A DNA stretch of 37,611 nucleotides from a virus. Below, piece after piece: positions 1 to 37,611 of the stretch (position 1 is the first letter of the stretch; every line of letters starts with the position of its first letter). The position numbers and the translations under genes were made by a program. The notes beneath the pieces were generated by a model. The model saw only the letters and a list, made by a program, of their open reading frames with translations. It searched no databases and had not been told where the DNA came from. The DNA lies in the IMG/VR virus record IMGVR_UViG_3300029813_000088, positions 1 through 37,611 of that record; one strand, given 5' to 3'.

Positions 1-144
1 ACTTCTGGGATATTAGAATTACATATTAAATTAAGCCCTGGAATACCAAAAAAGATATTCGATAAGTGGTGGAAATTTGATGCCAAACCAATTCACTGGA
101 TAATCGCTGCTCTTATTGCCAAGGAATTAGCCAAAGGAAAATAA
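1..144 (+). CDS. 3' end of an unknown early protein (partial)
   Basis: The frame is open from the first base of the window to TAA at 142-144, giving 47 C-terminal residues; the start lies outside the window. The visible tail has a KWWKF patch and ends in a helix-like stretch (IIAALIAKELAK). The next start codon follows two bases after the stop, so it belongs to the same rightward operon as the coiled-coil genes. I do not recognise the family. Confidence 0.6.
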   Translation, partial: TSGILELHIKLSPGIPKKIFDKWWKFDAKPIHWIIAALIAKELAKGK

Positions 145-146
145 AT

Positions 147-356
147 ATGAGTGATTATCCAATAGAATTTAGTCAGCTTGAGAAAGAAAATGAACAGCTC
201 CAAGCCGCCAACGAGGCCCTGCAAGCCGAAGTCAAGCGGCAATATCGAAAAGGATACGAAGATAGTTTAGAAGCATATGCTTGGTGGAAAGATGGTGTCC
301 AATATGTAGGAAGTTGTGGCACGACTCTTAAGCAAGCCCTAAAAGAAGGGGAATAA
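147..356 (+). CDS. small coiled-coil protein, tile family copy 1
   Basis: A 69-residue protein. Residues 8-31 are a heptad-like helix (LEKENEQLQAANEALQAEVK). The tail ends LKQALKEGE, a motif shared by the proteins at 7504 and 9840. The DNA encoding the helix (195-238) is nearly identical to 9900-9943. The middle (YEDSLEAYAWWKDGVQYVG) is not shared. No catalytic motif is visible; oligomerisation or partner binding is the likely role (inference). It is tightly packed between neighbours, with 2-base gaps on both sides. Confidence 0.7.
   Translation: MSDYPIEFSQLEKENEQLQAANEALQAEVKRQYRKGYEDSLEAYAWWKDGVQYVGSCGTTLKQALKEGE
195..238 (+). repeat. 44-bp coiled-coil DNA tile, copy A
   Basis: Matches 9900-9943 at 42 of 44 positions, almost 10 kb apart, in the same reading frame. 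Shorter relatives (core AAGCCGAAGTCAAGC) lie at about 443-458 and 568-585. The identity is at DNA level within otherwise different proteins, which suggests recent duplication or recombination between genes. Confidence 0.8.
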
Positions 357-358
357 AT

Positions 359-682
359 ATGGATGGAATTGAATTAGGTAAACTTGAAGAAGCCAATAGG
401 CGATATGCTGATGAGCGGCTTATTAAGCAGGTTGCTGAACTCCAAGCCGAAGTCAAGCAATCGAAAGAAAAGCTGGACAAGCTCAACGGTTACTATGTTG
501 GAACCGTTGAGAAGTTACAAAATATGGAAGCCAAGGTTGAGCAGTCAAAAGAAGAACTTGAAATAGCCAATGCCGAAGTCAAGCGGCTGAAAAGAGAAAA
601 AGAAATGGCATATAAGGAAGGTGAAATTAGCGGATTAAAACAAGCAGCGGCAATAATTAAGGAAACCAATGCGAAAAGCTGA
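359..682 (+). CDS. coiled-coil protein, tile family copy 2
   Basis: A 107-residue, almost entirely helical protein with repeated heptads (VAELQAEVKQSKEKLDKLN, then AKVEQSKEELEIANAEVKRLK). It ends in a lysine-rich tail. Its start is preceded by AAGGGGAATAAAT, nearly the same as the leader of the related gene at 9840, so the leader and the first codons (ATGGATGRA) appear to have been duplicated together. No enzyme signature. It is the last gene before a terminator-bearing leader at 712-796. Confidence 0.75.
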   Translation: MDGIELGKLEEANRRYADERLIKQVAELQAEVKQSKEKLDKLNGYYVGTVEKLQNMEAKVEQSKEELEIANAEVKRLKREKEMAYKEGEISGLKQAAAIIKETNAKS

Positions 683-706
683 CATATATATTTGGCCTAA
701 CACTAT
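679..706 (+). promoter_or_regulatory. possible sigma70-type promoter
   Basis: CTGACA (679-684) is a 5/6 match to the -35 consensus. CACTAT (701-706) is a poor -10 box at 16 bp spacing; TATCCT (704-709) is an alternative at 19 bp. It overlaps the stop codon of the preceding gene. It is called mainly because it sits just before a structured leader, as the better promoters at 2882 and 5408 do. Confidence 0.35.
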
Positions 707-711
707 CCTCC

Positions 712-796
712 GACTGAGGTTGGGTTCCTCCTTGAGCAGAAATGCCCAGCCTCAAAAACGGGCGTGGTGGACACAGACCCGCTGCGCCCAATTTTT
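712..796 (+). ncRNA. structured leader with two tandem hairpins
   Basis: Hairpin 1 pairs 715-724 with 745-754 (10 bp, one G-U, 20-nt loop). Hairpin 2 pairs 760-770 with 779-789 (11 bp, three G-U) and is followed by T5 at 792-796. The upstream CCTC at 708-711 can compete for the 5' arm of hairpin 1. Unlike the leaders at 2916 and 5443, I could not find interleaved (pseudoknot) pairing. The gene at 814 begins 17 bases after the T-run. Confidence 0.55.
760..796 (+). terminator. intrinsic terminator in front of the 814 gene
   Basis: An 11-bp GC-rich stem with an 8-nt loop (771-778) is followed after AA by five T. It ends the coiled-coil operon or attenuates entry into the next one. Confidence 0.65.
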
Positions 797-813
797 ATAT
801 TGAAAGGTAAATT

Positions 814-1056
814 ATGTCAAAACAAATAACGAGATGGGTAGGGAAAGAAAAGGATTATTGTTCTTTTTGGGATATTAAGAAGCCAAAGCCATCCTTTAAT
901 GGACACTGTTATTATGCTCCTCGCATAATCGGCGAAGGCCATCTTTACGATATTTCTTTATCTGTTGCCAAAAACATTGTTCCCGCCCTCAAAAAGATGA
1001 AAGTCGGCGAACTTCGCAAGATACGAATTATCGTAGAAGATAAAATGAAAGGTTAA
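814..1056 (+). CDS. hypothetical protein, 80 aa
   Basis: It starts at ATG after GAAAGG with good spacing. The protein has an aromatic N-terminal half (YCSFWDIKK, HCYYAPRI) and a basic C-terminal helix (IVPALKKMKVGELRKIRI). I do not recognise the family. It stands three bases ahead of the exonuclease gene and is probably co-transcribed and possibly functionally tied to it; the leader at 712-796 would control both. Confidence 0.7.
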   Translation: MSKQITRWVGKEKDYCSFWDIKKPKPSFNGHCYYAPRIIGEGHLYDISLSVAKNIVPALKKMKVGELRKIRIIVEDKMKG

Positions 1057-1059
1057 GTT

Positions 1060-1884
1060 ATGAAAATCAAAGTAATGGCTGGTTTTTCAGGTGTTATCGC
1101 TACGGGTTCCTATCAAAATGCACGGCCAAGCTATACGGCAGAGATAGAATTTGAAGTGGCTGATGGTCAAGTTTCAAATGCCATAGATAATTTCCAAAAA
1201 AAGCTCCAAGAAATCTGTTATCGGAATTTCAAACAGGACGAACAAACTCAAACCATTGAAAGAATCCAACGGGAACGCAAGGACTTTAGAATATACCAGG
1301 GTGGTTTTCCATCGGTAACATCTATCCTTAATTGGGACGCCGATTTTTGGGTAACTGCTGTTGAACTTCAACAATACGCTTCGCAAGGCAGTCTTATCCA
1401 CGCCCAAGTTGCAGAATACATCAAGACGGGCGAATGGAGACCTGTTGATAAAATAGACGGCACTTGGTCTGACTTGGTTATCATAAAAAAAGGCGAGCTT
1501 CAATTGCCTATTAGCGGCTGGAGTTTTCCCGATTTTCTAAAAAAATACCCTGTTGATAAAATGGTTTGTGGCGAACCAATTATAAGTAAAGAACACAAAT
1601 TCGGCGGCACACCGGATATAAGAGTCTGTTATTACGAAGGCAAAAAGACCCTTGCCGATGTCAAACGGACTCCGCAACCACTCAAGAATTTCAAGCAGAT
1701 TGCCGCCTATATAATCGCCGAAGAGGAAAACGGCGAAAGTCCATACGAGCAAATGATGATAATTGTACTCAATGACAAGACCAAACAAGGTTTTTCCAAA
1801 CCGGTTATTTCAACGAAAATTGGTCAATACAAACAGATGTTTCTCAAAGACCGAGAGGATTTCAAGAAAAGATATGGAATCTAA
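1060..1884 (+). CDS. PD-(D/E)XK exonuclease, RecB/Cas4-like
   Basis: A 274-residue protein with the nuclease core in its C-terminal half: E172, GGTPD with D186, DVK at 200-202 (Asp in place of the usual Glu of ExK), and QxxxY at 213-217. An upstream GSLIHAQVAEY segment matches the conserved His helix of RecB-like exonucleases. In this superfamily the acidic residues bind metal for phosphodiester hydrolysis, so processing of DNA ends during replication or recombination is likely. The N-terminal 90 residues are not recognised. Its stop overlaps the next gene, and an SSB-like gene lies three genes downstream, as in phage recombination modules. Confidence 0.8.
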   Translation: MKIKVMAGFSGVIATGSYQNARPSYTAEIEFEVADGQVSNAIDNFQKKLQEICYRNFKQDEQTQTIERIQRERKDFRIYQGGFPSVTSILNWDADFWVTAVELQQYASQGSLIHAQVAEYIKTGEWRPVDKIDGTWSDLVIIKKGELQLPISGWSFPDFLKKYPVDKMVCGEPIISKEHKFGGTPDIRVCYYEGKKTLADVKRTPQPLKNFKQIAAYIIAEEENGESPYEQMMIIVLNDKTKQGFSKPVISTKIGQYKQMFLKDREDFKKRYGI

Positions 1885-2044
1885 TATCCTGCAACAGATT
1901 AGCAAACTGCCGGCAAAAGAAAAACGGCAAATACGGGCGGCTATAAACCACGACCTCGGCACGCTTTACGCCGCCCAGCAGAGGCGCAAGAAGATAGTGT
2001 CGGCCAAAACCCAAATTGAGCAAGGATTAGAAAAGGAGATGTAA
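1874..2044 (+). CDS. small basic helical protein, 56 aa
   Basis: The start at 1874 overlaps the end of the exonuclease gene by 11 bases. A longer frame opens further upstream, but that part would be read entirely inside the exonuclease gene. The product is charged and helical (ISKLPAKEKRQIRAAINHDL, then QQRRKKIV). No known family; translational coupling to the exonuclease is inferred. The stop directly abuts the next ATG at 2045. Confidence 0.55.
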   Translation: MESNILQQISKLPAKEKRQIRAAINHDLGTLYAAQQRRKKIVSAKTQIEQGLEKEM

Positions 2045-2269
2045 ATGGATGAATTTCGCAAAACAAAAAACGGAATAGCTATTTGTCCTTTTTTTTCTTG
2101 GACAAGTGAAAACATCGAAAGATTGGGGCATACAGAAGAAGATGTGAATTTAACACATTGTACTCATCTTGACAATCCAAATTTGAATGAAGGAAATTGC
2201 CAGAAGAAATTATGCCCTTTGTTAGATATACAACTGAAAATGAATTTAGAAAGTGAGGTGAAGAAGTGA
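2045..2269 (+). CDS. Cys/His-rich small protein, 74 aa
   Basis: It follows GGAGATGTAA. Cysteines at 14, 39, 52 and 57 with nearby histidines (THCTH) suggest a metal-binding fold. I do not recognise it. Its stop overlaps the GTG of the SSB-like gene (GTGA), so the two are probably translationally coupled. Confidence 0.65.
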   Translation: MDEFRKTKNGIAICPFFSWTSENIERLGHTEEDVNLTHCTHLDNPNLNEGNCQKKLCPLLDIQLKMNLESEVKK

Positions 2270-2874
2270 ATTTTAATGCAGTAGAAGCCAATAACGGCAA
2301 TCTGGTAGATATGTTCGGCATTTTTACGGAAATTGGCGGGGTTCAATACACCGCTAATCAAAAGGCCAAGGCAATCTGTAAAATAACCGATGATACCGGC
2401 GTAAGCCACAAAGTGCATTTACACAAAGGAAGTGGGGATTTGCCAGGCACAAGTTTTCTTCAACAAAGGCACGCATTTAGTCTGTCTACATTCCAAGGCA
2501 CTTATCAAGGAAATATCTATACGGGCTATTCCGGCTTTTGGAAAGGCCAAGCCCAAGTACAACAACCCCCCGCCCAGAATGCCCCACAAGCCCCCCAGCA
2601 ACCCCGCCAGGGCGTTCAAGCCCCCAAAGGCGATGATATGACCCGAATACGCTCGATGGCCTTGTCTTACGCAAAAGATATGGTATGTGAAGGCAAGTTA
2701 GACAAAGACCTTTTACCAGCTATGGCTAATGAATTTACGGCCTACATAATATCAGGGCGATGGTTTGACAAGACAGTTAAAGAGAGCGGCCAGCCGAATC
2801 CCGCCGAAAGCAGGAAAATGGCAGACGAATTTGAGGCCGGAATGGACGAAGGTCAAGATGACGTTTCGTTTTGA
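2266..2874 (+). CDS. SSB-like single-stranded DNA-binding protein
   Basis: The GTG start follows GAGGTG. Three parts are visible in 202 residues: a beta-rich N-terminal domain (about 1-90) compatible with an OB fold, a Pro/Gln-rich linker (about 95-120, QQPPAQNAPQAPQQP), and a helical domain. The end is acidic and finishes DDVSF. Bacterial SSB ends in DDIPF, which binds partner proteins, and also has a P/Q linker. The family assignment is inferred from architecture, not from a recognised OB signature. The extra helical segment (120-175) is unusual for SSB. Confidence 0.6.
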   Translation: MNFNAVEANNGNLVDMFGIFTEIGGVQYTANQKAKAICKITDDTGVSHKVHLHKGSGDLPGTSFLQQRHAFSLSTFQGTYQGNIYTGYSGFWKGQAQVQQPPAQNAPQAPQQPRQGVQAPKGDDMTRIRSMALSYAKDMVCEGKLDKDLLPAMANEFTAYIISGRWFDKTVKESGQPNPAESRKMADEFEAGMDEGQDDVSF

Positions 2875-2881
2875 AATAAAT

Positions 2882-2909
2882 TTGACATTCTCCAATAAAG
2901 AGCTATACT
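2882..2909 (+). promoter_or_regulatory. strong sigma70-type promoter
   Basis: TTGACA (2882-2887), a 16-bp spacer and TATACT (2904-2909). It lies just downstream of the SSB-like gene. Transcription should start near 2916, immediately before helix 1 of the pseudoknot leader. Confidence 0.85.
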
Positions 2910-2915
2910 TATGAT

Positions 2916-3006
2916 ATGCTACGCAGAGCAATACAATCAATTAAGGCCAGCCGAAGGCAAATCGAGCGAAAGCTCAATCTGCGTAGCAACTTTGGCTGGC
3001 TTTTTT
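2916..3006 (+). ncRNA. pseudoknot-terminator leader RNA, copy 1
   Basis: Helix 1 pairs 2917-2927 with 2978-2988 (11 bp, perfect). Helix 2 pairs 2946-2956 with 2990-3000 (11 bp, one G-U). The 5' arm of helix 2 lies in the loop of helix 1 and its 3' arm is one base past helix 1, so this is an H-type pseudoknot. A GAGC-GAAA-GCTC tetraloop hairpin (2964-2975) sits in the connecting loop. T6 at 3001-3006 directly follows helix 2. The next gene begins 15 bases later with GGAGAT as ribosome binding site. It is either an attenuating leader or a discrete RNA of about 91 nt. Confidence 0.75.
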
Positions 3007-3021
3007 ATTGGAGATAATCAG

Positions 3022-3471
3022 ATGGAACGAATACCACTTACACAAGGTCAATTCACAATTGTGGATAACGAAGATTTTGGGTGGCTCTCGAAATTCAAAT
3101 GGTGTGCACTTTGGCAGCCAAAAACGCAAAGTTTCTATGCGGCAAGATATAGCAAAAGAAAAAACGGCAAACGTTATCTTATTTATATGGCAAGGCAAAT
3201 TCTTGGCTTGACCTACGGCGACAAGCACCAAGCAGACCACATTTACCACGATACCCTTGATAACCGCAGGTCAGAATTGCAGATAGTTACCAATCAGCAA
3301 AACAATTTCAATCGAAAAAACTCAAAAGGCTATCATTGGAATAAACCGGCAAAGAAATATCTTGCGCAAATAAAATTAAACGGCAAACAGATACACCTGG
3401 GATATTTTCAAGTTGCTCAAGAAGCCCATAGTGCTTATTTACAGGCAAAGAAACGATATCATAAATTCTGA
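3022..3471 (+). CDS. HNH endonuclease with AP2-type DNA-binding domain
   Basis: Start at 3022 was chosen because GGAGAT lies just upstream; a frame from 2911 would read through the structured RNA. The 149-residue product has an HNH core (D72-H73, DNRR at 80-83, NQQNN at 91-95) and an AP2-like region (about 104-149, GYHWNKPAKKYLAQIKLNGK then LGYF). Such HNH-AP2 proteins are mobile, often homing, endonucleases in phages. It has its own promoter and leader, consistent with an independently expressed insertion. No intron or split target gene is visible nearby. Confidence 0.85.
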   Translation: MERIPLTQGQFTIVDNEDFGWLSKFKWCALWQPKTQSFYAARYSKRKNGKRYLIYMARQILGLTYGDKHQADHIYHDTLDNRRSELQIVTNQQNNFNRKNSKGYHWNKPAKKYLAQIKLNGKQIHLGYFQVAQEAHSAYLQAKKRYHKF

Positions 3472-3484
3472 AAGGGATGGTTAA

Positions 3485-3844
3485 TTGGAAATTCTTAAAA
3501 TTGCAGAAGTTATCCAGAAACTCATCGTAGAGATAGGTCAAACGAGAAGAGAAATTCTCGACAAAGGCAAGGCCAAAGCTAAAGCCATTTCAAACTACGA
3601 CCGCAAGATAGCCGTTACTCTTGCCGAGCTACGAAACACCGAATCATACGAGCTTGCCAGTAAGAGTTACAAGAGCCCGCCCGTAACCATAGCAGAGAAG
3701 ATAGCCAAAGGAATATGCTCTGAGGAAAGATACGACTTGGAATTGGCCGATAGTGATTACAAAGCAACAATAAGCAACCTTAATGCTCTTCTTGCGCAAC
3801 TCAACGGCTACCAAAGCATTTACCGACACTTGGAAAATGTTTAA
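3485..3844 (+). CDS. phage coiled-coil protein, 119 aa
   Basis: TTG start after AGGGATGG. An N-terminal helix is followed by a conserved-looking end (CSEERYDLELADSDYKATISN, then LNGYQSIYRHLE). Similar small proteins are familiar to me from phage replication/recombination regions near SSB genes, without a proven function; that resemblance is from memory. It sits 13 bases after the HNH gene. Confidence 0.65.
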   Translation: MEILKIAEVIQKLIVEIGQTRREILDKGKAKAKAISNYDRKIAVTLAELRNTESYELASKSYKSPPVTIAEKIAKGICSEERYDLELADSDYKATISNLNALLAQLNGYQSIYRHLENV

Positions 3845-3850
3845 TTCCAG

Positions 3851-3869
3851 AGCCAAGAAGATAGGAGAA
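3851..3869 (+). repeat. duplicated ribosome-binding cassette, copy 1
   Basis: A 19-base stretch (AGCCAAGAAGATAGGAGAA) recurs at 4132-4150 with one A/G change. Each copy ends six or five bases before a start codon, at 3876 and 4156 respectively. Confidence 0.75.
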
Positions 3870-3875
3870 TAAAGG

Positions 3876-4133
3876 ATGAGATACAAAAAGAAACCAATAA
3901 TTGTTGATGCTGTGCGATGGACGGGCAAAAATACCCCCGAAGTTATAAGATTTTGCCCTTTCACAGTTAGAATATTTGACGGGAGAAAAATATCTCATTT
4001 GTTGATTCCAACATTAGAAGGAAACCGCCCAGTACAAAAAGGCAATTGGATTATCAAGGACATTATTAAAGGCGAATTTTATCCCTGCAAGCCAGATATA
4101 TTCGCAACCACATACGAAAGGACATTTCTTTAG
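3876..4133 (+). CDS. conserved phage protein (GEFYPCKPDIF family), 85 aa
   Basis: A 85-residue protein beginning KKKPIIVDAVRWTG and ending GNWIIKDIIKGEFYPCKPDIF. This pattern is widespread among small phage proteins of unknown function. It is probably a compact beta fold. It is led by the duplicated cassette at 3851. The function is unknown. Confidence 0.8.
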   Translation: MRYKKKPIIVDAVRWTGKNTPEVIRFCPFTVRIFDGRKISHLLIPTLEGNRPVQKGNWIIKDIIKGEFYPCKPDIFATTYERTFL

Positions 4134-4150
4134 CCGAGAAGATAGGAGAA
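4132..4150 (+). repeat. duplicated ribosome-binding cassette, copy 2
   Basis: Second copy of the 3851-3869 cassette, starting inside the stop codon of the preceding gene and supplying AGGAG for the start at 4156. Confidence 0.75.
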
Positions 4151-4155
4151 CGAAG

Positions 4156-4341
4156 ATGCCATTAAGAGATAAGCCAATAGAGATAGATGATGACAATTGG
4201 TATTACGAAGAAAGGCAGGGCGTTTGCGTTGTTCATCGAGTCAAAGACCACGATGACCAATACTTAAAAACCGACCAGTTTTACATACCCTGGAAAAGAT
4301 TATTAGAAAGCGTTAAACGCAAATTCAATTTGAAACCCTAA
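4156..4341 (+). CDS. hypothetical protein, 61 aa
   Basis: A small acidic-then-basic protein (EIDDDNWYYEERQG, then WKRLLESVKRKFNLKP). Translation starts after the AGGAG of the duplicated cassette. One base separates its stop from the methyltransferase start, so a linked role in DNA modification is possible but not shown. Confidence 0.65.
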   Translation: MPLRDKPIEIDDDNWYYEERQGVCVVHRVKDHDDQYLKTDQFYIPWKRLLESVKRKFNLKP

Positions 4342-4342
4342 A

Positions 4343-5191
4343 ATGACTTTACCCCTCAATACCATCTTGAACGGTGATTGTTTAGAAGTTATGAAGGATT
4401 GGCCTGACGATTCTGCGGATTTAGTCTTTTGTAGTCCACCCTATGAGGACGCACGGACATACGGTATCGACTTCAATCTTAAAGGTCAAGATTGGGTTGA
4501 TTGGGCTTTGCCTCGTTTTGTGGAATGTGTGAGAGTGTGTAAAGGACTTGTGTGTTGGGTAGTGGAAGGAAAAACAAAACAATACAGATGGTCGGCCACG
4601 CCAGCGCTGTTGATGGCGGATTTGCACAGAGCAGGAGTAAGCCTTCGTAAGCCGCCGGCGTTTCACAGAGTAGGAATCTCTGGCAGCGGAGGCCCAGATT
4701 GGCTCCGCAATGATTATGAATTTATTATCTGCGCAACAAGCGGTCGCTTGCCCTGGTCGGATAATGTGGCTATGGGAATGCCGTGCAAATATCCGGTTGG
4801 CGGAGAGATGTCATATCGCAACAAGAATGGTGAACGAAAAAATGCAAGCGAATCCCAAAGACGAAAAGGAATTAAAGGGCACACTGTTGCCTATAATCCC
4901 CCAAAAATTGCTAATCCGGGCAACATAATTAGATGTCGGGTTGGCGGTGGCGTTGATAATAAAATATCACATGAAAACGAAGCTCCCTTCCCAGAAAAAT
5001 TAGCAGAATTTTTCATAAGGTCATTTTGTCCGCCGAATGGTGTAGTTGTTGATTGTTATAGTGGTTCGGGAACAACAGTTTCGGCAGCAAAGCAACTCGG
5101 GCGCAGGTGGATAGCGATAGATATAAGAAAAAGTCAATGCGAATTAACAGCAAGAAGATTAAAGGCTGTCCAAATGCCCTTATGGAGATAG
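4343..5191 (+). CDS. DNA methyltransferase, N4-cytosine/N6-adenine, beta class
   Basis: A 282-residue protein with motif IV CSPPY at 30-34 and the AdoMet-binding motif I DCYSGSGTT at 237-245. The order IV before I defines the beta class, as in M.PvuII-like enzymes. SPPY is more typical of N4-cytosine methylation than DPPY. The variable middle (about 115-215) would be the target-recognition part. No restriction endonuclease partner is adjacent, so this is likely an orphan enzyme protecting phage DNA from host restriction. Confidence 0.9.
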   Translation: MTLPLNTILNGDCLEVMKDWPDDSADLVFCSPPYEDARTYGIDFNLKGQDWVDWALPRFVECVRVCKGLVCWVVEGKTKQYRWSATPALLMADLHRAGVSLRKPPAFHRVGISGSGGPDWLRNDYEFIICATSGRLPWSDNVAMGMPCKYPVGGEMSYRNKNGERKNASESQRRKGIKGHTVAYNPPKIANPGNIIRCRVGGGVDNKISHENEAPFPEKLAEFFIRSFCPPNGVVVDCYSGSGTTVSAAKQLGRRWIAIDIRKSQCELTARRLKAVQMPLWR

Positions 5192-5250
5192 CCTTAACCC
5201 GCATAGCCCAGGCCAAGAAGGGCTATGAATTGTTAGAGATGAACAAATGA
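5182..5250 (+). CDS. possible 22-residue peptide
   Basis: A short frame that starts inside the methyltransferase end and ends in an ATGA overlap with the next gene (5247). The peptide is helical (MEIALTRIAQAKKGYELLEMNK). The overlap is the only support; it may simply be a coupling ORF or chance. Confidence 0.25.
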   Translation: MEIALTRIAQAKKGYELLEMNK

Positions 5251-5411
5251 GTGTAACATATCCAGCCCAATGTTCTTGTGGCCATTTATTTCTTGAAAAA
5301 TACAAATTGGCTAAACCGAACAAAAAGGGCGAAGTTGGGTTTTGTTGGTGCGGATTTTGCAGAAAGAAATATATGGTCAAGCCGAGAAAGAAAAAAATAA
5401 ATAATCCTTGA
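5247..5411 (+). CDS. small zinc-ribbon-like protein, 54 aa
   Basis: It has two Cys clusters, CSC at 9-11 and CWCGFC at 33-38, with a basic C-terminal tail (KPRKKK). It is probably a metal-stabilised nucleic-acid-binding micro-protein. Its stop codon lies inside the -35 box of the promoter at 5408, so transcription of the next unit begins exactly where this gene ends. No family is recognised. Confidence 0.6.
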   Translation: MSVTYPAQCSCGHLFLEKYKLAKPNKKGEVGFCWCGFCRKKYMVKPRKKKINNP

Positions 5412-5436
5412 CTCCCCTCGGAGCGGGGCGGATAAT
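5408..5436 (+). promoter_or_regulatory. sigma70-type promoter with a dyad in the spacer
   Basis: TTGACT (5408-5413), a 17-bp spacer and GATAAT (5431-5436). The spacer contains CCCCTCGGAGCGGGG, an inverted CCCC/GGGG that could serve as an operator. Predicted transcription start is near 5443, two bases before helix 1 of the pseudoknot leader. Confidence 0.8.
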
Positions 5437-5442
5437 GGTGAG

Positions 5443-5537
5443 TATGAACCATACGATAAATAAAGTGTCTTTAATCTGCCGGAGTCGCATCCTGGGCTTT
5501 ACCGCCCATCGTATGGTTCAGCTTCGGCAGATTTTTT
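5443..5537 (+). ncRNA. pseudoknot-terminator leader RNA, copy 2
   Basis: Helix 1 pairs 5445-5457 with 5508-5520 (13 bp, perfect). Helix 2 pairs 5473-5485 with 5521-5533 (13 bp, two G-U). The 3' arms abut with no linker, so the two helices can stack coaxially in an H-type pseudoknot. A GGGC/GCCC mini-hairpin (5494-5497 with 5504-5507) occupies the second loop. T6 lies at 5532-5537. Sequence differs from the 2916 copy but the topology, length (about 95 nt) and position between promoter and gene are the same. Confidence 0.8.
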
Positions 5538-5554
5538 ATTGAGAAAAGAGAATT

Positions 5555-6142
5555 ATGAAAACAGCAATAAATGGAAAAGTGAGATTAAAATTATTTTGGG
5601 GCGGGCTGTATTCTGGCGGGGGAATGACCCCGATAAACAGAGTCTTCAAGTTGGGCAAATTAACATTGGCAAAAGTTGTTTATTCAAAACTTTCGCCGTT
5701 TAGCCCTCGTTATTACCGAGCGGATGTTTTGGCGTTATTGCGTCAGGATTACGATGTTAGGTGGGAAGATTGTGGCGACAACGAGATGTGGCATTTGGTA
5801 TATTCCAAATTAGATGAGGGATACGTTGGCAGGCCAGAAGAAGCCTATCGGCTTTTACAACAAGGGATAAGAGATGTTCAGAAGTCAGAGCCTAATCATA
5901 AAGTTTGTTCTATCGGATTTAATCCAACAGAGCAGAAATGGTATGGTTGGAGCCATCGGGCAAGATATGGGTTTGGGATTGGGGACGTAGTGAACAGGGG
6001 TGATTGTTGTGCTTCAAGTGGTTGGACAGAAGAATATCTAAAAACCCACAAAGACCCTTATGTTTTACCAATTGGCTTTAAGGCCAAAACATTAAAAGAC
6101 GCAAAGCGTATGGCCGTGGCTTTTGCGGAAAGTGTTTCATAA
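5555..6142 (+). CDS. hypothetical phage protein, 195 aa (GWSHRA motif)
   Basis: Starts after AAGAGAATT, 17 bases past the T-run of the leader RNA. It has many aromatic and charged residues and a segment SIGFNPTEQKWYGWSHRA followed by GFGIGD. The segment rings familiar from large-phage proteins of unknown function, but I cannot give a role. It is the only gene before a 44-base gap, so it may be the single regulated target of the leader. Confidence 0.75.
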   Translation: MKTAINGKVRLKLFWGGLYSGGGMTPINRVFKLGKLTLAKVVYSKLSPFSPRYYRADVLALLRQDYDVRWEDCGDNEMWHLVYSKLDEGYVGRPEEAYRLLQQGIRDVQKSEPNHKVCSIGFNPTEQKWYGWSHRARYGFGIGDVVNRGDCCASSGWTEEYLKTHKDPYVLPIGFKAKTLKDAKRMAVAFAESVS

Positions 6143-6186
6143 AAACCCAGTTTTTATATTATCACTGTGCTGGTTCTAATAAATAG

Positions 6187-6368
6187 ATGAGTTCCAGAAT
6201 AAAAAAACTTTATCAGGTTATCCGACAAGCAGGCATACCGATAGGGGCAAGTTGTGATGCGAAACTCCCCGTCTGCGTCCTAAACGCATAATCAAGGACT
6301 TGGGAAGCATTGATAGAAAACAGGATAAGTATCGCATATTAAGGGATGCGATTAGGAATTCGGTCTAA
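6187..6368 (+). pseudogene. short gene apparently split by a frameshift
   Basis: A frame from ATG 6187 (MSSRIKKLYQVIRQAGIPIG) stops at 6289-6291. A second frame then runs to TAA 6366-6368 (RIIKDLGSIDRKQDKYRILR). Moving by one base at the CCCC run 6267-6270 joins them into a natural-looking 60-residue basic protein. The joined end overlaps the next start as TAATG. It is either a sequencing or true single-base loss in a C-run, or a programmed shift. The 6143-6186 gap holds nothing I can support. Confidence 0.4.
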
Positions 6369-6688
6369 TGAGTAAGACAGAAATCGAACAACTTCGAGCT
6401 GAAAACAAACAGTTAAGGATAAAATTGGAAAAAGCCCAACAATCCAAAAAACGCAAAAGTTATACGGAGGATTTTGAAAAATTCTGGAGAAACTTCAAAG
6501 GCAGATGGAATCCGGATACAGGATATTATGTTAAAGTGGGCAAATATCTTGCTTTTGGCGAATGGCGGAAATTGACTAAAACCGAACAACAAAAAGCGAT
6601 AGCTGTTGCGCATAAAGTTGGCGGTAAGTATGTGCCCGATGCGTGTCGATGGTTAAAAAGAAGGCTTTTTGATGACTTTAAGGGATAA
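6368..6688 (+). CDS. replication-protein-like small protein
   Basis: 106 residues: an N-terminal coiled coil (EIEQLRAENKQLRIKLEKAQ), then a domain with FEKFWRNF, a central KxxAFGEWRKL and a C-terminal YVPDACRWLKRRLFDDF. The latter pattern (FWxxY...W.KL...yvPh...WL..rrWeD) is the small C-terminal domain of many phage replication initiators such as O-like proteins. Here it stands alone without the winged-helix part. A role in loading the replisome is inferred only. Confidence 0.6.
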   Translation: MSKTEIEQLRAENKQLRIKLEKAQQSKKRKSYTEDFEKFWRNFKGRWNPDTGYYVKVGKYLAFGEWRKLTKTEQQKAIAVAHKVGGKYVPDACRWLKRRLFDDFKG

Positions 6689-6691
6689 GAA

Positions 6692-7105
6692 ATGGGAAAT
6701 GAATTAGTAAATATTGATACCGTAAAAGACAAAATCCGAGATAGGATACAGGTTGAATTTATAAGTTTGATACCAAAAGAGGCGTGGGATGCTCTTGTTA
6801 CAAAAGAGATAAATTGGTTTATGACGGACAAAGACAATTATTATCGTAGCACAAACTCTGCGATTTCTCCTTTAAGGGTTCTTGTGCGGCAAGAACTTGA
6901 AAAGCAATTCGGCGAGCAAATCAAGAAGAAATTACAAGAAATGGGAACTTGTAGTTGGGGTGCTAATGGCCAGCCCGAAGCCAGTAAGGCAGTTAAGGAA
7001 ATGGTCAAAAAAATCGCCCCTGAGCTTTGGGAAATTGCTGTTGCTGGTGTAGTTCAACGTGCCATAGAAGGGTTTCGCAATCAATTATCGCAAAGTGGTT
7101 ATTAA
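6692..7105 (+). CDS. hypothetical protein, 137 aa
   Basis: A mostly helical protein (VKDKIRDRIQVEFISLIP at the N-terminus; RQELEKQFGEQIKKKLQEMG in the middle). No recognised motif. Three bases separate it from the replication-like gene, so it is likely co-expressed with it. Confidence 0.7.
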   Translation: MGNELVNIDTVKDKIRDRIQVEFISLIPKEAWDALVTKEINWFMTDKDNYYRSTNSAISPLRVLVRQELEKQFGEQIKKKLQEMGTCSWGANGQPEASKAVKEMVKKIAPELWEIAVAGVVQRAIEGFRNQLSQSGY

Positions 7106-7159
7106 AGAAAATGTATGACGACTTCAAGTAATGACCATAGATTATGAAAGGATGAAATT

Positions 7160-7363
7160 ATGGCAATAAATACAGAAACTATGCCTTGGGGAACAATGAT
7201 TGAAATGATGCTGGGCAAAAGGGAAAGTTTTCGCCGGCGCAAAAGCCACGATGCCGTATATTTAGGGGCAGTCCATCAAAATCCCGATGCAATAGCTGTT
7301 GTTTTGAAGGGCAATGTAACAGTGCAGCATTGGCATAACGCTTTTTGGCGACAGAAAACTTAA
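7160..7363 (+). CDS. hypothetical protein, 67 aa
   Basis: Starts after GAAAGGATGAAATT. The sequence is a mix of basic and hydrophobic stretches (LGKRESFRRRKSHDAVYLG, then AIAVVLKGNVTVQHWHNAFW). No family is recognised. Confidence 0.55.
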   Translation: MAINTETMPWGTMIEMMLGKRESFRRRKSHDAVYLGAVHQNPDAIAVVLKGNVTVQHWHNAFWRQKT

Positions 7364-7397
7364 AATAATTAGGCGGCGGCTGAAAGAAAAATGAACG

Positions 7398-7490
7398 ATG
7401 TTAAACCTGACCCCCTTTTGCGACAGATGGTTTAATGAGGCCGGAATCCGGCGATTAACTGGACCGGCATTTGGCCGTCGCCTATTTTGA
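7398..7490 (+). CDS. possible 30-residue peptide
   Basis: The frame begins MLNLTPFCDRWFNEAG and ends RRLF, filling most of the gap between 7364 and 7503. The ribosome binding site is poor. The composition looks coding, but nothing else supports it. Confidence 0.25.
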   Translation: MLNLTPFCDRWFNEAGIRRLTGPAFGRRLF

Positions 7491-7503
7491 AAGGAAATTG
7501 AAA

Positions 7504-7833
7504 ATGGCAAAGAAAAACGGCGAAAAGGCAAGCGAACGCAAAGACATTGTAGTAACAATGAACCATCCACCAGTAGGATACGACCTTGAATTTATAGAAG
7601 CGATACAAAATGGAATTGACAAGGTTTTGGTTGGTTTTGGTTTTGCACGCTCGGAAGTAACAGAAATAGGCGAGAAAACAGAATGGTCTTATTATCAATT
7701 TGGAGTATGCCAAGCTAAATCCGAGCGGCTGGAAGCGTTATTGCAAAGAATTGATTGTTTTGTTTGGACTGGCGACCCCGAAGAGGTAGAGGCAGCAAGA
7801 CAAGACCTTGAGCAAGCCCTAAAAGACCAATGA
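7504..7833 (+). CDS. hypothetical protein with shared EQALK tail, 109 aa
   Basis: ATG 7504 is preferred over the in-frame TTG at 7471 because AAGGA (7491-7495) lies eight bases upstream. The core is not recognised (GIDKVLVGFGFARSEVTEIG). The end (SERLEALLQRIDCFVW...DLEQALKDQ) resembles the tail shared by the coiled-coil tile proteins, so this may be another mosaic member. Confidence 0.65.
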   Translation: MAKKNGEKASERKDIVVTMNHPPVGYDLEFIEAIQNGIDKVLVGFGFARSEVTEIGEKTEWSYYQFGVCQAKSERLEALLQRIDCFVWTGDPEEVEAARQDLEQALKDQ

Positions 7834-7863
7834 CCTTTAACGATGGCTGTATGGGAGTAGGAA

Positions 7864-8082
7864 ATGGCTAAATACATATACACAAGCATCCATTTTTGCT
7901 GTCAGAAGATTTTTATAGAATCGACTGGCGATAAAGATACTGATAAGGCAATAAAATCCATTTTCAAAGACCATTATCGCAAAACTGCTCCGTTGAGAAT
8001 GGCTCGAAATGATGTCCAAATTGCCCTTGCTTGGCGAAATAGAAAGTTAGGGATAGTAAATGGCAAAGAAGATAATCCTTGA
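7864..8082 (+). CDS. hypothetical protein, 72 aa
   Basis: Begins MAKYIYTSIHFCCQK, then a basic helix (KAIKSIFKDHYRKTAPLRMARN). It overlaps the following methyltransferase-like gene by 23 bases, suggesting coupling. Function unknown. Confidence 0.6.
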   Translation: MAKYIYTSIHFCCQKIFIESTGDKDTDKAIKSIFKDHYRKTAPLRMARNDVQIALAWRNRKLGIVNGKEDNP

Positions 8083-8617
8083 TTTATGCGGTGGCAGCGG
8101 CAGCTGGTCGAGACCTTACGCCGATGCGAGTTATGATGTGAGAAATATCACTTTGCCCGATTATGATGTGCGAACCTATATGCCCCCAGAAGGAGTTTAT
8201 GGTATTCTTGCGGCCCCGCCTTGCACCGAATTTAGTTTGGCGAAAGGCAATCGCCCTCGTGATTTTGAAAAGGGAATGGAAACTATTATTGCGTGTTTGC
8301 AGATTATCTGGAATTGCCGTTACCGAAACCCACTTTCTTTTTGGTGTTTGGAAAACCCAAGAGGATTTTTGCGTCAGTTTTTAGGTAAGCCTTCAGCAAC
8401 AATACAGTATTGGCAATATGGAGACAATCTTGGAAAACCAACTGACTTGTGGGGATATTTTGAATTACCAAAAGCGGTTTATACAGAACCGCCTGGACTA
8501 CTAAAAGAATGGGATAAAATAAAAACAATCAAAAGCGTTCAAAATCTTTCAGGGGCAGAAGTTAGGGCGAAAACTCCACCCAATTGGGCACAAGCATTTT
8601 TTGAGGCGAATAGATAA
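8060..8617 (+). CDS. C5-cytosine methyltransferase-like protein
   Basis: 185 residues. Motif I LDLCGGSGSWS at 7-17 binds AdoMet. Motif IV AAPPCTEFS at 51-59 carries the catalytic-type Cys55. ENPRG near residue 98 corresponds to motif VI. It is far shorter than bacterial Dcm enzymes and lacks a clear target-recognition domain, as is common for phage members of this family. Methylation of cytosine in DNA is likely, but a nucleotide-level or altered reaction cannot be excluded. Confidence 0.75.
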   Translation: MAKKIILDLCGGSGSWSRPYADASYDVRNITLPDYDVRTYMPPEGVYGILAAPPCTEFSLAKGNRPRDFEKGMETIIACLQIIWNCRYRNPLSFWCLENPRGFLRQFLGKPSATIQYWQYGDNLGKPTDLWGYFELPKAVYTEPPGLLKEWDKIKTIKSVQNLSGAEVRAKTPPNWAQAFFEANR

Positions 8618-8652
8618 TGGCAAAAATGGGCGAACGAAAGTAGTTAAACGAA

Positions 8653-9117
8653 ATGAAAATATGTAGTAAGTGTAAAATAAATAAGTCAATTTCTGAATTT
8701 TATAAAAATCGAAGCAGAAAAGATGGGCTTGACCATCGCTGTAAAATCTGTAGCAAGTTAGAAGCCAAAGAATATCTTGAAACCAAAGAGGGCATAAAAG
8801 TTCACGATAAATATTATCAGTCAGAACAATACCAAAAAGCCCAAAAACGATATAGGCAATCTGATAGAGGCAAGCAAACAAAAAAGAAATATAGACAAAA
8901 AAACAGAATGAAGGTCAAGGCTCATTATGTTGTAAATTATGCTATTACAACTGGCATAATAGTTCGTCCTGAAAGATTAAAATGTTTTTGCGGAAAAAAA
9001 GCAAAAGATTATCATCATTGCAAGGGATACGAACCAAAACATTGGTTCAGCATAATTCCTGTTTGTGGTTCTTGTCATTACAAACTTCATCAATTAGTTG
9101 ATAATTTGAAGAATTAA
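8653..9117 (+). CDS. HNH-like Cys/His zinc protein
   Basis: 154 residues. An N-terminal zinc knuckle (CSKCKINKSISEFYKN, then CKIC) is followed by a highly charged middle helix rich in Lys, Gln and Tyr (about 50-95). The C-terminal half has CFCG, DYHHCKGYEP and CGSCHYKLH, the layout of phage HNH-type proteins in which HH and CxxCH hold the metal and active site. Probable DNA nicking or cutting; catalytic competence cannot be judged. Confidence 0.7.
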   Translation: MKICSKCKINKSISEFYKNRSRKDGLDHRCKICSKLEAKEYLETKEGIKVHDKYYQSEQYQKAQKRYRQSDRGKQTKKKYRQKNRMKVKAHYVVNYAITTGIIVRPERLKCFCGKKAKDYHHCKGYEPKHWFSIIPVCGSCHYKLHQLVDNLKN

Positions 9118-9121
9118 ATAT

Positions 9122-9598
9122 ATGCACAAAATGGGTTTTGAGACAAACAAGCGATTTAGGCCAAAATACGGAAACGAACCTGTTGAGGCGATGGTTGACG
9201 GTAAGCGGATAAAGTTTAAGTCGAAATTCGAGTATAGATGGGCACAGTATCTCGATTTTCTAAAAAATGCTGGCGAAATAAAGGGATGGTGGTATGAGTT
9301 TTGCACTTTCCGTTATCGGGACAGATTGAAACCGCCTTACGAATGGACGCCCGATTTTGTCGTGCGGACGGTAAAGAACGAATTGGAACACTACGAATGC
9401 AAAGGGATGTTGCAGCGATACGACTTGAAAAAACTGAAACTCCTCAATGAAGAGAGGCCATTAGTAAAAGTGATTTATGTTTTCTGGTCGAAACCGAAAA
9501 TAAGCGTTCAAAAGAAAGAGCAATTAGAAAGGTGGTGTGAGCGTGTTATCTGGGATGCCCGAAAGATGTTGAAAAATGTGCCGATTGATATGGCTTGA
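9122..9598 (+). CDS. PD-(D/E)XK endonuclease-like protein
   Basis: 158 residues in the layout of small phage nucleases related to DUF1064 and endonuclease I-like folds: FKSKFEYRWAQYLDFLKNAG (helix with a conserved Glu), YEWTPDFVV (catalytic Asp), and YECKG (ExK). These residues would chelate the metal. A possible junction or repair nuclease of phage DNA. ATG 9131 is an alternative start three codons in. The Trp-rich tail is not part of the known core. Confidence 0.75.
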   Translation: MHKMGFETNKRFRPKYGNEPVEAMVDGKRIKFKSKFEYRWAQYLDFLKNAGEIKGWWYEFCTFRYRDRLKPPYEWTPDFVVRTVKNELEHYECKGMLQRYDLKKLKLLNEERPLVKVIYVFWSKPKISVQKKEQLERWCERVIWDARKMLKNVPIDMA

Positions 9599-9628
9599 GC
9601 GAACTTTTGCAAGGGGAATAAGCCAAAG

Positions 9629-9823
9629 ATGGCATTATCAATTATACCGAAAAACCGAGCAGGAAAGCGTTGGGTAAAGCGTTGGGTTTGGGACAGGAAA
9701 GCCTACAAGCTGATTCCTCGGCAATGTGATAATTGTTCGGCTAATGGAGACGGTTGTGCTTTATGTAATGAATTTTTTGTAGGTGGTTGCAAAAGATTTA
9801 TGAGGCCAAAAGCGAAAGGCTAA
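9629..9823 (+). CDS. small basic Cys-rich protein, 64 aa
   Basis: Basic N-terminus (KNRAGKRWVKRWVWDRK) and a compact cysteine cluster (CDNCSANGDGCALCNEFFVG, then C). Probably a zinc-stabilised fold. Led by GCAAGGGGAATAAG, akin to the leaders of the 359 and 9840 genes. No family is recognised. Confidence 0.6.
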   Translation: MALSIIPKNRAGKRWVKRWVWDRKAYKLIPRQCDNCSANGDGCALCNEFFVGGCKRFMRPKAKG

Positions 9824-9839
9824 AGCAAGGGGAATGAAT

Positions 9840-10136
9840 ATGGATGAAAAAGAAACAACAATACCAGATTATAGAAAGGGCGATGTAGATGTAATAGGCC
9901 AGCTCCAAGCCGCCAACAAGACCCTGCAAGCCGAAGTCAAGCGACTGGAAGCGTGGCAGGAAATTCACAAAAAGGACATCGAAAAATCTCACGATGATGA
10001 AATAGAGCTACTTGGGCTGAGAGACGAGGTTAAACGGTTGAAAAAGCTATTATCAAAAGCCCAATACTGGGTGTCGAATTACGGCTATAATCTTGACTTG
10101 GCGATGGAAATTGAGCAAGCCCTGAAAGGTCGGTGA
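9840..10136 (+). CDS. coiled-coil protein, tile family copy 3
   Basis: ATG 9840 is chosen over ATG 9834 because AAGGGG at 9828-9833 would lie too close to the latter. After a short acidic head, residues 21-36 repeat the LQAANxxLQAEVKRL helix of the 147 gene at near-identical DNA level. The tail EIEQALKGR matches the other members. The intervening middle differs, so members look like recombined tiles. No enzymatic motif. Confidence 0.7.
   Translation: MDEKETTIPDYRKGDVDVIGQLQAANKTLQAEVKRLEAWQEIHKKDIEKSHDDEIELLGLRDEVKRLKKLLSKAQYWVSNYGYNLDLAMEIEQALKGR
9900..9943 (+). repeat. 44-bp coiled-coil DNA tile, copy B
   Basis: 42 of 44 bases match 195-238, in the same reading frame. Confidence 0.8.
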
Positions 10137-10507
10137 ATGATATGTTTGTAAGTATATGGACAAAAATTCACGATTTAGAAGAGGAACGGTCTGTTCTCCA
10201 AGCCAAAATCGAGCGGCTGGAGAAGCAGTTAATGGAACACGGAGAAGCATTGACGATACTTGCACAACTGCGACAGTTGTATCGCTTGAGTCCTGATATG
10301 AAAAAGCCTCAAGTTGAATCGGCAGCTAAATATATGATGAAAAAAGCGGAAGAGGGATTGCGAGTTGCTCGACAAAGGCGACAAGAAGAATATATTAAAA
10401 ACCTGCAAACCAAAATCAAGCGGTTGGAAAAAGAGATAGGCGATTTGAGGGCGGCTGCCGTGCGAAAAGGATTGATGAAGGGCGGCAGTTTTACAGGTAA
10501 AGGCTAA
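10133..10507 (+). CDS. coiled-coil protein, tile family relative
   Basis: The GTG at 10133 overlaps the previous stop (GTGA); ATG 10142 is an alternative with GAAAGG eleven bases away. Two diverged tile-like helices are seen (VLQAKIERLEKQL and LQTKIKRLEKEIGDLR) flanking a basic segment (RVARQRRQEEY). The C-terminus is glycine/lysine rich (KGGSFTGKG). Confidence 0.65.
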   Translation: MNDMFVSIWTKIHDLEEERSVLQAKIERLEKQLMEHGEALTILAQLRQLYRLSPDMKKPQVESAAKYMMKKAEEGLRVARQRRQEEYIKNLQTKIKRLEKEIGDLRAAAVRKGLMKGGSFTGKG

Positions 10508-10722
10508 TGACAGAAAACGAACACATCGAGATTGAAGAACGAGGCTACAAGGATATTGTGAAAACCTTTTTGGTCTTCAAATTGTGGCAAGACCACGACA
10601 AAGCACCTCTATCTCATAATCAACTATTTCTATCGGCAAAAACTTTACCATTGGCCAAGGCTTATATTAGGGAATGGTTTCCAGGTTTGCCGATAACTGT
10701 AACGAAAAAGGCAGGTGATTGA
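10507..10722 (+). CDS. hypothetical protein, 71 aa
   Basis: The start overlaps the previous stop (TAATG). Acidic head (ENEHIEIEERG), then a hydrophobic/aromatic middle (IVKTFLVFKLWQDHD) and YIREWFPGLPITVTKK. No family is recognised. Confidence 0.65.
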   Translation: MTENEHIEIEERGYKDIVKTFLVFKLWQDHDKAPLSHNQLFLSAKTLPLAKAYIREWFPGLPITVTKKAGD

Positions 10723-10723
10723 T

Positions 10724-10990
10724 ATGTTGGCAATTGAATTATTACACGATATGATAAGAAATATGGAGGGCGTAGGAACAATAGCCGTGCCTTACCACAT
10801 AAATCAAATCAAAGAAGCAGTTCACGAAATTGAGAATCTAACTGCGAAAAACAAACAGTTAAAAACCAAAATTGCTCGTGTTCAAAGATTGCAAAGAAGA
10901 TACGAAAGAATTAGCAACTGCCTTGTTACTATGAAATATCCAGCGAAAGATATTAAACAGGCTTTAGCTGCCCAAAAGCCCACCCAATAA
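10724..10990 (+). CDS. helical protein, 88 aa
   Basis: ATG 10724 is preferred over GTG 10715 because AGGTGA sits five bases before it. Helical throughout, with a coiled-coil centre (IENLTAKNKQLKTKIARVQR) and a tail DIKQALAAQKP faintly like the tile-family tail. Last gene before a 71-base gap without a gene. Confidence 0.6.
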   Translation: MLAIELLHDMIRNMEGVGTIAVPYHINQIKEAVHEIENLTAKNKQLKTKIARVQRLQRRYERISNCLVTMKYPAKDIKQALAAQKPTQ

Positions 10991-11040
10991 ATTTTTTAAC
11001 AAAACACAAAAAAGTCGGATTCTTCTTGCCTGCTTCAACT

Positions 11041-11065
11041 CCATCACATAGGTTGTAAGTGATGG
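11041..11065 (+). promoter_or_regulatory. hairpin that covers a start codon
   Basis: CCATCAC (11041-11047) pairs perfectly with GTGATGG (11059-11065). The second arm contains the ATG of the next gene. No strong ribosome binding site is seen, so this could limit initiation or restrict it to coupled translation. Confidence 0.4.
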
Positions 11066-11259
11066 CTAATCTTAACAACGCAAATACCGACATCGCTCAT
11101 ATCAACAGCATTGAAGGTCTTGCCTTTGAAATGAATCGCCACATCGAAGCCCTAACGCCTGCGACAGCCGAGCTGTGGGCGATCGTGGACGCTTTGCGCA
11201 AGGGTTTGGCTATATGGCAGGCAAATGAGTTAAAAGAGGCCAGAAAGGCGTTGGAATGA
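11062..11259 (+). CDS. hypothetical helical protein, 65 aa
   Basis: Helical sequence (AFEMNRHIEALTPATAELWA, then EARKALE). The start codon is inside the 11041-11065 hairpin. Last gene of the rightward early region; its stop overlaps the A-run of the converging minus-strand terminator. Confidence 0.6.
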   Translation: MANLNNANTDIAHINSIEGLAFEMNRHIEALTPATAELWAIVDALRKGLAIWQANELKEARKALE

Positions 11260-11286
11260 AAAAAGCCCCTGTTAAGTTAGGGGCTT
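11259..11286 (-). terminator. intrinsic terminator of the minus-strand module
   Basis: The arms 11263-11270 and 11279-11286 pair over 8 bp. Read on the minus strand the stem is followed by T6 (A-run 11259-11264). On the plus strand there is no T-run, so it chiefly stops leftward transcripts, at the point where the two operons converge. Confidence 0.85.
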
Positions 11287-11318
11287 GGTGCTCTTTGACA
11301 AGTTAATAAAACGAGAAT

Positions 11319-11555
11319 TTACTTCTTCTCGATTTTGGCTATGGCGGCCTTGGCTTTTTTCGCAATAGCCGCAATGATATTATTAGCAAAAGCTAACTGG
11401 TCTGTCTTGAAAGGCGCTTTTGGATTAGCAGCAAATTTGCACGCATCCAGTAAGGCAGGTGCGGCATCTCTCAAGCATCCTGGACAAATATCTTCTTTAT
11501 ACCAACCATGCTTATTACACTTTTTTAAGGTATCTTTTATGCGTTCATCTAACAT
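11319..11555 (-). CDS. Cys-containing small protein, 78 aa
   Basis: The start at 11555 follows AAAGGAGCTGAAACA; a longer frame upstream lacks such a site. A Cys-rich front (KKCNKHGWYKEDICPGCL) is followed by an alanine/lysine helix (NNIIAAIAKKAKAAIAK). The front could bind zinc; the helix is the kind that binds nucleic acid or membranes. Last gene of the leftward module. Unrecognised. Confidence 0.65.
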   Translation of the reverse strand: MLDERIKDTLKKCNKHGWYKEDICPGCLRDAAPALLDACKFAANPKAPFKTDQLAFANNIIAAIAKKAKAAIAKIEKK

Positions 11556-11587
11556 TGTTTCAGCTCCTTTCTTTACTTGGGTTTGGC

Positions 11588-11761
11588 CTACACTCTTTTT
11601 ATCTCTACTGGAGACTTCCTGCAAACTTTGCAATAAGTAGCCTTAGATACTGTCCCCACACATTTATAACACCCTAATGTTCCACAATTCGCACAGCGAA
11701 CCTGTTCTCCGATTGTCGCCCCACACGTTACACAGGGTCTTTGTGTGTTCCAATATGCCAT
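11588..11761 (-). CDS. double zinc-ribbon micro-protein, 57 aa
   Basis: Four CxxC knuckles: C10-C13, C23-C26, C31-C34 and C44-C47, enough for two zinc sites. Three ATGs are in a row; the innermost (11761) has the best distance from AAAGGAG. Zinc ribbons of this size often bind DNA, RNA or RNA polymerase; which is not known here. Confidence 0.7.
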   Translation of the reverse strand: MAYWNTQRPCVTCGATIGEQVRCANCGTLGCYKCVGTVSKATYCKVCRKSPVEIKRV

Positions 11762-11775
11762 CATCATTCTCCTTT

Positions 11776-11794
11776 CAAGCCCGAAGGCGGTTAA
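11776..11794 (-). repeat. gene-junction repeat, copy 1
   Basis: A 19-base unit (plus strand CAAGCCCGAAGGCGGTTAA) at the junction upstream of the 11588-11761 gene. It recurs exactly at 11968-11986 and, with an insertion, at 12163-12188. On the minus strand it contains a GCC-TTCG-GGC tetraloop hairpin and lies just before the AAAGGAG. Confidence 0.8.
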
Positions 11795-11952
11795 CGAACA
11801 ATAGCTAACCCTGTTGTATCTTTGCGGAAAATAGTGCATCTAAATCCTGCTACCTGTAATTCTTTTTTGATGTTTTTAGCTCGTCTTAATGTTCGGCTAA
11901 ATCGAGTTTTGCAACGTTTAAGATTATATGTTCGTATTTCAATTTGATACAT
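11791..11952 (-). CDS. small basic protein, 53 aa
   Basis: Starts at 11952 after GAAGGAGTGAAACG and stops at TAA (11793-11791), which is part of the junction repeat. The sequence is strongly basic (LKRCKTRFSRTLRRAKNIKK) and ends GLAIVR. Likely nucleic-acid binding by charge. Unlike its neighbours it has only two cysteines. No family is recognised. Confidence 0.6.
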   Translation of the reverse strand: MYQIEIRTYNLKRCKTRFSRTLRRAKNIKKELQVAGFRCTIFRKDTTGLAIVR

Positions 11953-11956
11953 CGTT

Positions 11957-12148
11957 TCACTCCTTCACAAGCCCGAAGGCGGTTAAGATTTGGTCAATTT
12001 CCTCAAAATCAGAGTGGCAGCAAGGTGAAACGAAACAAGATTGAGAAGAAGCCCCGTCATATTCTTGGTATTTCTTCTCAACGATTTTCTTACTGGAGAA
12101 ATGTCGACCACATCCTAAACACTTACATTGATAGGATTTAGCTTCCAT
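11957..12148 (-). CDS. zinc-finger-like protein, 63 aa
   Basis: Cysteines in CKCLGCGRHF and CFVSPCCHSDF form two likely metal-binding halves separated by a basic linker (SSKKIVEKKYQEYDG). The last codons (LTAFGLVKE) are encoded by the junction repeat at 11968-11986, so the repeat doubles as the tail of this gene and the ribosome binding site of the next. No family is recognised. Confidence 0.65.
   Translation of the reverse strand: MEAKSYQCKCLGCGRHFSSKKIVEKKYQEYDGASSQSCFVSPCCHSDFEEIDQILTAFGLVKE
11968..11986 (-). repeat. gene-junction repeat, copy 2
   Basis: Exact copy of 11776-11794. Here it is translated as the C-terminus of the 63-residue zinc protein. Confidence 0.8.
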
Positions 12149-12162
12149 TTTTCACTTCTTCA

Positions 12163-12188
12163 CAAGCCCTGCAACGCAAGGCGGTTAA
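12163..12188 (-). repeat. gene-junction repeat, copy 3 (interrupted)
   Basis: CAAGCCC and AGGCGGTTAA are both present, but the middle is replaced by a longer TGCAACGCA. It supplies the stop codon of the 12185-12331 gene. Confidence 0.65.
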
Positions 12189-12331
12189 GCGGTTTTTGTT
12201 TTCTTTGGCTGGTTCGGATGCCATTTAGCCCAAAACCTTTTACCACACTTGCTACACTTGCCCGAATGTACACCGACAGAGTGGTAAGTGCCATTTATGC
12301 AATCTGGCTTATTTGGCTTTGGGTATTTCAT
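12185..12331 (-). CDS. small zinc-binding-like protein, 48 aa
   Basis: Starts at 12331 after GAGAGAGTGAAACA, 16 bases past the U-tract of the leader RNA. C11, CSKCGKRF (26-33) and His residues (YHSVGVHSG) suggest one zinc site. The tail is basic (NQPKKTKTA). First gene of the leftward module and the direct target of that leader. No family is recognised. Confidence 0.6.
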   Translation of the reverse strand: MKYPKPNKPDCINGTYHSVGVHSGKCSKCGKRFWAKWHPNQPKKTKTA

Positions 12332-12347
12332 TGTTTCACTCTCTCAT

Positions 12348-12445
12348 AAAAAGCCCGGCCACTGGCCAAGCCGGGAAAAGCTTGATAGACCAGCAGCCGA
12401 GCTTAAATAACATTTTGGATTGTGCTTTTCCCAGCTTCATAATTA
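12348..12445 (-). ncRNA. pseudoknot-terminator leader RNA, copy 3 (minus strand)
   Basis: Read on the minus strand. Helix 1 pairs 12437-12424 with 12381-12368 (14 bp, one G-U). Helix 2 pairs 12403-12388 with 12367-12352 (16 bp, four G-U). The 3' arms abut. A U5 tract follows at 12352-12348. The loop crossing helix 1 is only 6 nt (12387-12382), tight for 14 bp, so the outer pairs may open. A local hairpin CCCGGC/GCCGGG can replace helix 2. A 34-codon frame (12440-12336) overlaps it and is treated as incidental. Confidence 0.75.
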
Positions 12446-12451
12446 CAAACT

Positions 12452-12480
12452 AATATATTGCCGGGACGTTGTAAAGAAAA
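12452..12480 (-). promoter_or_regulatory. leftward promoter of the zinc-protein module
   Basis: On the minus strand TTTTCT (12480-12475), 17 bp and TATATT (12457-12452), giving a start near 12445, eight bases before helix 1. An alternative is TTGATT (12496-12491), 17 bp and TACAAC (12473-12468). Either places the leader RNA at the 5' end. Confidence 0.55.
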
Positions 12481-12499
12481 ATCTTGAGAAAATCAAGAT
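12481..12499. promoter_or_regulatory. dyad between divergent promoters (possible operator)
   Basis: ATCTTGA and TCAAGAT form a perfect 7-bp inverted repeat around GAAAA. It overlaps the alternative leftward -35 box and lies 17 bases before the rightward -35 box, a usual place for a repressor site controlling both directions. No repressor gene is recognised in the window. Confidence 0.5.
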
Positions 12500-12515
12500 A
12501 TTTATTAAAAAAAGT

Positions 12516-12543
12516 TTGACTCCGTTGGCATAACCGTTAAGAT
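12516..12543 (+). promoter_or_regulatory. rightward promoter before the structured region and late genes
   Basis: TTGACT (12516-12521), a 16-bp spacer and TAAGAT (12538-12543), preceded by an A/T-rich stretch (12498-12513) like an UP element. Start near 12550. It is the only good promoter found ahead of the terminase and virion genes. Confidence 0.65.
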
Positions 12544-12549
12544 TGATAC

Positions 12550-13000
12550 AAATGGTAAGGAAATAAAGCGAAAAAGCGTATTGGCAAAGTGAAGAACTCG
12601 CATCCCAGGGGCCCACGGCGCACTCATCGTGGGTGTGAGGGCAGCGGCTGAGAAAGGGCTATTGATAAATGGTGAACCTCTCAAGGCTAAATAAGAAGCC
12701 GTTTTTTGGTAGTCTTTTCTCCGCTGCTGCTATAAGCTACTTGCCAAAAAGATTAAGTTATGATGTAAAAACCTTTGCTTGCTTGAACTGATAATAAAGA
12801 TTAATTATGAGATAAGCTAATCTCAGAAGAAACCCTGGGGTTTATTAAAGTTGTTTGATATTTACTTAACTAATGAGTTAGTTGTTTGGCTAACAAGAGT
12901 GGCAAGTTAAGGACTTCAACCAATGGCGCACAAAGAATAACAGTACATACCAAGGCGATGGAAAAAAGAGGCTAAAGTCTTATCTTGAAGGTGTTTGATT
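12550..13000 (+). ncRNA. probable structured non-coding RNA, about 450 nt
   Basis: There is no gene between 12332 (minus) and 13042. The best-supported part is 12581-12747: P1 12581-12590 with 12739-12747 (9 bp, one bulge), P2 12597-12605 with 12631-12639 (9 bp), and P3 12641-12660 with 12711-12727 (17 bp around a 3-nt bulge), giving a three-way junction. Beyond it are hairpins 12808-12825, 12830-12843 and 12868-12883, and a long helix 12903-12916 with 12975-12987. A T6 at 12702-12707 lies in the P3 loop. It fits no family I know. Extent and boundaries are uncertain. Confidence 0.5.
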
Positions 13001-13041
13001 GAAAGTAAATAATTGCTTTAGGTAGAAAGTGAGTAGGTTTT

Positions 13042-13401
13042 ATGGTTTGGCAACCAGGACAATCGGGCAATCCTACGGGAAAAGGTGCTACAGGTCGTAA
13101 AAAGAGCAAGATTCGGCGGGCTTTCGAGGCTTCGCTAAAAAAGGCTGAGCAAGAAACAGGCAAACAGTTGTTTAAGGAGCTTGTTTTAGAGGCCATAAAC
13201 GACCCTGCGGGTGCAACTGCAAGGGATGTTTTGCGTAAGATATTGCCTGATTTGAAGTCAATTGAGGCGGATATAACGTCTAAAGATGGCATTACAATCA
13301 TTATCAAGGGCAAAGAGCTTAAGAAGCCCGTAGAGGCCACTAGTGACGGAGTAACGGTAACGACGCCGCAAAGCTTAAAGGATAAGTCAAATGGCTACTA
13401 A
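13042..13401 (+). CDS. terS: terminase small subunit-like protein
   Basis: 119 residues beginning WQPGQSGNPTGKGATGRKKS, the glycine/basic head of DUF5681-type proteins that sit before the large terminase in many phages. A helical core follows (RRAFEASLKKAEQETGKQLF) and a Thr/Val tail (GVTVTTPQSL). It would recognise phage DNA and feed it to the motor. It overlaps the next gene by 11 bases. The symbol is by position and sequence type, not proven. Confidence 0.65.
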   Translation: MVWQPGQSGNPTGKGATGRKKSKIRRAFEASLKKAEQETGKQLFKELVLEAINDPAGATARDVLRKILPDLKSIEADITSKDGITIIIKGKELKKPVEATSDGVTVTTPQSLKDKSNGY

Positions 13402-13801
13402 ATGCTTGAATTGCGGCAAGGGCTTCGAAGGCAGGGCTAAATACTGTTCGGCAAGGTGCAAACAGGCGGCTTACCGTAACAGAACAGAGGCCTCAACCGT
13501 AACAAATCCGACTGTAACAACCGTAACAGAGCCAACCGTAACAGACGAATCGCCTGTTGATTCTGTTACGCCTGAAGTAGTACCCAGCACAGGGGGATTA
13601 CTTGAAACTCTTGAGGCGGTGGCTGCGGGAATTAAACTGCCCGCTTGCGTGCCAAAGCCAGTGGTCAGCCGATACGTTCGTGGCGAGCCCGAATACATTA
13701 AGACCATTGACAGATTGATAAGCCATACACTGACGGAGCTTGAGGCAATGGGTATCTGGACACCGTGTTGGCGCCACTTCGCCGGGGAAAGGATTCAATA
13801 A
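13391..13801 (+). CDS. zinc-ribbon protein with Thr/Val repeat linker
   Basis: 136 residues. The N-terminal CLNCGKGFEGRAKYCSARC is followed by KQAAYRNR, a small zinc ribbon typical of DNA-associated phage proteins. Residues 35-65 are a Thr/Val/Pro linker encoded by repeated GTAACA units. The C-terminal half (VVSRYVRGEPEYIKTIDRLI and later GIWTPCWRHFAGE) is unrecognised. Placed between the two terminase genes it may help DNA recognition in packaging (inference). Confidence 0.65.
   Translation: MATKCLNCGKGFEGRAKYCSARCKQAAYRNRTEASTVTNPTVTTVTEPTVTDESPVDSVTPEVVPSTGGLLETLEAVAAGIKLPACVPKPVVSRYVRGEPEYIKTIDRLISHTLTELEAMGIWTPCWRHFAGERIQ
13474..13569 (+). repeat. GTAACA repeat cluster
   Basis: CCGTAACAGA occurs exactly at 13474-13483, 13521-13530 and 13536-13545. 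Close variants lie at 13497-13506 and 13512-13521, and an inverted TGTTAC at 13564-13569. Two further GTAAC lie at 13351 and 13357 in the previous gene. Spacing is irregular (15-24 bases). Confidence 0.75.
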
Positions 13802-13815
13802 GGGATAGACACAAA

Positions 13816-14067
13816 ATGAATCGAAGAGGATTTTTCAAAGGTATAGCCGTTGGAGTGGTAGGAATTGCAGTTAAGCCAAAGAGGGCGGAAACTGAGCCTT
13901 CTATGGTAATTGAGAAGTCGAACACACATCACGGTTGGGATATGGTCGTAAAGGGTAACCTAAAAGTCCTCGGCGATATAGTCCTTACTGAAGACGGTGC
14001 AATACGAATACCTTTTGTGTCGCCGTTTTGCTCGCCAAGGGGGTTAATTATTACCAATGATAACTAA
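13816..14067 (+). CDS. small protein with twin-arginine signal, 83 aa
   Basis: ATG 13816 was chosen over an upstream frame that runs inside the previous gene. The N-terminus NRRGFFKGIAVGVVGIAV has the Tat pattern (RRxFxK) with a hydrophobic core. The remainder (WDMVVKGNLKVLGDIVLTED and then a beta-like end) resembles short phage fibre-type beta repeats. It ends 11 bases inside the large terminase gene. A secreted or membrane-linked phage protein here is unexpected. Confidence 0.6.
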   Translation: MNRRGFFKGIAVGVVGIAVKPKRAETEPSMVIEKSNTHHGWDMVVKGNLKVLGDIVLTEDGAIRIPFVSPFCSPRGLIITNDN

Positions 14068-15373
14068 AGAGATAACTGCTGAGCTGTTCCAGATGGGCTT
14101 TATTGAGAGCAGGGCTCGATTCCCGGCGTTTGTAGCTGGATGGGGTACTGGTAAGACCTTATTCGGCATTATGAAGATTTTAGAGCTTTGTGAACGTTTT
14201 CCAGGCAATTTGGCCTTGATAGGCCGTAAAAACTTCACCGACTTGCGGGATTCCACAATTAGGGACTTTGAGCGATATACGGGTTGGGCGGTGCCGATGG
14301 GCACAAAAGAGGTTTTGATGCCCAATGGTTCGGTGATAATGTTCCGGCACGCAGATGAGATGTCTGGTCTGCAGAATATCAATCTGGGATGTTTTCTTTT
14401 GGAGCAGGCTGAGGAGTTCGACACAGACGAGCAATTCCAGATGTTACGGGGTAGATTAAGGCGCGAGGGCTCGGACAATTATGGCATAATCCTTGCCAAT
14501 ACCAAGGGTCATAATTGGATTTGGCGGTTGTGGAAAGCTGGGGATGTTGAAAGAAGTCCCGAATATCAGCTATTCGAGGCCGGGACTTTTGAAAACGCTG
14601 ATAATCTTAAAGAGGACTTTATTGCCGATCTTAAGCGTATCCAGACCGAATCCCCTCATCATTACAATCGATTTGTCTTAAATTCCTGGGAAGACCTTGA
14701 TATTGAGGATAGGGTGATTCCTTACAATGCGATTCAGGAGGCTGTTAATAAGACCCTTATCCCGTTGAGAACGAAGCGGGTAATTGGCTGCGACCCAGCC
14801 GAGTTCGGTGATGACGAGACGGTTATTTACGTCTTGGAAAACGGTAAAGTCTTGGACAAATTCACCAAGATTATGCGTAAAAAAGAACCAATGGAGACTG
14901 CAGGCTGGATTAACAAGATACGACTGGACTCCAAAGCCCAGCTTGTGGGCATTGATAACGATGGTATAGGTTCGGGTATTAGGAGCCGTTTGGTTGAACA
15001 GGATGTTCCCGTAATAGCCGCTGATTCCCGACTTAAGGCCAATAATTCGGACAGGTTCAAGAATCTTAAGGCTGAGATGTGGTGGAATGCGAGGGAGGGG
15101 TTTGTCAATGGTGCGGTGTCGATTCCTGACGACTCGATTCTTATCGAACAATTGGCGGCTGCATCTTATCATTTGAACTCCAAGGGTCAGATTGAGATTG
15201 AAAAAAAGGACGATGTGAAGAAAAAACTGGGTTCTTCGCCTGATAGGGCGGACGCCTTGGTGATTGCTTTGTGGACGCAAGGCGGTGCCACTTACACAGC
15301 TCAAGAGGACGAATACTTCGAGCAGCCGGAAAGTAAATTGGCCGAATCTTATATGAGTAAGAGCGTATTATGA
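14057..15373 (+). CDS. terL: terminase large subunit (packaging ATPase and nuclease)
   Basis: 438 residues. Walker A GWGTGKT at 28-34; a Walker B-like LLEQAEEF near 113-120. C-terminal RNase H-like nuclease: CDPAEFGDDETVIYV near 245-260, VGIDNDGIG near 295, and PDRADALVIALW near 395-408 provide the acidic metal ligands. It would pump DNA into the procapsid through the portal and cut it. Overlaps the portal gene as ATGA. Length is usual for the family. Confidence 0.92.
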   Translation: MITKEITAELFQMGFIESRARFPAFVAGWGTGKTLFGIMKILELCERFPGNLALIGRKNFTDLRDSTIRDFERYTGWAVPMGTKEVLMPNGSVIMFRHADEMSGLQNINLGCFLLEQAEEFDTDEQFQMLRGRLRREGSDNYGIILANTKGHNWIWRLWKAGDVERSPEYQLFEAGTFENADNLKEDFIADLKRIQTESPHHYNRFVLNSWEDLDIEDRVIPYNAIQEAVNKTLIPLRTKRVIGCDPAEFGDDETVIYVLENGKVLDKFTKIMRKKEPMETAGWINKIRLDSKAQLVGIDNDGIGSGIRSRLVEQDVPVIAADSRLKANNSDRFKNLKAEMWWNAREGFVNGAVSIPDDSILIEQLAAASYHLNSKGQIEIEKKDDVKKKLGSSPDRADALVIALWTQGGATYTAQEDEYFEQPESKLAESYMSKSVL

Positions 15374-17055
15374 AAAAGCCGTCAAACGAATATATAATTC
15401 ATTATATCAGTCAGTGCAAACAAGAAGCAGAGGATGCCTCCAGGCTTCGCCGCCAAGCTATGAAGGAGCTTTGGGACGTATATCAGAGTAAGCAGGATTA
15501 TTCCAAGAAGGAGAAATGGCAGTCCCAGACCTTCATCCCCAAGACTTTTATGGTGATTGAGAAGGCGGCCTCATTGATAACTCGTGCCTTGATGAGGATT
15601 GACAAGTTATTTACCGTCAAGCCCACCGATGCGTCTATAAAGGAATTAGAGGGCGAAGCCCTCGATAGGGTCATAGCTAAAGCCGATGAGGTTGACAAGA
15701 AGCTAAAGACCCATCTTGAGGAGAGCAACTTTATTGCTTGTTATTCCGAAATGATTACTTCTGGCTTTCTTTTGGGTTTTGGCGCACCGAAATTACGATG
15801 GGAAGGGGACAGGAACGGCACGACCGAATACGATAATGTTGACATATTAAACTTGTTCATTGACCCTAACTATATGCCTTACCAAAAGGGCAACCCCAAA
15901 TATATTATCGAATTTCAGGAAATGGATTTGGCTTCCTTGCGTACCAATACCCAACGAACAAATAATCAAGCGGGCAAGGCCATTTTCAATATGAAGGTCA
16001 TCAAGAAGATAGAGGCTGATTACGCCGAGCCGGAAGAAAAGAGCGAGGAGTTACGGCGCAGGGGCTTAGGCGATTATTCGCCTGTGAGTAAGAAAGTTGG
16101 CCTTGAGGAGTTTTGGGGCGATATAATTTCAGAGGACGGCAAGGAAGTTCTTGAAAACCAATTGATTGTCATAGCCAATGGCAAGCACATAATTCGTTGG
16201 CAAGACAATCCTTTTGAGCACGGCAAGCATCCGTACATTTTAACGACCCCCATAGTTTATCCTCATCGCGGAATAGCCGGCATTAGTTTGATTGAGCCGA
16301 TAGTTAAGGTTAATTATTTGTATAATAACATTGTAAATATGAGCGTTGATAAACTCAACTGGTCGGTCAATCCCATGTTCGAGCTCAAGAGGGGGCGATT
16401 ACTAAATCCCAAGACCTTAACAGACCTTTATCCAGGCAAGCAAATATGGAGCGATGGAACAGGGCGGGCCGTTGAGGAAATTCAAGTAGCTGGAATTAAG
16501 GCGGACACCTTTGTGATGTTAGAACTTTTGGCTCGTGAGATTCAGGAGGGGACGGCAATTACCGAATTCATAATGGGTATGCCAGGCAAAAAGAGCAAGA
16601 CTCTTGGCGAAGTAGAAATCAAGACGCAGGAATCCCAGGGCTTTTTTGATGTGATAGCCCGCCGATTAGAGCAGCATTCGATTAAGCCTTTGTTGATTAT
16701 GACGCTGGATTTATTGAGGCAGTTTACGGACGATGATTTAGAGGGGGAGTTCAAGTTTAATGTGGGCGGGTTGAGTTTGCTTTTAATTCAAAAAGAGCAG
16801 GTTACAAGGTTAATGCAGATACTTGGTATGGCCTTAAAGGCTCCAGATTTGGCCCCGATAACCGATATACCCGAATTGTGGCAGAAATTACTTAGTATTT
16901 ACAACCTTTCGGATGTTTATAAGGAGCCGGAAGAGACGGAAGAAATGGCGGAAGGACAACCCGAACAACAAGCTCAAATTCAGCAGAAAGCGGCTCAGGA
17001 TGCTAAAAGATTAGTGTCGCAGATATCGCCGGAACAGTTAATGAGGATGGGATAA
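15370..17055 (+). CDS. portal protein
   Basis: 561 residues following terL by a 4-base overlap. It has the helix-rich, beta-broken pattern of podoviral portals (WQSQTFIPKTFMVIEKAASL; VDILNLFIDPNYMPYQKGNP; IEPIVKVNYLYNNIVNMSVD), a long stem-like helical part about residues 350-460 (GTAITEFIMGMPGKKSKTLG), and a Gln-rich C-terminal helix. It forms the dodecameric DNA channel at a capsid vertex and docks terminase and adaptor. Identity is supported by pattern and by gene order. Confidence 0.88.
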   Translation: MKKPSNEYIIHYISQCKQEAEDASRLRRQAMKELWDVYQSKQDYSKKEKWQSQTFIPKTFMVIEKAASLITRALMRIDKLFTVKPTDASIKELEGEALDRVIAKADEVDKKLKTHLEESNFIACYSEMITSGFLLGFGAPKLRWEGDRNGTTEYDNVDILNLFIDPNYMPYQKGNPKYIIEFQEMDLASLRTNTQRTNNQAGKAIFNMKVIKKIEADYAEPEEKSEELRRRGLGDYSPVSKKVGLEEFWGDIISEDGKEVLENQLIVIANGKHIIRWQDNPFEHGKHPYILTTPIVYPHRGIAGISLIEPIVKVNYLYNNIVNMSVDKLNWSVNPMFELKRGRLLNPKTLTDLYPGKQIWSDGTGRAVEEIQVAGIKADTFVMLELLAREIQEGTAITEFIMGMPGKKSKTLGEVEIKTQESQGFFDVIARRLEQHSIKPLLIMTLDLLRQFTDDDLEGEFKFNVGGLSLLLIQKEQVTRLMQILGMALKAPDLAPITDIPELWQKLLSIYNLSDVYKEPEETEEMAEGQPEQQAQIQQKAAQDAKRLVSQISPEQLMRMG

Positions 17056-17339
17056 TGGGCGTATATGACGTTTATGGCAAAGACAGGATTCAATTAAAAA
17101 ATGGCCCCAATGGTATGTTCACTTATGCTGAAGGCGATAAAGTTGAGATACCTAACGGATTGTATTCGTCCGTGGATGGCGCTGTTATTATAGAGGGCGG
17201 CAAAGTCTTTAGAACTTTTCTTGTTGTTAATGACCATTATGGAAGACCTATGGATAAAGTTAAATGGATAATAAATATAGGAGTTAAAAATGGCAAAAAG
17301 AATACCAGACAAGCAAAGCACTCGCGTCGGTCGCGGTAA
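17055..17339 (+). CDS. conserved small phage protein downstream of portal, 94 aa
   Basis: Start overlaps the portal stop (TAATG). Beta-rich start VYDVYGKDRIQLKNGPNG followed by YAEGDKVEIPNGLYSSVDGA and VIIEGGKVFRTFLVVNDHYG, a pattern I know from short virion-operon proteins of unknown function. The last 17 residues (basic, KKNTRQAKHSRRSR) overlap the next gene in another frame and may be a late extension. Confidence 0.7.
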   Translation: MGVYDVYGKDRIQLKNGPNGMFTYAEGDKVEIPNGLYSSVDGAVIIEGGKVFRTFLVVNDHYGRPMDKVKWIINIGVKNGKKNTRQAKHSRRSR

Positions 17340-17544
17340 GGGTTATGATGGTTCGGCGGGATACACTGAAGTTGGTTAGTATATCAAAGAAGCGTTATTA
17401 CAAATTGGTGTCGAGCTTCGGATTTTTAAGTGCCCTAAATGTGGGCGTGTATTTGGTTTGGGACTTTATAAATGGGTAGATATAATAAAATGTGTTTATT
17501 GCGGCAAGGAAATTAGAAATGCCGGTAAAAATAAAAAAGATTAA
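17290..17544 (+). CDS. small protein with in-frame amber codon before a zinc ribbon
   Basis: ATG 17290 has a strong TAGGAG site. The first 29 codons (MAKRIPDKQSTRVGRGKGYD...) end at TAG 17377-17379. The same frame then continues 54 codons with a clear zinc ribbon (CPKCGRVFGLGLYKW, CVYCGKEI) to TAA 17544. No ATG, GTG or TTG lies between the TAG and the ribbon. It may be read through, mutated, or two relics. Other genes here use TAG as a normal stop, so a changed code is unlikely. Confidence 0.5.
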
Positions 17545-17710
17545 CGGTTATCGAGTAACGCACGGCGGGAAGGTCAGCGCTAAAGGCACAACCAAGAAAA
17601 AAGCCGTTCGTCAGGCAAATTTATTAAGGGCGGTTGCGCACGGATGGAAACCTACCGGCGCTCCCGCAAGGGACAAAAGAAAGAAGAAAAGGAAAAAGCG
17701 TAATGCCTGA
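17519..17710 (+). CDS. basic DNA/RNA-binding-like protein, 63 aa
   Basis: ATG 17519 is chosen for AAGGA (17506-17510); an earlier ATG (17492) is in weaker context. The sequence is KINGYRVTHGGKVSAKGTTK, a basic helix (KKKAVRQANLLRAV) and a Lys/Arg-rich end (RDKRKKKRKKRNA). Such short basic proteins occur next to capsid genes in several phages. Overlaps the next gene by 8 bases. Confidence 0.65.
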   Translation: MPVKIKKINGYRVTHGGKVSAKGTTKKKAVRQANLLRAVAHGWKPTGAPARDKRKKKRKKRNA

Positions 17711-17990
17711 AGAGTTAAACAAAGAAGCCAAATTGCGACTGCTCCAAAACGAGGCAGAGAGCCTTCGGACTCTTGTGAATTCTAACGGCTGGAAAAATGT
17801 TGTCGTACCCGCGTTAGAGGAGAGAAGGGAAAGTTTACATCAGGAGTTTTTAGAGGCGAAAGAGCCTCTTGATTTTGTCAGGATTCAACAAGCGATAAAT
17901 GCAATAGAAAACCTTTTGGCATTTATCCCCAATATGATAGAGGATGGAGGCAAGGCGGCAGAAGAACTAAAAGAATTGACAAGTAAATAG
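17703..17990 (+). CDS. helical virion-operon protein, 95 aa
   Basis: ATG 17703 follows AAGGAAAAAGCGTA. Helical throughout (LNKEAKLRLLQNEAESLRTL; LDFVRIQQAINAIENLLAFI). The family is not recognised. Stops with TAG just before the terminator-like structure at 18034-18072, closing the terminase-portal sub-operon. Confidence 0.65.
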   Translation: MPEELNKEAKLRLLQNEAESLRTLVNSNGWKNVVVPALEERRESLHQEFLEAKEPLDFVRIQQAINAIENLLAFIPNMIEDGGKAAEELKELTSK

Positions 17991-18033
17991 TAGTTTATGA
18001 CCGGTGTGTGCCGGTAATAAATAGGGTAATAAG

Positions 18034-18072
18034 ACGGCAGGTTGGTGCCAACCCATTAACCTGTCGTTTTTT
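18034..18072 (+). terminator. intrinsic terminator, possible pseudoknot leader copy 4
   Basis: 18034-18043 pairs with 18058-18067 (10 bp, one G-U), followed by T6 at 18067-18072. A short helix 18020-18027 with 18051-18057 (7 bp, one bulged A) interleaves with it and its 3' arm abuts, reproducing the pseudoknot topology of the early leaders in weaker form. A separate hairpin 18000-18004 with 18011-18015 precedes it. A local hairpin 18040-18044 with 18049-18053 competes. No good promoter is seen. Confidence 0.6.
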
Positions 18073-18222
18073 ATTGCCCGTTTGGTTCGTTTGAATACCC
18101 TAAAAATGGGACTCGAAACAAGCTTGAACACCTCTGGCTCGAAAGTGTATTTTCGAGGGACGGGACTCAGGCGCGGGGTTGAACACCCCAAAGATAGGAC
18201 TCAAACATTAAGGAGTAAAATT
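18073..18222 (+). other. leader of the scaffold/capsid genes with short repeats
   Basis: 150 bases without a gene. GGGACTC at 18108-18114 and 18162-18168, and AGGACTC at 18196-18202. TTGAACACC at 18124-18132 and 18179-18187, and a variant TTGAATACC at 18091-18099. Two hairpins: CTCGAAA with TTTCGAG (18138-18157) and GGGGT with ACCCC (18175-18189). It ends with TTAAGGAG before the 18223 start. Confidence 0.55.
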
Positions 18223-18900
18223 ATGGACGAAGAAGTAAAAACCACAGAAACGGCAGGACAAGTTGAAGGGCAACCGGAAACGCAACCTGATGCTGCGGCG
18301 CAGGTCGAGGCTCCGGCGGAAGCGGTGAATTGGGAGCAGCGATACAAGGATTTGCAATCTGACCATACCCGCATTTCGCAGGAATCAGCTAAGAACCAGC
18401 AATTGATTGAGGTTGTATCACCCCACGTTAATTGGCAAGACCTTGAAAGAGCACAAAGAGGTGAGTCGCCTGAATCTTCTGGTGATGAGATGACCTTTGT
18501 TAGCAAGAAAGAGCTTAATGAGCATCTTCGCAAGGTAGAGCAGCGAATGGCTACGCAGAATTTCGTTCAGGAATTCAGGCAAAATCATCCCGACCTTGCC
18601 GACCGAGGGCCGAAAGAAGAAATGGTTCGTTTCTTTTTTGAGCAAAAAACGCTTAAAACAGACCCTTTCGACAAGAGGCTTAAAAACGCCACGGATTCGG
18701 CTCGTAACTTTCTAAAGGTCGAGCAGCAAAAAGGCAAAGACGGAAGCACCCAAAAGGATGCCGAGGCCGCTGCTGCCGGTGGTCTTATTTCTGCTACTCC
18801 TAAAACTTCTCCTAAACCAGAACCGAAAGAAGAGACTCCCCAGAATTATGTAGATTCTCTTCGGGATGCTCAGGAACGTAAGAAGTTGACTAATTTTTAG
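18223..18900 (+). CDS. scaffold-like acidic protein
   Basis: The start at 18223 follows TTAAGGAG. 225 residues: an acidic, Gln/Ala-rich head (TAGQVEGQPETQPDAAAQVE), coiled-coil centre (EQRYKDLQSDHTRISQESAK), a middle with KKELNEHLRKVEQRM, and a proline/lysine tail. It directly precedes the major capsid gene, the usual place and composition of a scaffolding protein that guides capsid assembly. No protease domain is seen. Confidence 0.75.
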   Translation: MDEEVKTTETAGQVEGQPETQPDAAAQVEAPAEAVNWEQRYKDLQSDHTRISQESAKNQQLIEVVSPHVNWQDLERAQRGESPESSGDEMTFVSKKELNEHLRKVEQRMATQNFVQEFRQNHPDLADRGPKEEMVRFFFEQKTLKTDPFDKRLKNATDSARNFLKVEQQKGKDGSTQKDAEAAAAGGLISATPKTSPKPEPKEETPQNYVDSLRDAQERKKLTNF

Positions 18901-18911
18901 GAGATTAAATT

Positions 18912-19877
18912 ATGGCTGCTGGAATATTCTTTGCGACTGATACCTCTGGTGGCGCTTTGTCGATGGCGACATTGTCCGCTAAAGTCAGGTACGCAGCGCA
19001 ACCGATTATGAAGTTTCAGCAATTCTGCGACGTTAAAGAAGCGTTTGGTAAGGGTAGGCACGATGAGCTTATTTACGACAAGATTTCCAACATCCTTACT
19101 GGTGGTACTGTGTTGGACGAAACGGCAGTAATGCCCGTTTCCCAATACAGTATAAAACTCGGCACGCTTTCCATTAACGAATACGGTCGAGGAATTCCTT
19201 ACACCGGCAAAGCAGATGCTTTGTCAAAGTTATCTGTAAAGGACACCATTATCGTTACTCTCAAGAATGATATGGCCAAAGCTCTTGACCAAGCTGCTAA
19301 AGACGAATTTGCTTCGTCTGATGTAACCTATACGGTTAGGGCTACTGGTTCGGGTAGGTTTAGTACGACTGGCGTTTTAGTGGCAAACAATACCTTTTTG
19401 GGAGACTTAAACGCTTATCACGTCAGAAACATCGTTACCTTTATGAAGAAGAATCACTACCCCACTTTTGACGGTCAGGATTATATTTGTATTGCATCTC
19501 CTACCGCCATCAATGGTTTATTTGCCGACAGTGGTTGGCAGGATGCTTATAAATATACCAAGCCGGAAAATATGTGGGCTGGCGAAGTAGGCCGGTATTT
19601 TGGTGTACGTTTCATAGAGGAAACTAATCTTTTATCCAATGTTTTAGGCGGAACCAGCGGTGCCGGCGGCACTTATGGTGGATTTTGTTTCTTTGGTGCC
19701 GATGCCGTTGCTTACGGCGTTGCCACCCCGCCTGAAATAAGGATTAAAGAGGTAACGGATTATCGCAGGTCTATGGGCATTGCTTGGTACGGCATTCTTG
19801 GTTTTCACAAGACTTGGGACAATTCTGATGACGGCGAGAGTCGTATAGTTTACGCTGCGGCTGGAACTGGAACTTGA
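18912..19877 (+). CDS. major capsid protein, N4-gp56 family
   Basis: 321 residues with the family's features: a long alpha-rich start (SMATLSAKVRYAAQPIMKFQ), the E-loop-like YSIKLGTLSINEYGRGIPYTGKADAL, and GRYFGVRFIEETNLLSN. HK97-fold capsid protein expected at hundreds of copies per virion. It is preceded by AGGAG and followed by a terminator hairpin, consistent with separate, high expression. Confidence 0.88.
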   Translation: MAAGIFFATDTSGGALSMATLSAKVRYAAQPIMKFQQFCDVKEAFGKGRHDELIYDKISNILTGGTVLDETAVMPVSQYSIKLGTLSINEYGRGIPYTGKADALSKLSVKDTIIVTLKNDMAKALDQAAKDEFASSDVTYTVRATGSGRFSTTGVLVANNTFLGDLNAYHVRNIVTFMKKNHYPTFDGQDYICIASPTAINGLFADSGWQDAYKYTKPENMWAGEVGRYFGVRFIEETNLLSNVLGGTSGAGGTYGGFCFFGADAVAYGVATPPEIRIKEVTDYRRSMGIAWYGILGFHKTWDNSDDGESRIVYAAAGTGT

Positions 19878-19885
19878 TTCGGAAA

Positions 19886-19918
19886 GGGGGCGGGAATAAA
19901 CTCGCCCCCTATATTTTT
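19886..19918 (+). terminator. terminator-like hairpin after the capsid gene
   Basis: GGGGGCG (19886-19892) pairs with CGCCCCC (19903-19909), loop of 10. A T-rich tail (TATATTTTT, 19910-19918) runs up to the next ATG at 19919. Probably lowers expression of the downstream genes relative to the capsid. Confidence 0.7.
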
Positions 19919-22900
19919 ATGTGGCATAAAGATATAGACGGAAAAAGAGAGTCTGAAAAGTGTAAATTCAGGATAGCATCGTTCTGCACTGGCGTTGGGC
20001 TGGATATAGGAGCAAGAGAGCAGAAAATCAACCCCAATGCTTTATCGGTGGGCGCAACAGAAGCGTGTGATGTCAAAGCGAATCTGCACGCCAACGATGC
20101 TATGGCTTTTTTAAGCGATGAACATTTTGAATACGTATTCAGTTCGCATTTGCTTGAGGAGTTTGAATCGCCCGATAAAACTTTAGCCGAATGGTGGTCG
20201 AAAGTCAAGCCAGGGGGTTATTTAATTCTTTACTGTGATGACCCTGGCTATTCGCCAAAAACCAACACCGAACTCTGCCGCATAGAAAAAAGGGCGGATT
20301 TGTACTGGGAAGATGTCTGGGCTATGCTTGAAAAAATCGGCAATGCCAAAAAAGTAAGTGCTACCCGCCACGATGAGTTCAACGAATATAGTTGGCAGTT
20401 GATTGTCCGAAAGACGTGCGGTTTTCTTAAAAAGCCGGTGGAAAGATTGAAGAAAACACGAGACTGGGGAAGAATTGTTTTCCCCCGCAAGAAAGTTACC
20501 GACAAGGAGGCGTTGGTCATAAGATACGGCGCATTTGGTGATGCTATCTGGGCGACACCTATTTTGAGAGAACTAAAAAAGCAGGGCTATTATATTGTTT
20601 ACAATACATCCGAAATCCCTGCACAGGTGGTTCGGGAGAACCCTAATATTGACGAGTTTCTCATCCAAGAAGGCGAAAGTATCCCTATGTCGGACGACGA
20701 GGATTATTGGAAATATATCGGCCAGAGTTTTGATAAAGTCGTTAATCTCTGCGGGCAAGTTGAAGATAAACTTTTAAGGGTAGAAGGTAGGACTGGTTAT
20801 GAATGGCCTCACAAAAAGAGGCACGAAAGATGCAATAAAAATTATATTGATACCTTGATGGCGGCGGCGGGCTTTCCTGATAAAAAGGGTGAATTACCCG
20901 AATTATTCTTTACGCACGAAGAAGAAGCTGCGGCACAAACTTATATGAAAGGGTTGGAGGATAGGTTTGTAGTTCTTTGGTCTTTATCAGGTTCTTCGTT
21001 GCACAAAATATATCCTCACGCAGAAAAGGTGGGCAAAATTCTATCATCTACGTTTGACGATATTGAAATTATTACAGTCGGGGACGATATGTGCCGCATT
21101 ATGGAATGGGATGCGCCGCATACCCAAAATAAATCCGGCCATTTTACTATACGTCAGTCGATGTTATTAACTAAATATGTGGACTTGGTAATAGGGCCGG
21201 AAACGGGGATACTCAACGCCGCATCCTGTTACGATACACCGAAGATGGTTTTTTTAAGTCATTCGTCAGAAGAAAATCTTACGAAATATTGGAAGAATTG
21301 TATTGCTTTGCACCCCGAAGGGTGTCCCTGTCATCCCTGCCACCAGTTGCATTTTTCTAAAAGTTGTCCTTTGGGAGCAACTGGCACGGCCGCTTTATGT
21401 GCGGAGAACATTTCTGCCCCCAATGTTTTTGGGGCTATTAAGAAAGTTTATAATCAATGGCAATATAGCAAGCCGGACAAGAAATGGGTTGGTTTTACAA
21501 TCGCTTACGATAAATTGTCTCATAGGCTTGCTGAAAGAGTCAAAAAATCTTTTCGGTATTTTCATCCCAACATTCCCTTTTTTGTCTATGACGCATCTGA
21601 CGAGAAAGAAATATTGGGCGAAGTTATAGACCCGGGCCCATATCCGGCGGGTGTTTCGATGAGACCTCGTGTTTGCGAAAAACTTCTCAAAGAATACGAT
21701 GGTATCATTTATCTTGATGTCGATACTGTTGTTGCTGCTCGGCTTGATGAATTTTTATCGGGGGGTTACGAAGTTGCTGCCACGCTTAATGTCAAGGGCT
21801 TTGGCAGGGAGGCGCTCTTTAACGATGGCGTTTTTGCCTTAACGAGTAAACAATTTGCGAAGATGTGGACGAATGGCGTTTACGATAAACACAACAATTA
21901 CAATAACGACCAATATGTTTTTAACTATCTGACGAATTTGGGTCTTTATGATACCAAAGTTGTTGATGCTGAAAAGGTTTATTATAACGAAAGGTCGAGG
22001 GAGTACTGGGGTGAAATTCAAGCGAATAACGGTAGTTTATTCTGCAATAATAGGCAATTAAAGGTTTTGCATTGGGCTGGCGGCTTCAAAGTGCCAGGCG
22101 ATAAGCTGTCCTGCGGCAAGTTCAGTGATGAAGTTCGTAAATTTCTTAACAAAGTTACCGGCACGACAGACTTCACTGATATTAAAGGCAAAGATGTTTG
22201 GTGGCCGACTGCGCCTACGAAGCCGGTTACTTCGGTTATCAGGGGTTTGAAAGTAACGAGGCGGACAGGCGTTTATGCACGATTACCGAGCGATGCGAAT
22301 GTTGTTAATGAAGTGATGGTCGAAGATTCCTACCGTCTGGGGCAACTTGAGAGAATTATACAGCCCAAAGTTATTCTCGATTTGGGCGGACACATAGGCA
22401 CGTTCGGCTTGATGGCAAAGAAGATGTGGCCGGACGCTTTACTTATTGCAGTCGAGGCCAATAAGGAGTCGTGCAGTTTTTACAAAAGGAATATGATAGA
22501 GAATAATTTCAAAAACTATCATATTCTCAATTACGGGCTATCTTATGATTCCAGAGAAACTTGTCTTGTCGAGGATTTTCAGGCGACTGGCGGCGGGATA
22601 CTTGCAACGCCCGAAAGGGTTGGGGATATTTATACCGGAGGGGGAGGCGATCGAACGCTTGGGCGTGCGGACGTTCGGACTATTACCATCGAAGAGATTG
22701 TTAAGATGTTCAACTTGGATTCGATTGACCTTGCCAAATGGGACATAGAGGGCGGCGAACTTAAATGTTGGGAAAAGATGTCTGATGAAGCCGCAGCGAA
22801 GTTCAAGTATATGATAGGCGAATTTCACGTTCCCGTTGTAGAGGGCGGAAAGGATTTCAAGCCAAGACCTATCAAGAAGGCAGAGTTCTGGGAAATAGCG

Positions 22901-23056
22901 AAAGACAAGTTTCCCCATCTGGTGTTCGACCATTACGCTTCGATTATGGATGTTGACCCCAAGACGGGGGATATTTTACGGGTGGGCATAGGCGTATTCG
23001 AGGCAATCCCCAAAGGTAGGGGCGAAAAGCAGACGAGAGAAGATTTTTTCTGTTAG
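19919..23056 (+). CDS. four-domain methyltransferase/glycosyltransferase fusion
   Basis: 1045 residues from ATG 19919 (a TTG at 19874 would add 15). Domain 1, about 1-165: class I methyltransferase (GVGLDIGA, then WWSKVKPGGYLILY). Domain 2, about 195-500: heptosyltransferase/GT9-like (IRYGAFGDAIWATPILREL; IGPETGILNAA). Domain 3, about 520-735: GT8-like nucleotide-sugar transferase with DVD at 600-602. Domain 4, about 780-1045: FkbM-type methyltransferase (ILDLGGHIGTFG at about 818-830; LAKWDIEGGELKCWE). It would build a methylated glycan on capsid protein or on a host surface glycan. The start has no good ribosome binding site. Confidence 0.8.
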   Translation: MWHKDIDGKRESEKCKFRIASFCTGVGLDIGAREQKINPNALSVGATEACDVKANLHANDAMAFLSDEHFEYVFSSHLLEEFESPDKTLAEWWSKVKPGGYLILYCDDPGYSPKTNTELCRIEKRADLYWEDVWAMLEKIGNAKKVSATRHDEFNEYSWQLIVRKTCGFLKKPVERLKKTRDWGRIVFPRKKVTDKEALVIRYGAFGDAIWATPILRELKKQGYYIVYNTSEIPAQVVRENPNIDEFLIQEGESIPMSDDEDYWKYIGQSFDKVVNLCGQVEDKLLRVEGRTGYEWPHKKRHERCNKNYIDTLMAAAGFPDKKGELPELFFTHEEEAAAQTYMKGLEDRFVVLWSLSGSSLHKIYPHAEKVGKILSSTFDDIEIITVGDDMCRIMEWDAPHTQNKSGHFTIRQSMLLTKYVDLVIGPETGILNAASCYDTPKMVFLSHSSEENLTKYWKNCIALHPEGCPCHPCHQLHFSKSCPLGATGTAALCAENISAPNVFGAIKKVYNQWQYSKPDKKWVGFTIAYDKLSHRLAERVKKSFRYFHPNIPFFVYDASDEKEILGEVIDPGPYPAGVSMRPRVCEKLLKEYDGIIYLDVDTVVAARLDEFLSGGYEVAATLNVKGFGREALFNDGVFALTSKQFAKMWTNGVYDKHNNYNNDQYVFNYLTNLGLYDTKVVDAEKVYYNERSREYWGEIQANNGSLFCNNRQLKVLHWAGGFKVPGDKLSCGKFSDEVRKFLNKVTGTTDFTDIKGKDVWWPTAPTKPVTSVIRGLKVTRRTGVYARLPSDANVVNEVMVEDSYRLGQLERIIQPKVILDLGGHIGTFGLMAKKMWPDALLIAVEANKESCSFYKRNMIENNFKNYHILNYGLSYDSRETCLVEDFQATGGGILATPERVGDIYTGGGGDRTLGRADVRTITIEEIVKMFNLDSIDLAKWDIEGGELKCWEKMSDEAAAKFKYMIGEFHVPVVEGGKDFKPRPIKKAEFWEIAKDKFPHLVFDHYASIMDVDPKTGDILRVGIGVFEAIPKGRGEKQTREDFFC

Positions 23057-23060
23057 GAAA

Positions 23061-23678
23061 ATGGATAATAGAACTATATTAGTTGAAGTTGTTTCCAAAA
23101 GCGGCAAGCCACGCTTCGCTCATATTGATACATACAGCGACAAGGATTTGATAATAGGTCGTAACTTTACTCGTCAACTTAAAAAAGAATTTGGACGAAA
23201 CATTCTTCATTGGAGCGCCCTTAAACATTGGCGGGGGGAATGGGTTTTACGGAGGTTTCTTTCGCAGGAACCAATAAAGATTGCTGTGGATTTGGGGACG
23301 GCAAAAGGAGTATCGGCAGCTTTATTGGCTTGTTATGCAGATAAAGTATATACCTTGGATAGTGAGGAAATTCTGATAGCAAATTGCATCTGGGATAAAT
23401 TCGGGATTAAAAATAAAATACAATTTTTGAGAGTCCCGACAAATGAAGACAAAACCGATATATTAAAGAACTTGGATTTCGATTTTGCCTTTATCGATGA
23501 TCAGCACGATTACGAAGGTGCTAAAATCAGTTTCGAGGCCACTGAAAAATGTGGCAGGGTTTTATTCCACGATTGTTGCAATGGTTGGCCTGGGGTAAAA
23601 AAGTTCGTTAGCACTCTCCCAAAAGAAGAAATGACCTTTAAGAATCCATTTGCTTATTGGAAAAGCAAACAAAAGTAA
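23061..23678 (+). CDS. class I methyltransferase (Methyltransf_24-like)
   Basis: 205 residues. AdoMet site IAVDLGTAKGVSAALLACYA near 74-93, acidic strand end VYTLD, and FDFAFIDDQHDYEGAKISFE near 140-160 as in Methyltransf_24 proteins that modify sugars. Four bases after the fusion gene, so probably acts on the same glycan. Confidence 0.75.
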   Translation: MDNRTILVEVVSKSGKPRFAHIDTYSDKDLIIGRNFTRQLKKEFGRNILHWSALKHWRGEWVLRRFLSQEPIKIAVDLGTAKGVSAALLACYADKVYTLDSEEILIANCIWDKFGIKNKIQFLRVPTNEDKTDILKNLDFDFAFIDDQHDYEGAKISFEATEKCGRVLFHDCCNGWPGVKKFVSTLPKEEMTFKNPFAYWKSKQK

Positions 23679-23702
23679 AACTTTATTGAAAGGAAAAACA
23701 AA

Positions 23703-24506
23703 ATGAAAGGCGCAAAAAATTTGTTGAAAACGATTTGTCTTGTGTTGTTGTTGACCGCAATTCTTGGTGGGCTTATGCAGAAATTATGGTCTGCACAGAA
23801 ATGGGCAACTACGGGCACTGACCAATACAGGGATGCAAAAGTCCAGATGGTAACCTGCACCTTTGATAACGATTGGCCATATACCAATATGAACAACCTA
23901 ACTTTAACAACAGGGCACGTACAGGGAACGGTTGTTAGGGTTGGGTATGATACTACCGGAACCGATACCCAATGGGATTTAATTCTAAAAGACCCTATGG
24001 GCTTTGCGGTTTTCACAAAGACGGACTGCACCAGTGCAACAGAACCAATTGCATACACAGTTTACGAAGACGATACAGAAGGCAACCCGCATCGAGGCGT
24101 GCCGTTTTCTGGACATCTCACTATTGATATAGACGATGTTGCCCAGCAGGACGAAGTCCAAACTTGCACAGCCGATGCTAATGCTGCTTCTGGGACTTAT
24201 GAAATTACTATTGTTGACCAGAATACTACTCCGCTCGCATATAACGCCAATACAGCCGCCATTGTAACTGCCTTGGAAGTGCTGTCGAATGTTGGCGAAA
24301 ATGGGATGACATCGGTTGTCAGTACATTAGACGAGGCCGCCACTACCGATATAGTTCTTACCTTCGCCGATTCGCTTGGTAATGTCCCTTCGGCGAGTTT
24401 TGATGTGGCTTTAACGGGCACAACGACAAGTGTTACCGTTGTGGAAACGACCGAAGGCGGAAACCTTTTAACGGAAGTAATTGTCTATGTTTGGTACGAG
24501 CAATAA
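23703..24506 (+). CDS. virion-associated protein with N-terminal membrane/signal helix
   Basis: 267 residues. The first 30 have a basic head and a hydrophobic stretch (TICLVLLLTAILGGLM), like a signal peptide or membrane anchor. The rest is Thr/Asp-rich beta sequence (TLTTGHVQGTVVRVG, later VLTFADSLGNVPSASFDVAL) as in decoration or tail proteins. Function unknown; start is backed by GAAAGGAAAAACAAA. Confidence 0.65.
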   Translation: MKGAKNLLKTICLVLLLTAILGGLMQKLWSAQKWATTGTDQYRDAKVQMVTCTFDNDWPYTNMNNLTLTTGHVQGTVVRVGYDTTGTDTQWDLILKDPMGFAVFTKTDCTSATEPIAYTVYEDDTEGNPHRGVPFSGHLTIDIDDVAQQDEVQTCTADANAASGTYEITIVDQNTTPLAYNANTAAIVTALEVLSNVGENGMTSVVSTLDEAATTDIVLTFADSLGNVPSASFDVALTGTTTSVTVVETTEGGNLLTEVIVYVWYEQ

Positions 24507-24534
24507 TGACGAACTAATTTAAGGAGAAAAACAG

Positions 24535-25257
24535 TTGAGTACCTTATCAGAAATACGAGAGGCCGTTCAATTGAACTGGCCGTCTGGTTATCACGAAAAT
24601 GATATAGATAACGACAAGGTAGATGCCTGGATAAATCGTATCCAAAGGCGGATATGCCGCAGGCACAATTTTACCTGGATGGAGCAAGAAGTTACGCAGA
24701 ATACGACCGATGAGGAGCGAAAATATTTACTGCCAGTTGCAGGAGATAGCGATTGGGCGGAAGTGGAAAGTGGTACTGTCCGGCGGTTTAAGTCAGAGAT
24801 TTCCTGCGAGCTTCAAGATTACGATAGCAATATCATAACGCTTACCAAGGCCTTCAAAGAGCAGATAGAGAACAATTCCGATTTTGACGACTTAACCGCC
24901 AAAGGAACACCGAGTCATTACTGCTTACAGCAAAGCTACTTATGGCTTTATAAACTACCTGACCACGGTGATAATGACGATACCGCTTTTGTTATCGACC
25001 TTGAATTTTACGGGTATTTAGCAGACTTATCAGGGGATACCGACACTAACACGATAACAGATAACGACCCCGAAGTTCTCGAATGCGGTGCAACTGCACT
25101 TGGTTTTAGATTCGGCCTTGATATAGAACGTGCCCAAAGTTGGTTTACTGATATGGCAGGTATTTTCGAGGAGATGAAAAGAGAAGATGAAATAAAAGAA
25201 TTAGCTACCATCGAGCAGGGTATGCGACCCCGTGATGGGCAGCAATTGGGAGTTTAA
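24535..25257 (+). CDS. head-tail adaptor-like protein
   Basis: TTG start after AAGGAGAAAAACAG. 240 residues: a helical start (STLSEIREAVQLNWPSGYHE, then KVDAWINRIQRRICRRHNFT) followed by a beta-rich middle and a C-terminal helix. This is the layout of podoviral adaptor (gp4-like) proteins that bind under the portal. Position between capsid genes and tail genes fits. Confidence 0.65.
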   Translation: MSTLSEIREAVQLNWPSGYHENDIDNDKVDAWINRIQRRICRRHNFTWMEQEVTQNTTDEERKYLLPVAGDSDWAEVESGTVRRFKSEISCELQDYDSNIITLTKAFKEQIENNSDFDDLTAKGTPSHYCLQQSYLWLYKLPDHGDNDDTAFVIDLEFYGYLADLSGDTDTNTITDNDPEVLECGATALGFRFGLDIERAQSWFTDMAGIFEEMKREDEIKELATIEQGMRPRDGQQLGV

Positions 25258-25260
25258 GTT

Positions 25261-26133
25261 ATGGCTTTTACAAATGATTGGACGGAAACCACGCCATTAG
25301 GGTCAGAGAACGCTAATACCGCTGACGATTATCTACGTGATGCCAAAGTTGATTTAGGTGAACGTCTTGAGTCGATGTTTTGTGGTTTTAATCACGATGA
25401 CCACGCTGGCGATGAGGACGAATATGGTGTTAAGCACTTGAAATTCTTTCCTGAAGATGCCGACCCTACCACCGATTCGGATTACGGATTCCTTTATGTT
25501 AAAAGTGATGGAACTACGAATGAATTATTCTGGAAGGACGGATCGGCCAATGTCAAACAATTAACCGATGGTGGCGTATTAAAGGTTGTTGCCGGTGATT
25601 ACGCAGCCGATTCGATAGACGAGGACGACATTCAACTTGCCAATACTGGAATGTTGCAAGGCGAAGTGGCTGCTACGGGAAGTTCCGCTGATATTATTGG
25701 GTTAAATGCTGACGATGTGCCAGAACTTGCTGACGGTGCTGTTTTGGCTGCTGCTACTGAAGCCGGAGATGATGACTTAACTGTTGCCAACAAAAAATAT
25801 GTAGATGATGAAATAGATGACAGAGTGGGCACTATCGGCGATATGTCGCCAAGTGATTATCAAAATGATGGCGGCGGAGATAGCAGAGAGAGTGTGACGT
25901 ACCCTAATGGTATGATAGTTAAAAGTGGGTATGTGGCGTATTCAAGCGAAGCCCAGACGATAACTTTTGACGCCGCTTTTCCGTATGGCATAGTAAGTGT
26001 GCAAGTAACGCCGGCTGATACTGATAGTAACCGTTCCGATGTGGCTGTTGGCTCGCTTGCGGTAGGTTCTTTTGTTGTGTATGTAGGAACTAACCACCCA
26101 GACGGTTTTTATTGGGAAGTTAAAGGATATTAA
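25261..26133 (+). CDS. short tail fibre protein with gp53-like end
   Basis: 290 residues. N-terminal repeated acidic turns, a helical linker (LTVANKKYVDDEIDDRVG), and a C-terminal domain AFPYGIVSVQVTPADTDSNR ending GFYWEVKGY, the pattern of the putative fibre gp53-like C-terminal domain. Such domains trimerise and contact receptors. Three bases follow the adaptor gene. Confidence 0.7.
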   Translation: MAFTNDWTETTPLGSENANTADDYLRDAKVDLGERLESMFCGFNHDDHAGDEDEYGVKHLKFFPEDADPTTDSDYGFLYVKSDGTTNELFWKDGSANVKQLTDGGVLKVVAGDYAADSIDEDDIQLANTGMLQGEVAATGSSADIIGLNADDVPELADGAVLAAATEAGDDDLTVANKKYVDDEIDDRVGTIGDMSPSDYQNDGGGDSRESVTYPNGMIVKSGYVAYSSEAQTITFDAAFPYGIVSVQVTPADTDSNRSDVAVGSLAVGSFVVYVGTNHPDGFYWEVKGY

Positions 26134-27657
26134 ATGCCAATACAACGAATGACGTTATTAGCGCCGAGGGGCGGTTTGAGATACGACATATCACCGGATG
26201 TTATCTCGCCTCTGGAGATGTCGGGTGGGCAGAATGTCTTTTTTGAATATGGTTTCGTTAAGAAAAGATACGGATATAAGAAGAAAACTGATTCCGAATC
26301 GACTGTTTTATCAAGCGAAGTAATGGGGGCAACTTGTTTCGTAAAAGATAGCTCTACGAAGTATCTGGTAGCCTTTACGTTAAAGGATATGTACCACTGG
26401 AACACTGGGGAAGAACAGTGGGACTCCAAAACAGGAGACGACCTTACTGGAGAGGATACCGACCATTTTTGGTTCGATTCAATTAGAAAAAGCACCGAGA
26501 CTGACCCTTGGCTTATCTTCACAAATGGCATTGATAATGTGCAGAAATGGACAGGGACGGGAAATCACGCCGATTTAGGCGGTTCGCCAGGAACGGCGAA
26601 GGCACTTGTCCAATTCAAAGACTATATTCTTCTGCTTGCTCCGGGGACTAATTACCAAAGAATTAAGTGGCCTGATACTGCTGACCCCGAAAATTGGAGT
26701 ACTGGCAATTCGGGTTATATAGATTTGGGTGGCTCGGATTATGTAGTTGGCGGGGTGAGATATAAGGGTGATTATGTTGTTATCGCCAAAGAAAAAAGTA
26801 TTTGGTTGGGTTACGCTACGGGCGATAGCGAGATTTTGCATTTTGATTGCAAGATTGCCGATTTTGGTTGTCCTGCGGGCAAGACCTTAAAAGTTGCTGG
26901 TAATGATGTAATCTTTTTGACTTGGGACAATATAGTCGCCTTTAACGGGGTGGATTATGACTTAATTGGCCAAGTTATCAAGCAGGAATTGTTTCGTACT
27001 ATGAACCCCGACGAGATTGGTCGTTGTTTCGCCCAAGTAAATAAAGACCAGGACGAATACGCATTACACGTTCCCTCAACGGGATCTACTTATTGCGATA
27101 TAGTTTGGGTTTATAACTATAAATTAAAGAGTTGGTATCCGCCGCATAGACTTGCAGAGGATATGCTTGGGGCGGGCGAGTTCACGGCGCACGAGAACAT
27201 AACCTTTGACGACCTTGTGGGTACATTTGACCAGCAAACGTGGCGATACGATGATAGGGCTACCGTTTCGGAAACGCCTATTATAATCTACGGTTCTACG
27301 GACAAATATGTTTACGAATACACACGGCTTGAGAACAATGATGACGGTGTTGCAATAGATGCCTATTTCGATACGAAGGACTTTAACTTTACCCAATTTA
27401 ATATCTCTCAATTGATTACGAGAATGGACGTTTACTATACTGGTAAGAGTCTTGAGGTATGGTATTCGATAGATAACGGAATTAACTGGACGTTAATTAG
27501 CACGCTTTCGGAGAGTACGAATCTTGAAATTAAGAGGTTGTTTTTTAAGGTTAGTTGTTCTCAAATTAGGTTTAGGTTCAGGAACGCTAATCTTGGTGAG
27601 CATTTCGATTTTGAAAAAGCGCTAATCTATTGGCAATCAGGAGGGGATAGATTATGA
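26134..27657 (+). CDS. tail nozzle/beta-propeller-like protein
   Basis: 507 residues. It starts RMTLLAPRGGLRYDISPDVI and repeats Trp-rich blades (YHWNTGEEQWDSKTG; VQKWTGTGNHADLG; IKWPDTADPENWSTGNSGYI; ILHFDCKIADFGCPAGKTLK), which suggest a beta-propeller. Podoviral nozzle proteins (P22 gp10, T7 gp12 equivalents) have this layout. It would extend the portal-adaptor channel. Overlaps the next gene by 4 bases. Confidence 0.7.
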   Translation: MPIQRMTLLAPRGGLRYDISPDVISPLEMSGGQNVFFEYGFVKKRYGYKKKTDSESTVLSSEVMGATCFVKDSSTKYLVAFTLKDMYHWNTGEEQWDSKTGDDLTGEDTDHFWFDSIRKSTETDPWLIFTNGIDNVQKWTGTGNHADLGGSPGTAKALVQFKDYILLLAPGTNYQRIKWPDTADPENWSTGNSGYIDLGGSDYVVGGVRYKGDYVVIAKEKSIWLGYATGDSEILHFDCKIADFGCPAGKTLKVAGNDVIFLTWDNIVAFNGVDYDLIGQVIKQELFRTMNPDEIGRCFAQVNKDQDEYALHVPSTGSTYCDIVWVYNYKLKSWYPPHRLAEDMLGAGEFTAHENITFDDLVGTFDQQTWRYDDRATVSETPIIIYGSTDKYVYEYTRLENNDDGVAIDAYFDTKDFNFTQFNISQLITRMDVYYTGKSLEVWYSIDNGINWTLISTLSESTNLEIKRLFFKVSCSQIRFRFRNANLGEHFDFEKALIYWQSGGDRL

Positions 27658-30600
27658 GCAACGGTTTTGAGCCAATAGAAGGTGAAGTAAAACGGTTGCC
27701 ACCGTTAATACTTCCGCATTTGCCTCCAATTAAAGACCCTAAAACGGAAAAATGGCTTCGGGCTTTGCTTATGCAATTAGAGGAATGGCGCAGGAAAATC
27801 GATATGGTTTATAATATCGAGAATCTTGTTAAGCATGTATGTCTTTGGGAGAGGGATTCCGGCACTTCAACGCTTACGCCCAGAAATACCCTGGACGACA
27901 TAGATGAAGTTGGTACGGCATTTTTAGATAGAGCCGTTATCGGTGGCGGGATGATAACAGAGCACCCACTTCTCGATAGTTGTGTAGCTCAATGGAAACT
28001 AAACGAGATAGGGGCAAGCTCTGTAATTGCCGATGCTGTTGGTAGTAATACAGGGGCTTTGCGCAAGGATGCCGATAATACTGAGAATGCGGAAGACCAC
28101 GATGTAACGGGTAAACTTACCGGCGCACTTGATATGTCGTTGAATAGTTGCACCAAGGGTTATATTGATTGCGGTAACGATTCAAGTATTATGTTCACAG
28201 CTGCCGGTCAATGGAGTTACAGTTTTTGGATGAAGGCTTACACAGCCGCTGCCAGCCACAAAGTTATTGCAAGTTGTGGAGGTTTGGTTTGGGATGCAAC
28301 TGATGGCTGGCTCATTAAGTATGGGGATGAAGCCGAGACTCTTATATTCCAAAAATCCACCGGCGATGGCGCAACGGTAGTTTCGCATTCAGGTCTTATT
28401 GATGGAAATTGGCATCTTGTTGTAATCACTTACGATAATGGAGTTGTTAGACTTTATGTTGATAATGTTCTTGAGGATATGGGGCAGGATACTTTTGATG
28501 ATGCGACAGTTGGTTTTCGGATTGGTTGCGGGCCTCTTTTTTGGCACGATGCCGTTTTCACTGATGGGATAGACAATTTCCTTGTATTTAACAGAGTTCT
28601 CTATCCTTCTGATGTTGCCGTCCTTTGGAATAGCGGTAATGGCCGAGAGGATTTCGGCGCAGACGCACTTACCAAAATCAATACGATTGTGAAGAACGAC
28701 AACATTTTCCCTTTTTATATTGCTGATTCAGAAGATAATCTATTGGTTGAGGGCGATTTAGAGGTTCAGCACGATTTATATGTTGGACAGGACTTACAGA
28801 TAGACGGTGCTTTAGATTTAACCTCAATCTCTCCAAAATCCATTCTCTTAAGAGATAATATGGCCACAACTCTGGCTATAAAAGAGGGCGACAATGACTA
28901 TCTAACTTTTGTTACTACCGATGGTAGCGAGAAGATAACGATAAGTAAGATTTTGGATTTGGATGCCGACTTGGATTTATTAAGTCAAGCAACCGTTATA
29001 TCAATCAAAGATAACGAAGCGGCTGCTCTTGATATTAAGGAAGGTGAAACTTCATACCTAAAATTTGTTACAACTGATGATGGAGAAAAAATAGTTGTAG
29101 GCGTTGAAATAGAAGGCTCAAATTTTGATATAAATGGCGGAACGATGGATGGCGTAGCTATTGCCAATGACTGCACCCAAGCAGAATGGGACGCAGCTTA
29201 CAATGACAAAGTAAATGCAATAGCATTCGATGTAGATGATGGAATTATTACTATCACACAGCAAGATTCAGGCACCTTAACAACTGTTTCGCTCGATGGC
29301 AGGTATTATACAGAGGCAGAAATAGGTGCTGGTTATCAGCCGCTCGATGCCGAACTCACTGCCCTTGCAGGACTAAGTTATTCCGCTGCCAGTTATATTC
29401 GTATGACAGCAGCAGGCACTTTTGACCTACGAACTTATGCTAATGTTCTTGCGGATTTGAGTGGACAAGCTGGAGCAGCATTTAGTTGGAACGAGCAAAG
29501 TCTAACAAATATAGGAGCCATCAACACTTGTGATACAATAACTCTCGTAGCCGGTGAGGATATTACATTAAGCGGCGATGGAATAGTTACAACGGGTTCG
29601 GGAGGCTTTGTTCTTCCTAATGAAGGGGCGGTTACTCTTGGTTCTTATGGAAGTATTGTGGGAAGTGCTGATTTTCAGGGCGATGAATCACTCCTACTTT
29701 CATCCTCAGCAGTTGGCAATGTTGATATACATCTTGTGGATGATGCTGGAGATTATGGTAATTTTACAGTTTGGGATGATGAAGATAATCCATTGTTTGC
29801 TCTAAGTGGTGGTTCGGCGGCGGCTAATATTGCTATGACCGGAACTTTAACCGGAGTAACCGGTTTAACTTTTGACCTTACCCAAGACTATAAATTCGGT
29901 GAAATAGCCACAGCGCAAGCACTTTATATCCAAGGCCAAACCGAAAATATGACTACTATTTTAGATTTGTTTAGCAAAGATGGGGATGGCACGGATTCAA
30001 CTGCCTTTAACTTGTTTGCCATAGGGACTCCGACCCAATTAACTAATACGGAAAACGCTACATTCGGTTGGAATTCAGTACAGGATAGATTTAGATTTTA
30101 CGTTCACGCCGCCGGTTCTGGTACTGTCCGTCCTCTTGTCTTATATACCGGAGACAACACAGACCAGCTTCTTCTCAATATAGATGGTTCAGTTTCAATG
30201 TCGGGGGCTTTGGCTGTTACAGGCGAATTGACAGCAGCTAAACTTTTGGTTGCTGCCGATACATTTATTGACAAAGACGAAGCCAATAATATGACATTTG
30301 AGGATGTAAACACTGGTTCTAAAACACTTGCCGAACTTGCCGCTGGTGGTGAAGAGACCGATACTCTTGATGCGGTTTGTGAAAGAGGGGCGGTTACTGA
30401 CGTGGCAATTCATATTGATACAGAATCTCCGACAAACAATACCGCTTCGTTAGAAGTCGGCGACCAGTTAGGAATAGGTGCATCCGCAGACAGGGTAAGG
30501 GTTATTGCAGGTAACACCGATGGTTATTCTAATATGGTCGTTGGGCAAGACGCTACACATTATCTTGAGACTTTTTGGGTTTATGATGCTACTGCTGCTA

Positions 30601-31436
30601 ATTCTTATGGAAGGATTCAGGTTGTTGGAGGAAACAGGTTAGACATAAATCCAAATAGTAAAGAGACTCGCATCGGAGGGGATTTGCTTGTTAATAGCGA
30701 TATAGGAGTTGTAGGCGACACCGATTTACTCCAGCTTGCCGCCGATGCTCTTACAGTAAATGGAACCGGCCACTTCAGCGGCGATTTAGACACAGATGGG
30801 GCGTTTCTTGCCAACGAACACATAGGCATAGGGGCTTATGCAAGCTCCCCGCCCTGGGATGTCGCCTTGCTTATAGCAGAGGATTTTCCTACTTTATCAA
30901 TAAGTTGTCAGAGAGACAGTATAGGAGGTCTTACTTTTGATTTCTTTAGATTAAGTGCAAAAAGTCTTGATGAAGGAACAGGAACAGGGCTATCAGATGA
31001 TATGGGAAGATTAGGATTATTAGGTAAGTTTGTTGACGGGCCTGATAACAAGCCCTACGCATACTATATTTACATAGGAGCCGGTAATGATGTTGCGTAC
31101 AATAATGCCTTTGTAAAAATTGATGCTGGAGAAAAAATGGCATTAGGTTTAAGTGGCGCGACAAGACCTACAACTGCTATGTTAGAAGTTTATGGAAATG
31201 CTTATTTTGTAGTGAATCTTGACGCTGCCAGCAATCCACCACTTACCCTTCTTCAAGACCATCTAACTGGGGCACAACCTTGTCTTACACTTGGCCAAGA
31301 TGATATAAGTGAGGGATTTATAGATTTTGTAGGTTCCGCCAGAGGCGCAATTACAGGAGCGACCAATAGTACCGAAAGTGCAAGAATTGAGCTTAATGGA
31401 ACGGTTTATAGATTGGCTCTGTATGCTGATGCATAA
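27654..31436 (+). CDS. large tail fibre with LamG-like lectin domain
   Basis: 1260 residues. About 110-320 is a concanavalin/LamG-like domain (SYSFWMKAYTAA; IDGNWHLVVITYDNGVVRLY; FTDGIDNFLVFNRVLYPSDV). About 405-490 carry two copies of a short beta unit (LAIKEGDNDYLTFVTTDGSE and LDIKEGETSYLKFVTTDDGE). A long beta-rich shaft follows (ALAVTGELTAAKLLVAADTF type repeats). The end GFIDFVGSARGAITGA...ALYADA resembles ends of other phage fibres. It would bind a surface polysaccharide. Confidence 0.8.
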   Translation: MSNGFEPIEGEVKRLPPLILPHLPPIKDPKTEKWLRALLMQLEEWRRKIDMVYNIENLVKHVCLWERDSGTSTLTPRNTLDDIDEVGTAFLDRAVIGGGMITEHPLLDSCVAQWKLNEIGASSVIADAVGSNTGALRKDADNTENAEDHDVTGKLTGALDMSLNSCTKGYIDCGNDSSIMFTAAGQWSYSFWMKAYTAAASHKVIASCGGLVWDATDGWLIKYGDEAETLIFQKSTGDGATVVSHSGLIDGNWHLVVITYDNGVVRLYVDNVLEDMGQDTFDDATVGFRIGCGPLFWHDAVFTDGIDNFLVFNRVLYPSDVAVLWNSGNGREDFGADALTKINTIVKNDNIFPFYIADSEDNLLVEGDLEVQHDLYVGQDLQIDGALDLTSISPKSILLRDNMATTLAIKEGDNDYLTFVTTDGSEKITISKILDLDADLDLLSQATVISIKDNEAAALDIKEGETSYLKFVTTDDGEKIVVGVEIEGSNFDINGGTMDGVAIANDCTQAEWDAAYNDKVNAIAFDVDDGIITITQQDSGTLTTVSLDGRYYTEAEIGAGYQPLDAELTALAGLSYSAASYIRMTAAGTFDLRTYANVLADLSGQAGAAFSWNEQSLTNIGAINTCDTITLVAGEDITLSGDGIVTTGSGGFVLPNEGAVTLGSYGSIVGSADFQGDESLLLSSSAVGNVDIHLVDDAGDYGNFTVWDDEDNPLFALSGGSAAANIAMTGTLTGVTGLTFDLTQDYKFGEIATAQALYIQGQTENMTTILDLFSKDGDGTDSTAFNLFAIGTPTQLTNTENATFGWNSVQDRFRFYVHAAGSGTVRPLVLYTGDNTDQLLLNIDGSVSMSGALAVTGELTAAKLLVAADTFIDKDEANNMTFEDVNTGSKTLAELAAGGEETDTLDAVCERGAVTDVAIHIDTESPTNNTASLEVGDQLGIGASADRVRVIAGNTDGYSNMVVGQDATHYLETFWVYDATAANSYGRIQVVGGNRLDINPNSKETRIGGDLLVNSDIGVVGDTDLLQLAADALTVNGTGHFSGDLDTDGAFLANEHIGIGAYASSPPWDVALLIAEDFPTLSISCQRDSIGGLTFDFFRLSAKSLDEGTGTGLSDDMGRLGLLGKFVDGPDNKPYAYYIYIGAGNDVAYNNAFVKIDAGEKMALGLSGATRPTTAMLEVYGNAYFVVNLDAASNPPLTLLQDHLTGAQPCLTLGQDDISEGFIDFVGSARGAITGATNSTESARIELNGTVYRLALYADA

Positions 31437-31448
31437 AAGGAAAATATT

Positions 31449-31676
31449 ATGGTAAAGAAAAAGAAATTAAAAGCGACAGATAACAAAGCAAAAGACGTGG
31501 AAACGAAACCAAAATCTCCACCAGTTCCGCCCAAACAAAGATTCTTTAGGGTGCCCCAGCAAGTTGTTATGGCGCTTGCGGCCTATTTGTTGGAATCGAC
31601 GCCGAATGGTATGTCGGTCAGGCGGGTGGTGGAATTGAGGACGGCATTACTTCAATCAAGAGAATGTCAACCTTAA
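31449..31676 (+). CDS. small basic protein, 75 aa
   Basis: Lys/Pro-rich head (KSPPVPPKQRFF) followed by a helix (QQVVMALAAYLLEST). It overlaps the next gene by 13 bases. Position between the fibre and ejection genes suggests a virion or assembly role. No family is recognised. Confidence 0.6.
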   Translation: MVKKKKLKATDNKAKDVETKPKSPPVPPKQRFFRVPQQVVMALAAYLLESTPNGMSVRRVVELRTALLQSRECQP

Positions 31677-32086
31677 ACGCAAAAGAGATGATTGAGAAAT
31701 TTGGTTTTGACGAAACCAAAGAGATAATTCTCGATTTGATAGGCAAAATAAAAAAGGTCGATAAATCGAGACAGGAGATAAACGTCTGGCTTATGGTTAA
31801 TTTGGGTACGGATATTTTTGATGCCTGGATTTCTTTTAATGAGAACAGACCAACCGGATTATTGACTTGTGAGATAGTTGAGCAACGTACTGACCCAACG
31901 GGTTATATCTCGTTTATCGAGCCAGATACGGATTTTGATTCAGAGCTTTTAAGTAAGTGCGAGCAATGGGCGAAGTCTATCGGTGTTAAAAAGTTGATGT
32001 TCTATATGAAACGTAATTACCGAGGTTTTGAAAAGAAATATAAATTTCGACTTTTACGGACTGTAATGGTTAAGGAGTTAGAATAA
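31664..32086 (+). CDS. GNAT-like fold protein
   Basis: 140 residues. Alternating helices and strands (EIILDLIGKIKKV; INVWLMVNLGTDIFDAWISF; LLSKCEQWAKSIGVKKLMFY; YRGFEKKYKFRLLRTVMVKE) end as an acetyltransferase-like fold. The acetyl-CoA loop Q/RxxGxG/A is not seen, so it may be a structural relative without activity, as small GNAT-like proteins occur near podoviral ejection genes. Confidence 0.5.
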   Translation: MSTLNAKEMIEKFGFDETKEIILDLIGKIKKVDKSRQEINVWLMVNLGTDIFDAWISFNENRPTGLLTCEIVEQRTDPTGYISFIEPDTDFDSELLSKCEQWAKSIGVKKLMFYMKRNYRGFEKKYKFRLLRTVMVKELE

Positions 32087-32087
32087 G

Positions 32088-32999
32088 ATGGGTATGTTTG
32101 ATGATTTTTTTAGTGGTTCAAAATCAGAAAGCCCTGAATCCTTGGAACCTAAATGGCAGCAAGAGTTAAGAAAACGATTAGGTCTGGCTGCCGAACCTGG
32201 GGCAATGGAAAGACTGACCCGGGCGGGCGAGCCATACGGGGGCGATTTAGTTGCACCCTTGGGCGAATACGAACAATGGGGATTAGGCGCGCTTGGTAAA
32301 TATCTTCAATCGCCTTCTATGATGGAAGGTGGCCTTTGGGGTGCAGGTAAAGAGGAGTTAATGAGAACCCTCGGTGGTGGTGAATACGACCCATATCAAG
32401 GGGAATATTACAAGGCGTTTAGAAGTAATGTTTTGCGTGAGCTTGGAGAGGCCAAAGACCGGCTTGCTTCCCGAACATCGGCATCGGATAGATTCTTTAG
32501 TGGTGGCAGGGTCGCTGGTGAGGCTGAACTCGAGGAAACGGCAACTGGTAATCTTATGCAAATGTTAGGTACGCTCCAAGAGGCTGAAAGGACAAGGCGT
32601 CTTGGTGCCGTTGGCCCCGCTGTGGGTATGGCACAATACGAGGAGATGGCTCCATTAGGTAGGATCGGTGCTGCACAACAATTCGGTGCCTTGCCGAGGC
32701 AATGGGAACAATCCTTACTTGACGCCCAAAGAGCGGAGTATATGAGACAATTACAGGATTTAGGTATTCCGCTTGAGGTTGCAATGGGATTATCAACTTA
32801 TCAGCCGCCTTACTATCAGCCAACTTATGGCCCTTCGGGATTAGAGCAACTTGCGCCGTTATTAGGAGCGGCGGGGCAAGCGGGCAGCTTTGCTAATTTG
32901 TTTAGTGGTCTTGGTGGTGGAGCAAGTGCTGCCGGCCTTCCTGCCGGCGGAGCTTCTACGCTGGGCTATACCGGTGGATTATATGGTTATGGTCAATAA
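32088..32999 (+). CDS. putative ejection/internal virion protein
   Basis: 303 residues. An N-terminal short head, Leu/Gly-rich helices (WGLGALGKYLQSPSM; YEEMAPLGRIGAAQQFG), and a glycine/alanine C-terminus (LLGAAGQAGSFANLFSGLGG). Such amphipathic, Gly/Ala-rich proteins in a podoviral tail operon are typical pilot proteins that enter the host envelope with DNA. Identity rests on composition and position. Confidence 0.55.
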   Translation: MGMFDDFFSGSKSESPESLEPKWQQELRKRLGLAAEPGAMERLTRAGEPYGGDLVAPLGEYEQWGLGALGKYLQSPSMMEGGLWGAGKEELMRTLGGGEYDPYQGEYYKAFRSNVLRELGEAKDRLASRTSASDRFFSGGRVAGEAELEETATGNLMQMLGTLQEAERTRRLGAVGPAVGMAQYEEMAPLGRIGAAQQFGALPRQWEQSLLDAQRAEYMRQLQDLGIPLEVAMGLSTYQPPYYQPTYGPSGLEQLAPLLGAAGQAGSFANLFSGLGGGASAAGLPAGGASTLGYTGGLYGYGQ

Positions 33000-33015
33000 T
33001 TAAAGGAGATATATT

Positions 33016-34206
33016 ATGCCGTTATATCAATTAAGCGGCGGGACGCCGTATAAGAAAAGTGCTGCTGGTGGTCTATCTGAATTATTCGGAGCATATACAC
33101 AAAGTCGGCAGGAAAGAGAGGAACGATTGCGCCGCCAACAAATGCAGGATTTGCAAATGCGAATGTTGAGAAGACAGATGGGGCAGATGGAACAACCGCC
33201 TATAATGCACCCATCTGAATTGGCCTACAAAGAAGCGGCTACACAAAAATTACGGGGAGAGACCGGACAGATAGGCTTGCCATCGCCGGTAAGCAAAGAG
33301 GAAGCTGCAAACCTTCAGGCGCGGACAGGTCTTGCTACGGCACAAACAAAAAAATTGGGCTTACCCGCATTGCAGCAAACCTCCATTGTAGAATCCGGTG
33401 GCATAAATTATCTTATTAACACGCAAACTGGCCAAATAATCCAAGATTTAGGCCCCGTAACACCAGCAGAATATAGACCGGACATAATACAGAATATAGA
33501 AACAGGCGAACAGCGATATATAAAGCCAGGCGAAGATATACCGATGGGTTGGCAAGTTAGTAAGCCCCCCACATCAGCCGTAAGTGTAAGCATAGGCGGA
33601 GAGGCTGGTCTTGAAAAATCAACAAAAGGGGCAGTAGAAAGAGAGATTAAAACAATAGACGATACTTTAGCCATTGTTAATAGAATTTCAGAGACTACGA
33701 AAGATGAGTATTTAACTTATGGCGGCAAGTTTACGGCGGGCGCAACACGGTTTGGTGAAAAGTGGGGCATCGCAGAAACATTGAAAGACGTGCCAATGGT
33801 GGGCGGCGTAATAGATAAAGAATTCTTAAGGGGTTATAGTATTTGGCTAATGGGTGCCCAGGAAATTTATCTAAAGAAACGACACGAAATAACTGGCGTA
33901 GCAGCAAATCCTGCCGAAAAAGAAGAAATTGCTTTGGCTATTCCTGACCCAATAAAAAATTCACCAACCGAATTTAAGGCGAAAACAGCAGAGTTAATTC
34001 GGCTATTGACCCAATCTCGCAATCGCTTAATCATATTCCGTGCTTTGGGTATTCCGAATCCTACAAAAGAGCAGTTAAGTAGAGTATCGTTAGGTCAAGT
34101 ACCGCTCGACCCAGAAGAGGCAAGGAAACAAGCTCCGCATATTATGTTAGGGGCAACCGAGCAAGAAACAGTACCGCCGCCCCCGCCTGGCTTTATAATT
34201 GATTAG
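33016..34206 (+). CDS. putative internal virion protein, 396 aa
   Basis: Starts after AAAGGAGATATATT. Arg/Gln-rich helical head (QEREERLRRQQMQDLQMRML), a centre with IVESGGINYLINTQTGQIIQ, then a long helical part (EREIKTIDDTLAIVNRISET; EFKAKTAELIRLLTQSRNRL), and a Pro-rich tip (VPPPPPGFIID). It lies between the two other ejection candidates, the usual three-protein set in podoviruses. Function not proven. Confidence 0.55.
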   Translation: MPLYQLSGGTPYKKSAAGGLSELFGAYTQSRQEREERLRRQQMQDLQMRMLRRQMGQMEQPPIMHPSELAYKEAATQKLRGETGQIGLPSPVSKEEAANLQARTGLATAQTKKLGLPALQQTSIVESGGINYLINTQTGQIIQDLGPVTPAEYRPDIIQNIETGEQRYIKPGEDIPMGWQVSKPPTSAVSVSIGGEAGLEKSTKGAVEREIKTIDDTLAIVNRISETTKDEYLTYGGKFTAGATRFGEKWGIAETLKDVPMVGGVIDKEFLRGYSIWLMGAQEIYLKKRHEITGVAANPAEKEEIALAIPDPIKNSPTEFKAKTAELIRLLTQSRNRLIIFRALGIPNPTKEQLSRVSLGQVPLDPEEARKQAPHIMLGATEQETVPPPPPGFIID

Positions 34207-34217
34207 GAGAATTTGCA

Positions 34218-36662
34218 ATGATAGACCCGAATTTACAAACAGAGCAGCGGTTTTTGAAAACGGCCACTAATCCCCAAACCGGCCAAAAAACTGGTTGGGA
34301 TGGCCAAAGATGGGTAATGATACCGCCTCAACAAGATCAGGTTGCGCCACCAATGCCCCTTTCTGCAATACAATCGCAACCAATGCAGACGGCCACTCAT
34401 CCTAAAACTGGCCAAAAGGCGGGCTGGGACGGCAAGCAATGGTCAACAATGACAGGGCAACAACCAAAAACGCTCGACCCTAATCTTGATTATAAAGCTG
34501 CTTTTGAAACTGTTGTAGAACCTGCAAAAGAAGAAGATGAAACCAAATTGTTTGAGCAGTTGCGCGGGTATTTACCAAAGGCGCATAGGCCGGAGACGTT
34601 TGGGCCGGAATCCCCAGAGTTTGCTATAACTGAACCACAAAGGCAAAAAGCGTTTGATATATTGTCCAAGAAATACACACCAGAACGAATGCAATTCATT
34701 ATGGATATTAACAAAAGGATAGAAACCCCTCCAGGCACAGGGCGAGCGATAGGGGGCACCGTTGGTGCTTTAGCGCTTCCGGCATTGCTAAATCTCGTGC
34801 CTCCTTTTGCGGCTTTGCCGGAAGAAGTTGCTACCGTACCTTTGGCCTTAGCAAAGTTTGGAAAAGCTGCCGCCCCCTACATCGGTGCTGGGCTGGGGGG
34901 GGGCATAGGCGAAGCTGCACAAATAGCTCTTGAAGAAAAAAGATTATTATCAAAGCGTGAATTCTTGGGGGCATTTGCTAAAGAAGTAACTTATGAGGGA
35001 GGCGGCAGGTCATTTGTTCGTGGGGGCAAATTTGCTTTAGCCCCTTTTATAAAAAGGCCAATATCAGGTATGTCAGGATTGGCAGATGATTTTGCAAAAG
35101 TTGGTGGAGTATTAGACCCTACGGCTTTAGATAAAAGATTTACGACAAGTGTTGCCGTAGAAATAAGCAGGGGAGCTTTTGGTGCAAGACAAGTCTTTGA
35201 AGAAATGGGGCAAAAGAGTGGGCGAGCAGCCCGTACATTCGCAGGCTCTATGCTTGACTTAATGGCTGATAGTACGGCAAGGCTTGGGCCGGAACAACTA
35301 GGAGAAGAATTCGCCGAAGGAGTAGCGAGGCCAAGAGGGTTCGTGTTTCGTCAAATACACGATGTAATTGATGGTTTGTATAAGCGGTTAGATGATTTAA
35401 CAGAAGCAAAATTCAAAAGGATTTTTAGAACAGTTCAGACTCCTACCGGAATGCTTGACGAGGCGGGACGGCCTATAACAAAGGCTACTCGCCGAGCCAC
35501 AAGTAAGGCGTTGGTCGCAAAATTATCCCCAGGTTTTGAAGAATTAGAAGAATTTGTTCCCGTAGGCGTAAGCACAAGAAAATTAAAACGGTTTTGGATT
35601 GAGGTATTACAGGAAAATAAAAAAGCCTTAAAGTTGGGCAGAAAGGGCGCGTTCACCTTGACCCCTGGCGCCATTAAAGAAGGCGAAAAAGTTGTCTATA
35701 CTCTTGGGGATACAATACCGCATAAGACAATGAGGAACATAAGAAGCCGAGTATTGCGGGATATTAAGAAGTTGCATATAGACGCCAATCAAGATGAGGC
35801 CTTAATAAAGCGTTTTGAGCAAGTTATGTTTGATACCTTAACCGACCCCCAATCGGTAAAGGGTATGACGCCTGAGATTCAAAACCTGTTTAATAATACA
35901 AGAAGTTTATACACTGCCCTCCGAGAAGCGACAGAAACTGTATTCCCTGAAAAACTGCTTAAACGAATCGCAAAAAAACCTTCCTCTGTTATTCGAGAAT
36001 TGTTCCCGCGCAATAATCCTACGGTGATAAAAAAACTGCGTATTTCATTAGCGGAACCCATAGGTGGCATAAAAAGCCCAGAAGGTATAATTTTATGGAA
36101 GCAATTACGAACCGCTTGGTTTGACGATGCCGTAGAACAAGCAACAAAGGGGGGTGTTGTGAAACCAAATGTTTTTGAAAACATTGTTTTCAAACAAGGT
36201 AAGGACGCAATTAAAGAAATGTTGCCTGACAAAGAGGGGATGCGACAATATCAAACTATAAAGGATTTGCTTACTGCTATGAGCAAGAAACCGGCAGCAG
36301 GCGCATCTTTATTTATTAGGGGCGGTCAAGTTGGTGGGCTTTATATGTTATACCAAGGCACAAGAGATGGGGATGTCTTACAAGTAACTACGGGCGGTGC
36401 ATTAGTAGGCGGGCCTTATTTCTTTGCTAAAATGGCGGCACATCCGTTAGGGTCAAAGTTATTAAGAAGTGGTTTGTCCTTAAAACCTGGCTCGACTTCA
36501 CTTGTGCCAATTGGTGCAAGATTAGTTAATTTGGCCAGAAAGATAGATAGAGACGAGGCGAGCAAGAGAATAAAAGCCGCCAAACAAAAACACTGGAAAG
36601 AACTTCAACAAAAAGTTCCGTCATACGAAGCGTTTAGGGGTTTTGGTGGGCGGGGATTTTAA
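34218..36662 (+). CDS. large ejection/internal virion protein
   Basis: 814 residues. Two head repeats (ATNPQTGQKTGWDGQRW and ATHPKTGQKAGWDGKQW) at about 15-75, a motif common in phage ejection and tail-lysin proteins. Hydrophobic Gly/Ala stretch about 175-235 (AIGGTVGALALPALLNLVPP; YIGAGLGGGIGEAAQ), suitable for membrane insertion, then helical body and basic tail. Would form a DNA-transfer channel across the envelope. No peptidoglycan hydrolase motif is seen. Confidence 0.65.
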   Translation: MIDPNLQTEQRFLKTATNPQTGQKTGWDGQRWVMIPPQQDQVAPPMPLSAIQSQPMQTATHPKTGQKAGWDGKQWSTMTGQQPKTLDPNLDYKAAFETVVEPAKEEDETKLFEQLRGYLPKAHRPETFGPESPEFAITEPQRQKAFDILSKKYTPERMQFIMDINKRIETPPGTGRAIGGTVGALALPALLNLVPPFAALPEEVATVPLALAKFGKAAAPYIGAGLGGGIGEAAQIALEEKRLLSKREFLGAFAKEVTYEGGGRSFVRGGKFALAPFIKRPISGMSGLADDFAKVGGVLDPTALDKRFTTSVAVEISRGAFGARQVFEEMGQKSGRAARTFAGSMLDLMADSTARLGPEQLGEEFAEGVARPRGFVFRQIHDVIDGLYKRLDDLTEAKFKRIFRTVQTPTGMLDEAGRPITKATRRATSKALVAKLSPGFEELEEFVPVGVSTRKLKRFWIEVLQENKKALKLGRKGAFTLTPGAIKEGEKVVYTLGDTIPHKTMRNIRSRVLRDIKKLHIDANQDEALIKRFEQVMFDTLTDPQSVKGMTPEIQNLFNNTRSLYTALREATETVFPEKLLKRIAKKPSSVIRELFPRNNPTVIKKLRISLAEPIGGIKSPEGIILWKQLRTAWFDDAVEQATKGGVVKPNVFENIVFKQGKDAIKEMLPDKEGMRQYQTIKDLLTAMSKKPAAGASLFIRGGQVGGLYMLYQGTRDGDVLQVTTGGALVGGPYFFAKMAAHPLGSKLLRSGLSLKPGSTSLVPIGARLVNLARKIDRDEASKRIKAAKQKHWKELQQKVPSYEAFRGFGGRGF

Positions 36663-36673
36663 GGATTAGTTTT

Positions 36674-36869
36674 ATGTTTTCGGATGTTTATACAAAGGAC
36701 AATAAACCAGATGAGCCAAATTGAACCGAAAATAGTCCAAAACCCGCCTTGGGTTATTGCATATACAAGAGGGAAAATTACGCACAATATAATAAAAATG
36801 AAAGCCATAATCGCAGTTTACCCTATTTATGAAAGGAAGTCAAGTGAAAAATGGCTAATTCAAGAATAA
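36674..36869 (+). CDS. uncertain small gene, perhaps frameshifted
   Basis: AAGGA is followed eight bases later by ATG 36674, which gives only MFSDVYTKDNKPDEPN. One frame over, a 52-codon reading (from 36711: MSQIEPKIVQNPPWVIAYTR...) runs to 36869 and overlaps the next gene. The two could be one gene broken near 36715-36725. Neither part is recognised. Confidence 0.3.
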
Positions 36870-37054
36870 AACTCAAACTTAATGACCTGACGAAATGGGC
36901 GGCGATTATAATTGCTTTAGTCGCAATAGTTTACAACGCCATTGATACGCGGTCAATTCTTCGGAATGACGTAAAGCATATTCAGGACGATATTGCGGAA
37001 ATCAAACTGGATGTCCGCGATATGTGGAATTTTATTGTTGATAAGGAGAAATAG
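36851..37054 (+). CDS. small membrane protein, holin-like
   Basis: 67 residues. A single transmembrane segment (WAAIIIALVAIVYNAI, about 16-31) with a basic N-terminus, followed by an amphipathic coiled coil (VKHIQDDIAEIKLDVRDMWN). This matches small phage lysis or holin-accessory proteins. It stands directly before a second membrane protein. Confidence 0.6.
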   Translation: MANSRIKLKLNDLTKWAAIIIALVAIVYNAIDTRSILRNDVKHIQDDIAEIKLDVRDMWNFIVDKEK

Positions 37055-37055
37055 T

Positions 37056-37277
37056 ATGGATTCAAAACCTTGGTACAAAAGTCTGAGTGAGTGGGCTGCG
37101 ATAGGCATACCCTTTGTTGCTTTGCTTTTGCCGATGTTTGGAAAAGCCGAACTTGGTAAATTCATCACCGAAGAATCGGCGGGACTGACCGAATGGCTCA
37201 CGGCTCTTGGTGTTCTTATAGGCTCAACCTTGGCCTTTTATGGTCGTTGGCGAGCTACTACAAAATTGACAGGATGA
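37056..37277 (+). CDS. holin-like protein with two membrane segments
   Basis: ATG 37056 follows AAGGAG; a longer upstream frame lacks a site. 73 residues with two hydrophobic helices (WAAIGIPFVALLLPMFG and LTALGVLIGSTLAFYGRW) and a basic tail (RATTKLTG), as in class II-type holins. Overlaps the spanin-like gene as ATGA. Confidence 0.65.
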   Translation: MDSKPWYKSLSEWAAIGIPFVALLLPMFGKAELGKFITEESAGLTEWLTALGVLIGSTLAFYGRWRATTKLTG

Positions 37278-37611
37278 TAAAGACCATAACTGTTATTGCA
37301 AGCGCCGTGGCAGCCCTCTGTGGTTTGGTAACGCTCGTTTACAAGCATTGGTTCTGCCCTGCCGCAAAGCGCAAGCGTCAAGCCCTTGAGGACGGCAAAG
37401 AAGCGGTTGATAAAGGTGATGTGTCGGGGATTACCCGTGCTTTTGGGAAACTCAAGCGCAGAATACCCCTGTTGCTACTAATATTCCTTCTTGCCGGATG
37501 CTCAGCGCCAAAGGTCATATTTCATCCAATTGATAAAGAGGATATTGTGCGCATAGAAAAAGGAACGAAAATTGGCGACTGGACAACGGACAGGAACGGC
37601 TACTTTCTTTC
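37274..37611 (+). CDS. spanin-like lysis protein (partial)
   Basis: Open to the window end: 112 codons. A first transmembrane segment (ITVIASAVAALCGLVTLVYK) is followed by a basic/acidic linker and then a second hydrophobic stretch with a lipobox (LLLLIFLLAGCS). It continues FHPIDKEDIVRIEKGTKIGD. The lipobox points to outer-membrane lipoprotein processing as in o-spanins, but it lies about 80 residues inside the frame. It could be a fusion, or an internal start may produce the lipoprotein. Confidence 0.6.
   Translation, partial: MIKTITVIASAVAALCGLVTLVYKHWFCPAAKRKRQALEDGKEAVDKGDVSGITRAFGKLKRRIPLLLLIFLLAGCSAPKVIFHPIDKEDIVRIEKGTKIGDWTTDRNGYFL

Follow-up and report, generated by a model that had tools for sequence, protein, structure and literature searches.

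Predicted leaderless open reading frames running through putative terminator pseudoknots ahead of phage genes: a recurrent class of candidate ribosome-controlled attenuators

Analysis of the genome of an uncultured phage (IMG/VR record IMGVR_UViG_3300029813_000088, positions 1-37,611; the window is this whole stretch of 37,611 nt) revealed three elements with interleaved helices and a U-tract, W1 and W2 on the plus strand and W3 on the minus strand, each preceding a different gene of the same phage genome. They belong to a class of sequences whose existence is near certain, and they are probably transcription attenuators whose outcome is decided by the first ribosome. The first-pass annotation had placed the three elements correctly, and their helices, promoters and U-tracts were confirmed; the plan that it described was right but lacked a key part, namely a leaderless leader open reading frame (ORF) that runs through the pseudoknot. 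It is this leaderless ORF that makes the odd RNA recognisable as a ribosome-controlled attenuator.

In W1-W3 the leader ATG is located 6-7 nt after the -10 box, i.e. at the predicted transcription start (Table 1). The leader ORF begins 1-3 nt upstream of the 5' arm of helix 1 (H1), spans H1, helix 2 (H2) and the U-tract, with its stop codon 4-12 nt upstream of the next gene: 4 nt upstream of the HNH gene start in W1, 12 nt upstream of the next gene start in W2 and 4 nt upstream of the next ATG in W3. The score of the W1 promoter is matched by about 0.1% of random positions. W1 also possesses an extra inverted repeat that extends into its promoter. The genes behind the window elements encode an HNH protein, a Tad6 family protein and an unassigned 48-aa protein, and the content of the three units suggests that they are early. 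The HNH protein had no relative in a pattern scan of IMG/VR, and relatives were found in searches of related phages. The gene behind W2, judged by its Pfam match, is likely an anti-defence (anti-Thoeris) gene, while the Pfam search with the 48-aa protein behind W3 gave no family.

Table 1. Coordinates of the W1, W2 and W3 elements and of the genes behind them.
Feature	Position	Strand	Details
W1 promoter	2882..2909	+	TTGACA (2882-2887), 16 nt, TATACT (2904-2909); 11/12 consensus matches
W1 leaderless leader ORF, 33 aa	2916..3017	+	MLRRAIQSIKASRRQIERKLNLRSNFGWLFYWR; ATG 6 nt after -10 box; open through H1, H2 and U-tract
W1 H1 5' arm	2917..2927	+	11 perfect pairs with 2978-2988; includes UG of leader AUG
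W1 H1 3' arm	2978..2988	+	11 bp helix
W1 H2 5' arm, within H1 loop	2943..2956	+	pairs with 2990-3003; 14 bp, G.U allowed
W1 H2 3' arm (terminator stem)	2990..3003	+	1-nt linker after H1 3' arm
W1 U-tract, U6, within leader ORF	3001..3006	+	sequence
W1 downstream gene, HNH homing-endonuclease-like protein, 149 aa	3022..3471	+	PHROG 99, E=4e-27
W2 promoter	5408..5436	+	TTGACT-17-GATAAT; sequence
W2 leaderless leader ORF, 32 aa	5444..5542	+	MNHTINKVSLICRSRILGFTAHRMVQLRQIFY; ATG 7 nt after -10 box
W2 H1 5' arm	5445..5457	+	13 perfect pairs with 5508-5520
W2 H1 3' arm	5508..5520	+	13 bp helix
W2 H2 5' arm	5473..5485	+	pairs with 5521-5533, 13 bp
W2 H2 3' arm	5521..5533	+	abuts H1 3' arm, linker 0 nt
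W2 U-tract, U6	5532..5537	+	after H2
W2 downstream gene, Tad6 family (type I Thoeris inhibitor) at residues 82-195	5555..6142	+	PF25188, E=9.6e-44
W3 promoter	12447..12475	-	TTTACA (12475-12470), 17 nt, TAGTTT (12452-12447); weaker consensus match
W3 leaderless leader ORF, 34 aa	12336..12440	-	MKLGKAQSKMLFKLGCWSIKLFPAWPVAGLFMRE; promoter spacing, open frame
W3 H1 5' arm	12424..12437	-	14 pairs with 12381-12368
W3 H1 3' arm	12368..12381	-	14 bp helix
W3 H2 5' arm	12388..12404	-	17 pairs including G.U with 12367-12351
W3 H2 3' arm (12367-12351) and U5 tract (12353-12349)	12349..12367	-	linker to H1 3' arm 0 nt
W3 downstream gene, 48-aa protein with CxxC-like cysteines	12185..12331	-	heads leftward unit of small ORFs

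Among all 857 U-tracts of the window, W1-W3 were the only outliers, with stacking energies of -59.2, -48.8 and -46.6 kcal/mol, the next value being -30.2. When the whole window was dinucleotide-shuffled 200 times, a single site reached -40, and shuffled element bodies never attained the real scores (0 of 5,000), so that the real elements lie far beyond such shuffles. Codon-preserving shuffles are a weak control here; short ORFs allow few permutations. The usual terminator scan omits two of the three window copies, W1 and W2, because of their long loops. Rfam gave no match at gathering score on the window, and a c-di-GMP riboswitch identity, considered in a permissive Rfam search of 2860-5600, was discarded, its best match (E=0.85) being regarded as chance.

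A search of approximately 4.2 Mb of phage DNA with a descriptor combining promoter, leaderless ORF and interleaved helices yielded nine unique elements: the three of the window and six spread over five other phages. All nine have the same geometry, with pairing conserved and sequences unrelated. Block-wise dinucleotide shuffling of this DNA (4.17 Mb), carried out three times, produced no element at or below -40 (best, -38). All nine members share the promoter, a start codon placed 6-7 nt beyond the -10 box and an ORF over both helices and the U-tract, with a gap of 0-2 nt between the two 3' arms and the end of H2 at 77-123 nt into the leader ORF. Such a start codon leaves the transcript no room for an SD sequence, and the leaders are predicted not to be SD-led. 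The leader stop lies 1-12 nt upstream of the next gene in seven of the nine, one ORF overlaps that gene by 31 nt, and L032 is without a close gene. The leader peptides are unrelated and contain no run of regulatory codons, and the genes behind differ among members. In 8/9 members there is a single-stranded loop of 15-21 nt that is rich in AU and poor in G, several L1 loops terminate in short U-runs, and W3 and L008 have weak -35 boxes. A rough estimate of pseudoknot energy was lower than the nested minimum in 7/9 counted members.

An ATG leaderless ORF is present in 8 of 13 strong interleaved-helix sites versus 3-13% of weaker ones, and every promoter-bearing strong site has a leaderless ORF (with GTG in L032) except L131, which possesses promoter and helices, yet an ORF of only 10 codons. 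L146 (GTG, compact), L063 (one helix, covering its start codon) and L212 were left out of the member count, and the high-scoring helices of L121, L062, L072 and L154, without a good promoter or sensible position, were taken as chance. The operons headed by L048 and L123 have two gene families in common, GP88 and a 69-79 aa protein, and the two pseudoknots are unrelated in sequence and matching in dimensions. A Phd-like assignment of the L009 gene was not borne out by Pfam.

The pairs themselves carry the mark of selection on RNA. Symmetric helix extension over the members gave 216 Watson-Crick, 27 G.T, 2 A.C and 3 other pairs, and the excess of G.U over A.C indicates that the structure is selected as RNA, on the transcribed strand. 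A compact relative of the class, L125/L126, is located upstream of orthologous genes in two phages; comparison of the two copies revealed six pairs changed on both sides in a compensatory way and none disrupted, while the loop diverges. Across nine copies of unrelated sequence, it is geometry alone that is under selection, and the class therefore escapes sequence-based RNA searches.

One terminase family is common to five of the six phages with members, the window phage included; it was found in 4/5 other member phages and in none of the parts of L032's phage that were read. No further member turned up when 1.05 Mb of DNA from GP88 phages was searched. Homologues of the first L048 gene have leaders that lack an element, and gene and element therefore do not travel together. 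As a pointer to the host, terminase relatives were found in two Chloroflexi MAG contigs, but strong relatives are rare in that class (2 among 393 genomes). No element was found in 196 kb of those Chloroflexi genomes, and candidate Chloroflexi contigs checked for leaderless genes gave no clear signature.

The first-pass annotation had considered HK022 put RNA and type III toxin-antitoxin RNAs and found that neither fits, which holds; the nearest analogues are instead pyrBI-type and leaderless leader-peptide attenuators. Type III systems (ToxIN) present promoter, pseudoknot RNA, terminator and gene in this order, but they have tandem repeats and a ToxN/CptN/TenpN toxin, whereas the window elements contain no direct repeats and no ToxN-like gene follows W1-W3. 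In pyrBI the leader ORF ends just before the structural gene and a close ribosome prevents termination, no single-codon run being needed. Similarly, the leader ORF runs through the predicted intrinsic terminator in 9/9 members and in most of them its stop is only a few nt away from where the structural gene begins. The pyrBI leader has an SD and is controlled through UTP-sensitive pausing, with a plain hairpin and an unhidden start codon, whereas here a leaderless start is predicted and the terminator stem supplies half of a pseudoknot. PMC4824070 also refers to the pyrBI terminator as lying within the leader peptide. Leaderless short ORFs serve as attenuators in mycobacteria, where polycysteine uORFs depend on contiguous cysteine codons (Canestrari et al. 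2020, as summarised in PMC9031893). The likeness lies in a leaderless ORF at the transcription start ahead of an operon, here judged by promoter spacing only; in contrast, our ORFs are free of codon runs and lie within the span of the structure. In the Corynebacterium glutamicum ilvBNC leader, the transcription start is a single nt away from the AUG of the leader and a hairpin H1 has been proposed to shield the initiation site (PMC11857589), but that system employs amino-acid codons and competing antiterminator hairpins, and its 15-aa leader does not span the terminator.

We infer that the elements are best read as pyrBI-type ribosome-controlled attenuators to which two features have been added, a leaderless start and the burial of the start codon in a pseudoknot. 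The first transcribed base would be the A of the leader's AUG. A ribosome binding this 5'-terminal AUG on the still-short RNA would cover the H1 5' arm and then trail RNA polymerase through the leader ORF, holding the H2 arms apart, so that polymerase would pass the U-tract. At the leader stop the ribosome would halt beside the start of the next gene, to which it might be handed over, presumably coupling the two. Without a timely ribosome, H1 would close on the start codon and H2 would close as the terminator stem, leaving an inert pseudoknot RNA of approximately 90 nt. H1 may thus act as a lock, the hidden AUG keeping ribosomes from being trapped on the terminated leader, which is sensible since such a leader has no stop codon. 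In Escherichia coli, a ribosome close behind polymerase represses an intrinsic terminator near the stop codon, and terminators lying less than 100 bp into a coding region are efficient because the ribosome has not yet caught up (PMC4824070). Given where H2 ends in the leader ORF, the attenuator model must therefore assume fast leaderless initiation or polymerase pausing. L032, with no gene directly behind, L131, with its very short ORF, and the weakness of the W3 and L008 -35 boxes count against the model.

Of the two guesses in the first-pass annotation, a pseudoknot-gated attenuator proved the better one and a set of phage small RNAs the less supported. It is unlikely that the elements are trans-acting small RNAs ending at their own pseudoknot terminator, with ORFs and genes behind incidental. 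Their own promoter and terminator, the compact size of 90 nt with the loop described above, and the isolated position of L032 would fit; against this, the RNA body is an ORF that extends from the predicted start through the whole structure in 9/9 and ends no more than 12 nt from, or overlaps, the next gene in 8/9, and the loop sequence is unconserved, diverging between L125 and L126 while the pairs are kept. Attenuators that sense a small molecule, a protein or a nucleotide pool, the ORF being a timing device, seem improbable. UTP-dependent pausing sets the ribosome-polymerase distance in pyrBI, whose ORF-over-terminator layout is the same, and the U-runs ending several L1 loops agree with this idea, but there is no shared aptamer sequence, no Rfam match above chance and no regulatory codon run in the peptides. 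Very improbable is a put-like action, in which the folded leader binds RNA polymerase and causes read-through of later terminators: early transcripts of phage HK022 carry the folded put RNA at their 5' end, and our elements also sit directly at promoters and seem to depend on structure rather than sequence, but put consists of two separate, non-interleaved hairpins of conserved sequence that antiterminate, whereas these helices are interleaved, unconserved in sequence and directly followed by a U-tract, and their ORFs would be left unexplained. Chance inverted repeats or DNA-level repeats (recombination or operator sites), which the extra repeat reaching into the W1 promoter might recall, are scarcely credible, as shuffles never reproduced the class and 27 G.U versus 2 A.C pairs point to the transcribed strand.

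Ribosome-controlled attenuation is textbook knowledge for biosynthetic operons. A limited search of the open-access literature retrieved no paper on it as a repeated phage device, and none on a pseudoknot in which one half is an intrinsic terminator and the other conceals the start codon of the leader. We lean towards regarding the elements as an undescribed class of phage regulators, in which a leaderless ORF has its start codon and its terminator tied in one pseudoknot, forming a first-ribosome checkpoint that would restrict transcription of accessory genes, including the likely anti-Thoeris gene, to cells quick to start translation. If this mechanism is true, these phages gate individual accessory genes, one of them likely an anti-defence gene, by the ability of the cell to translate.

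All nine unique elements, three in the window and six in five other phages, contain a leaderless leader ORF whose start codon lies 6-7 nt past the -10 box, at the predicted transcription start, and which stays open across both interleaved helices (H1 and H2, the latter being the terminator stem) and the U-tract. In seven of the nine, the leader stop codon lies 1-12 nt ahead of the next start codon; the leader ORF of L123 overlaps the start of the next gene, and L032 has no close gene. H1 begins within or directly after the start codon in eight members and 10 nt into the ORF in L164.

The 37.6-kb phage record is incomplete and includes terminase, portal and major head genes. It was scanned at every U-tract on both strands for the best interleaved helix pair with abutting 3' arms and a second helix ending at the U-tract. 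The three promoter, helix and U-tract elements described in the first-pass annotation (W1, W2 and W3) were recovered in place and as described, with stacking scores of -59.2, -48.8 and -46.6 kcal/mol, the next window site scoring -30.2. Across 200 whole-window dinucleotide shuffles, best scores averaged -29 and a single site reached -40. None of 5,000 shuffled element bodies (start codon to U-tract) reached the real score.

Coordinates of the elements and of neighbouring or related features
Feature	Location	Strand	Observation
W1	window 2882-3006	plus	leader ORF MLRRAIQSIKASRRQIERKLNLRSNFGWLFYWR; stop 4 nt ahead of next start codon
W2	window 5408-5537	plus	leader ORF MNHTINKVSLICRSRILGFTAHRMVQLRQIFY; stop 12 nt ahead of next start codon
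W3	window 12348-12480	minus	leader ORF MKLGKAQSKMLFKLGCWSIKLFPAWPVAGLFMRE; stop 4 nt ahead of next start codon
20-nt inverted repeat	window 2880-2899 / 3004-3023		80% complementary, 11 nt perfect; W1 promoter spacer to HNH SD and start
Tad6-family gene	window 5555-6142		PF25188, E=1e-43; domain at residues 82-195, first 80 residues extra and without Pfam match
Intergenic interval	window 12500-13041		about 540 nt without clear gene; strong hairpin-like repeat CCCACG...CGTGGG
1060-aa protein gene	window 19874-23056		adjoins head genes; both termini carry methyltransferase-like domains, with a weak nucleotide-sugar transferase match between them
Compact element	L125 73-118 / L126 8514-8556		between promoter and small gene of unknown function
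Single-helix element	L063 4226-4309		promoter, leaderless 27-aa ORF, terminator; start codon inside 5' stem arm; next ATG 1 nt past leader stop
Short-ORF element	L131 1975-2068		promoter, interleaved helices, U-tract; 10-codon ORF only, ending in loop 1; precedes 253-aa gene
L032 element	L032 16642-16765		flanked by 10-nt inverted repeat GGTTACGGAC/GTCCGTAACC, besides the pseudoknot

IMG/VR relatives of the window proteins were fetched, and the same plan was found with unrelated sequence in other phages, at L008/L009, L048, L032, L123, L164 and L018. L018 shares a phage with L009 and has one mismatch in H2. Of the interleaved-helix sites listed over 3.1 Mb, those at or below -40 had a good promoter in 54% of cases and an SD-led gene directly behind in 46%, compared with about 1% and 7% of weaker sites. 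A second search, combining promoter, leaderless start, ORF and interleaved helices, returned the nine unique elements at -59 to -43 and everything else at -35 and weaker, except L154, a GC-rich match that was rejected, having neither a plausible promoter nor a plausible gene following it. When these 4.17 Mb were shuffled block-wise three times, no site scored -40 or below (best -38), and 1.05 Mb from other phages fetched through GP88 gave no new member. The window-family terminase is carried by four of the five further phages that contain counted members (the phages of L009/L018, L123, L048 and L164); none was found in the parts read of the L032 phage, which was reached through Tad6. The three-element observation is real and stronger than a reader of the window could know, and at the sequence level the existence of a class is nearly certain.

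Helix extension that made no distinction between mismatch types gave 27 G.T, 2 A.C and 3 other non-Watson-Crick pairs. Such asymmetry is unexpected for DNA-acting repeats but is predicted where pairing of the transcript is under selection, and shows selection at the RNA level. In seven of the nine members the pseudoknot is, by rough energies, more favourable than the best nested alternative, a count that is indicative only, given the generic pseudoknot penalty. The L048 and L123 elements each head an operon with GP88 (PF17338) and a protein of 69-79 aa, two gene families common to both; the elements have nearly equal dimensions (loop L1 17 and 17, H1 11 and 12, H2 16 and 17) with no sequence similarity to each other. 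The compact element of L125 and L126 (8+8 pairs, no linkers) precedes orthologous genes whose proteins are 70% identical; six of its 16 pairs are changed on both sides, three per helix, and none is broken. This covariation is lost when partners are slid; the shuffle control (9 of 500) is weak, as there are only two sequences. The compact element has no leader ORF from an ATG. It was left out of the count and is related to the members by its plan; it may be a simpler version of their device. The L063 element is possibly a single-helix version, and that of L131 an exception or a different subtype.

The gene behind W1 is HNH homing-endonuclease-like. W1 and this gene look like an inserted cassette: in L110 (exonuclease 83% identical), another small gene occupies the space from the preceding gene to the homologue of the 3485-3844 gene, and the element is absent. 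Transcripts from upstream could mask the HNH ribosome binding site through the inverted repeat; those from the W1 promoter would lack its anti-SD strand, an arrangement that could resemble that of a T4 homing endonuclease. The gene behind W2 is, by family name, a predicted Thoeris inhibitor, as Tad6 is named in Pfam. W3 heads a leftward unit of small ORFs, separated from the rightward packaging unit by the intergenic interval, which may be a site of promoters or an origin. The 1060-aa protein is unusual for a head region.

Termination at the pyrBI attenuator of E. coli is prevented when a ribosome follows the polymerase closely. The phage elements share with it an intrinsic terminator inside an ORF, a stop codon a few nt past the U-tract and an adjoining next start, but differ in the leaderless start and H1, which are new parts here. 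The leaderless start recalls mycobacterial polycysteine leaders, as summarised in PMC9031893, and C. glutamicum ilvBNC (PMC11857589); unlike both, the elements contain no regulatory codon run. They lack the defining features of put RNA and of type III toxin-antitoxin RNA, and no Rfam family matched. No description of this combination was found in the openly accessible literature.

The elements are best read, with fair probability, as ribosome-controlled transcription attenuators. The transcripts would start and end at the predicted points and the leader would be translated, its translation promoting read-through and coupling to the next gene, presumably early. A ribosome on the 5'-terminal AUG would occupy the H1 5' arm; with no ribosome, H1 would hide the start codon and H2 would terminate transcription. 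Such a lock would be useful because the terminated leader has no stop codon, and would protect the cell from non-stop translation. Near complete repression is seen for a terminator placed directly after a stop codon, and it is lost on uncoupling translation (PMC4824070). The same work complicates the reading: E. coli terminators lying in a gene's first 100 bp evade ribosomes, so that leaderless initiation would have to be fast enough, or the polymerase would have to pause. By analogy, the control logic would be ribosome-controlled attenuation, already known, while its structure and setting in these phages are apparently new.
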